Assembly (NCBI GenBank): GCA_964020155.1
Contig: OZ026554.1
Coordinates: 5,725,416 to 5,789,415 of the forward strand
Reading direction: 5' to 3'
Source of the DNA: Chondrilla cf. caribensis
Taxonomy: Eukaryota; Porifera; Demospongiae; Chondrillida; Chondrillidae
Length of the DNA stretch: 64,000 bases
The stretch's first letter is position 1. Every line of letters starts with the position of its first letter. The translations under genes were made by a program, and so were the position numbers. Below the pieces are notes generated by a model. That model was not told where the DNA came from. It made no database searches and worked only from the letters and a program-made list of their open reading frames with translations. Below, piece after piece: positions 1-64,000 of the stretch.

Positions 1-3006
<3,006 letters not shown>

Positions 3007-3033
3007 TTTGTCATTGTCCCCTCCCACTGGAAA
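3007..3033. promoter_or_regulatory. 27-bp bidirectional intergenic gap ANKS6/PDCD6
   Basis: Only 27 bp separate the ATG of ANKS6 (minus, 3006) from the ATG of PDCD6 (plus, 3034). Any 5' UTR of either gene must extend into the other gene's first exon, so the core promoters overlap coding sequence or the transcripts overlap. No TATA-like sequence is visible. Confidence 0.6.
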
Positions 3034-4315
<1,282 letters not shown>

Positions 4316-4411
4316 TGGCCGTGGGACATCTCGATAATTGCAACTTGTATAGAGAATTAGGTTTAGTTATTGTATACTTGTTTATTTTATATTAATTGCT
4401 ACAGCAAACGA

Positions 4412-6043
4412 TCATTGTATTCCACTGGATGTTAGAATCTGTGTCTGAATCCTACATTGAGTTGAAAAATGCGTCATTCTCAAATCCGTTACAAGAATTA
4501 CCAAGTACACACTTTTCAGCTTTTTCTTCAGACTTTTCTTTCTTTTCTTAGTCTGAAGAAGGCATGACTGGTGATAACTACTTAAATTGTCAGTTTGGAC
4601 AGCCCTCACTTTGGATATGTTATCTTTTGAGTTCAAATGCCCAAACTGAACTATTTCATCCAAATTGGAAATGGAACTACGACCATTCGTCTAGAAGGCA
4701 GACCGATAATGCACCAGTGACCGTGGTAATTCCTGTGATGCATGTGAAAACGAACTTTTTTTCTCTTTCCAATCCTTACAAAGAACTCTTCTTCATATCT
4801 AAAAGACAGACAGAATTGAAAACTGTGATGGTGAGACAACTGGATCCCTCACTCCTGTTGTTCTTTCTCTTGAAGTACGTCCTTTCTCATCCGAAGGCTG
4901 CTGGGACCAGTGTCCTGTTCTTCTGGAGCTTCAGAATATTCAGCTGAAGAGTAATATATATTGACATGCTACAATGTCCAGTTACACACAGTAGACTACC
5001 ATGAACACAAGTTTACCTCTAAGTTCTTTCATCAGTGAACTGCTAGCAGTGAAATAACGTTTTTCTCTATTCTTGCCTTGTCTATGATGGCTATCTTCAG
5101 CTGTGGGGATATGGTCAGAATGCAGTAAGCTACAGCAGCAGCTGCTGAAGGTTGACTCACCATATGGCATGGCCACCACTTTTGGTGGTACATAAACTTC
5201 CGAAGTGGTGCCTTCGTCACCAGAGGAAACCTCTTCCACCTAGAGTAAACAGGATTGCCTGTACATGTGCACACATACTTAGAAGTATACGTTAACCACT
5301 CACCTTAGATATAAGGTTATGAGGGTTGGGTCTGAAGCTCAGCGGGTCACTCTCCCTCACTCCCATGGTGGAAGCTCTGACTAATTTATCAATTTGATAG
5401 CGAAATTTGTGGTCTAATGGACGAAGCTTCTCCAAAACCTATAGAAGTACAAGGAATAAGTCATTTGGAAAATGGATACACTTTCATGTTGACGCGTGGA
5501 CTTACCACTCTCAATTCTATAAGTCTGTCAACTGGGGAAGACCCTGCAATTAGCTGCCCTTGTATTTTATTCAACATCAGCAATGACAGATTGATGATGT
5601 AGTCCAGTAAGAGATGATATTTTAATTCCAAAAGGCTTACACCCTGTCAAGTACACAACACAATCACTTGTAACAAAACATAAAAATCCCACTTAGACAA
5701 CTTCACCTGTTCTGTACTAAAATTCTCTACTGAAACAGTGTCTCGTATTCTTTTCACATGCACAAGGAGTTCAGACGTCTATAAAGACCAGGAAAAGACT
5801 CAGTGTCCTTATTTGTCCGCGGCAACTAGGATGCTCTCGCATGTCAAAGACATAACCAGGCTACAGTCATATGCTGCACATATACCTTCTCTTTGAATTC
5901 GTGCAAGACAGACAACATTTCTGGAACATCAGAAGCAATTCCATCGTCCTAAAGTAGTCATTACCAAGTACAAATGAATGCTCAGATGATAAACGTGTGA
6001 TATTATACACGCAAAAATGTATTAATACCTGTTCCTTGCTCAT
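4412..6043 (-). CDS. NGDN: Neuroguidin (Sas10/C1D family)
   Basis: Nucleolar SSU-processome / eIF4E-binding protein of the Sas10/Utp3/C1D family. Eleven exons on the minus strand: 6043-6029, 5948-5886, 5778-5707, 5643-5506, 5438-5304, 5239-5161, 5100-5017, 4943-4853, 4798-4756, 4690-4610, 4552-4412. They sum to 313 aa, against about 315 in human. Signatures are YHLLLDYIINLSLLMLNKIQG, VLEKLRPLDHKFRYQIDKLV, DPLSFRPNPHNL, SEVYVPPKVVAMPYGE, SSSLMKELR and the YEEEFFVRIGKRKK segment, then a Lys/Arg-rich tail (TKKRKKSLKKKLK) typical of nucleolar proteins. The donor after RKK (GTTCGT) is weak and the last ~25 residues are less certain. Exon 1 codes for only MSKEQ. It shares a 134-bp promoter gap with RPGRIP1L. 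Confidence 0.93.
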
Positions 6044-6177
6044 TGCAGCAGTAGATCTTCCGAAGTTAGGGGCTGCCCCTCGGCTTTGCGGTTTCTACTT
6101 TGAATTTGAAATGGGAATACTCAAAAATAGGGACATTCCCTACTAGTAAAATGGCGGGTTAATTTATCGTTCGGAAG
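6044..6177. promoter_or_regulatory. 134-bp bidirectional promoter NGDN/RPGRIP1L
   Basis: Only region available for both 5' UTRs and the core promoters of the divergent pair. I see no TATA box. ATGGCGGG at about 6151 is an E2F-like element at best. I could not find a convincing RFX X-box, which a cilium gene might carry. Confidence 0.5.
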
Positions 6178-9100
6178 ATGTGTGCCGTTATGATGGACCA
6201 CTGCGGTGTGTTCCAATTTAATTAATCCTAACATTGTGTGTTATCATTGCTCTCATCATTACCAGACGATATTCGTGATGTAAAGGTCAGAAGAAATGTG
6301 GCTTTGTTGGATAGAAGGACCCTGGAAGATAAGTACTTTGGACTAATGGAAGAAACATTGGTAAACTGTGAGAATGATATAAACCCAGAAAATGATAACC
6401 TTCTCGATGCATTTTGCATTTACCAGCTTTTGAAGAAACATTCCAGGCTTCAAGAAGACAAAATGAGAAAGTATGTTTGTCCTTGCTGGGATTTTGTGCT
6501 GGGTGGCTGGGTATGTGTTAGTGTCTTGATTATATCTGCTACAGAATGGCCACTAAGCTACTCAAATTATCCTCAAACAGCAAGGAGAAAGGTATTCTTG
6601 CCCGAGATATTGAAACAGAAGAAATGATAGAAGGCTTGCATAGCCGAATCAGATCCTTGGAAATGGACAATGCATCATTGAGGAATAAGGTATACGTCCC
6701 AGACATCACAGTGCAGCCCGTGATACCTCCAGCATTGCTTGCAGGTCATGGTGCTGAAACTACAGTCAGAGACAAGCAAAAGAAAAGGTCTTTATGATCA
6801 CATACCACCGAGAATAAACACAGTGAGAATGGTACCGTGATGGTGTGGTGTGGTATGCTGTAAGGTTCTGTTACTCCCAACTTGTCAGGGGAACAAGAAG
6901 AAACCCATGGCTACTCCCAACCCAGTCCACAGTGAAGTACACAGCGTTGGAACACAGGTTTCCATGGCAACTCAACCTCACTATGGGCACAGCTTATTAA
7001 AGGATGCTCGCAAAGACAACCTCTATCTGTGTGTTGACTGCCTGTTTGTGTTGACTGCCTGCTTGTGTTGAGTGCCTGCTTGTGTTGACTGCCTGCTTGT
7101 GTTGAGTGCCTGCTTGTGTTGACTGCCTGCTTGTGTTGACTGCCTGTTTGTGTTGACTGCCTGCTTGTGTTGAGTGCCTGCTTGTGTTGAGTGCCTGCTT
7201 GTGTTGAGTGCCTGCTTGTGTTGACTGCCTGCTTGTGTTGACTGCCTGCTTGTGTTGAGTGCCTGCTTGTGTTGAGTGCCTGCTTGTGTTGACTGCCTGC
7301 TTGTGTTGAGTGCCTGCTTGTGTTGAGTGCCTGCTTGTGTTGAGTGCCTGCTTGTGTTGAGTGCCTGCTTGTGTTGACTGCCTGCTTGTGTTGACTGCCT
7401 GCTTGTGTTGACTGCCTGCTTGTGTTGAGTGCCTGCTTGTGTTGAGTGCCTGCTTGTGTTGAGTGCCTGTTTGTGTTGAGTGCCTGCTTGTGTTGAGTGC
7501 CTGCTTGTGTTGAGTGCCTGCTTGTGTTGAGTGCCTGCTTGTGTTGAGTGCCTGCTTGTGTTGACTGCCTGCTTGTGTTGAGTGCCTGCTTGTGTTGAGT
7601 GCCTGCTTGTGTTGAGTGCCTGCTTGTGTTGAGTGCCTGCTTGTGTTGAGTGCCTGCTTGTGTTGAGTGCCTGTTTGTGTTGAGTGCCTGTTTGTGTTGA
7701 CTGCCTGCTTGTGTTGACTGCCTGCTTGTGTTGACTGCCTGCTTGTGTTGAGTGCCTGCTTGTGTTGACTGCCTGCTTGTGTTGAGTGCCTGCTTGTGTT
7801 GAGTGCCTGTTTGTGTTGAGTGCCTGCTTGTGTTGAGTGCCTGCTTGTGTTGAGTGCCTGTTTGTGTTGAGTGCCTGCTTGTGTTGAGTGCCTGCTTGTG
7901 TTGAGTGCCTGCTTGTGTTGAGTGCCTGTTTGTGTTGAGTGCCTGCTTGTGTTGAGTGCCTGCTTGTGTTGAGTGCCTGCTTGTGTTGAGTGTATGATTG
8001 AGTGTTGTATCCGACTTTAGGGAAGACCTTGTGCTGGATCTGAAGAGACAGGTCGACTGTTTGGAGGCTCAGTTAGAGGAAGAGAAAGTAGAGGTTTGTG
8101 GCTCTAAAGCCCTGTTGAATAGCGATAACTGTACATTCAACACAAAGTTGAACTTGTACAGTTTGCAGGCAGAGAAAAGAAATTAGTCCAAGAGAATGAG
8201 GAGCTCCAAAAGAAGCTTCTAAGTGTGGTTGAAGAACTTCAGCAGTATGTTGTGTGTATGTTTATATTGTTATTTAGTATTATGTGTGTTGTAGGTTGGA
8301 TAACCTTGAGTACTTTATGTGTATATGCATGACTGACTACGTTCATTCCTCAGGAGTGCTATTAGTGAAGATATTGATAAAATTAGACTTGTTCGGGAAC
8401 TCAAAGAGAAATCCTCTTCTGTAGTGTCTCTTCAGACTCAAGTGAAAGCACTAGAGAGGCAGTTGTCTACTGTACAAAAACAAAATGTTCATTTGTTGGA
8501 AGAGATGGAGAGAGTTAATGTGGAGGTCAAAGAGGTTCATAATTACTGATGTTGAAGGTGTAAATTGTATACATGGACCAGTAATGTGGTGTACATGGAA
8601 CAGTAATGTGGTGTACATGGACCAGTAACGTGGTGTACATGGACCAGTAACGTGGTGTACATGGACCAGTAATGTGGTGTACATGGACCAGTAACGTGGT
8701 GTACATGGACCAGTAATGTGGTGTACATGGACCAGTAATGTGGTGTACATGGACCAGTAATGTGGTGTACATGGAACAGTAATGTGGTGTACATGGACCA
8801 GTAATGTGGTGTACATGGACCAGTAATGTGGTGTACATGGAACAGTAATGTGGTGTACATGGACCAGTAATGTGGTGTACATGGAACAGTAATGTGGTGT
8901 ACATGGACCAGTAATGTGGATTAATGCATGTAAAGTCCATCACAGTATCACTCTATATTGTAGGAAGTAAGTACCAAAGTCAAACATGGGGGATTGTGTT
9001 CTGACTCTCAAGTTGCAAACAAAGCCTTCATTGAGGTGTGGCTAGGGTTATGGGATGACTTGTACAAGTGAACAGAGACCACTCTGTGGGCTAAATACTA

Positions 9101-9977
9101 TGTTCCTTATACGTAGCTGAAGGAGATGGTAGCTGACCTCAGACATGAGAAGAACCTGTTGAAATCAGCAAACGAGAGGTTATTGAAGAGTAGCCTTGAT
9201 GACAGCAAGGGCAGGTCATTTCAGAGGGAAATACAGAATTTACAAGTTTGTGTTATTTATGTTATCACACCTTTCTGTGTGTTCATTCCATGTACTTGTA
9301 TCCTGTGATGGTTGTCACATTGGAACTGTTTTTCAGGAAAGAGTGTTTTATTTGGAAGGACAAGTAAAAATTGAAGAATCACAAAAAAATAGATATACTG
9401 AAAAATTAGCTTTGGAAAAATGTATGAAGATACTCTTGAGTAATTGTAGTCTTCCTCTGTTGGCAGCTGTTCATTCTGTGCCTCTATAGTGACCAGTGAG
9501 AAGCTGCGAAGTGACCTGAATCAGCTGCAAACTGACTTTTATGCTGTCCAAGGAGACTACATGGAATTGCAGAGGAAAATCGAGATCGTGACACAAGTGA
9601 GTGTCTCTCACTTGCGTCTCACTTTCACAGTCTTGTTCACTGTCAGTGTTCAACCAGAAAGGGGAACTGCCCTGGGAATGTGTGGAGGAAGCTATGGACC
9701 ACTTCAAAGTGTGTACTGTCTGATCCTTCCTAGTGCAGTATTTGGTGTACCTCTCACTTGTGTGTGCTGTTCATTGTTTCTGTAGGTGCACAAAGAAAAG
9801 GGTCTTTCTCCAGCCAAATCATATGTAGAACAAGGTTGGTCTGTTTAGTGCAACTCTTCCCGGCTTACAGAGTCTGCATATTATGTCATTTGTCTACCCA
9901 AGCCCCTGTCCAACGCTCTGATGTAGCTCAATACATGATGAGCAGTCAAGCCAGTGTTGTAAGGACACTGCGGAATG

Positions 9978-10044
<67 letters not shown>

Positions 10045-11405
10045 GTACACAGTATTATGTGTGGAGTGTTTTTATCTGGTGATGTTCATATACAGCTGGA
10101 GAACAGAGTGAGTCAAGTCAGCGAACTCAAAGAAAGACTAGCCTTTTATGAAAACCTGGTTGCCAAACATGAAGCAGAAATTGATCAACTGAAATTGGAA
10201 GTTACAGCAGTAAATTGTTCCCTGCCTCAGTCTCAAAATGCCTCAGTGCAAACATTGCTTGTGGAAATGGTGCCCCGTTGTTCTCAAACAGATAGAGTGC
10301 GTACTCTATCAGTTGCCAGTCAGATAAGGGTGGAAGTGGATGAAGTCTCTGTTCAGACTGATCCTGCCATGGAAACCAACAAAAAGGAGGATTTTGGCAA
10401 TGTGAATGAAACAGTGCAATCAGAAAACAAGGACCCTTTCAGTGAGGAGTCATTTGATACGCCCACTGGCACACCCACTCTATCGCCTGTTTCTGAATCT
10501 GAGAACCATGTTTCAAGTGAGGAGGACGTAGTCATGGATTGCTTTGCACAGTCTCATAAGGTCAGCCGGTTCTCATGGTGGTAGGCTACTGTACGGGGAT
10601 TGGTCATTGGTAGGGTGCTATCTTTGTTGACCACCCCATTAGACCACAGCATCACACACCCTTGCCATCAGCATCCTCAGTCTCACTGTCTACCCTGAAA
10701 GCTCAGTGGCAAAGAATCCCAAGATTACAAGATTGTTTGTAGAGTACGAGTTCCTAAACTTTGACATCAGCGATCTGGAGACACCCATGTCACTATGGAA
10801 ACCCACCAATGGCCAGAATATGATATTCAACTTCAGACAAGGCAGCTAGCTCGATTGGTGCACCAACCAACATGCTGGCACTGTTGTGTTTCTTTCTGTA
10901 GTGTTTTCCTTCCATCCAACATTGGATGTTGAAAATAGGCAAGATCTCAAGTCAGCAATAGACTCAACAGATGAATGCAGTGGACAGTAAGTCTGTCCCC
11001 TAGATAGGCCTTGGAATATCAGAGTATTGTCCAATGCACTGTCTCTTCTAGAATCACTTTTATTGTGGTGTCTGAACCTGAATTTGAAGACAAAGAGACT
11101 GAATGTTTTGAAGTTGGGATAGCATCTCTGAATATAAAACAAGTTAATTTGTTTATTGTTACGTTTCGGATTTCTGTTAAAGTCACCTTACAACTTTGTC
11201 CTGAAGGTTTTCAAAGACCAGCAAGATCTCATTGGAAAGCAACTACCAGGTACTGCCTATATTCTGCAGGATCCCCTGAATCTGTTCAGATTTATTATTG
11301 TACATGTTTATTCCTTTAGTACGAGGGGTTGGTTCAGCTGCCGAAGAAGTAATTGGACTTTTAGAAATAAGTTTGGAAGCGCTTGCCGTATTGAACAATT
11401 TATAA
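6178..11405 (+). CDS. RPGRIP1L: RPGRIP1L-like ciliary transition-zone protein
   Basis: Transition-zone scaffold of cilia. About 20 exons: 6178-6205, 6266-6360, 6427-6470, 6545-6689, 6745-6831, 6889-7028, 8021-(8093/8097), 8169-8244, 8354-8534, 9117-9245, 9337-9421, 9490-9596, 9786-9834, 9903-9979, 10096-10568, 10672-10841, 10902-10986, 11052-11142, 11207-11249, 11320-11405; roughly 750 aa. N-terminal family marks are SRLQEDKMRK-MATKLLKL, RDIETEEMIEGL, PPRINTVRM and HYGHSLLKDARKDN; a long coiled coil follows. The C-terminal RPGR-interacting C2-like domain is clear: RLFVEYEFLNFDISDLETP, SLWKPTNGQ, FIVVSEPEFEDKE, VFKDQQDLIG and LLEISLEALAVLNNL. The two central C2 domains of vertebrate RPGRIP1L are not found between coiled coil and C-terminus. 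Intron 16 starts with GC. The exon 7/8 join is uncertain. Confidence 0.88.
7029..7990 (+). repeat. 17-bp minisatellite in RPGRIP1L intron 6
   Basis: About 56 tandem copies of GTGTTGAGTGCCTGCTT, with GAG/GAC and GCTT/GTTT variants. The array begins at the intron's first base (exon ends TATCT, intron begins GTGTGTTGAC) and fills nearly the whole intron. Confidence 0.95.
8561..8920 (+). repeat. 22-bp minisatellite in RPGRIP1L intron 9
   Basis: About 16 copies of ACATGGACCAGTAATGTGGTGT with ACCAGTAA/AACAGTAA and ATG/ACG variants, starting about 25 nt after the donor at 8535. Confidence 0.95.
9980..10042 (+). repeat. (GT)n at RPGRIP1L exon 14 donor
   Basis: The (GT)n begins at the first intron base: the exon ends AATGAG and is followed directly by GTGTGTGT. 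Any of about 30 GT dinucleotides could serve as donor. Confidence 0.93.
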
Positions 11406-11534
11406 CTAGCTGGACACACCCACTCATTAGTCTTGCCTATGCCGGGTTTTCCCACATTGTTGACTCACCGTTCGACTATTAGAGTAGAGTAGCCTGACGC
11501 GTCTATCATCTGAAGTCTCCGAGTCTTGTTCGCT

Positions 11535-11975
11535 ATGCTTATCAAAGTAAAAGTGAGTTATTAGCCAGCGATCAACTATCATTATCTCATAACATATATT
11601 TAAATTTCCTTTACAGACACTGACTGGCAAAGAGGTAAGCTCGTCTACAAAAACACTGGTACACGTCATTCAGTAGATTGTAACGTGTGTCGACGGTGTA
11701 TTTTCATGTAGATTGAACTGGATATAGAACCGGATGACAGAGTTGAAAGGATCAAAGAAAAGGTAGAAGAAAAGGAAGGGATTCCTCCAGTTCAGCAAAG
11801 ACTCATATTTGGCGGCAAACAAATGTAAAGGGGATGGCCTTTAATGTGCTTTAGGTAACAAGTGAATTGTGTTTATCACTGTGTATATAGGAATGATGAG
11901 AAGACTGCAGCAGAATACAAGATTCAGGGAGGATCGGTATTACATTTAGTGTTGGCTTTGAGAGGAGGACATTAG
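11535..11975 (+). CDS. NEDD8: NEDD8 ubiquitin-like modifier
   Basis: Ubiquitin-like protein conjugated to cullins. Exons 11535-11552, 11617-11634, 11712-11824 and 11891-11975 give 77 aa. Sequence marks are [65 protein letters not shown] and [15 protein letters not shown]8-type rather than ubiquitin residues include Ala at the third position before the GG (LALRGG, where ubiquitin has LRLRGG), DD in the first helix region and KIQGGS. The precursor ends GG-H: only one residue has to be removed by the processing protease to expose the conjugating glycine. The first two exons encode six residues each. It lies 129 bp downstream of the RPGRIP1L stop on the same strand. Confidence 0.97.
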
Positions 11976-12790
11976 TGTACCTATTGTGCTATTTGTGTAC
12001 TTGATTCACTGAATGCATGGATATGTCAATATTGTCAAATGCTCCGTCAGTAGTAGTATCGATACCAGACAATACCTATATTGTTATTATTCCTACTCTG
12101 AAATAAGAAGGCTAGGTGTTGGAATGTATTGCGTTGAAGAGATTCTAGCAAGTTATCTAGCCCCAATGCTTTTGATCATCTCCAGCAGAATTAACGCTGC
12201 AGAAGGCTACGAGGATCTTATTTAGTGGAGAGCAACTACATGTGATGGCCCATGGAACAAATCTTATTGGTGGACAGGATTTTTAGGTGTTCAAATATTG
12301 GTGGTGGAAGCTAATTTAGGTGTTCAAATATTGGTGGTGGAAGCTAATTTAGGTGTTCAAATATTGGTGGTGTCCCATAATCGAAACCGTACCCTATGTA
12401 TTCAGGAAATTGTGTATTGATAACACGTTGTTGATCTTTCTTCTTTCTTTGATGGATATATCAATTAATCATTATTCGATTGCACCACACTCGAAGGTGC
12501 TAGGACATACCAATGGTCTTATGTAGCACTATAACATCAATACACAACATCAGAGTTAACTGTGGATGTATTTAATTTGATATATATGTAAGACAAAAAG
12601 AATGGAAAACGCAAAATGGAATAAATAACATATTGGAAATTAGACCAGACATTTGTGGGGATGAACTTGATTTTATGATTTCGTTTTAGATGGGAGGTCA
12701 GGTGATCAGGTGATCCCTCGCGCTGCATCCGTTCGAGGGAGGGTTCGGACGTGTTATATACGCATTAGCTTCATATCGGCGGTCGACTGA
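11976..12790. other. Intergenic NEDD8-ADCK5 with 33-bp triplication
   Basis: No gene seen. At 12285-12371 a 33-bp sequence beginning AGGTGTTCAAATATTGG occurs two and a half times in tandem. The rest is unique A/T-rich DNA with the ADCK5 5' region on the right. Confidence 0.7.
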
Positions 12791-15700
12791 ATGTCTTCAG
12801 TTGGAAGAGGACTTCAAATATGCGTTTTGCCTACAATTTTGAAAAATATTCGAAGATATTCTTCATCAAAAGTGGTTGCCGATAAAAAACGTTCTATTTG
12901 GGCACTCTCCAGCCTGGTTTTGTTCGGTGGAGGCTATCTGTACTACCAGCAGTTAGACCAGCAGAACAAGAGACTCATCAAATTAACCTTAGATGGTACA
13001 AGCCGATTCCTAAGGTAAGCTTAAAGCGTAGGACCAATTCTAGTGACGAGTGTCAAGACGAGCTCTTGCAAAATATGTACTGTATGTATGTGATGTAGCG
13101 TATTGACTGTATGCTTTAAGGATAACTAATGATGGTGCTCTACTCAGATCTGTTAAAGTGGGATTGTTGATTTCGCTCGATTATTGGTGGACATTGCGTG
13201 GACTTGAAGAAGTTAGTTGACTTACAAAAGTTGTTCTTTACGTGCAATGCTACCTGTGGTGTTCTCAGGGCAGTTCAAGGTACGACAGTGAGATCCACCG
13301 ATGTCACCAGCGATCAGCTGATCGGATTGTGGAGGGTGCCTTGTGCAATGGTGGCCTCTACATAAAACTTGGTCAAGGTCTTGGCTCGTTCAATCACGTC
13401 CTACCTGCTGAATATATCAAGACTTTGGCAGTCTTACAGGATATGGTGTGTTTGTGTGTGGCAGATGTGTGTGCTGGAGTTATAATTGTGGGTGCATGCA
13501 GCCAGTTTAATAGGAATCTCTCACTGAGCACTGTACAGATATCCCTCTGTGGGTTCTAGACATTCTTTGACACCATTTATCTACACACACATAGCTTAGA
13601 TGCAACCTAACTGATGGTGTAATGTATCGAGGTGCTGTGTGAATAATATCTTCTAACTGGAAACTGCTATTCTGGGCAATATAGTGTTTATGGGATTACG
13701 TGGATATCTTACAGGTTCTAACACGATCATCTGAGGAACTAGATGAATTGTTTATGGAAGACTTTGGAAAGAGACCTGAAGACTTATTTGTCGAATTCAA
13801 CAGACAACCAGTAGCAGCAGCTAGTTTGGCTCAAGTGTTTCATGCACGAATGCACAGCGGAGAGAGAGTGGCTGTCAAGGTTGGGACCCACTGCATGCAC
13901 TACTGTTGTCAGTGATGACTCTCTAGCTGGTCCATACTGCTCCTCGTCTTCCCAGGCTCAGTATATTGATTTGAGAGATCGATTTAATGGAGATGTTCAT
14001 ACTATTAAACTTCTTTTGAAAATTGTCCAGAAAATGCATCCAAAGTTCTCCTTTGCTTGGGTGTTTGAAGTACGACAGTTGCTGTATATGTTCCCATGTG
14101 TTCACATTGCTGTATATGTTCCCATGTGTTCACATTGCTGTATATGTTCCCATGTGTTCACATTGCTGTATATGTTCCCATGTGTTCACATTGCTGTATA
14201 TGTTCCCATGTGTTCACATTGCTGTATATGTTCCCATGTGTTCACATTGCTGTATATGTTCCCATGTGTTCACATTGCTGTATATGTTCCCATGTGTTCA
14301 CATTGCTGTATATGTTCCCATGTGTTCACATTGCTGTATATGTTCCCATGTGTTCACATTGCTGTATATGTTCCCATGTGTTCACATTGCTGTATATGTT
14401 CCCATGTGTTCAGATTTGTCTTTGTTCAATGGTTGCAACATTGCCTGCTTGCCACAGGAGATTAAAGACAGTTTAGCAGAAGAGCTAGACTTTATCAACG
14501 AAGGGCACAACAGTGAAAGATGTTACAAGGACTTGCAACACTTTCCTTACATTCATGTACCAAAAGTCTATTGGGACAAGACCACAAAGGTACTGTTGAT
14601 GGTGATGAAAGATGCAGCTTACTGACACTCTCTTTGACTGCTTAGCGCGTACTTACTACTGAGTGGATCGATGGCTGTAAGATAACGGATATTGGAGGAC
14701 TCAAATCTCTGGGACTGAGTAGTGATGATGTGTGTTATGTCCAGCGGCATATGTGTGGTTTGTGAACTGAACGAATGCTACGTGTGTGTACTTATGTAGG
14801 TTTGCTACAAACTACTAAAGGCTTTCAGCCATCAAATATTCCACACAGGATTTGTACATGGCGATCCTCATCCAGGAAATAGTTGGTTGTGTGGACTTTA
14901 GTCATTGTGCTTTGGATTATGGCAGGTTTATCATTTGCAGTTTTTGTTAGAAAGCACCAAGCAGGTGATAGCCAGTTGGTTATATTGGATCATGGACTAT
15001 ACATGAGACTCAGTGAAAAGTGAGTTGCTGTTGAGAGCTCGGCGTTCAGCCTGCTAGTGGCTATCTTTTGTATTTCAGAGATCGAAGAGCACTGTGCCAG
15101 GTCTGGAAGTCCTCTGTCCTCTACAACATCCCTGCATTGAAAGAGGCTAGCGAATCGTTGGGCATTGAAGGTACCCATTGAGAGTGGACTCGGTGGTGTT
15201 ATGTGTGCTGGTCATTCCTCTCTTCACTGTTTAGATTACAGACTCTTTGCTCTAATGCTGACTGGGCGGTCCTTGGAGACACACAAGAAGCAATTCGGTG
15301 GAAAGGCTAGTTTGTCTCAGCTCACCAGGAGCGATGCTGGTAAAGTAGTGTCATCTGTCACTACTGATCTTGATAAAGTAGTGCAAATTCTTAGAAGTAT
15401 TCCAAAAGAAATGCTTCTTGTCTTCAGGTTGGTCCTGTTGTAAGTGTGTGTTTGTGATCCTATAATCGAGATGTATCTCGCTTGGTTTCAAGGAATATCA
15501 ACATTGTACGGTCCATTATTCGTACACACCACACACCAGTCAACAGATTTAACATTATGGCTAAAAGGTACGAATGTATCTACTGATATGTGTATGACAT
15601 TGTATGTTACACCGCATGTACTCCACACTACTAGTCTTGCTTTGAACACACTTCAGTAGTATCCAGTACTCACTATCAAACGGGAATGTCTACATATGGC

Positions 15701-16161
15701 CAACCACACCCAATACAACCCGCCTATGGTTCCACCCACCCAATACAACCCGCCAATGGTTCCACCCACCCAATACAACCCGCCTATGGTTCCACCCACC
15801 CAATACAACCCACCAATGGTTCCACCCACCCAATACAACCTGCCTATGGTTCCACCCACCCAATACAACCCGCCAATGGTTCCACCCACCCAATACAACC
15901 CGCCTATGGTTCCACCCACCCAATACAACCCGCCTATGGTTCCACCCACCCAATACAACCCGCCTATGGTTCCACCCACCCAATACAACCCGCCAATGGT
16001 TCCACCCACCCAATACAACCCGCCTATGGTTCCACCCACCCAATACAACCCGCCTATGGTTCCACCCACCCAATACAACCCGCCTATGGTTCCACCCACC
16101 CAATACAACCCGCCAATGGTTCCACCCACCCAATACAACCCGCCTATACCTACCCCGCTAG
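12791..16161 (+). CDS. ADCK5: ADCK5-like ABC1/UbiB atypical kinase
   Basis: Atypical kinase of the UbiB/ADCK family, expected in mitochondria; the N-terminus has a hydrophobic helix ([18 protein letters not shown]). Exons: 12791-13014, 13148-13211, 13269-13445, 13715-13879, 13956-14069, 14458-14589, 14646-14729, 14800-14881, about 14965-15019, 15079-15170, 15235-15427, 15493-15567, 15657-16161. The family KxGQ motif is YIKLGQGL, the Ala-rich loop is [10 protein letters not shown], the catalytic Lys is in VAVK, the catalytic loop is VHGDPHPGN and the DFG equivalent is LDHG. ADCK5 rather than ADCK1/2 is indicated by [53 protein letters not shown] and [15 protein letters not shown]. The join around [13 protein letters not shown] is unclear: the usual VLVRK segment seems reduced. 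After MAKR the only open continuation runs through a 30-bp array to TAG at 16161; this tail does not resemble ADCK5 and may be wrong. Confidence 0.85.
14080..14411 (+). repeat. 28-bp minisatellite in ADCK5 intron 5
   Basis: About 12 nearly identical copies of a 28-bp unit (TTGCTGTATATGTTCCCATG...), starting 10 nt after the donor at 14070. It reads open in all three plus frames, so it produces long false reading frames rich in Cys, His and Val. Confidence 0.95.
15703..16150 (+). repeat. 30-bp array, open in several frames on both strands
   Basis: Fifteen copies of a 30-bp unit (CCAATACAACCCGCCTATGG...) differing at one or two sites. As 30 is a multiple of three and the unit has no stop in several frames, decapeptide repeats are encoded whichever way it is read (for example [10 protein letters not shown], or [10 protein letters not shown] in the frame continuing ADCK5). 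Confidence 0.95.
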
Positions 16162-16768
16162 ACATATCTGACAGATAGCATTACACCTGGCTAGACATGA
16201 CTTATCACAAGTCGTGGTTCTCCATTCTAACACATGACTAAGATTACTTGTGTGGGCAATTAGCTGAGGAACTGATTATGATGCAATTTTGATCTGTTCT
16301 TAAAGTGCAATAGCAGGAGCTAAAACAGGCAGTGATGTGAGGGGAATTGGCAATTTTATAACAAAATGGAAGGAAATAATACTATTTGATATTTCTTTAA
16401 GGTGTGTGTGTGTGTGTGTGTGTGTGTGTTGTGGTGGGCAAGAGAGAGAAAATATTATAATTTAAATTATATGAATAGTATTTGCATGTAAACATACAAA
16501 TTGGTGCATTATAGTGTGTAGTTTACCTCTGTGATGGTTTAGGTGGTGGGACGTGAAGATTTGGATCACTAAGAAGTACCTTCAATTTCTGATTTTGTTC
16601 AATTTAACATCCATCACTCGAGAAACCGTCTCACAGATCACATGAAGCACCTGGTGAAAATTGCAATGACTTCCCTCTCCCGTGTTGATAAAATATCATT
16701 ACATCGGCTATGTATTGGTACAGTATTTATATTAGCAGTTTACTCGTGTAGTGAGAGAGCTCGTACAA
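16162..16768. other. Intergenic ADCK5-GMPR
   Basis: No gene recognised. Contains a (GT)13-type tract at 16402-16428 and A/T-rich sequence; the GMPR promoter must be in the right part. Confidence 0.6.
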
Positions 16769-18346
<1,578 letters not shown>

Positions 18347-18394
18347 CGCGGAGTTTATGACGTCATTATTTCCTGTACTGTAAATCTCTAACAT

Positions 18395-18400
18395 AATAAA
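18395..18400 (+). promoter_or_regulatory. AATAAA one base before the SOWAH ATG
   Basis: Canonical poly(A) signal 49 bp after the GMPR stop. Cleavage 10-30 nt downstream would fall inside SOWAH exon 1, so GMPR and SOWAH transcripts must overlap if this signal is used. Confidence 0.5.
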
Positions 18401-18401
18401 G

Positions 18402-21400
18402 ATGGCGGAACAAGACGTGAATTTAGACGTCGTCAAGGAATACCTGATCGACAATGGTGGTATAACTAGAAATGTTGATCTAGTAAGACATTTCAGAAAG
18501 TTTCTACAATCGGACGACGTTTCCAAAAAAGGTATTAGTTCAAGATTTGTTGTATAACGTCGTAGAGTACTCCTGTGTCATTGACGCTGTGTGTTTATCG
18601 CTCTAGAGAGAAATAGAGAAAAATTCAAGAACTTTGTAAACACTTTAGCTGCTGTAAAGAGTGATGGGGTGAGTTATGTATGCGTGTGTTCCTTTTCACG
18701 TCCTTGCTGGACGATCATCTATAGTGACCATGGTAATTCGAGCGTGTCTACCTGTACATCTGTGCGTTAACAGGGAGAAAAGTTTATTATTTTAAAGGCG
18801 AAGTATTACCCCTTAGAGTGGGGTGGAACTCTTCCTGGCCATATCAGGTACGTACTTGTTCAATTTCACTTTATTTGATGTTGAGATTAGGAGATAATTT
18901 GACCCCCTGTTGATGTTACTGTATATTATGTACTCACGTATTACTGGGTGTGCTTATATTGGGTGTCAGTGGGTGTGTTTGTATTGGGTGTCAGTGGGTG
19001 TGTTTGTATTGGGTGTCAGTGGGTGTGTTTGTATTGGGTGTCTTCTACAAAGCATTTGGTCCATTGAATACAGGAAAACCTCACCACATGTGGAATGTGC
19101 TAACACGATATCACACTCCCTCTCACCTACTACCATCTTTAACACTCCCTCTCACCTACTACCATCTTCAACGCTCCCTCTCACCTACTACCATCTTTAA
19201 CGCTCCCTCTCACCTACTACCATCTTTAACACTCCCTCTCACCTACTACCATCTTTAACACTCCCTCTCACCTACTACCATCTTTAACACTCCCTCTCAC
19301 CTACTACCATCTTCAACGCTCCCTCTCACCTACTACCATCTTTAACGCTCCCTCTCACCTACTACCATCTTTAACGCTCCCTCTCACCTACTACCATCTT
19401 TAACACTCCCTCTCACCTACTACCATCTTTAACACTCCCTCTCACCTACTACCATCTTTAACACTCCCTCTCACCTACTACCATCTTTAACGCTCCCTCT
19501 CACCTACTACCATCTTCAACGCTCCCTCTCACCTACTACCATCTTTAACGCTCCCTCTCACCTGCTACCATCTTTAACGCTCCCTCTCACCTACTACCAT
19601 CTTTAACGCTCCCTCTCACCTACTACCATCTTTAACACTCCCTCTCACCTACTACCATCTTTAACACTCCCTCTCACCTACTACCATCTTTAACACTCCC
19701 TCTCACCTACTACCATCTTCAACGCTCCCTCTCACCTACTACCATCTTTAACGCTCCCTCTCACCTGCTACCATCTTTAACACTCCCTCTCACCTACTAC
19801 CATCTTTAACGCTCCCTCTCACCTACTACCATCTTTAACGCTCCCTCTCACCTACTACCATCTTTAACACTCCCTCTCACCTACTACCATCTTTAACACT
19901 CCCTCTCACCTACTACCATCTTTAACGCTCCCTCTCACCTACTACCATCTTTAACACTCCCTCTCACCTACTACCATCTTCAACGCTCCCTCTCACCTAC
20001 TACCATCTTTAACGCTCCCTCTCACCTGCTACCATCTTTAACACTCCCTCTCACCTACTACCATCTTTAACGCTCCCTCTCACCTACTACCATCTTTAAC
20101 GCTCCCTCTCACCTACTACCATCTTTAACGCTCCCTCTCACCTACTACCATCTTTAACGCTCCCTCTCACCTACTACCATCTTTAACACTCCCTCTCACC
20201 TACTACCATCTTTAACACTCCCTCTCACCTACTACCATCTTTAACACTCCCTCTCACCTACTACCATCTTTAACACTCCCTCTCACCTACTACCATCTTG
20301 ATTGGTTTGTGTAGGAGTGTGTCAAGTCCAAGTGGACGCTCGGCCTCCTTCCAAGATGTATCTGAGCCTCGTGCACCTTCACCTACTAAGCTCTATAAGC
20401 ACACTCTCCACATCCCGGGTCTGATGGTCCCTGTGGACAACAGTGACAATGAATCCGATTGTACAACTTCCTTATCGACGTACTCCTTGGAGTCAAGTGC
20501 ATCTGTCAATCACCTTCGAAGGCAGACCAACCCCCCGAAAGTCCTCCAAAATGGTGCGAAGAGTGCAAAGAGAAGTCGAACCGCCAGTGTGGACGACAAG
20601 CAAGGATCTCGCCAAACCACCCAAGGTACAAGGGGTAGGGGGGTTGTTTTCAGTACTTTTTGTGTGTTAACACTTTTATCATTGTAGCTTTCCTAGGTGC
20701 TGGCTTACTGATCCAACATAAGGTTTGTTTGTTTAGCGTATAAAGGACCTGTGTGTGGTGGCTCAAAATCAACTATGCTCTTTTTATGCATATGTGATAT
20801 GTGGTTGTGTACTCACACAGTTGGATAGCTCCACAACATCTCTGTCTCAAAATTCTGGGGAGGACAAGGAAGAGACATCTTGTACGATGAGTTATTCAAA
20901 TATTTTGTATGTATCATCTGTGATCTTATGTTATTTTTATCTTTAGCCATTAGCACGTCCTACTCTGCTTTTGACTATGAATTAATGGATCCTTCAGAGC
21001 ATGATTGGATTCTGTTTGCAGTGCAAAACAACATTGATGGAATACAGAGACTGATCGAAGAAGAACCTCATTTGGTGCACAGAAAGGTATGGATTAAATA
21101 GGACTCTTTGATGATGTGCTTAAAGATTTCTTTCTCACTTGGTAGGATTTCATCACTGTAAGTCAACTGTGTTGGTCCTCTTTGCTAGTCTCCTTCACGT
21201 TTTAATTGTTTTGTCTTCTCCTGGATATCATTTCTTCTGTGCAGGGAGTGAGTAGTGGGCGTGGCTGTGGGTGGGGTATGTCATTTATGACGGTCACTAC
21301 ATGCTGTATCCCCTTGTAGTACACAGCCACTCACTGGGCTGCAATGAACGGGAGTGATCAGATGCTATCAACACTGTTGCTCAGTGGTGCTGACGTCAAT

Positions 21401-22468
21401 GTCAAGTCTGTGAGTTGTGCCTCCTGTATCTCCATCATGCGTACCTGTAATTATTGCTCCTCTTGCCCATTTCGTCATAGGCTGTAAGTTACACAATGTC
21501 CAGTGGTATCTTGCCGTGCTAACAACCTTGTCTATCTTTTTTGCTCAACACGCATGATGACTTTCAACTGCTGATGATCTTCAGATGGTAAGTGTGTGGA
21601 TAAATCGTATTTTGTTTGTGTTTCTGTATTGAGTAGTTTACATCTTTCGATTAGGGAGCAACCCCCCTTCACTTAGCTGCTCAGAGGGGATACGATCACA
21701 TTATTCAGCTGTTAATAACTCATTATGGTACGTTGTTGGCTGCTTTCCTGGTCTTTGTTGTATCCACTTGGGTTTCCCGCTTTGTGCAGGTGCTATGGCT
21801 GATGTACGGGACCACAGTGGAAAGAGACCCAAAGATATAGCTAAAAAAACTATATCTACAAGAAGCCAAGGTATCCTTGATGTCCCAGCAAGTCCGCTGT
21901 CATGGTGAACTGGTCTCCAATTAATTTGAACTTGAATCTGAACATTATCACTTCGATTTTATGTTAGGAATCATATACGTACCTGTAACTTCATCACCAT
22001 ATATACATAATAGCAGTTATATATAGTATGTATGTGTAAGTATACATATATGAACATTGGCAGTATTTTTACCCAGAGGTGGTGTAACGTGTTGATACTC
22101 TGCAATGCACTCCATTTGTTTAGAGTTATTGGACATTGGGTTGGCAAACTCCAGTTCAAAGAAAATGGGGAAGAAGAAAGGAATAAATCGGAAAAAATCT
22201 AAGTCATTCTCTGGTGGCAGTTTGCCTTCACTTAATTTCTTTTCTACTGATGAAGTGGAGATTGATGATGAAGCAGATGGTGTTAGAAAGGTGGATAAGT
22301 ATGAACCATGTTTGTGTGTATTGCCGGTCACACTTCAATTCTTTGTGTGTGCAGTTCTTCAAGTCCCCTCTTAGCAGCTTCCGTAGAACGTGGAGTATTC
22401 GTCGTAGAAGCTCTTCTGGAGTGAAGAGGACAGGGTCAGGGACTGTATTTGACTGGACTCATGAATAG
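18402..22468 (+). CDS. SOWAH: SOWAH (sosondowah) ankyrin-repeat protein
   Basis: Protein with an N-terminal SOWAH winged-helix-like domain and C-terminal ankyrin repeats; molecular role poorly known. Exons: 18402-18531, 18607-18668, 18774-18847, 20315-20625, 20688-20722, 20821-20881, 20947-21086, 21146-21157, 21320-21409, 21481-21483, 21585-21587, 21655-21727, 21790-21870, 22124-22290, 22355-22468; 451 aa, phases all consistent. The N-domain reads VVKEYLIDNGGITRNVDLVRHF ... NREKFKNFVNTLAAVK. The family hallmark before the ankyrins is EHDWILFAVQNN ... HLVHRK-DFIT, then THWAAMNG and TPLHLAAQRGYDHI. DFIT is a 12-nt exon; Ala and Met at the end of ankyrin repeat 1 come from two successive 3-nt exons. 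The C-terminus is basic and Ser-rich. Exon 5 (20688-20722) is the least certain. Intron 3 holds a 1.2-kb minisatellite. Confidence 0.88.
18949..19046 (+). repeat. Short 25-bp tandem repeat in SOWAH intron 3
   Basis: About four copies of a 25-bp sequence containing GGGTGTCAGTGGGTGTGTTT, about 100 nt after the donor, upstream of the main array of the same intron. Confidence 0.8.
19110..20300 (+). repeat. 29-bp minisatellite in SOWAH intron 3
   Basis: About 41 copies of a pyrimidine-rich 29-bp unit (ACTCCCTCTCACCTACTACC...) with CAC/CGC and TTTA/TTCA variants. Runs of several variant units recur in the same order, a sign of multi-unit duplication. The array ends just before the exon 4 acceptor at 20314. 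Confidence 0.95.
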
Positions 22469-22787
22469 CTAATTCTACATCAAATGTATCATATCAAACA
22501 TTGACACTGTTTGCCTGTATAATATACATATTCAGTTGTAGTTAGCAGTCATAACACTTTGTATGTAAATTTGTACATAGCTTGATTAATAAGATTCACA
22601 CTACTGCAATACTTTGTTTATTTGTATTTGTATGTTTTGTTACATTAGTTGTACATTATTTTTTGTTTGGTAGTGTTGTTGCATCAATCTGATTGAGTCA
22701 ATTCAATGACTGAAATGATCACACTATTCAACACGTCTTTACAGTCAATAGCACATTCCAAACATACTGAGAACATGAGTTAATAGG

Positions 22788-24166
22788 TTAGTGTCTAATA
22801 TGATCAATGAAGTCTTGAACTCCAACAAAGCCAGCTGCCCCCAATCCATTTCGTGCCATGACTCTAAGACACTCGTTAGTGTGGCCAAGTGAGACTTCCA
22901 AAGGAGAGCACACAGGTAGATGTAGGGAACCTGTAACCATGGTAACACCATAGACACAGGTTTGGACCATGTACTGATGGGCACACACTCACTTGAGATG
23001 CAGACGTTGAGAGCTTCACAAACTGGCTCCCGTCTTGATACATCGACAAGATGGCTGATTGGGCTGGACTTGATATCAGCATAGGCAATGAGGCTAAAAA
23101 CATCCTATAGCCAATGCAGATGCTGTTGAAATCAGAATACAATAATCCTCACACATAGCGTGGAGTCTTACATGCAACTGATCCTGTAGGTGTGGCTTTT
23201 GGAGAGAATTTGGCATAGCCTGTAGCATATGCTGGAGATCTTGCCCAAACAACAAAAGCCTTTCAATAGCCATTCGATTCCCTCCACAAGGAAGTCCAGA
23301 TAAATCTACACCAATGCAGTAATAATTAATATACCAGTAGCGTAATCCACACTGCATACACAAACTATACCAACCACTGCTTCTAGTGTCTCCTGTATCC
23401 ATCCTGTCCACACACTCAAAGCACTCGCCATCTTCCATAGTATTTCCAATGCTTCCATTGATACCATTGGAATAACGACCATTTTCTGATGTACTAGTAT
23501 TTATAACTGTGCGGGCATTGTTACCAGGAGACGTGTTCTCTGTAACAGGATGAGGGCTGCTTGGCTGGGATCCACACCTTAAACTCTGATGGGAAGAATG
23601 GGACGAGAGAGAGGAATGGCTTCGGGAAACTGAATGGGAGGGGCTCAATGGACTGCAGAAGTCAGTGCTAGCTGAATCATTTCCCAAGATCATTTCAACA
23701 AATTGCTGACATTTCAAACGGAATAGTAAATCCTGGTTGTCTTCCAAAAGTCCTGGATACAGTTTCTGTGTTGCCTGTATAGCCTCTCCAATTCGCCCTG
23801 CTAGAACAAGATTCAGAATTTCTAAGGACAAAAGGCAGAGTACAACACCAAGGAGTAAGTCAGTCTAGAATTGCATTGAACAAACTCTGTCTGTTTCTGA
23901 TCGAGGAAACTTGCTCTTGCAAGTGTTGCCCTGTGCTCTTGGCGAAGCTTTCTGCTGTGGCTGAGTAGCCATGTACGGTGAGGTAATCCAGCACAACTCT
24001 TTGGGGGGGAACAGTTGAGACAAGTACAGTTGTACAAACCTCTGTACAAACTAACTTGTGTACTTCTGTCTGCCATTTAGCCTCAGAGTCACCCAAAGGG
24101 AAGTGTTCAATGGTCTTCATCACTTCTTCTCGAGTTTCCTTGAATAGAATTTACAGGTTGTTTTTC

Positions 24167-24243
<77 letters not shown>

Positions 24244-25192
24244 ACAGCCAAAAGACCTCTGAAGTCAAAAACAAATGGCTGCCCTCCAAAATTTGCCTCC
24301 ACCACCTCACCATGTGTCTGTAGCCCAACTGTAGGATACAGGCTCATCTGAGGCTGGGAAGAGCAATATTAGATTGAATCTAGTATAAAATGATTTTGGT
24401 GTACAATAACGGTTAAATCATGGCATTTCTATTCATAAGAGTGGAAAATATGAACAGAGACTCACTGGGATATCTCTAAAAGCAATACCTGCATTGCAAA
24501 CAGTGATAAAATCAACAGATTAAAACCTTGCACCATCACCACTAATAAACTCACCCAAGTTAATACCATTCTTGGTGTAGAATACACTCCTTTCCATAAG
24601 GTTAATACCACATCCAATGACATCCCCAGTGGTGAACGTAGGTCCATAGTCCTCTCCAGCTGCTGATGAAGCAAATGCCTTGCCATCATCGGCATGATAG
24701 CCATAAGAGCACTTCTCCCATCCAGGAAGCCGGCTGAGTGGAGCAGATTTATCTGATAGTCCTATGCCAACATATCTAAAAAGAAAAACGTCATTACGCT
24801 AAGCCTATGGATATAATACACACAACAGGGGCAACAGAATAACATCACAGAAGACATACAAACAAACCCATTTTTCCCTTTACTTATGATTTTTATTTCA
24901 TAATAGTAGATTCCACATGCCGCAGGTATGGGGTGCGTGCCACGAACTGAAGCAGCGTCTTTCAGACTCTTCCCAGGACCTGTGGATACCGTCCATGTCA
25001 TAACCATTAAAACCGAATGACGTTAACTTTACACAAACCTCCTTTGTAGTGAACCCTCAAATTGTTGTTCGATAAACCTAAATAATTGTACTTCTCTCTA
25101 GGATTCCACGATGTCGTTAATGGTGTTTCCGCGACATTCACTTTAGGATAAAAGGACTTCAGACGTTCTGATAGCCTCAACTGATCCTCCAT
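22788..25192 (-). CDS. RANBP9: RANBP9/RANBP10-like CTLH-complex scaffold
   Basis: SPRY-LisH-CTLH-CRA subunit of the GID/CTLH ubiquitin ligase; one gene appears to stand for both vertebrate RANBP9 and RANBP10. Minus-strand exons: 25192-25039, 24979-24868, 24775-24555, 24488-24466, 24353-24246, 24138-24056, 23998-23886, 23821-23375, 23305-23172, 23104-22993, 22930-22788; 549 aa, all phases fit. [90 protein letters not shown] and [19 protein letters not shown]. Lis[86 protein letters not shown] and the [12 protein letters not shown] end. The long N-terminal Pro/Gln tract of vertebrate RANBP9 is absent. It converges on SOWAH, with 319 bp between stops. Confidence 0.95.
24174..24243. repeat. (CA)n at RANBP9/10 exon 5 donor
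   Basis: On the minus strand the intron begins GTAAGTGTGTGTG: the GT repeat grows directly out of the donor after exon 5 (last base 24246). Confidence 0.93.
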
Positions 25193-25657
25193 TATAGGGA
25201 TTGCGCAATATATAATATCCGGCGTCTGCATCAGTATCAAATAATATCCGGTGTAGACTACAGTTCTAGCGCCTCAATTGTTCCCAAACCGATGTTGTGA
25301 ACATATTGCAGTTCTCTGATCACGACTCACCATTGTGTGGTATAAGTATTGGGTTAGACTATTCTTATGGTGTTCACTCTTTGGTGGGAAGCTGTGAAAC
25401 AACTCATTACAGTTTGTTACACTAGTAGCTACTATGCTCTATAGTACTAGTGGTTGGAGTACTAGTGGTTGGAGTAGAGGACAAGGAATACTCTAGAGAA
25501 GATTTGCAGAAAAGTGGTTGCAAGTTGATGATAGACCTGAAGAAGTAGTTTCAAATTCTTCTGATACTCATTAGAATTATGTACTTGTCATAATAATATT
25601 TTCTTTTGTTCAAGTATATTATGACCACACAAACAAAATAAAACAAGATTTCTAGGA
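25193..25657. other. Upstream region of RANBP9/10
   Basis: Contains the promoter of the minus-strand RANBP9/10 gene. A short duplication TAGTACTAGTGGTTGGAGTAC lies near 25441-25475. No coding sequence seen. Confidence 0.6.
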
Positions 25658-26358
25658 TTAATAAAAAAGTCACCCACTCAGGGTCAAAGACACCTATATA
25701 TGGAGAGCTTTACAGGGACTTTCCACAGAGACTGTGTACTTGCGTCATTCCACGAATGCAGAAGACACTATTCTAGCTGGGAGGTCAGCCGCGAGTCCCA
25801 AAGCTCCCCCCTACGGTTCTTTGTAGAGAGTATTGCAACTGACCACCAGGAAGTGAGCTATTTTTTTTCAGAGAAAAAAACCGTCCTTTTGAGGATTCGA
25901 ACCCGCGACCTGGAGCCTAGAGTCGTGTCACCTGACCACCCCGCCACCGTGACCTATCTATTTTATTATTATTATCTGCGCTATTTAAAGTTGCCCTCAA
26001 TGTTCAATTCGGAGAATAGGCCACCCACAGGCACTCGAATCACTTGATCGTCTCTAATAGGTTTAGAAGAACCTTCGGTGAAGATTTAAAGTTCGTTGAA
26101 GTCTTTGCGCTCAAATTCTAGCCCAAATCCTAATTGTCGGCGTTTTGAAATCGGCCATTTTGTTCGCACAATATAAATAATATAAATTCACTGTAGTGGT
26201 TACGCGTAGGAATGCATATTATATGATGTTGCAGTATTTCCTAAATTCGAATATACTCGTAGATGGTGGAGCTACGTAGCTCGTAGCTACGGCAAAGGAG
26301 CTTTACAAAGTCTTCTGTTTCTGTTTCGTACTATAAAGCCCGAGGGTATGTAAAGTTT
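25658..26358 (+). repeat. ~700-bp dispersed repeat with tRNA-like segment, copy 1
   Basis: Nearly identical to 29040-29735 over its whole length (a handful of substitutions and short indels). At 25891-25954, minus strand, it holds a tRNA-like piece with an A-box-like TGGCGGGGTGG and a perfect B-box core GGGTTCGAATCC, as in tRNA-derived SINEs. It also has the self-complementary AGCTACGTAGCT followed by CGTAGCTACG near 26270-26290. Its right edge (26358) is exactly where the open frame of the cysteine-synthase-like gene begins. Confidence 0.85.
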
Positions 26359-27781
26359 GTGGATGGTTTTAAAGAATTGGTTGGCAAGTGAGGGTGCTTT
26401 GAGTATCCAAGTGTTTTCTGGCTGAAATTTATGGATGCCTTTTCATATCCTGTAGTACTCCTTTAGTGAGGTTAAAGGGTGTGAGCGAAGAGACATCAAG
26501 TAATATTGTTGTTAAGGCGGAGCAGCTAAACCCTGGTGGTTCCGTTAAGGACAGGGCCGCTCTGTACCTCATCAAGGACGCTGAAGAAAGAGGTCAGAGA
26601 CATTGACCGAAGTTTGAACCATGCAGTATTATTGTTCCAAAATTAATTGGATAGGTTTGGTGAGGCCTGGTGGGACCATAGTGGAAGGGACAGCAGGGAA
26701 CACAGGTCTGGTTTGTTATGCGTTCATTTTCTTGTATTGTCGACGCTAGGGTTATATCATCATCACTGGTCTTTATAAGCCAAAATGGCCCTTAGACCTC
26801 AGAATATTTTTTTTTTCTTTCCAATTAATGGTGAATTATCAAATGGTAAATTGTAAATATAAATTAATAGCAACTAAACAGGAGGTGACAGCAATGTAGA
26901 TCTAAGTTTCATAGCATTATATATGTACTTTGCTGAATGCCAAATCAAGTTTTCATTGGTGGAAGTTAATATGTAAGTAGATTTATCTTTTGATGATAGG
27001 TACCTAAAACAGGAATTAGTTGCATTAGCTGTAGCAAGCATATTGTGCCTCAAGTGCGAAAACCTTGGGCATGCAATTAAAAAGTGAGGCTCATCCTCGA
27101 CATCTTTAAGATTGCATAGTGTACAAAGTCTCTCTTGTTGTTACATATCTCAAACCGATCTTCTGCTGTGCATAGGAATTGGTTTGGCACATCTATGCAA
27201 TGCTATTGGCTATCAATGTATACAGGAAAAAAATAGATGCTCTACGTGTCCCAGGAGCAGACGTTAGACCAGTACCAGCTGTCCCTTATGATAACCCAGA
27301 AAACTACAACCACATAGTTAGTGAATTTGTTAATATGAGTAGTATAATCTCTGAATATGATGTCTTGATGTCAAAGTATACTACTCTATGCAGGCCAAAA
27401 GATTTGCAAGTTCTCTTTCAAATGCAGTTTGGACCAATCAGTTTGACAATACAGCTAACAGTCTAGCTCATTATGAGACTACAGGCCCTGAAATCTGGAG
27501 GCAAACAAGTATGCATGTGTGTATAATGGTGTGGGCATATGTATATGATCGTGATATTGCCATCAATTGTAGATGGCAGAGTTGATGCTGTTACTTTTGG
27601 AACAGGAACGGGTGGAACGCTTGCTGGTTTGTACTTCACATATCTACAAAGGAATTCCATATATCAAGTATCCATTGGTAGGTGTTGGTCTGTTCCTGAA
27701 AGAGAAGAATCCCCTAGTGCAAGTTGTCCTTGCTGATCCTCAGGTGAACATGACTGTGTTGTTGTGGTGTTTATGTGTGTT

Positions 27782-27822
<41 letters not shown>

Positions 27823-27823
27823 T

Positions 27824-27877
<54 letters not shown>

Positions 27878-28537
27878 TGTAAGCAATGCATTATTTCAGG
27901 GAAGTGTACTCTACAACTACTTTTCTCATGGTAAACTGGAAAGAACAGAAGGATCCTCAATTACTGAAGGCATTGGTCAGGGAAGAGTAACTAACAATGT
28001 ATCTGATGCTCCTATAGATTCTGCTGTTATAATATCTGATGAAGAGGCTGTAACAATGGTGCATGGCATAATATTAGTTGATTTGTTTATTTGTAAAGTC
28101 ATGTAGTTGTCACTTGTTAGACATTTAGAATTCTCCATGAAGAAGGTTTCTTTGTGGGAGCATCATCCGGACTGAACGTTGCTGCTGCTGTTAAGGTTTG
28201 CTTAATGGTCTACACCTTGCTAGTATCATGGTAACACACACACATAATTTATAGGTTGCAAGAACATTGGGGCCTGGCAAGACCATTGTCACTTGCTTGT
28301 GTGATTCAGGACAGGTCAGCAGTGCCCACTGAAGTAGTCGCATTGTTGTGAACATATTTTTAACTCTCCAGAGGTACTTCTCCAAACTGTTTAGTAGGAC
28401 AGTATTGAAGGACCGAGGTGAGAGGGTTAATAGAGGCATACCTGTAGCTGGTATGTAAAATGTGAATGCTCTGCTCTTGCCTTCCTGCAGGTCTTCTCCA
28501 AACACTTCCAGAGAAATATCACAGTTCTTTGCATTGA
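26359..28537 (+). CDS. Cysteine-synthase-like PLP enzyme (5' end unresolved, one frameshift)
   Basis: Fold-type II PLP enzyme of the O-acetylserine sulfhydrylase / cystathionine beta-synthase family. Exons: (26359)-26387, 26456-26592, 26655-26705, 27176-27316, 27394-27508, 27573-27626, 27682-27743, 27900-28058, 28121-28195, 28255-28314, 28372-28417, 28491-28537. Motifs: [17 protein letters not shown] lysine in [19 protein letters not shown] (substrate loop), GPEIW, phosphate loop [40 protein letters not shown] and [13 protein letters not shown]. It lacks the haem-binding N-terminus and C-terminal Bateman domain of animal CBS and so resembles the cysteine-synthase type. No in-frame ATG precedes exon 1: the frame runs back into copy 1 of the 700-bp repeat. 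Exon 4 has a frameshift at an A7 run (about 27230) and lacks about eight residues after GYQCI. It may be a pseudogene or contain an assembly error. Confidence 0.85.
26874..27140 (-). mobile_element. 3' remnant of a non-LTR retrotransposon ORF
   Basis: In intron 3 of the cysteine-synthase gene, antisense, an open frame of about 88 codons ends at TAG (26876-26874). It reads [19 protein letters not shown] then [13 protein letters not shown], the CxxC...H...C zinc-knuckle-like end found after the reverse transcriptase in many LINE ORF2 proteins (C-x2-C-x8-11-EDE-HFL-x2-CP). A stop codon sits just upstream, so it is a 5'-truncated or decayed copy. Confidence 0.75.
27774..27872 (+). repeat. (GT)n microsatellite in cysteine-synthase intron 7
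   Basis: GT repeat with TTT interruptions beginning about 30 nt after the donor at 27744. Confidence 0.93.
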
Positions 28538-29039
28538 CAGTAATAAGAATTGAGAACTTTTGAATTTACCATTCTACTCATTAATAAAATACAAAAAGTT
28601 GATTCAGCCATATTATTCCACAGTTGAAATTCTTGCAAACATACGTAAGTGTTCCAAACTGATAAAAGTGACTGACGTGCTTTCATTTTGAAACTTTTTG
28701 GCTTTGTAAAAGGCCAAATTCAACTACATGTGGGACAATCAGCATCTTGATTCTAACGCCTTAACATCAATACAGGACCCACCCCTTTTACACATTCACA
28801 GGAAATACCCATTCCCTCTGTTCTAATCGACTGTCACTTAGGTTAAGTTGGGTATACTTATTTAGGCCATAGATACTCGTTATTGACAATTAAAATAAAC
28901 GCATAATTACATAATAAATATTAGTTAAAATGGTAATACGTGGGTGTAGCAATAGCTTTCACTCTTTCCAACCTTATGTCGTTCAAGTATCAAAATACTG
29001 TATTATAATGATCACATTAATGAAATTGTTGGATTTGTA
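28538..29039. other. Intergenic region after the cysteine-synthase gene
   Basis: No gene recognised; A/T-rich. AATAAA-like signals occur near 28582 and 28892. Confidence 0.6.
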
Positions 29040-29735
29040 ATTAATAAAAAAGTCACCCACTCAGGGTCAAAGACACCTATATATGGAGAGCTTTACAGGG
29101 ACTTTCCACAGAGACTGTGTACTTGCGTCATTCCACGAATGCAGAAGACACTATTCTAGCTGGGAGGTCAGCCGCGAGTCCCAAAGCTCCCCCCTACGGT
29201 TCTTTGTAGAGAGTATGCGACTGACCACCAGGAAGTGAGCTATTTTTTTTCAGAGAAAAAAAACCGTCCTTTTGAGGATTCGAACCCGCGACCTGGAGCC
29301 TAGAGTCGTGTCACCTGACCACCCCGCCACCGTGACCTATCTATTTTATTATTATTATCTGCGCTATTTAAAGTTGCCCTCAATTTTCAATTCGGAGAAT
29401 AGGCCACCCACAGGCACTCGAATCACTTGATCGTCTCTAATAGGTTTAGAAGAACCTTCGGTGAAGATTTAAAGTTCGTTGAAGTCTTTGCGCTCAAATT
29501 CTAGCCCAAATCCTAATTGTCGGCGTTTTGAAATCGGCCATTTTGTTCGCACAATATAAATAATATAAATTCACTGTAGTGGTTACGCGTAGGAATGCAT
29601 ATTATATGATGTTGCAGTATTTCCTAAATTCGAATATACTCGTAGATGGTGGAGCTACGTAGCTCGTAGCTACGGCAAAGGAGCTTTACAAAGTCTTCTG
29701 TTTCATACTATAAAACACGAGGGTATGTAAAGTTT
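29040..29735 (+). repeat. ~700-bp dispersed repeat with tRNA-like segment, copy 2
   Basis: Direct-orientation copy of 25658-26358. The tRNA-like segment is at 29274-29337 (minus). The sequences after the right edge differ completely between the copies, so the right boundary is sharp at the shared GTATGTAAAGTTT. Confidence 0.85.
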
Positions 29736-29937
29736 TCCTACATTCCAGACTGTATATGCATTATTGCTTTCCTGTGATAGAAACTTCGTCGGAGAATGCG
29801 CGAACACTGTAAGGGACATAGCAGTATTCCTCTACAAAGAGAAGATATTACCGAATTGCATCTTCGAGGTGTGGTTGTGTAGGGTATGGGTTGAGGTATA
29901 TTAACTGATAGAATATGTTCACTTGCTTCGTGTTCAG

Positions 29938-30110
29938 TTTTGAAGTAGTGAAGATCATTCATGACAAGATACTGGACATGACTGGTAGTAACCAGTGAGT
30001 ACATCATTATGTGAGCCTCTGTGATTATCATACTCAAGTATTACATCTGCTCTCAGAGTACCACTTGTTCTGGTGGTAAACAAGACAGACCTCCACATGC
30101 AAAATCAATA
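29938..30110 (+). pseudogene. RHEB: Rheb-like small GTPase, two-exon fragment
   Basis: Two spliceable pieces, 29938-29994 and 30057-30110, phase-compatible, read FEVVKIIHDKILDMTGSN then VPLVLVVNKTDLHMQNQ. This matches the part of Rheb just before and including the guanine-specificity motif NKxD (here NKTD; the usual Gly two residues before Asn-Lys is Val). The P-loop, switch regions and C-terminal half were not found on either side: copy 2 of the 700-bp repeat ends 202 bp upstream and satellite DNA starts about 270 bp downstream. It is either a fragment left by rearrangement or part of a gene with very distant exons. The left flank, 29736-29937, has an open stretch (KLRRRMREHCKGHSS) that is not Rheb and that I do not recognise. 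Confidence 0.7.
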
Positions 30111-30379
30111 GTTCTGTGTAGCACTGCAAACACACACATCAAAATAGAACTATTGCCAGTACCTGTTTTACAATAATCTATTATCACAATGTCAACACAA
30201 TAAGTTATATTATGTATACCAAATCTAGCACACCGCATTATGCTACAATGGGTCAGGTATTTAGGTACGTATCTCGTCGACCGGCACATGCCATTTTGTA
30301 TTTCCCACCGGTGTCATAGGTGTCAGTGACCCCCCTTTCCCTCTGACACCAGCATGGCCATCTTTCCAGGAAGTTTGAG
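30111..30379. other. Spacer between Rhe-like fragment and satellite
   Basis: No feature recognised; no continuation of the Rheb reading frame (no AESW or SSAKEN motif) in any frame. Confidence 0.5.
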
Positions 30380-33300
30380 AAATACAAATGCACAGACACA
30401 CTCCTGGACCTAGTACAGTCATTCTGATAACAAAAAGATGCATTTTGATGCCGACCAAAAATTCTCCCCACTGCCCATATGCCACATATAATAAAATGTA
30501 TGTTCTTTTGTATGTTTATAAGTGTAATATGCCTTGTTGTGATGACCTGAGCAATTGGACAATTCTTTGCTGGTCACCAAGGGCTAGCCAGTGTCCGTGC
30601 TAAACTCACCAACACATTTTGGGAAGAATTGAGATTGTCCTGAGTGCGCTATAAGTCTCGTGGTGACAAGCAAAAAAATGTCATTGTTTTGGCTTGTCAC
30701 CACGACCTCTCCTGTGTGCACGTAATGCATCATAGTTCTAATACGAATGCACAGACACACTCCTGGACCTAGTACGGTCCTTCTGATAACAAGAAAGATG
30801 CATTTTAATGTCGACCAAATATTCTCCCCAGTGCCCATATACCACATATAATAAAATGTATATACTTTTGTATGTATATAAGTGTAATATGCCATGTGGT
30901 GATGACCTGAGCAATTGGACATTTCTTTGCTGGTCACCAAGGGCTAGCCAGTGTCCATGCTAAACTCACCAACACAATTTCGTAAGAATTGAGATTGTCC
31001 TGAGTGCGCTATAAGCCTCGTGGTGACAAGCAAAAATGTCAATTTTTTGAGTTGTCACCACGGCCTCTCCTGTGTGCACGTAATGCATCATAGCTCGAAT
31101 CCGAATTCACAGACACACTCCTGGACCTAGTAGCTACCTTCTGATAGCAAAATAGATGCATTTTGATGTTGTCTGAAATTTCTCCCCATTGCCACATATA
31201 ATAATATGCATATACTTTGTATGTAGATTCATATATAAGTTTTCAACGCCTTGTGGTGATCACCTAAGCAGTTTGAGATTTCTTTGCTGGTCACCAAGGG
31301 CTACCCAGTGTCCATACCTAACTCACCAACACAATTTGGGAAGCATTCTGATTGTCCTGAGTGCGCTATAAGACTCGTGGTGACAAGCAAAAAACTGTCA
31401 ATTTTTGGTCTTGTCACCACTTCCTCTCCTGTGTGCACGTGATGCATCATAGCTCAAATCCAAATGCACAGACACACTCCTGGAACTGGTAGCTACCTTC
31501 TGATAGCAAAAAGTTGCATTTTGATGTCGTCCAAAATTTCCCCCTATTGCCAAAATATATACTTTGTATTTCGATTCATATATAAGTGTATTACGCCTTG
31601 TGGTGATCACCTAAGCATAGGAGAGAAAACTTTAAGCACCTTTTTGCATATCTCATGGGAGAAGGGGCGTGTCAACCTAATATTTTAGACAGACCTAGCT
31701 GGGGACGTGAGCTAACTTCTGAAACAATTCCCATCTCAATAGGTGACCCGTAACCCCAGCTACATTGGAAGGTGCTTAATATTTTTTCAATGTATGGGAG
31801 AGTATAGGAGAGAAAACTTTAAGCACCTTTTTGCATAGCTCATAGGGGAGGGGGCGTGTCAACTTGATATTTTAGAAAGACCTAGCTGGGGATGTGAGCT
31901 AACTTCTGAAACAATTTGCATAGCTCATTGAGGAGGGGGCATGTCAACTTAATGTCGACCAAAATCTCCCCCTAGTGCCAATATATATACTTTGTATGTA
32001 GATTCATATATAAGTTTTCAACGCCTTGTGGTGATCACCTAAGCAATTTGAGATTTCTTTGCTGGTCACCAAGGGCTACCTAGTGTCCATGCCTAACTCA
32101 CCAACACAATTTCGTAAGCATTCTGATTGTCCTGAGTGCACTATAAGCCTCGTGGTGACAAGCCAAAAAATGTCAATTTTTGGTCTTGTCACCACGGCCT
32201 CTCCTGTGTGCACGTGATGCATCATAGCTCAAATCCGAATGCACAGACACACTCCTGGACCTGGTAGCTACCTTCTGATAGCAAAAAGTTGCATTTTGAT
32301 GTCAACCAAAATTTCCCCCTATTGCCAATGTATATACTTTGTATGTACATTCATATATGCGTGTATTACGCCTTGGGTGATCACCTAAGCAATTTGAGAT
32401 TTCTTTTCTGGTCACCAAGGGCTACCTAGTGTCCATGCCTAACTCACCAACACAATTTGGTAAGCATTCTGATTGTCCTGAGTGCGCTATAAGCCTCGTG
32501 GTGACAAGCCCAAAAAATGTCAATTTTTGGTCTTGTCACCACGGCCTCTCCTGTGTGCACGTGATGCATCATAGCTCAAATCCAAATGCACAGACACACT
32601 CCTGGACCTGGTAGCTACCTTCTGATAGCAAAAAGATGCATTTTGGTGTCGACCAAATTTCCCCCCAGTGTCACATATAATAAAATGTTTATACTTTGTA
32701 TGTACATTCATATATAAGTGTATTACGCCTTGTGGTGATCACCTAAGCAATTTGATATTTCTTTGCTGGTCACCATGGGCTACCTAGTGCCCATGCCTAA
32801 CTCACCAACACAATTTCGCAAGCATTCTGATTGTCCTGAGTGCGCTATAAGCCTCGTGGTGACAAGCCCAAAAAATGTCAATTTTTGGTCTTGTCACCAC
32901 GGCCTCTCCTGTGTGCACGTGATGAATCATAGCTCAAATCCAAATGCACAGACACACTCCTGGACCTGGTAGCTACCTTCTGATAGCAAAAAGTTGCATT
33001 TTGATGTCGACCAAAATTTCCCCCTATTGCCAATGTATATACTTTGTATGTAGATTCATATATGCGTGTATTACGCCTTGGGTGATCACCTAAGCAATTT
33101 AAGATTTCTTTGCCGGTCACCAAGGGCTACCTAGTGTCCATGCCTAACTCACCAACACAATTTCGCAAGCATTCTGATTGTCCTGAGTGCGCTATAAGCC
33201 TCGTGGTGACAAGCCCAAAAAATGTCAATTTTTGGTCTTGTCACCACGGCCTCTCCTGTGTGCACGTGATGCATCATAGCTCAAATCCAAATGCACAGAC

Positions 33301-36300
33301 ACACTCCTGGACCTGGTAGCTACCTTCTGATAGCAAAAAGGATGCATTTTGATGTCGACCAAAATTTCCCCCCAGTGCCACATAATATAATAGAATGTAT
33401 ATACTTTGTATGTACATTCATATATGCGTGTAATACGCCTTGTGGTGATCACCTAAGCAATTCGAGATTTCTTTTCTGGTCACCAAGGGCTACCTAGTGC
33501 CCATGCCTAACTCACCAACACAATTTCGCAAGCATTCTGATTGTCCTGAGTGCGCTATAAGCCTCGTGGTAACAAGCCCAAAAAATGTCAATTTTTGGTC
33601 TTGTCACCACGGCCTCTCCTGTGTGCACGTGATGCATCATAGCTCAAATCCAAATGCACAGACACACTCCTGGACCTGGTAGCTACCTTCTGATAGCAAA
33701 AAGGATGCATTTTGATGTCGACCAAAATTTCCCCCTATTGCCAATGTATATACTTTGTATGTAGATTCATATATAAGTGTATTACGCCTTGTGGTGATCA
33801 CCTAAGCAATTTGAGATTTCTTTGCTGGTCACCAAGGGCTACCTAGTGTCCATGCCTAACTCACCAACACAATTTCGCAAGCATTCTGATTGTCCTGAGT
33901 GCGCTATAAGCCTCGTGGTGACAAGCCCAAAAAATGTCAATTTTTGGTCTTGTCACCACGGCCTCTCCTGTGTGCACGTGATGCATCATAGCTCAAATCC
34001 AAATGCACAGACACACTCCTGGACCTGGTAGCTACCTTCTGATAGCAAAAAGGATGCATTTTGATGTCGACCAAAATTTCCCCCTATTGCCAATGTATAT
34101 ACTTTGTATGTAGATTCATATATAAGTGTATTACGCCTTGGGTGATCACCTAAGCAATTTGAGATTTCTTTTCTGGTCACCAAGGGCTACCTAGTGTCCA
34201 TGCCTAACTCACCAACACAATTTCGCAAGCATTCTGATTGTCCTGAGTGCGCTATAAGCCTCGTGGTGACAAGCCAAAAAAATGTCAATTTTTGGTCTTG
34301 TCACCACGGCCTCTCCTGTGTGCACGTGATGCATCATAGCTCAAATCCAAATGCACAGACACACTCCTGGACCTGGTAGCTACCTTCTGATAGCAAGAAG
34401 GATGCATTTTGATGTCGACCAAAATTTCCCCCTATTGCCAATGTATATACTTTGTATGTAGATTCATATATAAGTGTATTACGCCTTGTGGTGATCACCT
34501 AAGCAATTTGAGATTTCTTTTCTGGTCACCAAGGGCTACCTAGTGTCCATGCCTAACTCACCAACACAATTTCGCAAGCATTCTGATTGTCCTGAGTGCG
34601 CTATAAGCCTCGTGGTGACAAGCCCAAAAAATGTCAATTTTTGGTCTTGTCACCACGGCCTCTCCTGTGTGCACGTGATGCATCATAGCTCAAATCCAAA
34701 TGCACAGACACACTCCTGGACCTGGTAGCTACCTTCTGATAGCAAAAAGTTGCATTTTGATGTCGACCAAAATTTCCCCCTATTGCCAATGTATATACTT
34801 TGTATGTAGATTCATATATAAGTGTATTACGCCTTGGGTGATCACCTAAGCAATTTGAGATTTCTTTTCTGGTCACCAAGGGCTACCTAGTGTCCATGCC
34901 TAACTCACCAACACAATTTCGCAAGCATTCTGATTGTCCTGAGTGCGCTATAAGCCTCGTGGTGACAAGCCCAAAAAATGTCAACTTTTGGTCTTGTCAC
35001 CACGGCCTCTCCTGTGTGCACGTGATGCATCATAGCTCAAATCCAAATGCACAGACACACTCCTGGACCTGGTAGCTACCTTCTGATAGCAAGAAGGATG
35101 CATTTTGATGTCGACCAAAATTTCCCCCTATTGCCAATGTATATACTTTGTATGTAGATTCATATATAAGTGTATTACGCCTTGTGGTGATCACCTAAGC
35201 AATTTGAGATTTCTTTGCTTTTCACCAAGGGCTACCTAGTGTCCATGCCTAACTCACCAACACAATTTCGCAAGCATTCTGATTGTCCTGAGTGCGCTAT
35301 AAGCCTCGTGGTGACAAGCCCAAAAAATGTCAATTTTTGGTCTTGTCACCACGGCCTCTCCTGTGTGCACGTGGTGCATCATAGCTGAAATCCGAATGCA
35401 CAGACACACTCCTGGACCTGGTAGCTACCTTCTGATAGCAAAAAGGATGCATTTTGATGTCGACCAAAATTTCCCCCTATTGCCAATGTATATACTTTGT
35501 ATGTAGATTCATATATAAGTGTATTACGCCTTGTGGTGATCACCTAAGCAATTTGAGATTTCTTTGCTTTTCACCAAGGGCTACCTAGTGTCCATGCCTA
35601 ACTCACCAACACAATTTGGTAAGCATTCTGATTGTCCTAAGTGCGCTATTAGCCTCGTGGTGACAAGCCCAAAAAATGTCAATTTTTGGTCTTGTCACCA
35701 CGGCCTCTCCTGTGTGCACGTGGTGCATCATAGCTGAAATCCGAACGCACAGACACACTCCTGGTCCTGGTAGCTACCTTCTGATAGCAAAAAGGATGCA
35801 TTTTGATGTCGACCAAAATTTCCCCCTATTGCCAATGTACATACCTTGTATGTAGATTCATATATGCGTGTATTACGCCTTGTGGTGATCACCTAAGCAA
35901 TTTGAGATTTCTTTGCTGGTCACCATGGGCTACCTAGTGTCCATGCCTAACTCACCAACACAATTTGGTAAGCATTCTGATTGTCCTGAGTGCGCTATAA
36001 GCCTCGTGGTGACAAGCCCAAAAAATGTCAATTTTTGGTCTTGTCACCACGGCCTCTCCTGTGTGCACGTGGTGCATCATAGCTCAAATCCGAACGCACA
36101 GACACACTCCTGGTCCTGGTAGCTACCTTCTGATAGCAAAAAGTTGCATTTTGATGTCGACCAAAATTTCCCCCTATTGCCAATGTATATACCTTGTATG
36201 TAGATTCATATATAAGTATATTACGCCTTGGGTGATCACCTGAGCAATTTGAGATTTCTTTTCTGGTCACCATGGGCTACCTAGTGTCCATGCCTAACTC

Positions 36301-39300
36301 ACCAACACAATTTGGTAAGCATTCTGATTGTCCTGAGTGCGCTATAAGCCTCGTGGTGACAAGCCCAAAAAATGTCAATTTTTGGTCTTGTCACCACGGC
36401 CTCTCCTGTGTGCACGTGGTGCATCATAGCTGAAATCCGAACGCACAGACACACTCCTGGTCCTGGTAGCTACCTTCTGATAGCAAAAAGTTGCATTTTG
36501 ATGTCGACCAAAATTTCCCCCTATTGCCAATGTATATACCTTGTATGTAGATTCATATATGCGTGTATTACGCCTTGGGTGATCACCTGAGCAATTTGAG
36601 ATTTCTTTGCTGGTCACCATGGGCTACCTAGTGTCCATGCCTAACTCACCAACACAATTTGGTAAGCATTCTGATTGTCCTGAGTGCGCTATAAGCCTCG
36701 TGGTGACAAGCCCAAAAAATGTCAATTTTTGGTCTTGTCACCACGGCCTCTCCTGTGTGCACGTGGTGCATCATAGCTGAAATCCGAACGCACAGACACA
36801 CTCCTGGTCCTGGTAGCTACCTTCTGATAGCAAAAAGTTGCATTTTGATGTCGACCAAAATTTCCCCCTATTGCCAATGTATATACTTTGTATGTAGATT
36901 CATATATAAGTGTATTACGCCTTGGGTGATCACCTGAGCAATTTGAGATTTCTTTGCTGGTCACCATGGGCTACCTAGTGTCCATGCCTAACTCACCAAC
37001 ACAATTTGGTAAGCATTCTGATTGTCCTGAGTGCGCTATAAGCCTCGTGGTGACAAGCCCAAATATGTCAATTTTTGGTCTTGTCACCACGGCCTCTCCT
37101 GTGTGCACGTGGTGCATCATAGCTGAAATCCGAACGCACAGACACACTCCTGGTCCTGGTAGCTACCTTCTGATAGCAAAAAGTTGCATTTTGATGTCGA
37201 CCAAAATTTCCCCCTATTGCCAATGTACATACCTTGTATGTAGATTCATATATGCGTGTATTACGCCTTGGGTGATCACCTGAGCAATTTGAGATTTCTT
37301 TGCTGGTCACCATGGGCTACCTAGTGTCCATGCCTAACTCACCAACACAATTTGGTAAGCATTCTGATTGTCCTGAGTGCGCTATAAGCCTCGTGGTGAC
37401 AAGCCCAAAAAATGTCAATTTTTGGTCTTGTCACCACGGCCTCTCCTGTGTGCACGTGGTGCATCATAGCTGAAATCCGAATGCACAGACACACTCCTGG
37501 TCCTGGTAGCTACCTTCTGATAGCAAAAAGTTGCATTTTGATGTCGACCAAAATTTCCCCCTATTCCCAATGTATATACCTTGCATGTAGATTCATATAT
37601 GCGTGTATTACGCCTTGGGTGATCACCTGAGCAATTTGAGATTTCTTTGCTGGTCACCATGGGCTACCTAGTGTCCATGCCTAACTCACCAACACAATTT
37701 GGTAAGCATTCTGATTGTCCTGAGTGCGCTATAAGCCTCGTGGTGACAAGCCCAAAAAATGTCAATTTTTGGTCTTGTCACCACGGCCTCTCCTGTGTGC
37801 ACGTGGTGCATCATAGCTGAAATCCGAACGCACAGACACACTCCTGGTCCTGGTAGCTACCTTCTGATAGCAAAAAGTTGCATTTTGATGTCGACCAAAA
37901 TTTCCCCCTATTGCCAATGTATATACTTTGTATGTACATTCATATATAAGTGTATTACGCCTTGGGTGATCACCTGAGCAATTTGAGATTTCTTTGCTGG
38001 TCACCATGGGCTACCTAGTGTCCATGCCTAACTCACCAACACAATTTGGTAAGCATTCTGATTGTCCTGAGTGCGCTATAAGCCTCGTGGTGACAAGCCC
38101 AAAAAATGTCAATTTTTGGTCTTGTCACCACGGCCTCTCCTGTGTGCACGTGGTGCATCATAGCTGAAATCCGAACGCACAGACACACTCCTGGTCCTGG
38201 TAGCTACCTTCTGATAGCAAAAAGTTGCATTTTGATGTCGACCAAAATTTCCCCCTATTGCCAATGTATATACTTTGTATGTAGATTCATATATGCGTGT
38301 ATTACGCCTTGGGTGATCACCTGAGCAATTTGAGATTTCTTTGCTGGTCACCATGGGCTACCTAGTGTCCATGCCTAACTCACCAACACAATTTGGTAAG
38401 CATTCTGATTGTCCTGAGTGCGCTATAAGCCTCGTGGTGACAAGCCCAAATATGTCAATTTTTGGTCTTGTCACCACGGCCTCTCCTGTGTGCACGTGGT
38501 GCATCATAGCTGAAATCCGAACGCACAGACACACTCCTGGTCCTGGTAGCTACCTTCTGATAGCAAAAAGTTGCATTTTGATGTCGACCAAAATTTCCCC
38601 CTATTGCCAATGTACATACCTTGTATGTAGATTCATATATGCGTGTATTACGCCTTGGGTGATCACCTGAGCAATTTGAGATTTCTTTGCTGGTCACCAT
38701 GGGCTACCTAGTGTCCATGCCTAACTCACCAACACAATTTGGTAAGCATTCTGATTGTCCTGAGTGCGCTATAAGCCTCGTGGTGACAAGCCCAAAAAAT
38801 GTCAATTTTTGGTCTTGTCACCACAGCCTCTCCTGTGTGCACGTGGTGCATCATAGCTGAAATCCGAATGCACAGACACACTCCTGGTCCTGGTAGCTAC
38901 CTTCTGATAGCAAAAAGTTGCATTTTGATGTCGACCAAAATTTCCCCCTATTCCCAATGTATATACCTTGCATGTAGATTCATATATGCGTGTATTACGC
39001 CTTGGGTGATCACCTGAGCAATTTGAGATTTCTTTGCTGGTCACCATGGGCTACCTAGTGTCCATGCCTAACTCACCAACACAATTTGGTAAGCATTCTG
39101 ATTGTCCTGAGTGCGCTATAAGCCTCGTGGTGACAAGCCCAAAAAATGTCAATTTTTGGTCTTGTCACCACGGCCTCTCCTGTGTGCACGTGGTGCATCA
39201 TAGCTGAAATCCGAACGCACAGACACACTCCTGGTCCTGGTAGCTACCTTCTGATAGCAAAAAGTTGCATTTTGATGTCGACCAAAATTTCCCCCTATTG

Positions 39301-40892
39301 CCAATGTATATACTTTGTATGTACATTCATATATAAGTGTATTACGCCTTGGGTGATCACCTGAGCAATTTGAGATTTCTTTGCTGGTCACCATGGGCTA
39401 CCTAGTGTCCATGCCTAACTCACCAACACAATTTGGTAAGCATTCTGATTGTCCTGAGTGCGCTATAAGCCTCGTGGTGACAAGCCCAAATATGTCAATT
39501 TTTGGTCTTGTCACCACGGCCTCTCCTGTGTGCACGTGGTGCATCATAGCTGAAATCCGAACGCACAGACACACTCCTGGTCCTGGTAGCTACCTTCTGA
39601 TAGCAAAAAGTTGCATTTTGATGTCGACCAAAATTTCCCCCTATTGCCAATGTACATACCTTGTATGTAGATTCATATATGCGTGTATTACGCCTTGGGT
39701 GATCACCTGAGCAATTTGAGATTTCTTTGCTGGTCACCATGGGCTACCTAGTGTCCATGCCTAACTCACCAACACAATTTGGTAAGCATTCTGATTGTCC
39801 TGAGTGCGCTATAAGTCTCGTGGTGACAAGCCCAAAAATGTCAATTTTTGGTCTTGTCACCACAGCCTCTCCTGTGTGCACGTGGTGCATCATAGCTCAA
39901 ATCCGAATGCACAGACACACTCCTGGTCCTGGTAGCTGCCTTCTGATAGCAAAAGCCTAACCCTGAATTCAAAATTAACCCTAACCCTAACCCTAATAGC
40001 ATCTCTAACCCTAAAAATATTCATGACCTAACCCTAACCCTTCTTCAGTTCACCTGAGCAATTTGACATTTCTCTGCTGGTCACCAAGGACTACCTAGTG
40101 TCCATGCCTAACTCACCAACACAATTTGGTAAGCATTCTGATTGTCCTGAGTGCGCTATAAGCCTCGTGGTGACAAGCCCAAAAAATGTCAATTTTTGGT
40201 CTTGTCACCACGGCCTCTCCTGTGTGCACGTGGTGCATCATAGCTGAAATCCGAATGCACAGACACACTCCTGGTCCTGGTAGCTACCTTCTGATAGCAA
40301 AAAGTTGCATTTTGATGTCGACCAAAATTTCCCCCTATTGCCAATGTACATACCTTGTATGTAGATTCATATATGCGTGTATTACGCCTTGGGTGATCAC
40401 CTGAGCAATTTGAGATTTCTTTGCTGGTCACCATGGGCTACCTAGTGTCCATGCCTAACTCACCAACACAATTTGGTAAGCATTCTGATTGTCCTGAGTG
40501 CGCTATAAGCCTCGTGGTGACAAGCCCAAAAAATGTCAATTTTTGGTCTTGTCACCACGGCCTCTCCTGTGTGCACGTGGTGCATCATAGCTGAAATCCG
40601 AATGCACAGACACACTCCTGGACCTGGTAGCTACCTTCTGATAGCAAAAAGTTGCATTTTGATGTCGACCAAAATTTCCCCCTATTGCCAATGTATATAC
40701 CTTGTATGTAGATTCATATATGCGTGTATTACGCCTTGGGTGATCACCTGAGCAATTTGAGATTTCTTTGCTGGTCACCATGGGCTACCTAGTGTCCATG
40801 CCTAACTCACCAACACAATTTGGTAAGCATTCTGATTGTCCTGAGTGCGCTATAAGCCTCGTGGTGACAAGCCCAAAAAATGTCAATTTTTG
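30380..40892 (+). repeat. 347-bp satellite array, about 30 units
   Basis: Tandem units of 346-350 bp. The leftmost units (30380-32000) are diverged and interrupted at about 31615-31945 by an unrelated twice-repeated segment (GAGAGAAAACTTTAAGCACC...); the rightmost are nearly identical. Each unit has a perfect 10-bp palindrome GGTGATCACC and a hairpin with arms CGTGGTGACAAG / CTTGTCACCACG (for example 36352-36363 with 36387-36398) plus an inner CCAAAAA/TTTTTGG stem. Variant markers recur every four or three units between 37.0 and 39.5 kb. The 61-109-codon reading frames on both strands are by-products of the repeat. Confidence 0.95.
39955..40040 (+). repeat. Interstitial CCCTAA block inside the satellite
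   Basis: Degenerate CCCTAA repeats (AACCCTAACCCTAACCCTAA and shorter pieces) replace part of one 347-bp unit. Confidence 0.85.
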
Positions 40893-40941
40893 GTTAGGGT
40901 TAGGGTTAGGGTTAGGGTTAGGGTTAGGGTTAGGGCTAGGG
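40893..40941 (+). repeat. (TTAGGG)7 interstitial telomeric repeat
   Basis: Seven near-perfect TTAGGG copies mark the right end of the satellite; the last unit is cut within its hairpin (after AATTTTTGG). Confidence 0.95.
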
Positions 40942-42586
40942 ATTTTAGGGATATGTCCCTCTATAGGCTACCTAAATGTCCCTTTCGTGTCCCTCAGATT
41001 CCCACATTGTCCCCCATAGTATATATTTACCATGAAGGACATGACCTAGACAGTGGTCCATGTCCCTCAGCAATTGTGTGTCCCTTATAGGTTGCCTTTA
41101 ATATGAGGGACATGTCCCCCATATTTCCATTTTGTCTTAAGTTTAATTACATTAATAAATGTCCCTTATAGCCACACCCACTTTTACTATACACAAGTAT
41201 GTAGGGCATGTCACTTCCCCATAATGTTTGAAAATTTCCCAAGTACTTTGTGTCCCCCAGAAAAATGGTCATATGTCCCCTATGGGCCATGAACCCCATT
41301 AACCCCAACTGATTTTGGGGACATTACAATCCTTTGTCCCTCCAATTAGGACCCTGTGGGACCCCATGTAGGCTTTGGGGGACACATGATTTAAATGTCC
41401 CCTTCTTTTGTCTAGCTAGGGGACATTAGGGGTTAGGGTTAGAGTCCATAAGGGTTAGACACTGTTTTATGTAACTGGCGGTAGATATTGAGTTCATTGC
41501 TATTAGGGACAACTTTGGCATGTGTCCCCCAAAGGTTGGGGTTAGACAAATCTAAGGGATGAATGTAGGGTTAGACTTAGTACATTTTTGAGTTAGGGTT
41601 TGGTTGGAGTAGTATTTATAAGGGACATGTAGAATTTTAATGTCCTCCATAGTATGAGCATAAGGGTAAATTTAAGTTATTAGGATTAAGTTAAGTTTGC
41701 TTGGGATAGTAGTTATGAGGGAACTTTACTCTTATAATATGTTAGATGTCCCTTATAGGGTATGAATTAGGGTTAGGGGCACTTGAGTTTGTTTGTTAAG
41801 TGCTCCCTGATGACTACTTAGTCCTTTATGGTGAAGTTAGGGTTTGGTTGGAGTAGTATTTATAAGGGACATGTAGAAATTTAATGTCCTCCATAGTATT
41901 AGGATAAGGGTAAATTTAAGTTTTTAGGATTAAGTATGCTTGGGATAGTAGTTATGAGGGAACTTTACACTTATAATATGTTGGATGTCCCTTATAGGTT
42001 ATGAATTAGGGTTAGGGGCACTTGAGTTTGTTTGTTAAGTGTTCCCTGATGATAACTTAACCTTTAAATTAGGGTTAGGGACATAAGTTAATGGTTGTTA
42101 AGTGTCCCTGATGGCTACTTAGTGTCCTTTATGGTAAGATTTGATGTCCCTCATGTCAGGGACATTTATTACCTTCATAGTAGGGTTAGGGACACATAAG
42201 TTTATGGTTGTTAAGTGTCCCTGATGGCTACTTGGTGTCCTTTATGGTAAGATTTGATGTCCCTCATGTCAGGGACATTTATTTCCTTCATAGTAGGGTT
42301 AGGGACACATAAGTTTATGGTTGTTAAGTGTCCCTGATGGCTACTTGGTGTCCTTTATGGTAAGATTTGATGTCCCTCATGTCAGGGACATTTATTACCT
42401 TTATATTAGGGTTAGGGACACATAAGTTTATGGTTGTTAAGTGTCCCTCATGTATAATGTGGGTGTCCCTCAGAGTTGTGTATATAGGAATAGGTAGGGT
42501 TGATATGTCCCTCATGGTGTACATATGTCCCTTATGTGCAATGTGATTGTCCCTCAGAGTTGTGTATATAGGGATATGTAGGGTTG
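40942..42586. repeat. Subtelomere-like repetitive DNA rich in GGGACA/TGTCCC
   Basis: No coding sequence. Motifs GTCCCT and AGGGACA recur on both strands. A segment at about 41600-41780 recurs at 41840-42010. A ~117-bp unit (TTAAGTGTCCCTGATGGCTA...) is repeated three to four times at 42080-42445. Scattered TTAGGG copies occur throughout. Confidence 0.8.
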
Positions 42587-42608
42587 AGGGTTAGGGTTAG
42601 GGTTAGGG
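42587..42608 (+). repeat. Short TTAGGG tract at the recombinase gene edge
   Basis: Three TTAGGG copies, 66 bp beyond the splice donor of the minus-strand recombinase module, at the point where downstream exons would be expected. Confidence 0.85.
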
Positions 42609-42673
42609 CGCACATTTCTCGGCTAATGTTGTCGCTGTCGTGTTCACAGGTCAGTAGTAGACACTGTACTCAC

Positions 42674-43557
42674 CATGTAATCCACTGGCGACGCTCTTTA
42701 AGAGACTGCCAACTGTGGTGTGCCGTAGAGGTGGTGGTGTCCTTTCGATATCCCTCCCTCTTTTTGGTCAGCCATCTGAACATCTTTTCCTCTTTAAGTT
42801 CCTTCCCCTGCATGTCACAGCGGTAGCGTAGGCCCGCTATCAGGTGGTCGCAATACGTGGACATTGTGCCACCCTTCAGTTGCCTTTCCTCTTGTACCCA
42901 CTTCAGGAACCCTTCAACACACTCACGGTCCTCAAGTCTTTCCAGACACGGCTCCGAGCCTCCATTTGCCAGGTACGTAAAGAACATGAGTATATGGATG
43001 TTTATCTTACGCCAAGTCTCTGCACTGACTGGATCGCCTTGTCGAACGATACTACCAGGATCCCGGTAGTATTTTTCCATGCTTGCCAAGGTGTCCTGTG
43101 CTTCGGGGTAGTCCCCTACCTCCAGGTATCTCCTCTTAGCCCCCCCTGGTTTTGTAGGCGGGGTGTACTCATCACTGTCACTGGATGAGCAGGCTATCAC
43201 CAGTCCAGTGTGTCTCTTTGGGCGAGCTTTCGCATCCTTGACTGCTTGTCCAGGCTGAGTGGAGGGAGTGGGGTTCTGGTTGCTCTTCATTTGCGGGGGT
43301 CCACTGGGAGGGGGAGGGGGGAGTTCAGTTTTAGGGGGTCCACTGGGAGGGGGAGGGGGGGATTCAGTTTTGGGGGGTCCACTGGGAGGGGGAGGGGGGA
43401 GTTCAGTTTTGGGGGGTCCACTGGGAGGGGGATGGCAAGCAACAGTCTTCTCTGACTTTTCTGCTCCAAGTTGAGAGCAAAGGTTGGAGCAGACAGTGAT
43501 GTCAGTTCCGAGGGACTGCATGAAGTCCTGGTAGAGTTTCTCCTGATTTGGGTCCAT
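42674..43557 (-). CDS. Tyrosine-recombinase N-terminal module (copy A)
   Basis: Single long exon on the minus strand; start taken as MDPNQEKLYQDF (ATG 43557-43555), although the frame is open to 43812 through a duplicated segment. Order: short N-terminal helix region; Pro-rich tandem repeat PPPPPSGPPKTE (four copies); basic patch ARPKRH; acidic SSSDSDEY; then a helical domain from about residue 175, DTLASMEKYYRDPGSIV, VSAETWRKINIHILMFF, GGTMSTYCDHLIAGLRY and SWQSLKERRQWITW. This last domain is homologous to the module at 62832-63894 and looks like the SAM-like core-binding domain that precedes the catalytic domain of tyrosine recombinases (Crypton-like). It ends at donor GTGAGT, same place and phase as in the other copy. 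No catalytic exons follow: 42.6 kb is telomere-like repeat. Probably truncated. Confidence 0.6.
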
Positions 43558-43859
43558 TATCTCTGGGAAGTTAGGACTGGATGAGCAGGCTACTGGATGG
43601 CTGGCACTTTGGGTGATTGCCTCATTTTCGCCTGGGAGTGTTGAGGGCCATAAGCCTTTTGCTGGGTGCATTGGTGGGTCTTGTGGGGTGGGCGTGACCA
43701 GAGTGGGCACTGCTGGGCATGACCCCCTGTGGTCAGCATGGGTGATTGCCTCATTTTCGCCTGGGAGTGTTGAGGGCCATAAGCCATTTGCTGGGGGCAT
43801 TGGTGGGACCATCCATTATTATGGATGTTATTGTCATTATATTATATGGTATAAAGAAA

Positions 43860-44723
43860 ATGGCCGAAGTGAGTTAGCCCATGCAATGGTGTGTCACACT
43901 TGTACCTGTATTTCTCTCTGACTCTCCAGGCCTTAGATGAAATGAACGACCAGGTGAGTCCACGCGTAATGGCATCGACCATTAGGCATGCTTCACTCCC
44001 ATTCTCTTTTGTAGGACCTGCAGGAGCTAAAAAAAGTAAGTAAAACTAAAATGTTTTAGTAATGTTCTGGACCTTTTAGTTAATCATAACTGTAACTAAC
44101 TGAAAGAACAAGAGTCACCTTCAAAAAAATATAACTGTAACTAAAAGTGTGAATGATGTCCCTAGTATGTACCATGTGGCCACAAGGCGAACTGCACTCG
44201 TACGTAAGGTTATGTACTCTGTAGTCTGTGGACAAGGAATGCCGCAAGCGTAAGGCGGCAGCGGCCTCGATGGACACCACTGCAGAGGTTGTGAGTGATG
44301 TGCAGGGCTGACCGGACCAGTAGCTGTGTGAGCAACTATTCCCCACCACGTGTCCAGGGCCCCGTCAACACAAACAAAGGCAAGAGGAAGCCTGGCCAGG
44401 GAGGCCCCCAGTCGGGACAGGGCCAGCCGGGGCCCAGCACCCCTGGCTCTGAGCAAGTGAGACACCTGGCACAATGTCTCCGTGCATGTAATTAATGGGA
44501 TCTGCCATCTCTCCTACAGCCAAGCCCCCCCCTCCTGACACACCCCATGGGCATGCTGCCCCAGACACCACCCGGCAGTTACAAGAACTGCCGGGTGGTG
44601 TACCACTTCAACCTCACACCACCCCCACCTCCTACTCCCCAAAGACAGGGGCGGCCCCGAAGGAAGAGGAGGAGGAGGGGGAAGAAGAAGCAGGGGCCTG
44701 GGAAGAAAGAAACGCAGGTGTAA
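43860..44723 (+). CDS. Small basic protein, six exons, unrecognised
   Basis: Exons 43860-43868, 43930-43953, 44015-44035, 44225-44287, 44358-44456 and 44520-44723 give 139 aa; every intron is phase 0 with clean GT-AG sites, which makes chance unlikely. Protein: MAE-ALDEMNDQ-DLQELKK, then a charged helix (SVDKECRKRKAAAAS), a Gly/Gln/Pro linker (GGPQSGQGQPGP), a conserved-looking core (SYKNCRVVYHFNLTPPPPPTP) and a strongly basic tail (GRPRRKRRRRGKKKQGPGKK) suggesting nuclear or nucleic-acid binding. It is divergent from recombinase module A, with a TATAAAG just before its ATG. The last exon has two perfect inverted repeats. I do not recognise the family; it could be a second protein of a mobile element or a host gene. 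Confidence 0.7.
44566..44600 (+). other. Perfect 15-bp inverted repeat in coding exon
   Basis: Arms CACCACCCGGCAGTT (44566-44580) and AACTGCCGGGTGGTG (44586-44600) separated by ACAAG; GC-rich, in the last exon of the basic-protein gene. Confidence 0.95.
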
Positions 44724-44735
44724 CCTGCGTTTCTT
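44707..44735 (+). other. 12-bp hairpin with the stop codon in its loop
   Basis: Arms AAGAAACGCAGG (44707-44718) and CCTGCGTTTCTT (44724-44735) with loop TGTAA; the TAA stop (44721-44723) of the basic-protein gene is in the loop. Confidence 0.95.
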
Positions 44736-44977
44736 ATCCCCCCCGTCTTTATTAACTAACAATATTTATGTACACATGATTATTTATTTTGATTGTAATC
44801 AACAATAATGATGATCCATAATAATGACAATAACATGGTATGCATGATATCGGCGATAGCGATGTTATAATGTACGTACGTACGTAGTCCAATGATACAG
44901 TATTATTATTATTATAATAATTGTAACGCGGCCATTATAAATCACGTGACGATCCAAAAGGGCGCAATTTTTTTAAT

Positions 44978-45412
44978 ATGGCGTCCACAAGAAAGGACAA
45001 AGGGCCAATCGGTAGGTACAATTTGATTGACTCCGTGATTTATCTCGGTCAATTACGACTTTATGTATATTTCTTCCATCCTTTCTCCGTCTGATGTCGG
45101 ATCAGGTCGAAGCACGTGCAAGCTTAAGGTGATCACAGTTATTTAAGTATATGTATCTGACGTGTGGTAAGTGTTTATACCTTTATACCTTTCTTCTTGT
45201 CATCTTCCATGTAGTGTGGATGTGATACGGAATTCTTAGGTTGCGGTAAGTACAAATTGAATGTTAACAATGTAGCGTTTATTTCTTTGTTTCTTCCTTT
45301 CTATTTTTACGATGTCTTTGGAAGTCAGTCGAGGTCACCTCCATCTCCTCCCCTCCTCCACTCCTGGTCTCCCCAAGTCACAGCCAGTACACATCCTTCA
45401 ACAGTGTATCCA
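44978..45412 (+). CDS. 5' exons of an unrecognised Cys-containing gene
   Basis: Four joinable exons: 44978-45011 (MASTRKDKGPI), 45106-45128 (GRSTCKLK), 45215-45245 (CGCDTEFLGCG) and 45325-45412 (VSRGHLHLLPSSTPGLP...), phases 1, 0, 1, 2. Splice sites are good (GTAGGT, GTGATC, GTAAGT, GTAGGT). The CxxxCxC...C spacing could bind a metal, but the family is unknown to me. The fourth exon's donor opens directly into the 11.8-kb minisatellite; the first acceptor after the array (CTTCTCAG at about 57203) leads to an exon that stops soon in the expected frame. Either the gene ends otherwise or the later exons are beyond what I can see. Confidence 0.45.
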
Positions 45413-47268
45413 GTAGGTTAGCGATGTGTCCAGTGTTAGCAGTGTATCCAGTATGTTAGCAGTGTATCCAGTATGTTAGCGGTGTGTCCAGTATGTTAGC
45501 GGTGTGTCCAGTGTTAGTTGTGTGTCCAGTGTTAGCGGTGTATCCAGTATGTTAGCAGTGTATCCAGTATGTTAGCGGTGTGTCCAGTGTTAGTTGTGTG
45601 CCCAGTATGTTAGTGGTGTGTCAGCGGTGTATCCAGTATGTTAGCAGTGTGTCCAGTGTTAGCAGTGTATCCAGTATGTTAGCGGCGTGTCCAGTGTTAG
45701 TTGTGTGCCCAGTATGTTAGCAGTGTATCCAGTATGTTAGCGGTGTGTCCAGTGTTAGTTGTGTGTCCAGTGTTAATTGTGTGCCCAGTATGTTAGCAGT
45801 GTATCCAGTATGTTAGCGGTGTGTCCAGTGTTAGCGGTGTATCCAGTATGTTAGCAGTGTATCCAGTATGTTAGCAGTGTGTCCAGTGTTAGCAGTGTAT
45901 CCAGTATGTTAGCGGCGTGTCCAGTGTTAGTTGTGTGCCCAGTATGTTAGCAGTGTATCCAGTATGTTAGCGGTGTGTCCAGTGTTAGTTGTGTGACTAG
46001 TATGTTAGCAGTGTATCCAGTATGTTAGCGGTGTGTCCAGTGTTAGTTGTGTGCCCAGTATGTTAGTGGCGTGTCAGCGGTGTATCCAGTATGTTAGCAG
46101 TGTATCCAGTATGTTAGCGGTGTGTCCAGTGTTAGCGGTGTGTCCAGTATGTTAGCAGTGTGTCCAGTGTTAGTTGTGTGTCCAGTGTTAGCGGTGTGTC
46201 CAGTATGTTAGCGGTGTGTCCAGTATGTTAGCGGTGTGTCCAGTATGTTAGCGGTGTGTCCAGTGTTAGCGGTGTGTCCAGTATGTTAGCGGTGTGTCCA
46301 GTGTTAGTTGTGTGACTAGTATGTTAGCAGTGTATCCAGTATGTTAGCGGTGTGTCCAGTGTTAGTAGTGTGCCCAGTATGTTAGCAGTGTATCCAGTAT
46401 GTTAGCGGTGTGTCCAGTGTTAGTTGTGTGCCCAGTATGTTAGTGGCGTGTCAGCGGTGTATCCAGTATGTTAGCAGTGTGTCCAGTGTTAGCAGTGTAT
46501 CCAGTATGTTAGCAGTGTATCCAGTATGTTAGCGGCGTGTCCAGTGTTAGTTGTGTGCCCAGTATGTTAGCAGTGTATCCAGTATGTTAGCAGTGTGTCC
46601 AGTGTTAGCAGTGTATCCAGTATGTTAGCAGTGTATCCAGTATGTTAGCGGCGTGTCCAGTGTTAGTTGTGTGCCCAGTATGTTAGCAGTGTATCCAGTA
46701 TGTTAGCGGTGTGTCCAGTGTTAGTTGTGTGCCCAGTATGTTAGCAGTGTATCCAGTATGTTAGGGTGTGTCCAGTGTTAGTTGTGTGACTAGTATGTTA
46801 GCAGTGTATCCAGTATGTTAGCGGTGTGTCCAGTGTTAGTTGTGTGCCCAGTATGTTAGTGGCGTGTCAGCGGTGTATCCAGTATGTTAGCAGTGTGTCC
46901 AGTGTTAGCAGTGTATCCAGTATGTTAGCAGTGTATCCAGTATGTTAGCGGTGTGTCCAGTGTTAGCGGTGTGTCCAGTATGTTAGCGGTGTGTCCAGTA
47001 TGTTAGCGGTGTGTCCAGTGTTAGTTGTGTGTCCAGTGTTAGCGGTGTATCCAGTATGTTAGCGGTGTGTCCAGTGTTAGTTGTGTGTCCAGTGTTAGCA
47101 GTGTATCCAGTATGTATGTACTGTGTCTACCGTATGTACTGTGTGTACTGTGTACCATATGTACTGTGTCTACTGTGTGTACTGTGTACCGTATGTACTG
47201 TGTCTACCATATGTACTGTGTGTACTGTATGTACTGTGTGTACTGTATGTACTGCATGTACAGTATGT

Positions 47269-47300
<32 letters not shown>

Positions 47301-50300
47301 TACTGCATGTACTGTGTGTACTGTGTAGCTCATTTTGACACTGGTGTGTCTTGGCATGCTAGACATGTACGTACGTACGTATGTAGTTCTTCAAGGTTTT
47401 TTGTGCGGTGTGTCCAGTGTTAGTTGTGTGCCCAGTGTGTTAGCAGTGTATCCAGTATGTTAGCGATGTGTCCAGTGTTAGTTGTGTGCCCAGTATGTTA
47501 GCGGTGTATCCAATATGTTAGTGGTGTGTCCAGTATGTTAGTGGTGTATCCAGTGTTAGTTGTGTGTCCAGTGTTAGCAGTGTATCCAGTATGTTAGGGT
47601 GTGTCCAGTGTTAGTTGTTTGCCCAGTATGTTAGCAGTGTATCCAGTATGTTAGCGGTGTGTCCAGTATGTTAGCAGTGTATCCAGTATGTTAGGGTGTG
47701 TCCAGTGTTAGTTGTGTGTCCAGTGTTAGTTGTGTGCCCAGTATGTTAGCGGTGTATCCAGTATGTTAGCGGTGTATCCAGTATGTTAGCAGTGTATCTA
47801 GTATGTTAGTGGCATGTCCAGTGTTAGCGGTGTATCCAGTATGTTAGCGGTGTGTCCAGTGTTAGTTGTGTGCCCAGTATGTTAGCGGTGTATCCAGTAT
47901 GTTAGTGGTGTATCCAGTATGTTAGCGGTGTATCCAGTATGTTAGCGGTGTGTCCATTTCTAGTTGTGTGCCCAGTATGTTAGCGGTGTATCCAGTATGT
48001 TAGTGATGTATCCAGTATGTTAGTGGCATGTCCAGTGTTAGCGGTGTATCCAGTATGTTAGCGGTGTGTCCAGTGTTAGTTGTGTGCCCAGTATGTTAGC
48101 GGTTTGTCCAGTATGTTAGCGGTGTGTCCAGTGTTAGTTGTGTGCCCAGTATGTTAGCAGTGTATCCAGTATGTTAGCGGTGTGTCCAGTGTTAGTTGTG
48201 TGCCCAGTATGTTAGCAGTGTATCCAGTATGTTAGCGGTGTGTCCAGTGTTAGCAGTGTATCCAGTATGTTAGCGGTGTGTCCAGTGTTAGCGGTGTGTC
48301 CAGTATGTTAGGGTGTGTCCAGTGTTAGTTGTGTGTCCAGTGTTAGCGGTGTATCCAGTATGTTAGCGTATGTCCAGTGTTAGTGGTGTATCCAGTATGT
48401 TAGGGTGTGTCCAGTGTTAGTTGTGTGTCCAGTGTTAGCGGTGTATCCAGTATGTTAGCAGTGTGTCCAGTGTTAGCAATGTATCCAGTATGTTAGCAGT
48501 GTATCCAGTATGTTAGCGGTGTGTCCAGTGTTAGCGGTGTGTCCAGTATGTTAGCGGTGTGTCCAGTGTTAGTTGTGTGTCCAGTGTTAGCGGTGTGTCC
48601 AGTATGTTAGCGGTGTGTCCAGTATGTTAGCGATGTGTCCAGTGTTAGTTGTGTGCCCAGAATGTTAGCGGTGTATCCAGTATGTTAGCGGTGTATCCAG
48701 TATGTTAGCAGTGTATCTAGTATGTTAGTGGCATGTCCAGTGTTAGCGGTGTATCCAGTATGTTAGCGGTGTGTCCAGTGTTAGTTGTGTGCCCAGTATG
48801 TTAGCGGTGTATCCAGTATGTTAGTGGTGTATCCAGTATGTTAGTGGCATGTCCAGTGTTAGCGGTGTATCCAGTATGTTAGCGGTGTGTCCAGTGTTAG
48901 TTGTGTGCCCAGTATGTTAGCGGTGTGTCCAGTATGTTAGTGGTGTGTCCAGTGTTAGCAGTGTATCCAGTATGTTAGCGGTGTGTCCAGTGTTAGTTGT
49001 TTGCCCAGTATGTTAGCAGTGTATCCAGTATGTTAGCGGTGTGTCCAGTGTTAGTTGTTTGCCCAGTATGTTAGCGGTGTGTCCAGTATGTTAGCGGTGT
49101 GTCCAGTATGTTAGCAGTGTATCCAGTATGTTAGGGTGTGTCCAGTGTTAGTTGTGTATCCAGTATGTTAGCGGTGTGTCCAGTATGTTATCGGTGTATC
49201 CAGTATGTTAGCAGTGTATCCAGTATGTTAGCAGTGTATCCAGTATATTAGCGGCGTGTCCAGTGTTAGTTGTGTGTCCAGTGTTAGCGGTGTATCCAGT
49301 ATGTTAGCGTATGTCCAGTGTTAGTGGTGTATCCAGTATGTTAGCGGTGTGTCCAGTGTTAGTTGTGTGTCCAGTGTTAGCGGTGTATCCAGTATGTTAG
49401 CAGTGTGTCCAGTGTTAGCAATGTATCCAGTATGTTAGCAGTGTATCCAGTATGTTAGCGGTGTGTCCAGTGTTAGCGGTGTGTCCAGTATGTTAGCGGT
49501 GTGTCCAGTGTTAGTTGTGTGTCCAGTGTTAGCGGTGTGTCCAGTATGTTAGCGGTGTGTCCAGTATGTTAGCGATGTGTCCAGTGTTAGTTGTGTGCCC
49601 AGTATGTTAGCGGTGTATCCAGTATGTTAGCGGTGTATCCAGTATGTTAGCAGTGTATCTAGTATGTTAGTGGCATGTCCAGTGTTAGCGGTGTATCCAG
49701 TATGTTAGCGGTGTGTCCAGTGTTAGTTGTGTGCCCAGTATGTTAGCGGTGTATCCAGTATGTTAGTGGTGTATCCAGTATGTTAGCGGTGTGTCCAGTA
49801 TGTTAGCGGTGTGTCCAGTGTTAGCGGTGTGTCCAGTATGTTAGCGGTGTGTCCAGTGTTAGTTGTGTGACTAGTATGTTAGCAGTGTATCCAGTATGTT
49901 AGCGGTGTGTCCAGTGTTAGTAGTGTGCCCAGTATGTTAGCAGTGTATCCAGTATGTTAGCGGTGTGTCCAGTGTTAGTTGTGTGCCCAGTATGTTAGTG
50001 GCGTGTCAGCGGTGTATCCAGTATGTTAGCAGTGTGTCCAGTGTTAGCAGTGTATCCAGTATGTTAGCAGTGTATCCAGTATGTTAGCGGCGTGTCCAGT
50101 GTTAGTTGTGTGCCCAGTATGTTAGCAGTGTATCCAGTATGTTAGCAGTGTGTCCAGTGTTAGCAGTGTATCCAGTATGTTAGCAGTGTATCCAGTATGT
50201 TAGCGGCGTGTCCAGTGTTAGTTGTGTGCCCAGTATGTTAGCAGTGTATCCAGTATGTTAGCGGTGTGTCCAGTGTTAGCGGTGTGTCCAGTATGTTATC

Positions 50301-53300
50301 GGTGTATCCAGTATGTTAGCAGTGTATCCAGTATGTTAGCAGTGTATCCAGTATATTAGCGGCGTGTCCAGTGTTAGTTGTGTGTCCAGTGTTAGCGGTG
50401 TATCCAGTATGTTAGCGGTGTGTCCAGTGTTAGCGGTGTATCCAGTATGTTAGCGGTGTGTCCAGTGTTAGTTGTGTGACTAGTATGTTAGCAGTGTATC
50501 CAGTATGTTAGCGGTGTGTCCAGTGTTAGTAGTGTGCCCAGTATGTTAGCAGTGTATCCAGTATGTTAGCGGTGTGTCCAGTGTTAGTTGTGTGCCCAGT
50601 ATGTTAGCAGTGTATCCAGTATGTTAGCGGTGTGTCCAGTGTTAGTTGTGTGCCCAGTATGTTAGTGGCGTGTCAGCGGTGTATCCAGTATGTTAGCAGT
50701 GTGTCCAGTGTTAGCAGTGTATCCAGTATGTTAGCAGTGTATCCAGTATGTTAGCGGCGTGTCCAGTGTTAGTTGTGTGCCCAGTATGTTAGCAGTGTAT
50801 CCAGTATGTTAGCAGTGTGTCCAGTGTTAGCAGTGTATCCAGTATGTTAGCAGTGTATCCAGTATGTTAGCGGCGTGTCCAGTGTTAGTTGTGTGCCCAG
50901 TATGTTAGCAGTGTATCCAGTATGTTAGCGGTGTGTCCAGTGTTAGTTGTGTGCCCAGTATGTTAGCAGTGTATCCAGTATGTTAGGGTGTGTCCAGTGT
51001 TAGTTGTGTGACTAGTATGTTAGCAGTGTATCCAGTATGTTAGCGGTGTGTCCAGTGTTAGTTGTGTGCCCAGTATGTTAGTGGCGTGTCAGCGGTGTAT
51101 CCAGTATGTTAGCAGTGTGTCCAGTGTTAGCAGTGTATCCAGTATGTTAGCAGTGTATCCAGTATGTTAGCGGTGTGTCCAGTGTTAGCGGTGTGTCCAG
51201 TATGTTAGCGGTGTGTCCAGTATGTTAGCGGTGTGTCCAGTGTTAGTTGTGTGTCCAGTGTTAGCGGTGTATCCAGTATGTTAGCGGTGTGTCCAGTGTT
51301 AGTTGTGTGTCCAGTGTTAGCAGTGTATCCAGTATGTATGTACTGTGTCTACCGTATGTACTGTGTGTACTGTGTACCATATGTACTGTGTCTACTGTGT
51401 GTACTGTGTACCGTATGTACTGTGTCTACCATATGTACTGTGTGTACTGTATGTACTGTGTGTACTGTATGTACTGCATGTACAGTATGTTTTTTTTTTC
51501 TTTTTTTTTTTTTTTTTTACTGCATGTACTGTGTGTACTGTGTAGCTCATTTTGACACTGGTGTGTCTTGGCATGCTAGACATGTACGTACGTACGTACG
51601 TACGTACGTACGTATGTAGTTCTTCAAGGTTTTTTGTGCGGTGTGTCCAGTGTTAGTTGTGTGCCCAGTGTGTTAGCAGTGTATCCAGTATGTTAGCGAT
51701 GTGTCCAGTGTTAGTTGTGTGCCCAGTATGTTAGCGGTGTATCCAATATGTTAGTGGTGTATCCAGTATGTTAGTGGTGTATCCAGTGTTAGTTGTGTGT
51801 CCAGTGTTAGCAGTGTATCCAGTATGTTAGGGTGTGTCCAGTGTTAGTTGTTTGCCCAGTATGTTAGCAGTGTATCCAGTATGTTAGCGGTGTGTCCAGT
51901 ATGTTAGCAGTGTATCCAGTATGTTAGGGTGTGTCCAGTGTTAGTTGTGTGTCCAGTATGTTAGCGGTGTGTCCAGTATGTTAGCGGTGTGTCCAGTATG
52001 TTAGCAGTGTATCCAGTATGTTAGCAGTGTATCCAGTATGTTAGCGGTGTGTCCAGTATGTTATCGGTGTATCCAGTATGTTAGCAGTGTATCCAGTATG
52101 TTAGCAGTGTATCCAGTATATTAGCGGCGTGTCCAGTGTTAGTTGTGTGTCCAGTGTTAGCGGTGTATCCAGTATGTTAGCGTATGTCCAGTGTTAGTGG
52201 TGTATCCAGTATGTTAGCGGTGTGTCCAGTGTTAGCGGTGTATCCAGTATGTTAGCAGTGTGTCCAGTGTTAGCAATGTATCCAGTATGTTAGCAGTGTA
52301 TCCAGTATGTTAGCGGTGTGTCCAGTGTTAGCGGTGTGTCCAGTATGTTAGCGGTGTGTCCAGTGTTAGTTGTGTGTCCAGTGTTAGCGGTGTGTCCAGT
52401 ATGTTAGCGGTGTGTCCAGTATGTTAGCGATGTGTCCAGTGTTAGTTGTGTGCCCAGTATGTTAGCGGTGTATCCAGTATGTTAGCGGTGTATCCAGTAT
52501 GTTAGCAGTGTATCTAGTATGTTAGTGGCATGTCCAGTGTTAGCGGTGTATCCAGTATGTTAGCGGTGTGTCCAGTGTTAGTTGTGTGCCCAGTATGTTA
52601 GCGGTGTATCCAGTATGTTAGTGGTGTATCCAGTATGTTAGCGGTGTATCCAGTATGTTAGCGGTGTGTCCATTTCTAGTTGTGTGCCCAGTATGTTAGC
52701 GGTGTATCCAGTATGTTAGTGATGTATCCAGTATGTTAGTGGCATGTCCAGTGTTAGCGGTGTATCCAGTATGTTAGCGGTGTGTCCAGTGTTAGTTGTG
52801 TGCCCAGTATGTTAGCGGTTTGTCCAGTATGTTAGCGGTGTGTCCAGTGTTAGTTGTGTGCCCAGTATGTTAGCAGTGTATCCAGTATGTTAGCGGTGTG
52901 TCCAGTGTTAGTTGTGTGCCCAGTATGTTAGCAGTGTATCCAGTATGTTAGCGGTGTGTCCAGTGTTAGCAGTGTATCCAGTATGTTAGCGGTGTGTCCA
53001 GTGTTAGCGGTGTGTCCAGTATGTTAGGGTGTGTCCAGTGTTAGTTGTGTGTCCAGTGTTAGCGGTGTATCCAGTATGTTAGCGTATGTCCAGTGTTAGT
53101 GGTGTATCCAGTATGTTAGCGGTGTGTCCAGTGTTAGTTGTGTGTCCAGTGTTAGCGGTGTATCCAGTATGTTAGCAGTGTGTCCAGTGTTAGCAATGTA
53201 TCCAGTATGTTAGCAGTGTATCCAGTATGTTAGCGGTGTGTCCAGTGTTAGCGGTGTGTCCAGTATGTTAGCGGTGTGTCCAGTGTTAGTTGTGTGTCCA

Positions 53301-56300
53301 GTGTTAGCGGTGTGTCCAGTATGTTAGCGGTGTGTCCAGTATGTTAGCGATGTGTCCAGTGTTAGTTGTGTGCCCAGAATGTTAGCGGTGTATCCAGTAT
53401 GTTAGCGGTGTATCCAGTATGTTAGCAGTGTATCTAGTATGTTAGTGGCATGTCCAGTGTTAGTGGTGTATCCAGTATGTTAGCGGTGTGTCCAGTGTTA
53501 GTTGTGTGCCCAGTATGTTAGCGGTGTATCCAGTATGTTAGTGGTGTATCCAGTATGTTAGTGGCATGTCCAGTGTTAGCGGTGTATCCAGTATGTTAGC
53601 GGTGTGTCCAGTGTTAGTTGTGTGCCCAGTATGTTAGCGGTGTGTCCAGTATGTTAGTGGTGTGTCCAGTGTTAGCAGTGTATCCAGTATGTTAGCGGTG
53701 TGTCCAGTGTTAGTTGTTTGCCCAGTATGTTAGCAGTGTATCCAGTATGTTAGCGGTGTGTCCAGTGTTAGTTGTTTGCCCAGTATGTTAGCGGTGTGTC
53801 CAGTATGTTAGCGGTGTGTCCAGTATGTTAGCAGTGTATCCAGTATGTTAGGGTGTGTCCAGTGTTAGTTGTGTATCCAGTATGTTAGCGGTGTGTCCAG
53901 TATGTTATCGGTGTATCCAGTATGTTAGCAGTGTATCCAGTATGTTAGCAGTGTATCCAGTATATTAGCGGCGTGTCCAGTGTTAGTTGTGTGTCCAGTG
54001 TTAGCGGTGTATCCAGTATGTTAGCGTATGTCCAGTGTTAGTGGTGTATCCAGTATGTTAGCGGTGTGTCCAGTGTTAGTTGTGTGTCCAGTGTTAGCGG
54101 TGTATCCAGTATGTTAGCAGTGTGTCCAGTGTTAGCAATGTATCCAGTATGTTAGCAGTGTATCCAGTATGTTAGCGGTGTGTCCAGTGTTAGCGGTGTG
54201 TCCAGTATGTTAGCGGTGTGTCCAGTGTTAGTTGTGTGTCCAGTGTTAGCGGTGTGTCCAGTATGTTAGCGGTGTGTCCAGTATGTTAGCGATGTGTCCA
54301 GTGTTAGTTGTGTGCCCAGTATGTTAGCGGTGTATCCAGTATGTTAGCGGTGTATCCAGTATGTTAGCAGTGTATCTAGTATGTTAGTGGCATGTCCAGT
54401 GTTAGCGGTGTATCCAGTATGTTAGCGGTGTGTCCAGTGTTAGTTGTGTGCCCAGTATGTTAGCGGTGTATCCAGTATGTTAGTGGTGTATCCAGTATGT
54501 TAGCGGTGTGTCCAGTATGTTAGCGGTGTGTCCAGTGTTAGCGGTGTGTCCAGTATGTTAGCGGTGTGTCCAGTGTTAGTTGTGTGACTAGTATGTTAGC
54601 AGTGTATCCAGTATGTTAGCGGTGTGTCCAGTGTTAGTAGTGTGCCCAGTATGTTAGCAGTGTATCCAGTATGTTAGCGGTGTGTCCAGTGTTAGTTGTG
54701 TGCCCAGTATGTTAGTGGCGTGTCAGCGGTGTATCCAGTATGTTAGCAGTGTGTCCAGTGTTAGCAGTGTATCCAGTATGTTAGCAGTGTATCCAGTATG
54801 TTAGCGGCGTGTCCAGTGTTAGTTGTGTGCCCAGTATGTTAGCAGTGTATCCAGTATGTTAGCAGTGTGTCCAGTGTTAGCAGTGTATCCAGTATGTTAG
54901 CAGTGTATCCAGTATGTTAGCGGTGTGTCCAGTGTTAGTTGTGTGCCCAGTATGTTAGCAGTGTATCCAGTATGTTAGGGTGTGTCCAGTGTTAGTTGTG
55001 TGACTAGTATGTTAGCAGTGTATCCAGTATGTTAGCGGTGTGTCCAGTGTTAGTTGTGTGCCCAGTATGTTAGTGGCGTGTCAGCGGTGTATCCAGTATG
55101 TTAGCAGTGTGTCCAGTGTTAGCAGTGTATCCAGTATGTTAGCAGTGTATCCAGTATGTTAGCGGTGTGTCCAGTGTTAGCGGTGTGTCCAGTATGTTAG
55201 CGGTGTGTCCAGTATGTTAGCGGTGTGTCCAGTGTTAGTTGTGTGCCCAGTGTGTTAGCAGTGTATCCAGTATGTTAGCGATGTGTCCAGTGTTAGTTGT
55301 GTGCCCAGTATGTTAGCGGTGTATCCAATATGTTAGTGGTGTATCCAGTATGTTAGTGGTGTATCCAGCATGTTAGTGGTGTATCCAGCATGTTAGTGGC
55401 ATGTCCAGTGTTAGCGGTGTATCCAGTATGTTAGCGGTGTGTCCAGTGTTAGTTGTGTGCCCAGTATGTTAGCGGTGTATCCAGTATGTTAGTGGTGTAT
55501 CCAGTATGTTAGTGGCATGTCCAGTGTTAGCGGTGTATCCAGTATGTTAGTTGTGTGTCCAGTATGTTAGCGGTTTGTCCAGTATGTTAGTGGTGTGTCC
55601 AGTGTTAGCAGTGTATCCAGTATGTTAGGGTGTGTCCAGTGTTAGTTGTGTGTCCAGTGTTAGCGGTGTATCCAGTATGTTAGCGGTGTGTCCAGTGTTA
55701 GTTGTGTGCCCAGTATGTTAGCGGTGTATCCAGTATGTTAGTGGTGTATCCAGTATGTTAGTGGCATGTCCAGTGTTAGCGGTGTGTCCAGTATGTTAGG
55801 GTGTGTCCAGTGTTAGTTGTGTGTCCAGTGTTAGCGGTGTGTCCAGTATGTTAGCGGTGTGTCCAGCATGTTAGCGGTGTGTCCAGTGTTAGTTGTGTGC
55901 CCAGTATGTTAGCAGTGTATCCAGTATGTTAGCGGTGTGTCCAGTGTTAGCAGTGTATCCAGTATGTTAGCAGTGTATCCAGTATGTTAGCGGTGTGTCC
56001 AGTATGTTAGCGGTGTGTCCAGTGTTAGTTGTGTGCCCAGTATGTTAGCAGTGTATCCAGTATGTTAGTGGTGTGTCCAGTATGTTAGCAGTGTATCCAG
56101 TATGTTAGGGTGTGTCCAGTGTTAGTTGTGTGTCCAGTGTTAGCGGTGTATCCAGTATGTTAGCGGTGTGTCCAGTATGTTAGCGGTGTGTCCAGTGTTA
56201 GTTGTGTGCCCAGTATGTTAGCAGTGTATCCAGTATGTTAGCGGTGTGTCCAGTGTTAGCGGTGTATCCAGTATGTTAGCAGTGTATCCAGTATGTTAGC

Positions 56301-57170
56301 GGTGTGTCCAGTGTTAGCGGTGTGTCCAGTATGTTAGGGTGTGTCCAGTGTTAGTTGTGTGTCCAGTGTTAGCGGTGTGTCCAGTATGTTAGCGGTGTGT
56401 CCAGCATGTTAGCGGTGTGTCCAGTGTTAGTTGTGTGCCCAGTATGTTAGCAGTGTATCCAGTATGTTAGCGGTGTGTCCAGTGTTAGCAGTGTATCCAG
56501 TATGTTAGTGGTGTATCCAGTATGTTAGCGGTGTGTCCAGTGTTAGCGGTGTGTCCAGTATGTTAGGGTGTGTCCAGTGTTAGTTGTGTGTCCAGTGTTA
56601 GCGGTGTGTCCAGTATGTTAGCGGTGTGTCCAGTGTTAGCGGTGTATCCAGTATGTTAGCGGTGTGTCCAGTGTTAGCGGTGTGTCCAGTATGTTAGCGG
56701 TATGTCCAGTGTTAGTTGTGTGTCCAGTGTTAGCGGTGTGTCCAGTATGTTAGCAGTGTATCTAGTATGTTAGCTGTGTATCCAGTATGTTAGCAGTGTA
56801 TCCAGTATGTTAGCGGTGTGTCCAGTATGTTAGCGGTGTGTCCAGTGTTAGTTGTGTGCCCAGTATGTTAGCAGTGTATCCAGTATGTTAGCGGTGTATC
56901 CAGTATGTTAGCGGTGTGTCCAGTATGTTAGCGGTGTGTCCAGTATGTTAGCGGTGTGTCCAGTGTTAGTTGTGTGTCCAGTGTTAGCAGTGTATCTAGT
57001 ATGTTAGCGGTGTATCCAGTATGTTAGCAGTGTATCCAGTATGTTAGCGGTGTATCCAGTATGTTAGCAGTGTATCCAGTATGTTAGCGGTGTATCCAGT
57101 ATGTTAGCAGTGTATCCAGTATGTTAGCGGTGTGTCCAGTATGTTAGCGGTGTGTCCAGTATGTTAGGGT
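45399..57170 (+). repeat. 11.8-kb minisatellite of 18/20-bp units
   Basis: About 600 copies of two interleaved unit types, 20 bp (GTATCCAGTATGTTAGCAGT) and 18 bp (GTGTCCAGTGTTAGTTGT), with point variants. Interrupted twice, at about 47111-47405 and 51333-51645, by nearly identical blocks of TGTACTGTGTG repeats, a poly-T stretch and ACGTACGT, 4222 bp apart. Long runs of units between them are duplicated, so several-kb segments have been copied in tandem. It starts at a splice donor and ends in TTAGGGTTAGGG. Confidence 0.97.
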
Positions 57171-58989
57171 TAGGGTCATTGTCAGTGTTGTTGTCTTCTC
57201 AGCCACTCTTGAAAGGAAGGAATATATCCAGTGTCTCCAGTGGAATATTGTCCTCCTTTAGCAGTAGTGAATTCTATGAACTAGTCTTGTTGTCTGTTCT
57301 TTGTTGATCTGTGGTGTGTTCTGTTGTGGGTCCTATTTATGTGTTCCTGTGGATCACATGCACCAATCAGAACACACCACAGTTTCAATATCCACCAATC
57401 AATGACGTCACACATTGTACAAGGAGGATTCTGTTCACCAATCCCAACCCAGTACTCATACTGTATGTACTGTACGTATGTATTGTGAGCATGCATGTAG
57501 CTGTAGTGGTGTGTGACTCAGTACTACACTGAGTGCAATGAGGAGCAGACAATTAGCAGTCCATCTGTTGGTGTTCTCTTTTGAGGTGCTTCATCCCAAA
57601 TGTGTTGGAAACCATGAGTGGTGAACCCGTTTACATGTACACAAGTTAATGCTTCACATGTTTGCTGACTCAGAGATACACTTGTACAAACATCAGATGT
57701 TTTGACTGTGTTTTTGTAACTAAAATTATGCAGTAGGACATTCTCTACTAATGTGTGACAACTAATGTGGTTAGGGGTAGCAACTTGCAACTGTCAAGGG
57801 GGTATGTATTATGTGTTTGTGTAAAAAAAAGTCAGTCTCCTGAATGAAGGTGCGTAGCAACTTGCAACCGTGGTGGGTCGTTCGTCAAGGGGGTATGTAT
57901 TATGTGTTTGTGTAAAAAAAAGTCAGTCTCCCGAATGAAGGTGCGTGGCAACTTGCCACCCACCGTGGAGGGTCGTTCGTCAAGGGGGTATGTATTATGT
58001 GTTTGTGTAAAAAAAGTCAGTCTCCTCTCCCTCTTCCTCCTAGTGTGTTACATGCACTCTTTCTGTTGCCTTTCTCTTTGTAGGTGTGTTGCTGGACTTC
58101 TTTCATCCCACCACTGTTCAACATTTGGACTTACTGTTATAAGCTTTTTTTCTTTTTTGCTAACAGACTGAGTATGTGTGCACGTATGTACATGTATGTG
58201 TCGTTTTTCATTTCATTATTGTTGTATATTATCCTATTTATATGAGATAATACATAATAATGAACAAGAAATAATAATACAACTTGGCATATATACATAA
58301 ATAAGACATACAACTATTGTAATTAATTATGAGAATAATGGTAAAGTAGATAAATGAATAAATAAAAATTAGATAAAAGTAAAGTATGTCATTGGGTGAT
58401 GATCAATTGCATGGGTTGTCATTGAAATAATTATTCTAGATCTTCATGGCTATTGGCATCTAATAATAATATACTATTACATTGTGATCTGGACATGCAC
58501 ATGTATAATATGTAGTATAATACGTATAATATAATTTTATTATAATATTGAGATGCATGCATGATGCTATATTATACCCTAGCCCTATACTTATAATTAT
58601 TATATAAACTCCACTAACATAATAATAATAATATGCTATGTTATATGTAATAATATTATTATTGCCATAAAGCATACAAGTATACTATACTATTATGCTA
58701 TATACACTAGATACTATTATACATACTATCATAACAATAAACTGTATCAATGGACTATGTATCTCTATCTTGTCTCCTACATTCGCAACCTAAGAAATTC
58801 AGTATCATATCCACACTGCATGGAAGATAGCAAACAGAAAGGTACAAAGGTATAAACACTTGCACACGTCAGATACGTATATATATATATAGATAGATAG
58901 ATAGATAGATAGATACCTAAATAACTGTACATGAACAAACAGCTGATCACCTTGCACGCGTGCTTGGACTGTCACGCTAAATTTGGACC
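57171..58989. other. Region without convincing genes; 92-bp triplication
   Basis: At 57797-58025 a ~92-bp unit (GGGGGTATGTATTATGTGTT...GTCAGTCTCC) occurs three times. 58200-58760 is very A/T-rich. (ATAG)n/(GATA)n at about 58878-58912. Reading frames here are short and show no family resemblance. Confidence 0.6.
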
Positions 58990-59196
58990 ACCTAACCCCA
59001 CTTCTAACCCCAAGCCTATCCTACCCTAACCCCAATTCTAACTGCAAGCCTACCCTAACCTAACCTAACCCTAACCGCAAGCCTACCCTAACCTAACCTA
59101 ACCCTAACCGAAAGCCTACCCTAACCCTAACCCATGCCTACCCTACCCTAACCTAACCTAACCCCAACCCTACCCAAACCCTAACCCTAACCTTAA
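58990..59196 (+). repeat. Degenerate CCCTAA block
   Basis: About 200 bp of CCCTAA/CCTAA/CCCCAA-type repeats interspersed with GCAAGCCTAC. Orientation is opposite to the TTAGGG tracts at 40.9, 42.6 and 57.2 kb. Confidence 0.9.
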
Positions 59197-61031
59197 CCCG
59201 GTGGGTCCAACTTTTCCCAAAATGTGGACCGGGGGGACGCATTTTGGGGACAGGACCTTATCCAACAGCAGACAGAGAAAATACATGGAAGTATTGTACA
59301 TAAAGTCCTAATTGACCAAGAGATACGTCACGAGATGCATCCAATTGTACTTACTGATTGGCCCTTTGTCCTTTCTCGTGGACGCCATTTTAGACTGCAC
59401 CATGTGATTGAAAATGGCCGCATTACAATATATACACACGTATATATGTGTGTATGCATAAATACTTGTATATAGGCAGTATGTACTCGCTATACCAACG
59501 AATACTTCAAGGGCCTTGAAGGTACTATGAATAATATTACTGTACCACGTGATTGAAAATGGCCGCGTTACAATATATGCACGTATGTGTGTGTATGCCT
59601 ATATGCATGTATATAGGCAGTATGTACTCGCTATGCCAAGGTACTATGAATAACATATCGACGAGCTACATATCTTCTTTTATATTATAAGTTCTACGCA
59701 GCACAACTTCACTGGGAAGGTAATAATGTTGAAATGAGTTACAAAATGGATAAAAGATGAAATAAAATAATTTCAAGAGTTATAGTCAATTAGTAGTGCC
59801 AAAAATGGACCTGCAGAGAGAGAGAAAAGGAAAGTAAATTAATTTCACAAGTATTGCTGAATTGTAATAGCTCTAAAGAGAAACTGTGAACTCTCTCACT
59901 CGATGGATCCCCACCAGAGCTGGTACAGTGGAGACCAGCAACCGCATACACAGTTTAAATTTCGCGCCAAATGAATTAATACAGTGAGATGCCCTTCAAG
60001 GCCCTTGAAGATCGACGCCCCCGCCCATACATGGGTATAGGAGCAAGGTGGACATTTGGAGGTAAATAGCAACTAGCCCGGACAAGTTGGAGGGCCCATG
60101 CTAGAGTTTCACAGTCTAATAACCGTGAAAAAAACTGTTCTTGTTTCACAGCATGCATTCGATGGTCCAATGTGGAATACCAGAAATCACATACATGGAG
60201 ATAGACCGAAGGCGGCCATCTTACTCGGGCGGGAGCAACTTTGCTGAGTCCTCACAGCCGAATCGAGATGCCTAGAATTCCTTTAAGCACACTTCGTCCA
60301 TTGCCCCATTACTCCCTACGTGCTGACCGGTTTAGGAGTTCACTGTGTACTCTTCCACGAGGTAGGAAGGCCTAGAAGTCGTCCAAAATTACAACAAGCA
60401 ACCCCTGTCCGGAGCAAATATCGCTCGTGCACGGGAGGTCTCATTCTGTAGCTACAGTATGAGCTGCGAGGAAAGCTCCTCCTACGAGTAAGGCGACCTA
60501 ATGTCCCTAGCTAGCACCCTAAACCCGGATTGCGGTAACACAGAAACACACAAAACCACCTACCGCTTCCTTGAAAGCTGATGAAAGCATCCCGTGATGT
60601 TAAAATGGTCCAAAAACGAAGGAAAGGGATGACACTGCACTCAAGACTGACCTCCTCCAGTGTACACTAAGGGGGAGGCCATTTTTGTCAATTTCGAAAG
60701 AGCTGTTGCCGTGGCTGCGGAAATGCGACAAAAATGGCGTCTTCCAGTGTGTTATTAGTGTAACATCGGCTGCTTCTACTCTCTAATTCCCTACCGACGA
60801 TGGAGACTTATTTTTCAAAGGATTTAAAGGGTCTATTCAGGTAAGTAAATGTGTATGTATGTTTGTGTGCACGCGTGTATTCCCTTCCTCTGAGAATGAG
60901 CCATGTACATGTCCCTTTAAACTTATTTAACTTGACAAACGGATAAATGAAGTAGACCACCAGCTTAAATTTCAAATGGGCACAAAATTAGAGTACAAGA
61001 ATTAGGCAACAATGCAACGAAAGGTTGAAAG
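59197..61031. other. Intergenic with local duplication and palindromes
   Basis: A ~75-bp segment (GATTGAAAATGGCCGC...TATAGGCAGTATGTACTCGC) occurs at 59406-59494 and 59551-59636. CTTCAAGGGCCTTGAAG (59507) and CTTCAAGGCCCTTGAAG (about 59994) are near-perfect palindromes. A candidate first exon, ATG at 60800 to a GTAAGT donor at 60841 (METYFSKDLKGLF), has good splice context but no identified partner exon. Confidence 0.5.
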
Positions 61032-62471
<1,440 letters not shown>

Positions 62472-62489
62472 CTTGGGGTGAGGCAGGGT

Positions 62490-62600
62490 TGTGTGTTAGG
62501 GTGTGGATTTGTGTCTGGTAGGGTTCGGATGGGGTTTGGTAGGGTTCGGATGGGGTTTGGTAGGATTTGGATTTGTGTCTGGTAGGGTTCGGTATGACAC
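62490..62600. repeat. Short tandem repeat GGTAGGGTTCGGATGGGGTTT
   Basis: About four imperfect copies of TGGTAGGGTTCGGATGGGGT between the divergent recombinase genes, with a TAGGGTT core resembling a telomeric motif. Confidence 0.75.
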
Positions 62601-62684
62601 CCCCTCAAACGGGCACACACCCCTTTATACTTTTCCCACTGCACATGGGGTCCAACCTGTCCATTCAATCCCCAGCACAGAAAA

Positions 62685-62790
62685 TGTGCTAATTGACTGG
62701 CCCCCTGGGTAAGTACATGGTAGTATATAAGAAAGTGCTAATTGACTGGCCCCCTGGATCAAGTACAGAATAGTATATAAGACAGCAGCA
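62685..62790 (+). promoter_or_regulatory. Duplicated TATA promoter of recombinase B
   Basis: A ~49-bp segment (GTGCTAATTGACTGGCCCCC...AGTATATAAGA) occurs twice in tandem, each with a TATATAAG box (about 62723 and 62772). The second box is about 60 bp before the ATG at 62832, a normal distance for a short 5' UTR. Confidence 0.7.
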
Positions 62791-62831
62791 GATCAGCCAG
62801 CAAATATAATAGCTGGATTTCAACAGTGATC

Positions 62832-63903
62832 ATGGGGAAAGTTACAGCCAAAGGAACGTACAAGCTTCCAAGGAGAAAGTTTAAGCTTTTGAAATCAGTC
62901 AGAACTACTATTAGAAGAAAATTTCTGAAGAGGAGCAAAAGAACCAGGATACGTTTAATGAAAAATTTACTTGAGGACACAGAGGTGAAGTATGAAACCA
63001 GTGACCCTAGTTACAAAGATGACAGTGAGGAACAAAGTAGCGATGGCTACAGAGATGACAGTGCAGAAGAAAGTAGAGATGGCTACAGAGATGACAGTGC
63101 AGAAGAAAGTAGAGATGGCTACAGAGATGACAGTGCAGAAGAAAGTAGAGATGGCTACAGAGATGACAGTGCAGAAGAAAGTAGCGATGGCTACAAAGAT
63201 GACAGTGCAGAAGAAAGTAGCGATGGCTACAGAGATGACAGTGCAGATCGAAAAAAAAAACCTAAAAATAAAAATAATCAACTGGACCTTCATTCATACC
63301 CCAGTATAAAAGAGAAACTGAAAGAAATGAAAAGATTTTGTACACGTGAAGAAGAACTAAACAGACCAGGACAGCCGTTAAGCCCAGAAACATGGCGAAA
63401 AACCAAGATACACGTATTGGGTGAGTTATTGTTGTACCATAACCTGGAACTTGCGTGCAATCACGTGAAGAACTCCTTTTCATCCCTCTAGTGTACTTAG
63501 AACACATAAGAAAATGTGGGGGGCACGTAAGCCTACAAAGTTTAATGAACACGGAGGAACTGGAGTCATTTTTTCGATACAAGAAGGTTAGCATAGGAGT
63601 AGGTACATACATGTACGTACGTAACTTTGATTAGTGGGCTACATTTGAGGACTCTGTTGTGTACATACAGATGGTTGGAAAAATCACAGAAGGCACACTT
63701 CAAACATACATCACGCATTTCAAGTATGCAATTCAATTCATTGCTGCCCGGGAAAAAGGACAAAGAGACCTGTGCTTAGATATTACAACCCTTCTGAGCC
63801 AAAAGGCAAGACGTCTTCGACACCAACAGATGCTACACACTAACAGTAATAACACCTGGCAACACCTGGACAGCAGGGAACGTTGGCTCCACTGGTGGGC
63901 AGG

Positions 63904-63967
<64 letters not shown>

Positions 63968-64000
63968 GAGAGAGATGATTTGTTTTGGTCTATCAGTCAT
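62832..64000 (+). CDS. Tyrosine-recombinase N-terminal half (copy B; runs off window)
   Basis: Exons 62832-63420, 63492-63586 and 63671-63894, then a donor GTGGGC; the rest is outside the window. The N-terminus is very basic (MGKVTAKGTYKLPRRKFKLL, IRRKFLKRSKRTRIR); then a 12-residue acidic tandem repeat, GYRDDSAEESRD, about six copies from 36-bp DNA units (63030-63246); then the core-binding domain: LSPETWRKTKIHVLG, VYLEHIRKCGG, MVGKITEGTLQTYITHFKY and DSRERWLHW. The alignment with module A is clear (ETWRK.KIH, G..TYC/YIT.., RERW/RRQW..W), and both end in the same split codon at a donor. It has a proper TATA promoter and is divergent from C. Its catalytic domain should follow beyond 64000. 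Confidence 0.65.
63903..63964 (+). repeat. (CA)n at recombinase B donor
   Basis: Dinucleotide run beginning 8 nt after the donor of exon 3. Confidence 0.95.

Follow-up and report, generated by a model that had tools for sequence, protein, structure and literature searches.

Two successive one-codon exons, and a third close by, predicted in a SOWAH-family ankyrin gene of the sponge Chondrilla cf. caribensis

Main finding

Within the window, that is, the whole 64,000-nt stretch of sponge DNA analysed here, one gene carries between two of its ankyrin exons what we are fairly confident are two successive exons of a single codon each, GCT and ATG. This prediction is favoured because five lines of evidence converge on it: the fixed length of the corresponding segment in homologs, a near-unique splicing path, the splice-site score, spliced alignment, and an Ala at the first of the two positions in the protein of a relative, P0004. 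The first-pass annotation had proposed this pair and the sequence bears it out; the proposal was incomplete, since it had missed a 12-nt exon and yet another 3-nt exon, GGA, one intron upstream. These two additional exons are likely to be genuine, and a cluster of three one-codon exons with a 12-nt exon is a more striking object than the pair alone; coding sequence would here be divided unusually finely, making heavy demands on the splicing machinery. The boldest reading, to which we give rather better than even odds, is that 442 nt hold a 12-nt exon and three one-codon exons, the latter constitutive, that they include the first back-to-back pair, and that the six introns around them would be removed serially.

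The gene and its family

The gene model and the features in the region of interest, all on the forward strand, are as follows.

18402..22468, forward strand: SOWAH-family gene, coding span; 16 predicted coding exons, 452 aa, GT-AG introns
20947..21086, forward strand: exon 7; ends HLVHRK, phase 0
21146..21157, forward strand: exon 8, predicted 12-nt microexon GATTTCATCACT (DFIT); flanks TAG / GTAAGT
21245..21247, forward strand: exon 9, predicted 3-nt microexon GGA (Gly); flanks GTGCAG / GTGAGT
21320..21409, forward strand: exon 10, ankyrin; translates YTATHWAAMNGSDQMLSTLLLSGADVNVKS; phase 0 at both ends
21410..21480, forward strand: intron 10, 71 nt; GTGAGT...CATAG
21481..21483, forward strand: exon 11, predicted 3-nt microexon GCT (Ala); flanks CATAG / GTAAGT
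21484..21584, forward strand: intron 11, 101 nt; GTAAGT...TTCAG
21585..21587, forward strand: exon 12, predicted 3-nt microexon ATG (Met); flanks CTTCAG / GTAAGT
21588..21654, forward strand: intron 12, 67 nt; GTAAGT...ATTAG
21655..21727, forward strand: exon 13, ankyrin; translates GATPLHLAAQRGYDHIIQLLITHY plus one base and begins GATPLHLAAQRG; starts in phase 0

The protein sequence makes it likely that this gene belongs to the animal SOWAH (sosondowah) ankyrin-repeat family. The protein of a relative, P0004, is 83% identical to the window protein over 308 residues with no gaps; P0004 was also used in setting the exon borders of the 16-exon model. The ankyrin part matches Drosophila sosondowah (P0235) at 39% identity along 119 residues, and the N terminus does so at 32% along 72 (E 2e-12). 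The N-terminal winged-helix domain PF25877 (called SOWAHA-C winged helix in the source names) is a precomputed annotation on P0004 and P0005; in our local Pfam scan none of the window protein, P0004, P0005, P0235 and P0148 carries it. The SOWAH ankyrin signature, DF..G[YF]T..HWA followed by a turn of fixed length to TPLH, is present in the window protein only when the predicted microexons are included.

Searches for further copies yielded little. In the sponge's own genome there were 87 matches, and beyond the window gene these were ankyrin stretches at E 2.3e-8 or weaker; a search of viral and genome contig collections for relatives' DNA gave no confirmed match, and a 150-residue query returned 10 ankyrin proteins, all at most 50% identical.

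With respect to its surroundings, the SOWAH gene lies directly downstream of a GMP reductase gene (16769-18343) with seven introns of 58-178 nt, one of which (17884-17946) yields on splicing a Cys codon at the position of a Gly in human GMPR2. A minisatellite (19116-20299; 29-bp units, about 41 copies, 97% match) takes up most of the third SOWAH intron. Further along the window are a 9-kb satellite array of 347-bp units (31952-40894; about 26 copies, 95% match) and an array of nearly 12 kb with strong GC skew, built of units of about 20 bp, GTGTGTCCAGTATGTTAGCG (45404-57167). A neighbouring RANBP9/10-like gene on the minus strand has, by spliced alignment, an exon of 23 nt (24466-24488), and on this ground other small exons are likely in the genome.

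A turn of fixed length between exons 10 and 13

Joining position 21409 directly to 21655 produces VNVKS-GATPLH, with 31 residues from ankyrin Thr to Thr; inclusion of GCT and ATG produces VNVKS-A-M-GATPLH, with 33, exactly as had been claimed. The coordinates, flanks, phases and intron lengths originally given for the two exons all match the sequence, and the resulting introns of 71, 101 and 67 nt are, as had also been suggested, normal for this DNA: 18 of the 21 other introns in the window measure 58-118 nt. Splicing paths were sought with exact exon borders and GT/GC-AG introns no shorter than 45 nt, allowing one or two extra exons. Two paths alone add 6 nt, Ala-Met and an Ala-Cys variant (donor GTGGAT after acceptor GGTAAG), and the interval 21410-21654 offers no AG-N6-GT/GC candidate for a single 6-nt exon.

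The most serious competitor of the pair is the direct joint, in which the turn would be two residues shorter and GCT and ATG would be chance sites. It is the simplest model, and we regard it as improbable. Of the 248 proteins fetched and examined, 50 carry the SOWAH signature (the window protein is left out of all counts), and among those that are complete in this region none is shorter. The pattern running from Ser to TPLH matches 43 of them, 40 with four residues in between; the six residues recorded for P0148, P0166 and P0182 are a regex overlap in which the pattern caught an earlier Ser. Seven signature homologs do not match the pattern: P0004, which ends there, and six others that by eye also have four residues, deviating by a Thr for the Ser or by another letter in TPLH. 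Ala-Met thus fits the family in length and not in identity, the homologs having [HNYF]-Gly at these positions. These proteins are not independent samples; those with an organism in their source name are crustaceans and most are nameless, among the best 120 of 4156 listed for this search.

A predicted 12-nt exon and a predicted third one-codon exon upstream

The interval 21087-21319, before the first ankyrin exon, contains both the GATTTCATCACT and the GGA candidates. Once DFIT and G are included, the protein reads HRK-DFIT-G-YTATHWAA. In 49 of the 50 signature homologs three residues separate DF from [YF]T, the exception (P0183) being a regex overlap, and a Gly directly precedes [YF]T in all 50. 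A 3-nt exon is therefore needed in this gene independently of the GCT and ATG pair, to supply that Gly, which argues against the direct joint.

Seven GT-AG paths through this interval would add 15 nt. DFITG is the best of them, at 25.8 bits, and the runner-up reaches 11.5. Among 3250 stretches of the window none attains 25.8 bits, nor do any but two of 20,000 Markov introns; the same counts (0/3250 and 2/20,000) are obtained for any path reading DF..G. The candidate introns in this part of the gene then measure, in order, 59, 87, 72, 71, 101 and 67 nt, all GT-AG and all in phase 0; the six fit into 568 nt and surround the four small exons as well as an ankyrin exon of ordinary kind.

Splice-site scores, null tests and spliced alignment

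Splice matrices were built from the 21 other window introns, a small set comprising 12 from the GMP reductase and RANBP9/10 genes (placed by spliced alignment) and nine from SOWAH. On both strands of the window there are 914 AG-N3-GT sites, among which GGA ranks first and ATG second. The GCT exon is 119th by score; of the 40 best sites listed, 29 lie in the 20-bp tandem array. GGA owes its rank to its acceptor, its donor being better than only 4 of the 21 in the training set; among the 21 training acceptors, only 9 are surpassed by those of GCT and DFIT. The ATG exon has a splice-site sum of 14.1 bits and the GCT exon one of 10.6, so that the pair reaches 24.7 bits, the best value in the intron. 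After masking of the SOWAH gene and the tandem arrays, 3250 stretches of the window of the same length were scored and none attained this value (maximum 21.8), a result that again speaks against the direct joint; 2 of 20,000 Markov introns did so. When the pair test was applied to four other introns of known genes, two had no path and the others gave -0.7 and 14.3 bits.

Simple counting is less decisive. At the score of GCT, which 119 of the 914 sites pass, the Poisson probability of two sites in the reported intron is 0.022, and that of three in both introns together 0.011, weaker results than those of the score tests. Taken by itself, the motif AGNNNGTRAGT shows no enrichment, either in the window (7 occurrences for an expected 7.4) or in the genome as a whole (136,996,226 bases, 37 contigs), where 5360 + 5670 occurrences compare with 6775 + 6616 for the reversed control. 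Both this lack of enrichment and the modest P of 0.022 are points in favour of the direct joint. A reading of the sites as chance motifs was rejected on score, position and fit to the protein, though the bare motif count is at chance. GTRAGT follows all four microexons and occurs in 4 of the 21 training donors (Fisher p = 0.006, in a comparison that is partly circular). Branch-point-like YTNAY motifs are found in five of the six introns, intron 10 having none.

A spliced aligner that accepts exons however short, with 17 introns from elsewhere than the tested region as its training set and costs expressed in half-bits, takes DFIT, G, A and M with each of the templates P0005, P0024 and P0235 at intron costs of 20 and 26. 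At 32, A (GCT) is dropped with all three; at 40, both A and M are dropped with all three, and with P0235 DFIT and G as well; at 48, DFIT and G are dropped with P0005 and P0235, and G with P0024. At costs of 40-48, then, the aligner chooses the direct joint. The splice-site support thus decreases from GGA through ATG to GCT. As a control, no 3-nt exon was added to the GMP reductase or RANBP9/10 genes at costs of 14, 20, 26 and 32; one RANBP9/10 acceptor was shifted by 6 nt between alignments, so the aligner's borders are not exact everywhere.

The Pfam ankyrin models were tried as arbiter and set aside as too insensitive, some variants scoring slightly higher than the full protein. For PF12796 the protein with Ala-Met scores 55.6 bits and that lacking both residues 55.0; keeping only A gives 55.8, keeping only M 56.9, and leaving out the upstream G 52.0. 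For Ank_5 the values are, in the same order, 32.2, 26.0, 25.5, 24.5 and 33.8. The near-equality with and without Ala-Met is a further point on the side of the direct joint.

A relative that ends within the turn

P0004 (source jgi; 320 aa; 5 member sequences on 12 contigs) contains VHKKDFITGYTAAHWAA, including DFITG, and has the C-terminal end NVKSAVSSLYSVNCSLCS. Its intron-free frame suggests that it derives from RNA. Directly after NVKS it reads A-V-S, and GCT-GTAAGT would encode precisely Ala-Val-Ser. The simplest reading is that P0004 represents a transcript that has lost its equivalent of intron 10 by splicing and kept that of intron 11. Its Ala right after NVKS is at odds with the direct joint and lends support to GCT, the weakest exon by score; it stops after the Ala and is thus silent on ATG.

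There is a second way to look at this protein: GCT might open an alternative last exon extending into intron 11 and yielding a truncated product, the 3-nt form being minor or absent. P0004 does end in this manner, and the window has an equivalent short open reading, which through intron 11 gives AVSYTMSSGILPC and then a stop. The tail of P0004, however, is AVSSLYSVNCSLCS, and by eye the two have AVS alone in common; such dissimilarity beyond AVS is what one expects of a retained intron and not of conserved coding sequence. Moreover, GCT is followed by GTAAGT, and the downstream ankyrin exons are open. We consider an alternative last exon improbable, and somewhat less probable than the direct joint.

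Other choices of splice site appear the least probable of all. Allowing the exon borders to slip by up to 12 nt gives 30 paths, the two exact ones included, of which Ala-Cys and Val-Met (4 nt more at the end of exon 10, followed by an exon of just TG) were scored against Ala-Met; both are formally open, but their splice-site sums of 5.0 and 3.7 bits compare poorly with 14.1 for ATG and 10.6 for GCT, and Val-Met conflicts with the Ala of P0004.

How such exons might be spliced

In the reading that we prefer, two successive one-codon exons with the DFIT and GGA exons upstream, GCT, ATG, GATTTCATCACT and GGA would together rebuild the ankyrin turns of the SOWAH protein. Exons this short would presumably escape exon recognition, each short intron being recognised instead as a unit (intron definition), and the introns may be removed one by one, in order. 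Each 3-nt exon could then double as the complete -3 to -1 part of the next donor. Such ordered removal is weakly hinted at by P0004, which would correspond to a stage at which intron 10 has been removed and intron 11 has not. Since the codons restore loops of fixed length, their inclusion is most likely constitutive. Constitutive microexons have been described as having stronger sites and shorter flanking introns (PMC4317164); here the introns measure 59-101 nt, and the site strengths are mixed.

Comparison with known microexons

All four predicted microexons are internal, AG/GT-bounded and within the 3-30 nt size range. Single 3-nt microexons are documented in NCAM, Drosophila troponin T, homothorax and human TLN1 (PMC8042270, PMC7392893, PMC4317164). 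The sponge gene resembles these in that one codon would be spliced as an exon. The accounts describe one 3-nt exon in each of those genes, several of them alternatively spliced, whereas SOWAH has a pair with a third about 235 nt upstream, all predicted to be constitutive. Human RPS24 has consecutive microexons of 3, 18 and 22 bp (PMC11162997); there too three microexons, one of them of 3 bp, follow one another, but RPS24 has a single 3-bp exon among the three and they are combined alternatively.

Plants offer a 1-nt exon in APC11/VPS55 and adjacent exons of 5 and 12 nt (PMC4674806, PMC8831610, PMC11096116). For such an exon, exon definition has been considered very unlikely and intron definition with serial removal more plausible (PMC4674806). 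The parallels are a size presumed too small for exon definition, a GTRAGT donor at the VPS55 exon and the serial removal proposed for APC11; the genes and the kingdom are different, and the accounts consulted describe no pair of one-codon exons.

The micro-exon genes (MEG) of schistosomes and tapeworms have series of small exons, some of only 3 bp, whose lengths are multiples of three (PMC10526429, PMC7653826). The MEG definition asks that at least half of the exons be micro (<70 nt, divisible by three), in runs of at least four (PMC7653826); the SOWAH gene falls outside it, with 4 such exons among its 16 coding ones, arranged as two pairs. MEG products are secreted parasite proteins, from genes with introns of up to 5 kbp and variation through exon skipping, whereas SOWAH encodes an ankyrin protein and the introns next to its microexons are 59-101 nt long. 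In the microexon literature that we searched, including that on sponges and Amphimedon and mostly outside subscription journals, we found no adjacent pair of 3-nt exons.

Significance

The locus illustrates how exons of this kind could escape annotation: a gene model without them loses a Gly that all 50 signature homologs have, together with two residues of a loop. A 3-nt exon would leave no space for the factors of both its splice sites next to each other. The predicted pair would consequently be a natural test of whether intron definition and ordered removal are enough for accurate splicing and, the locus being so compact, a single small minigene could serve to establish in which order the introns are removed and which splice sites are required.
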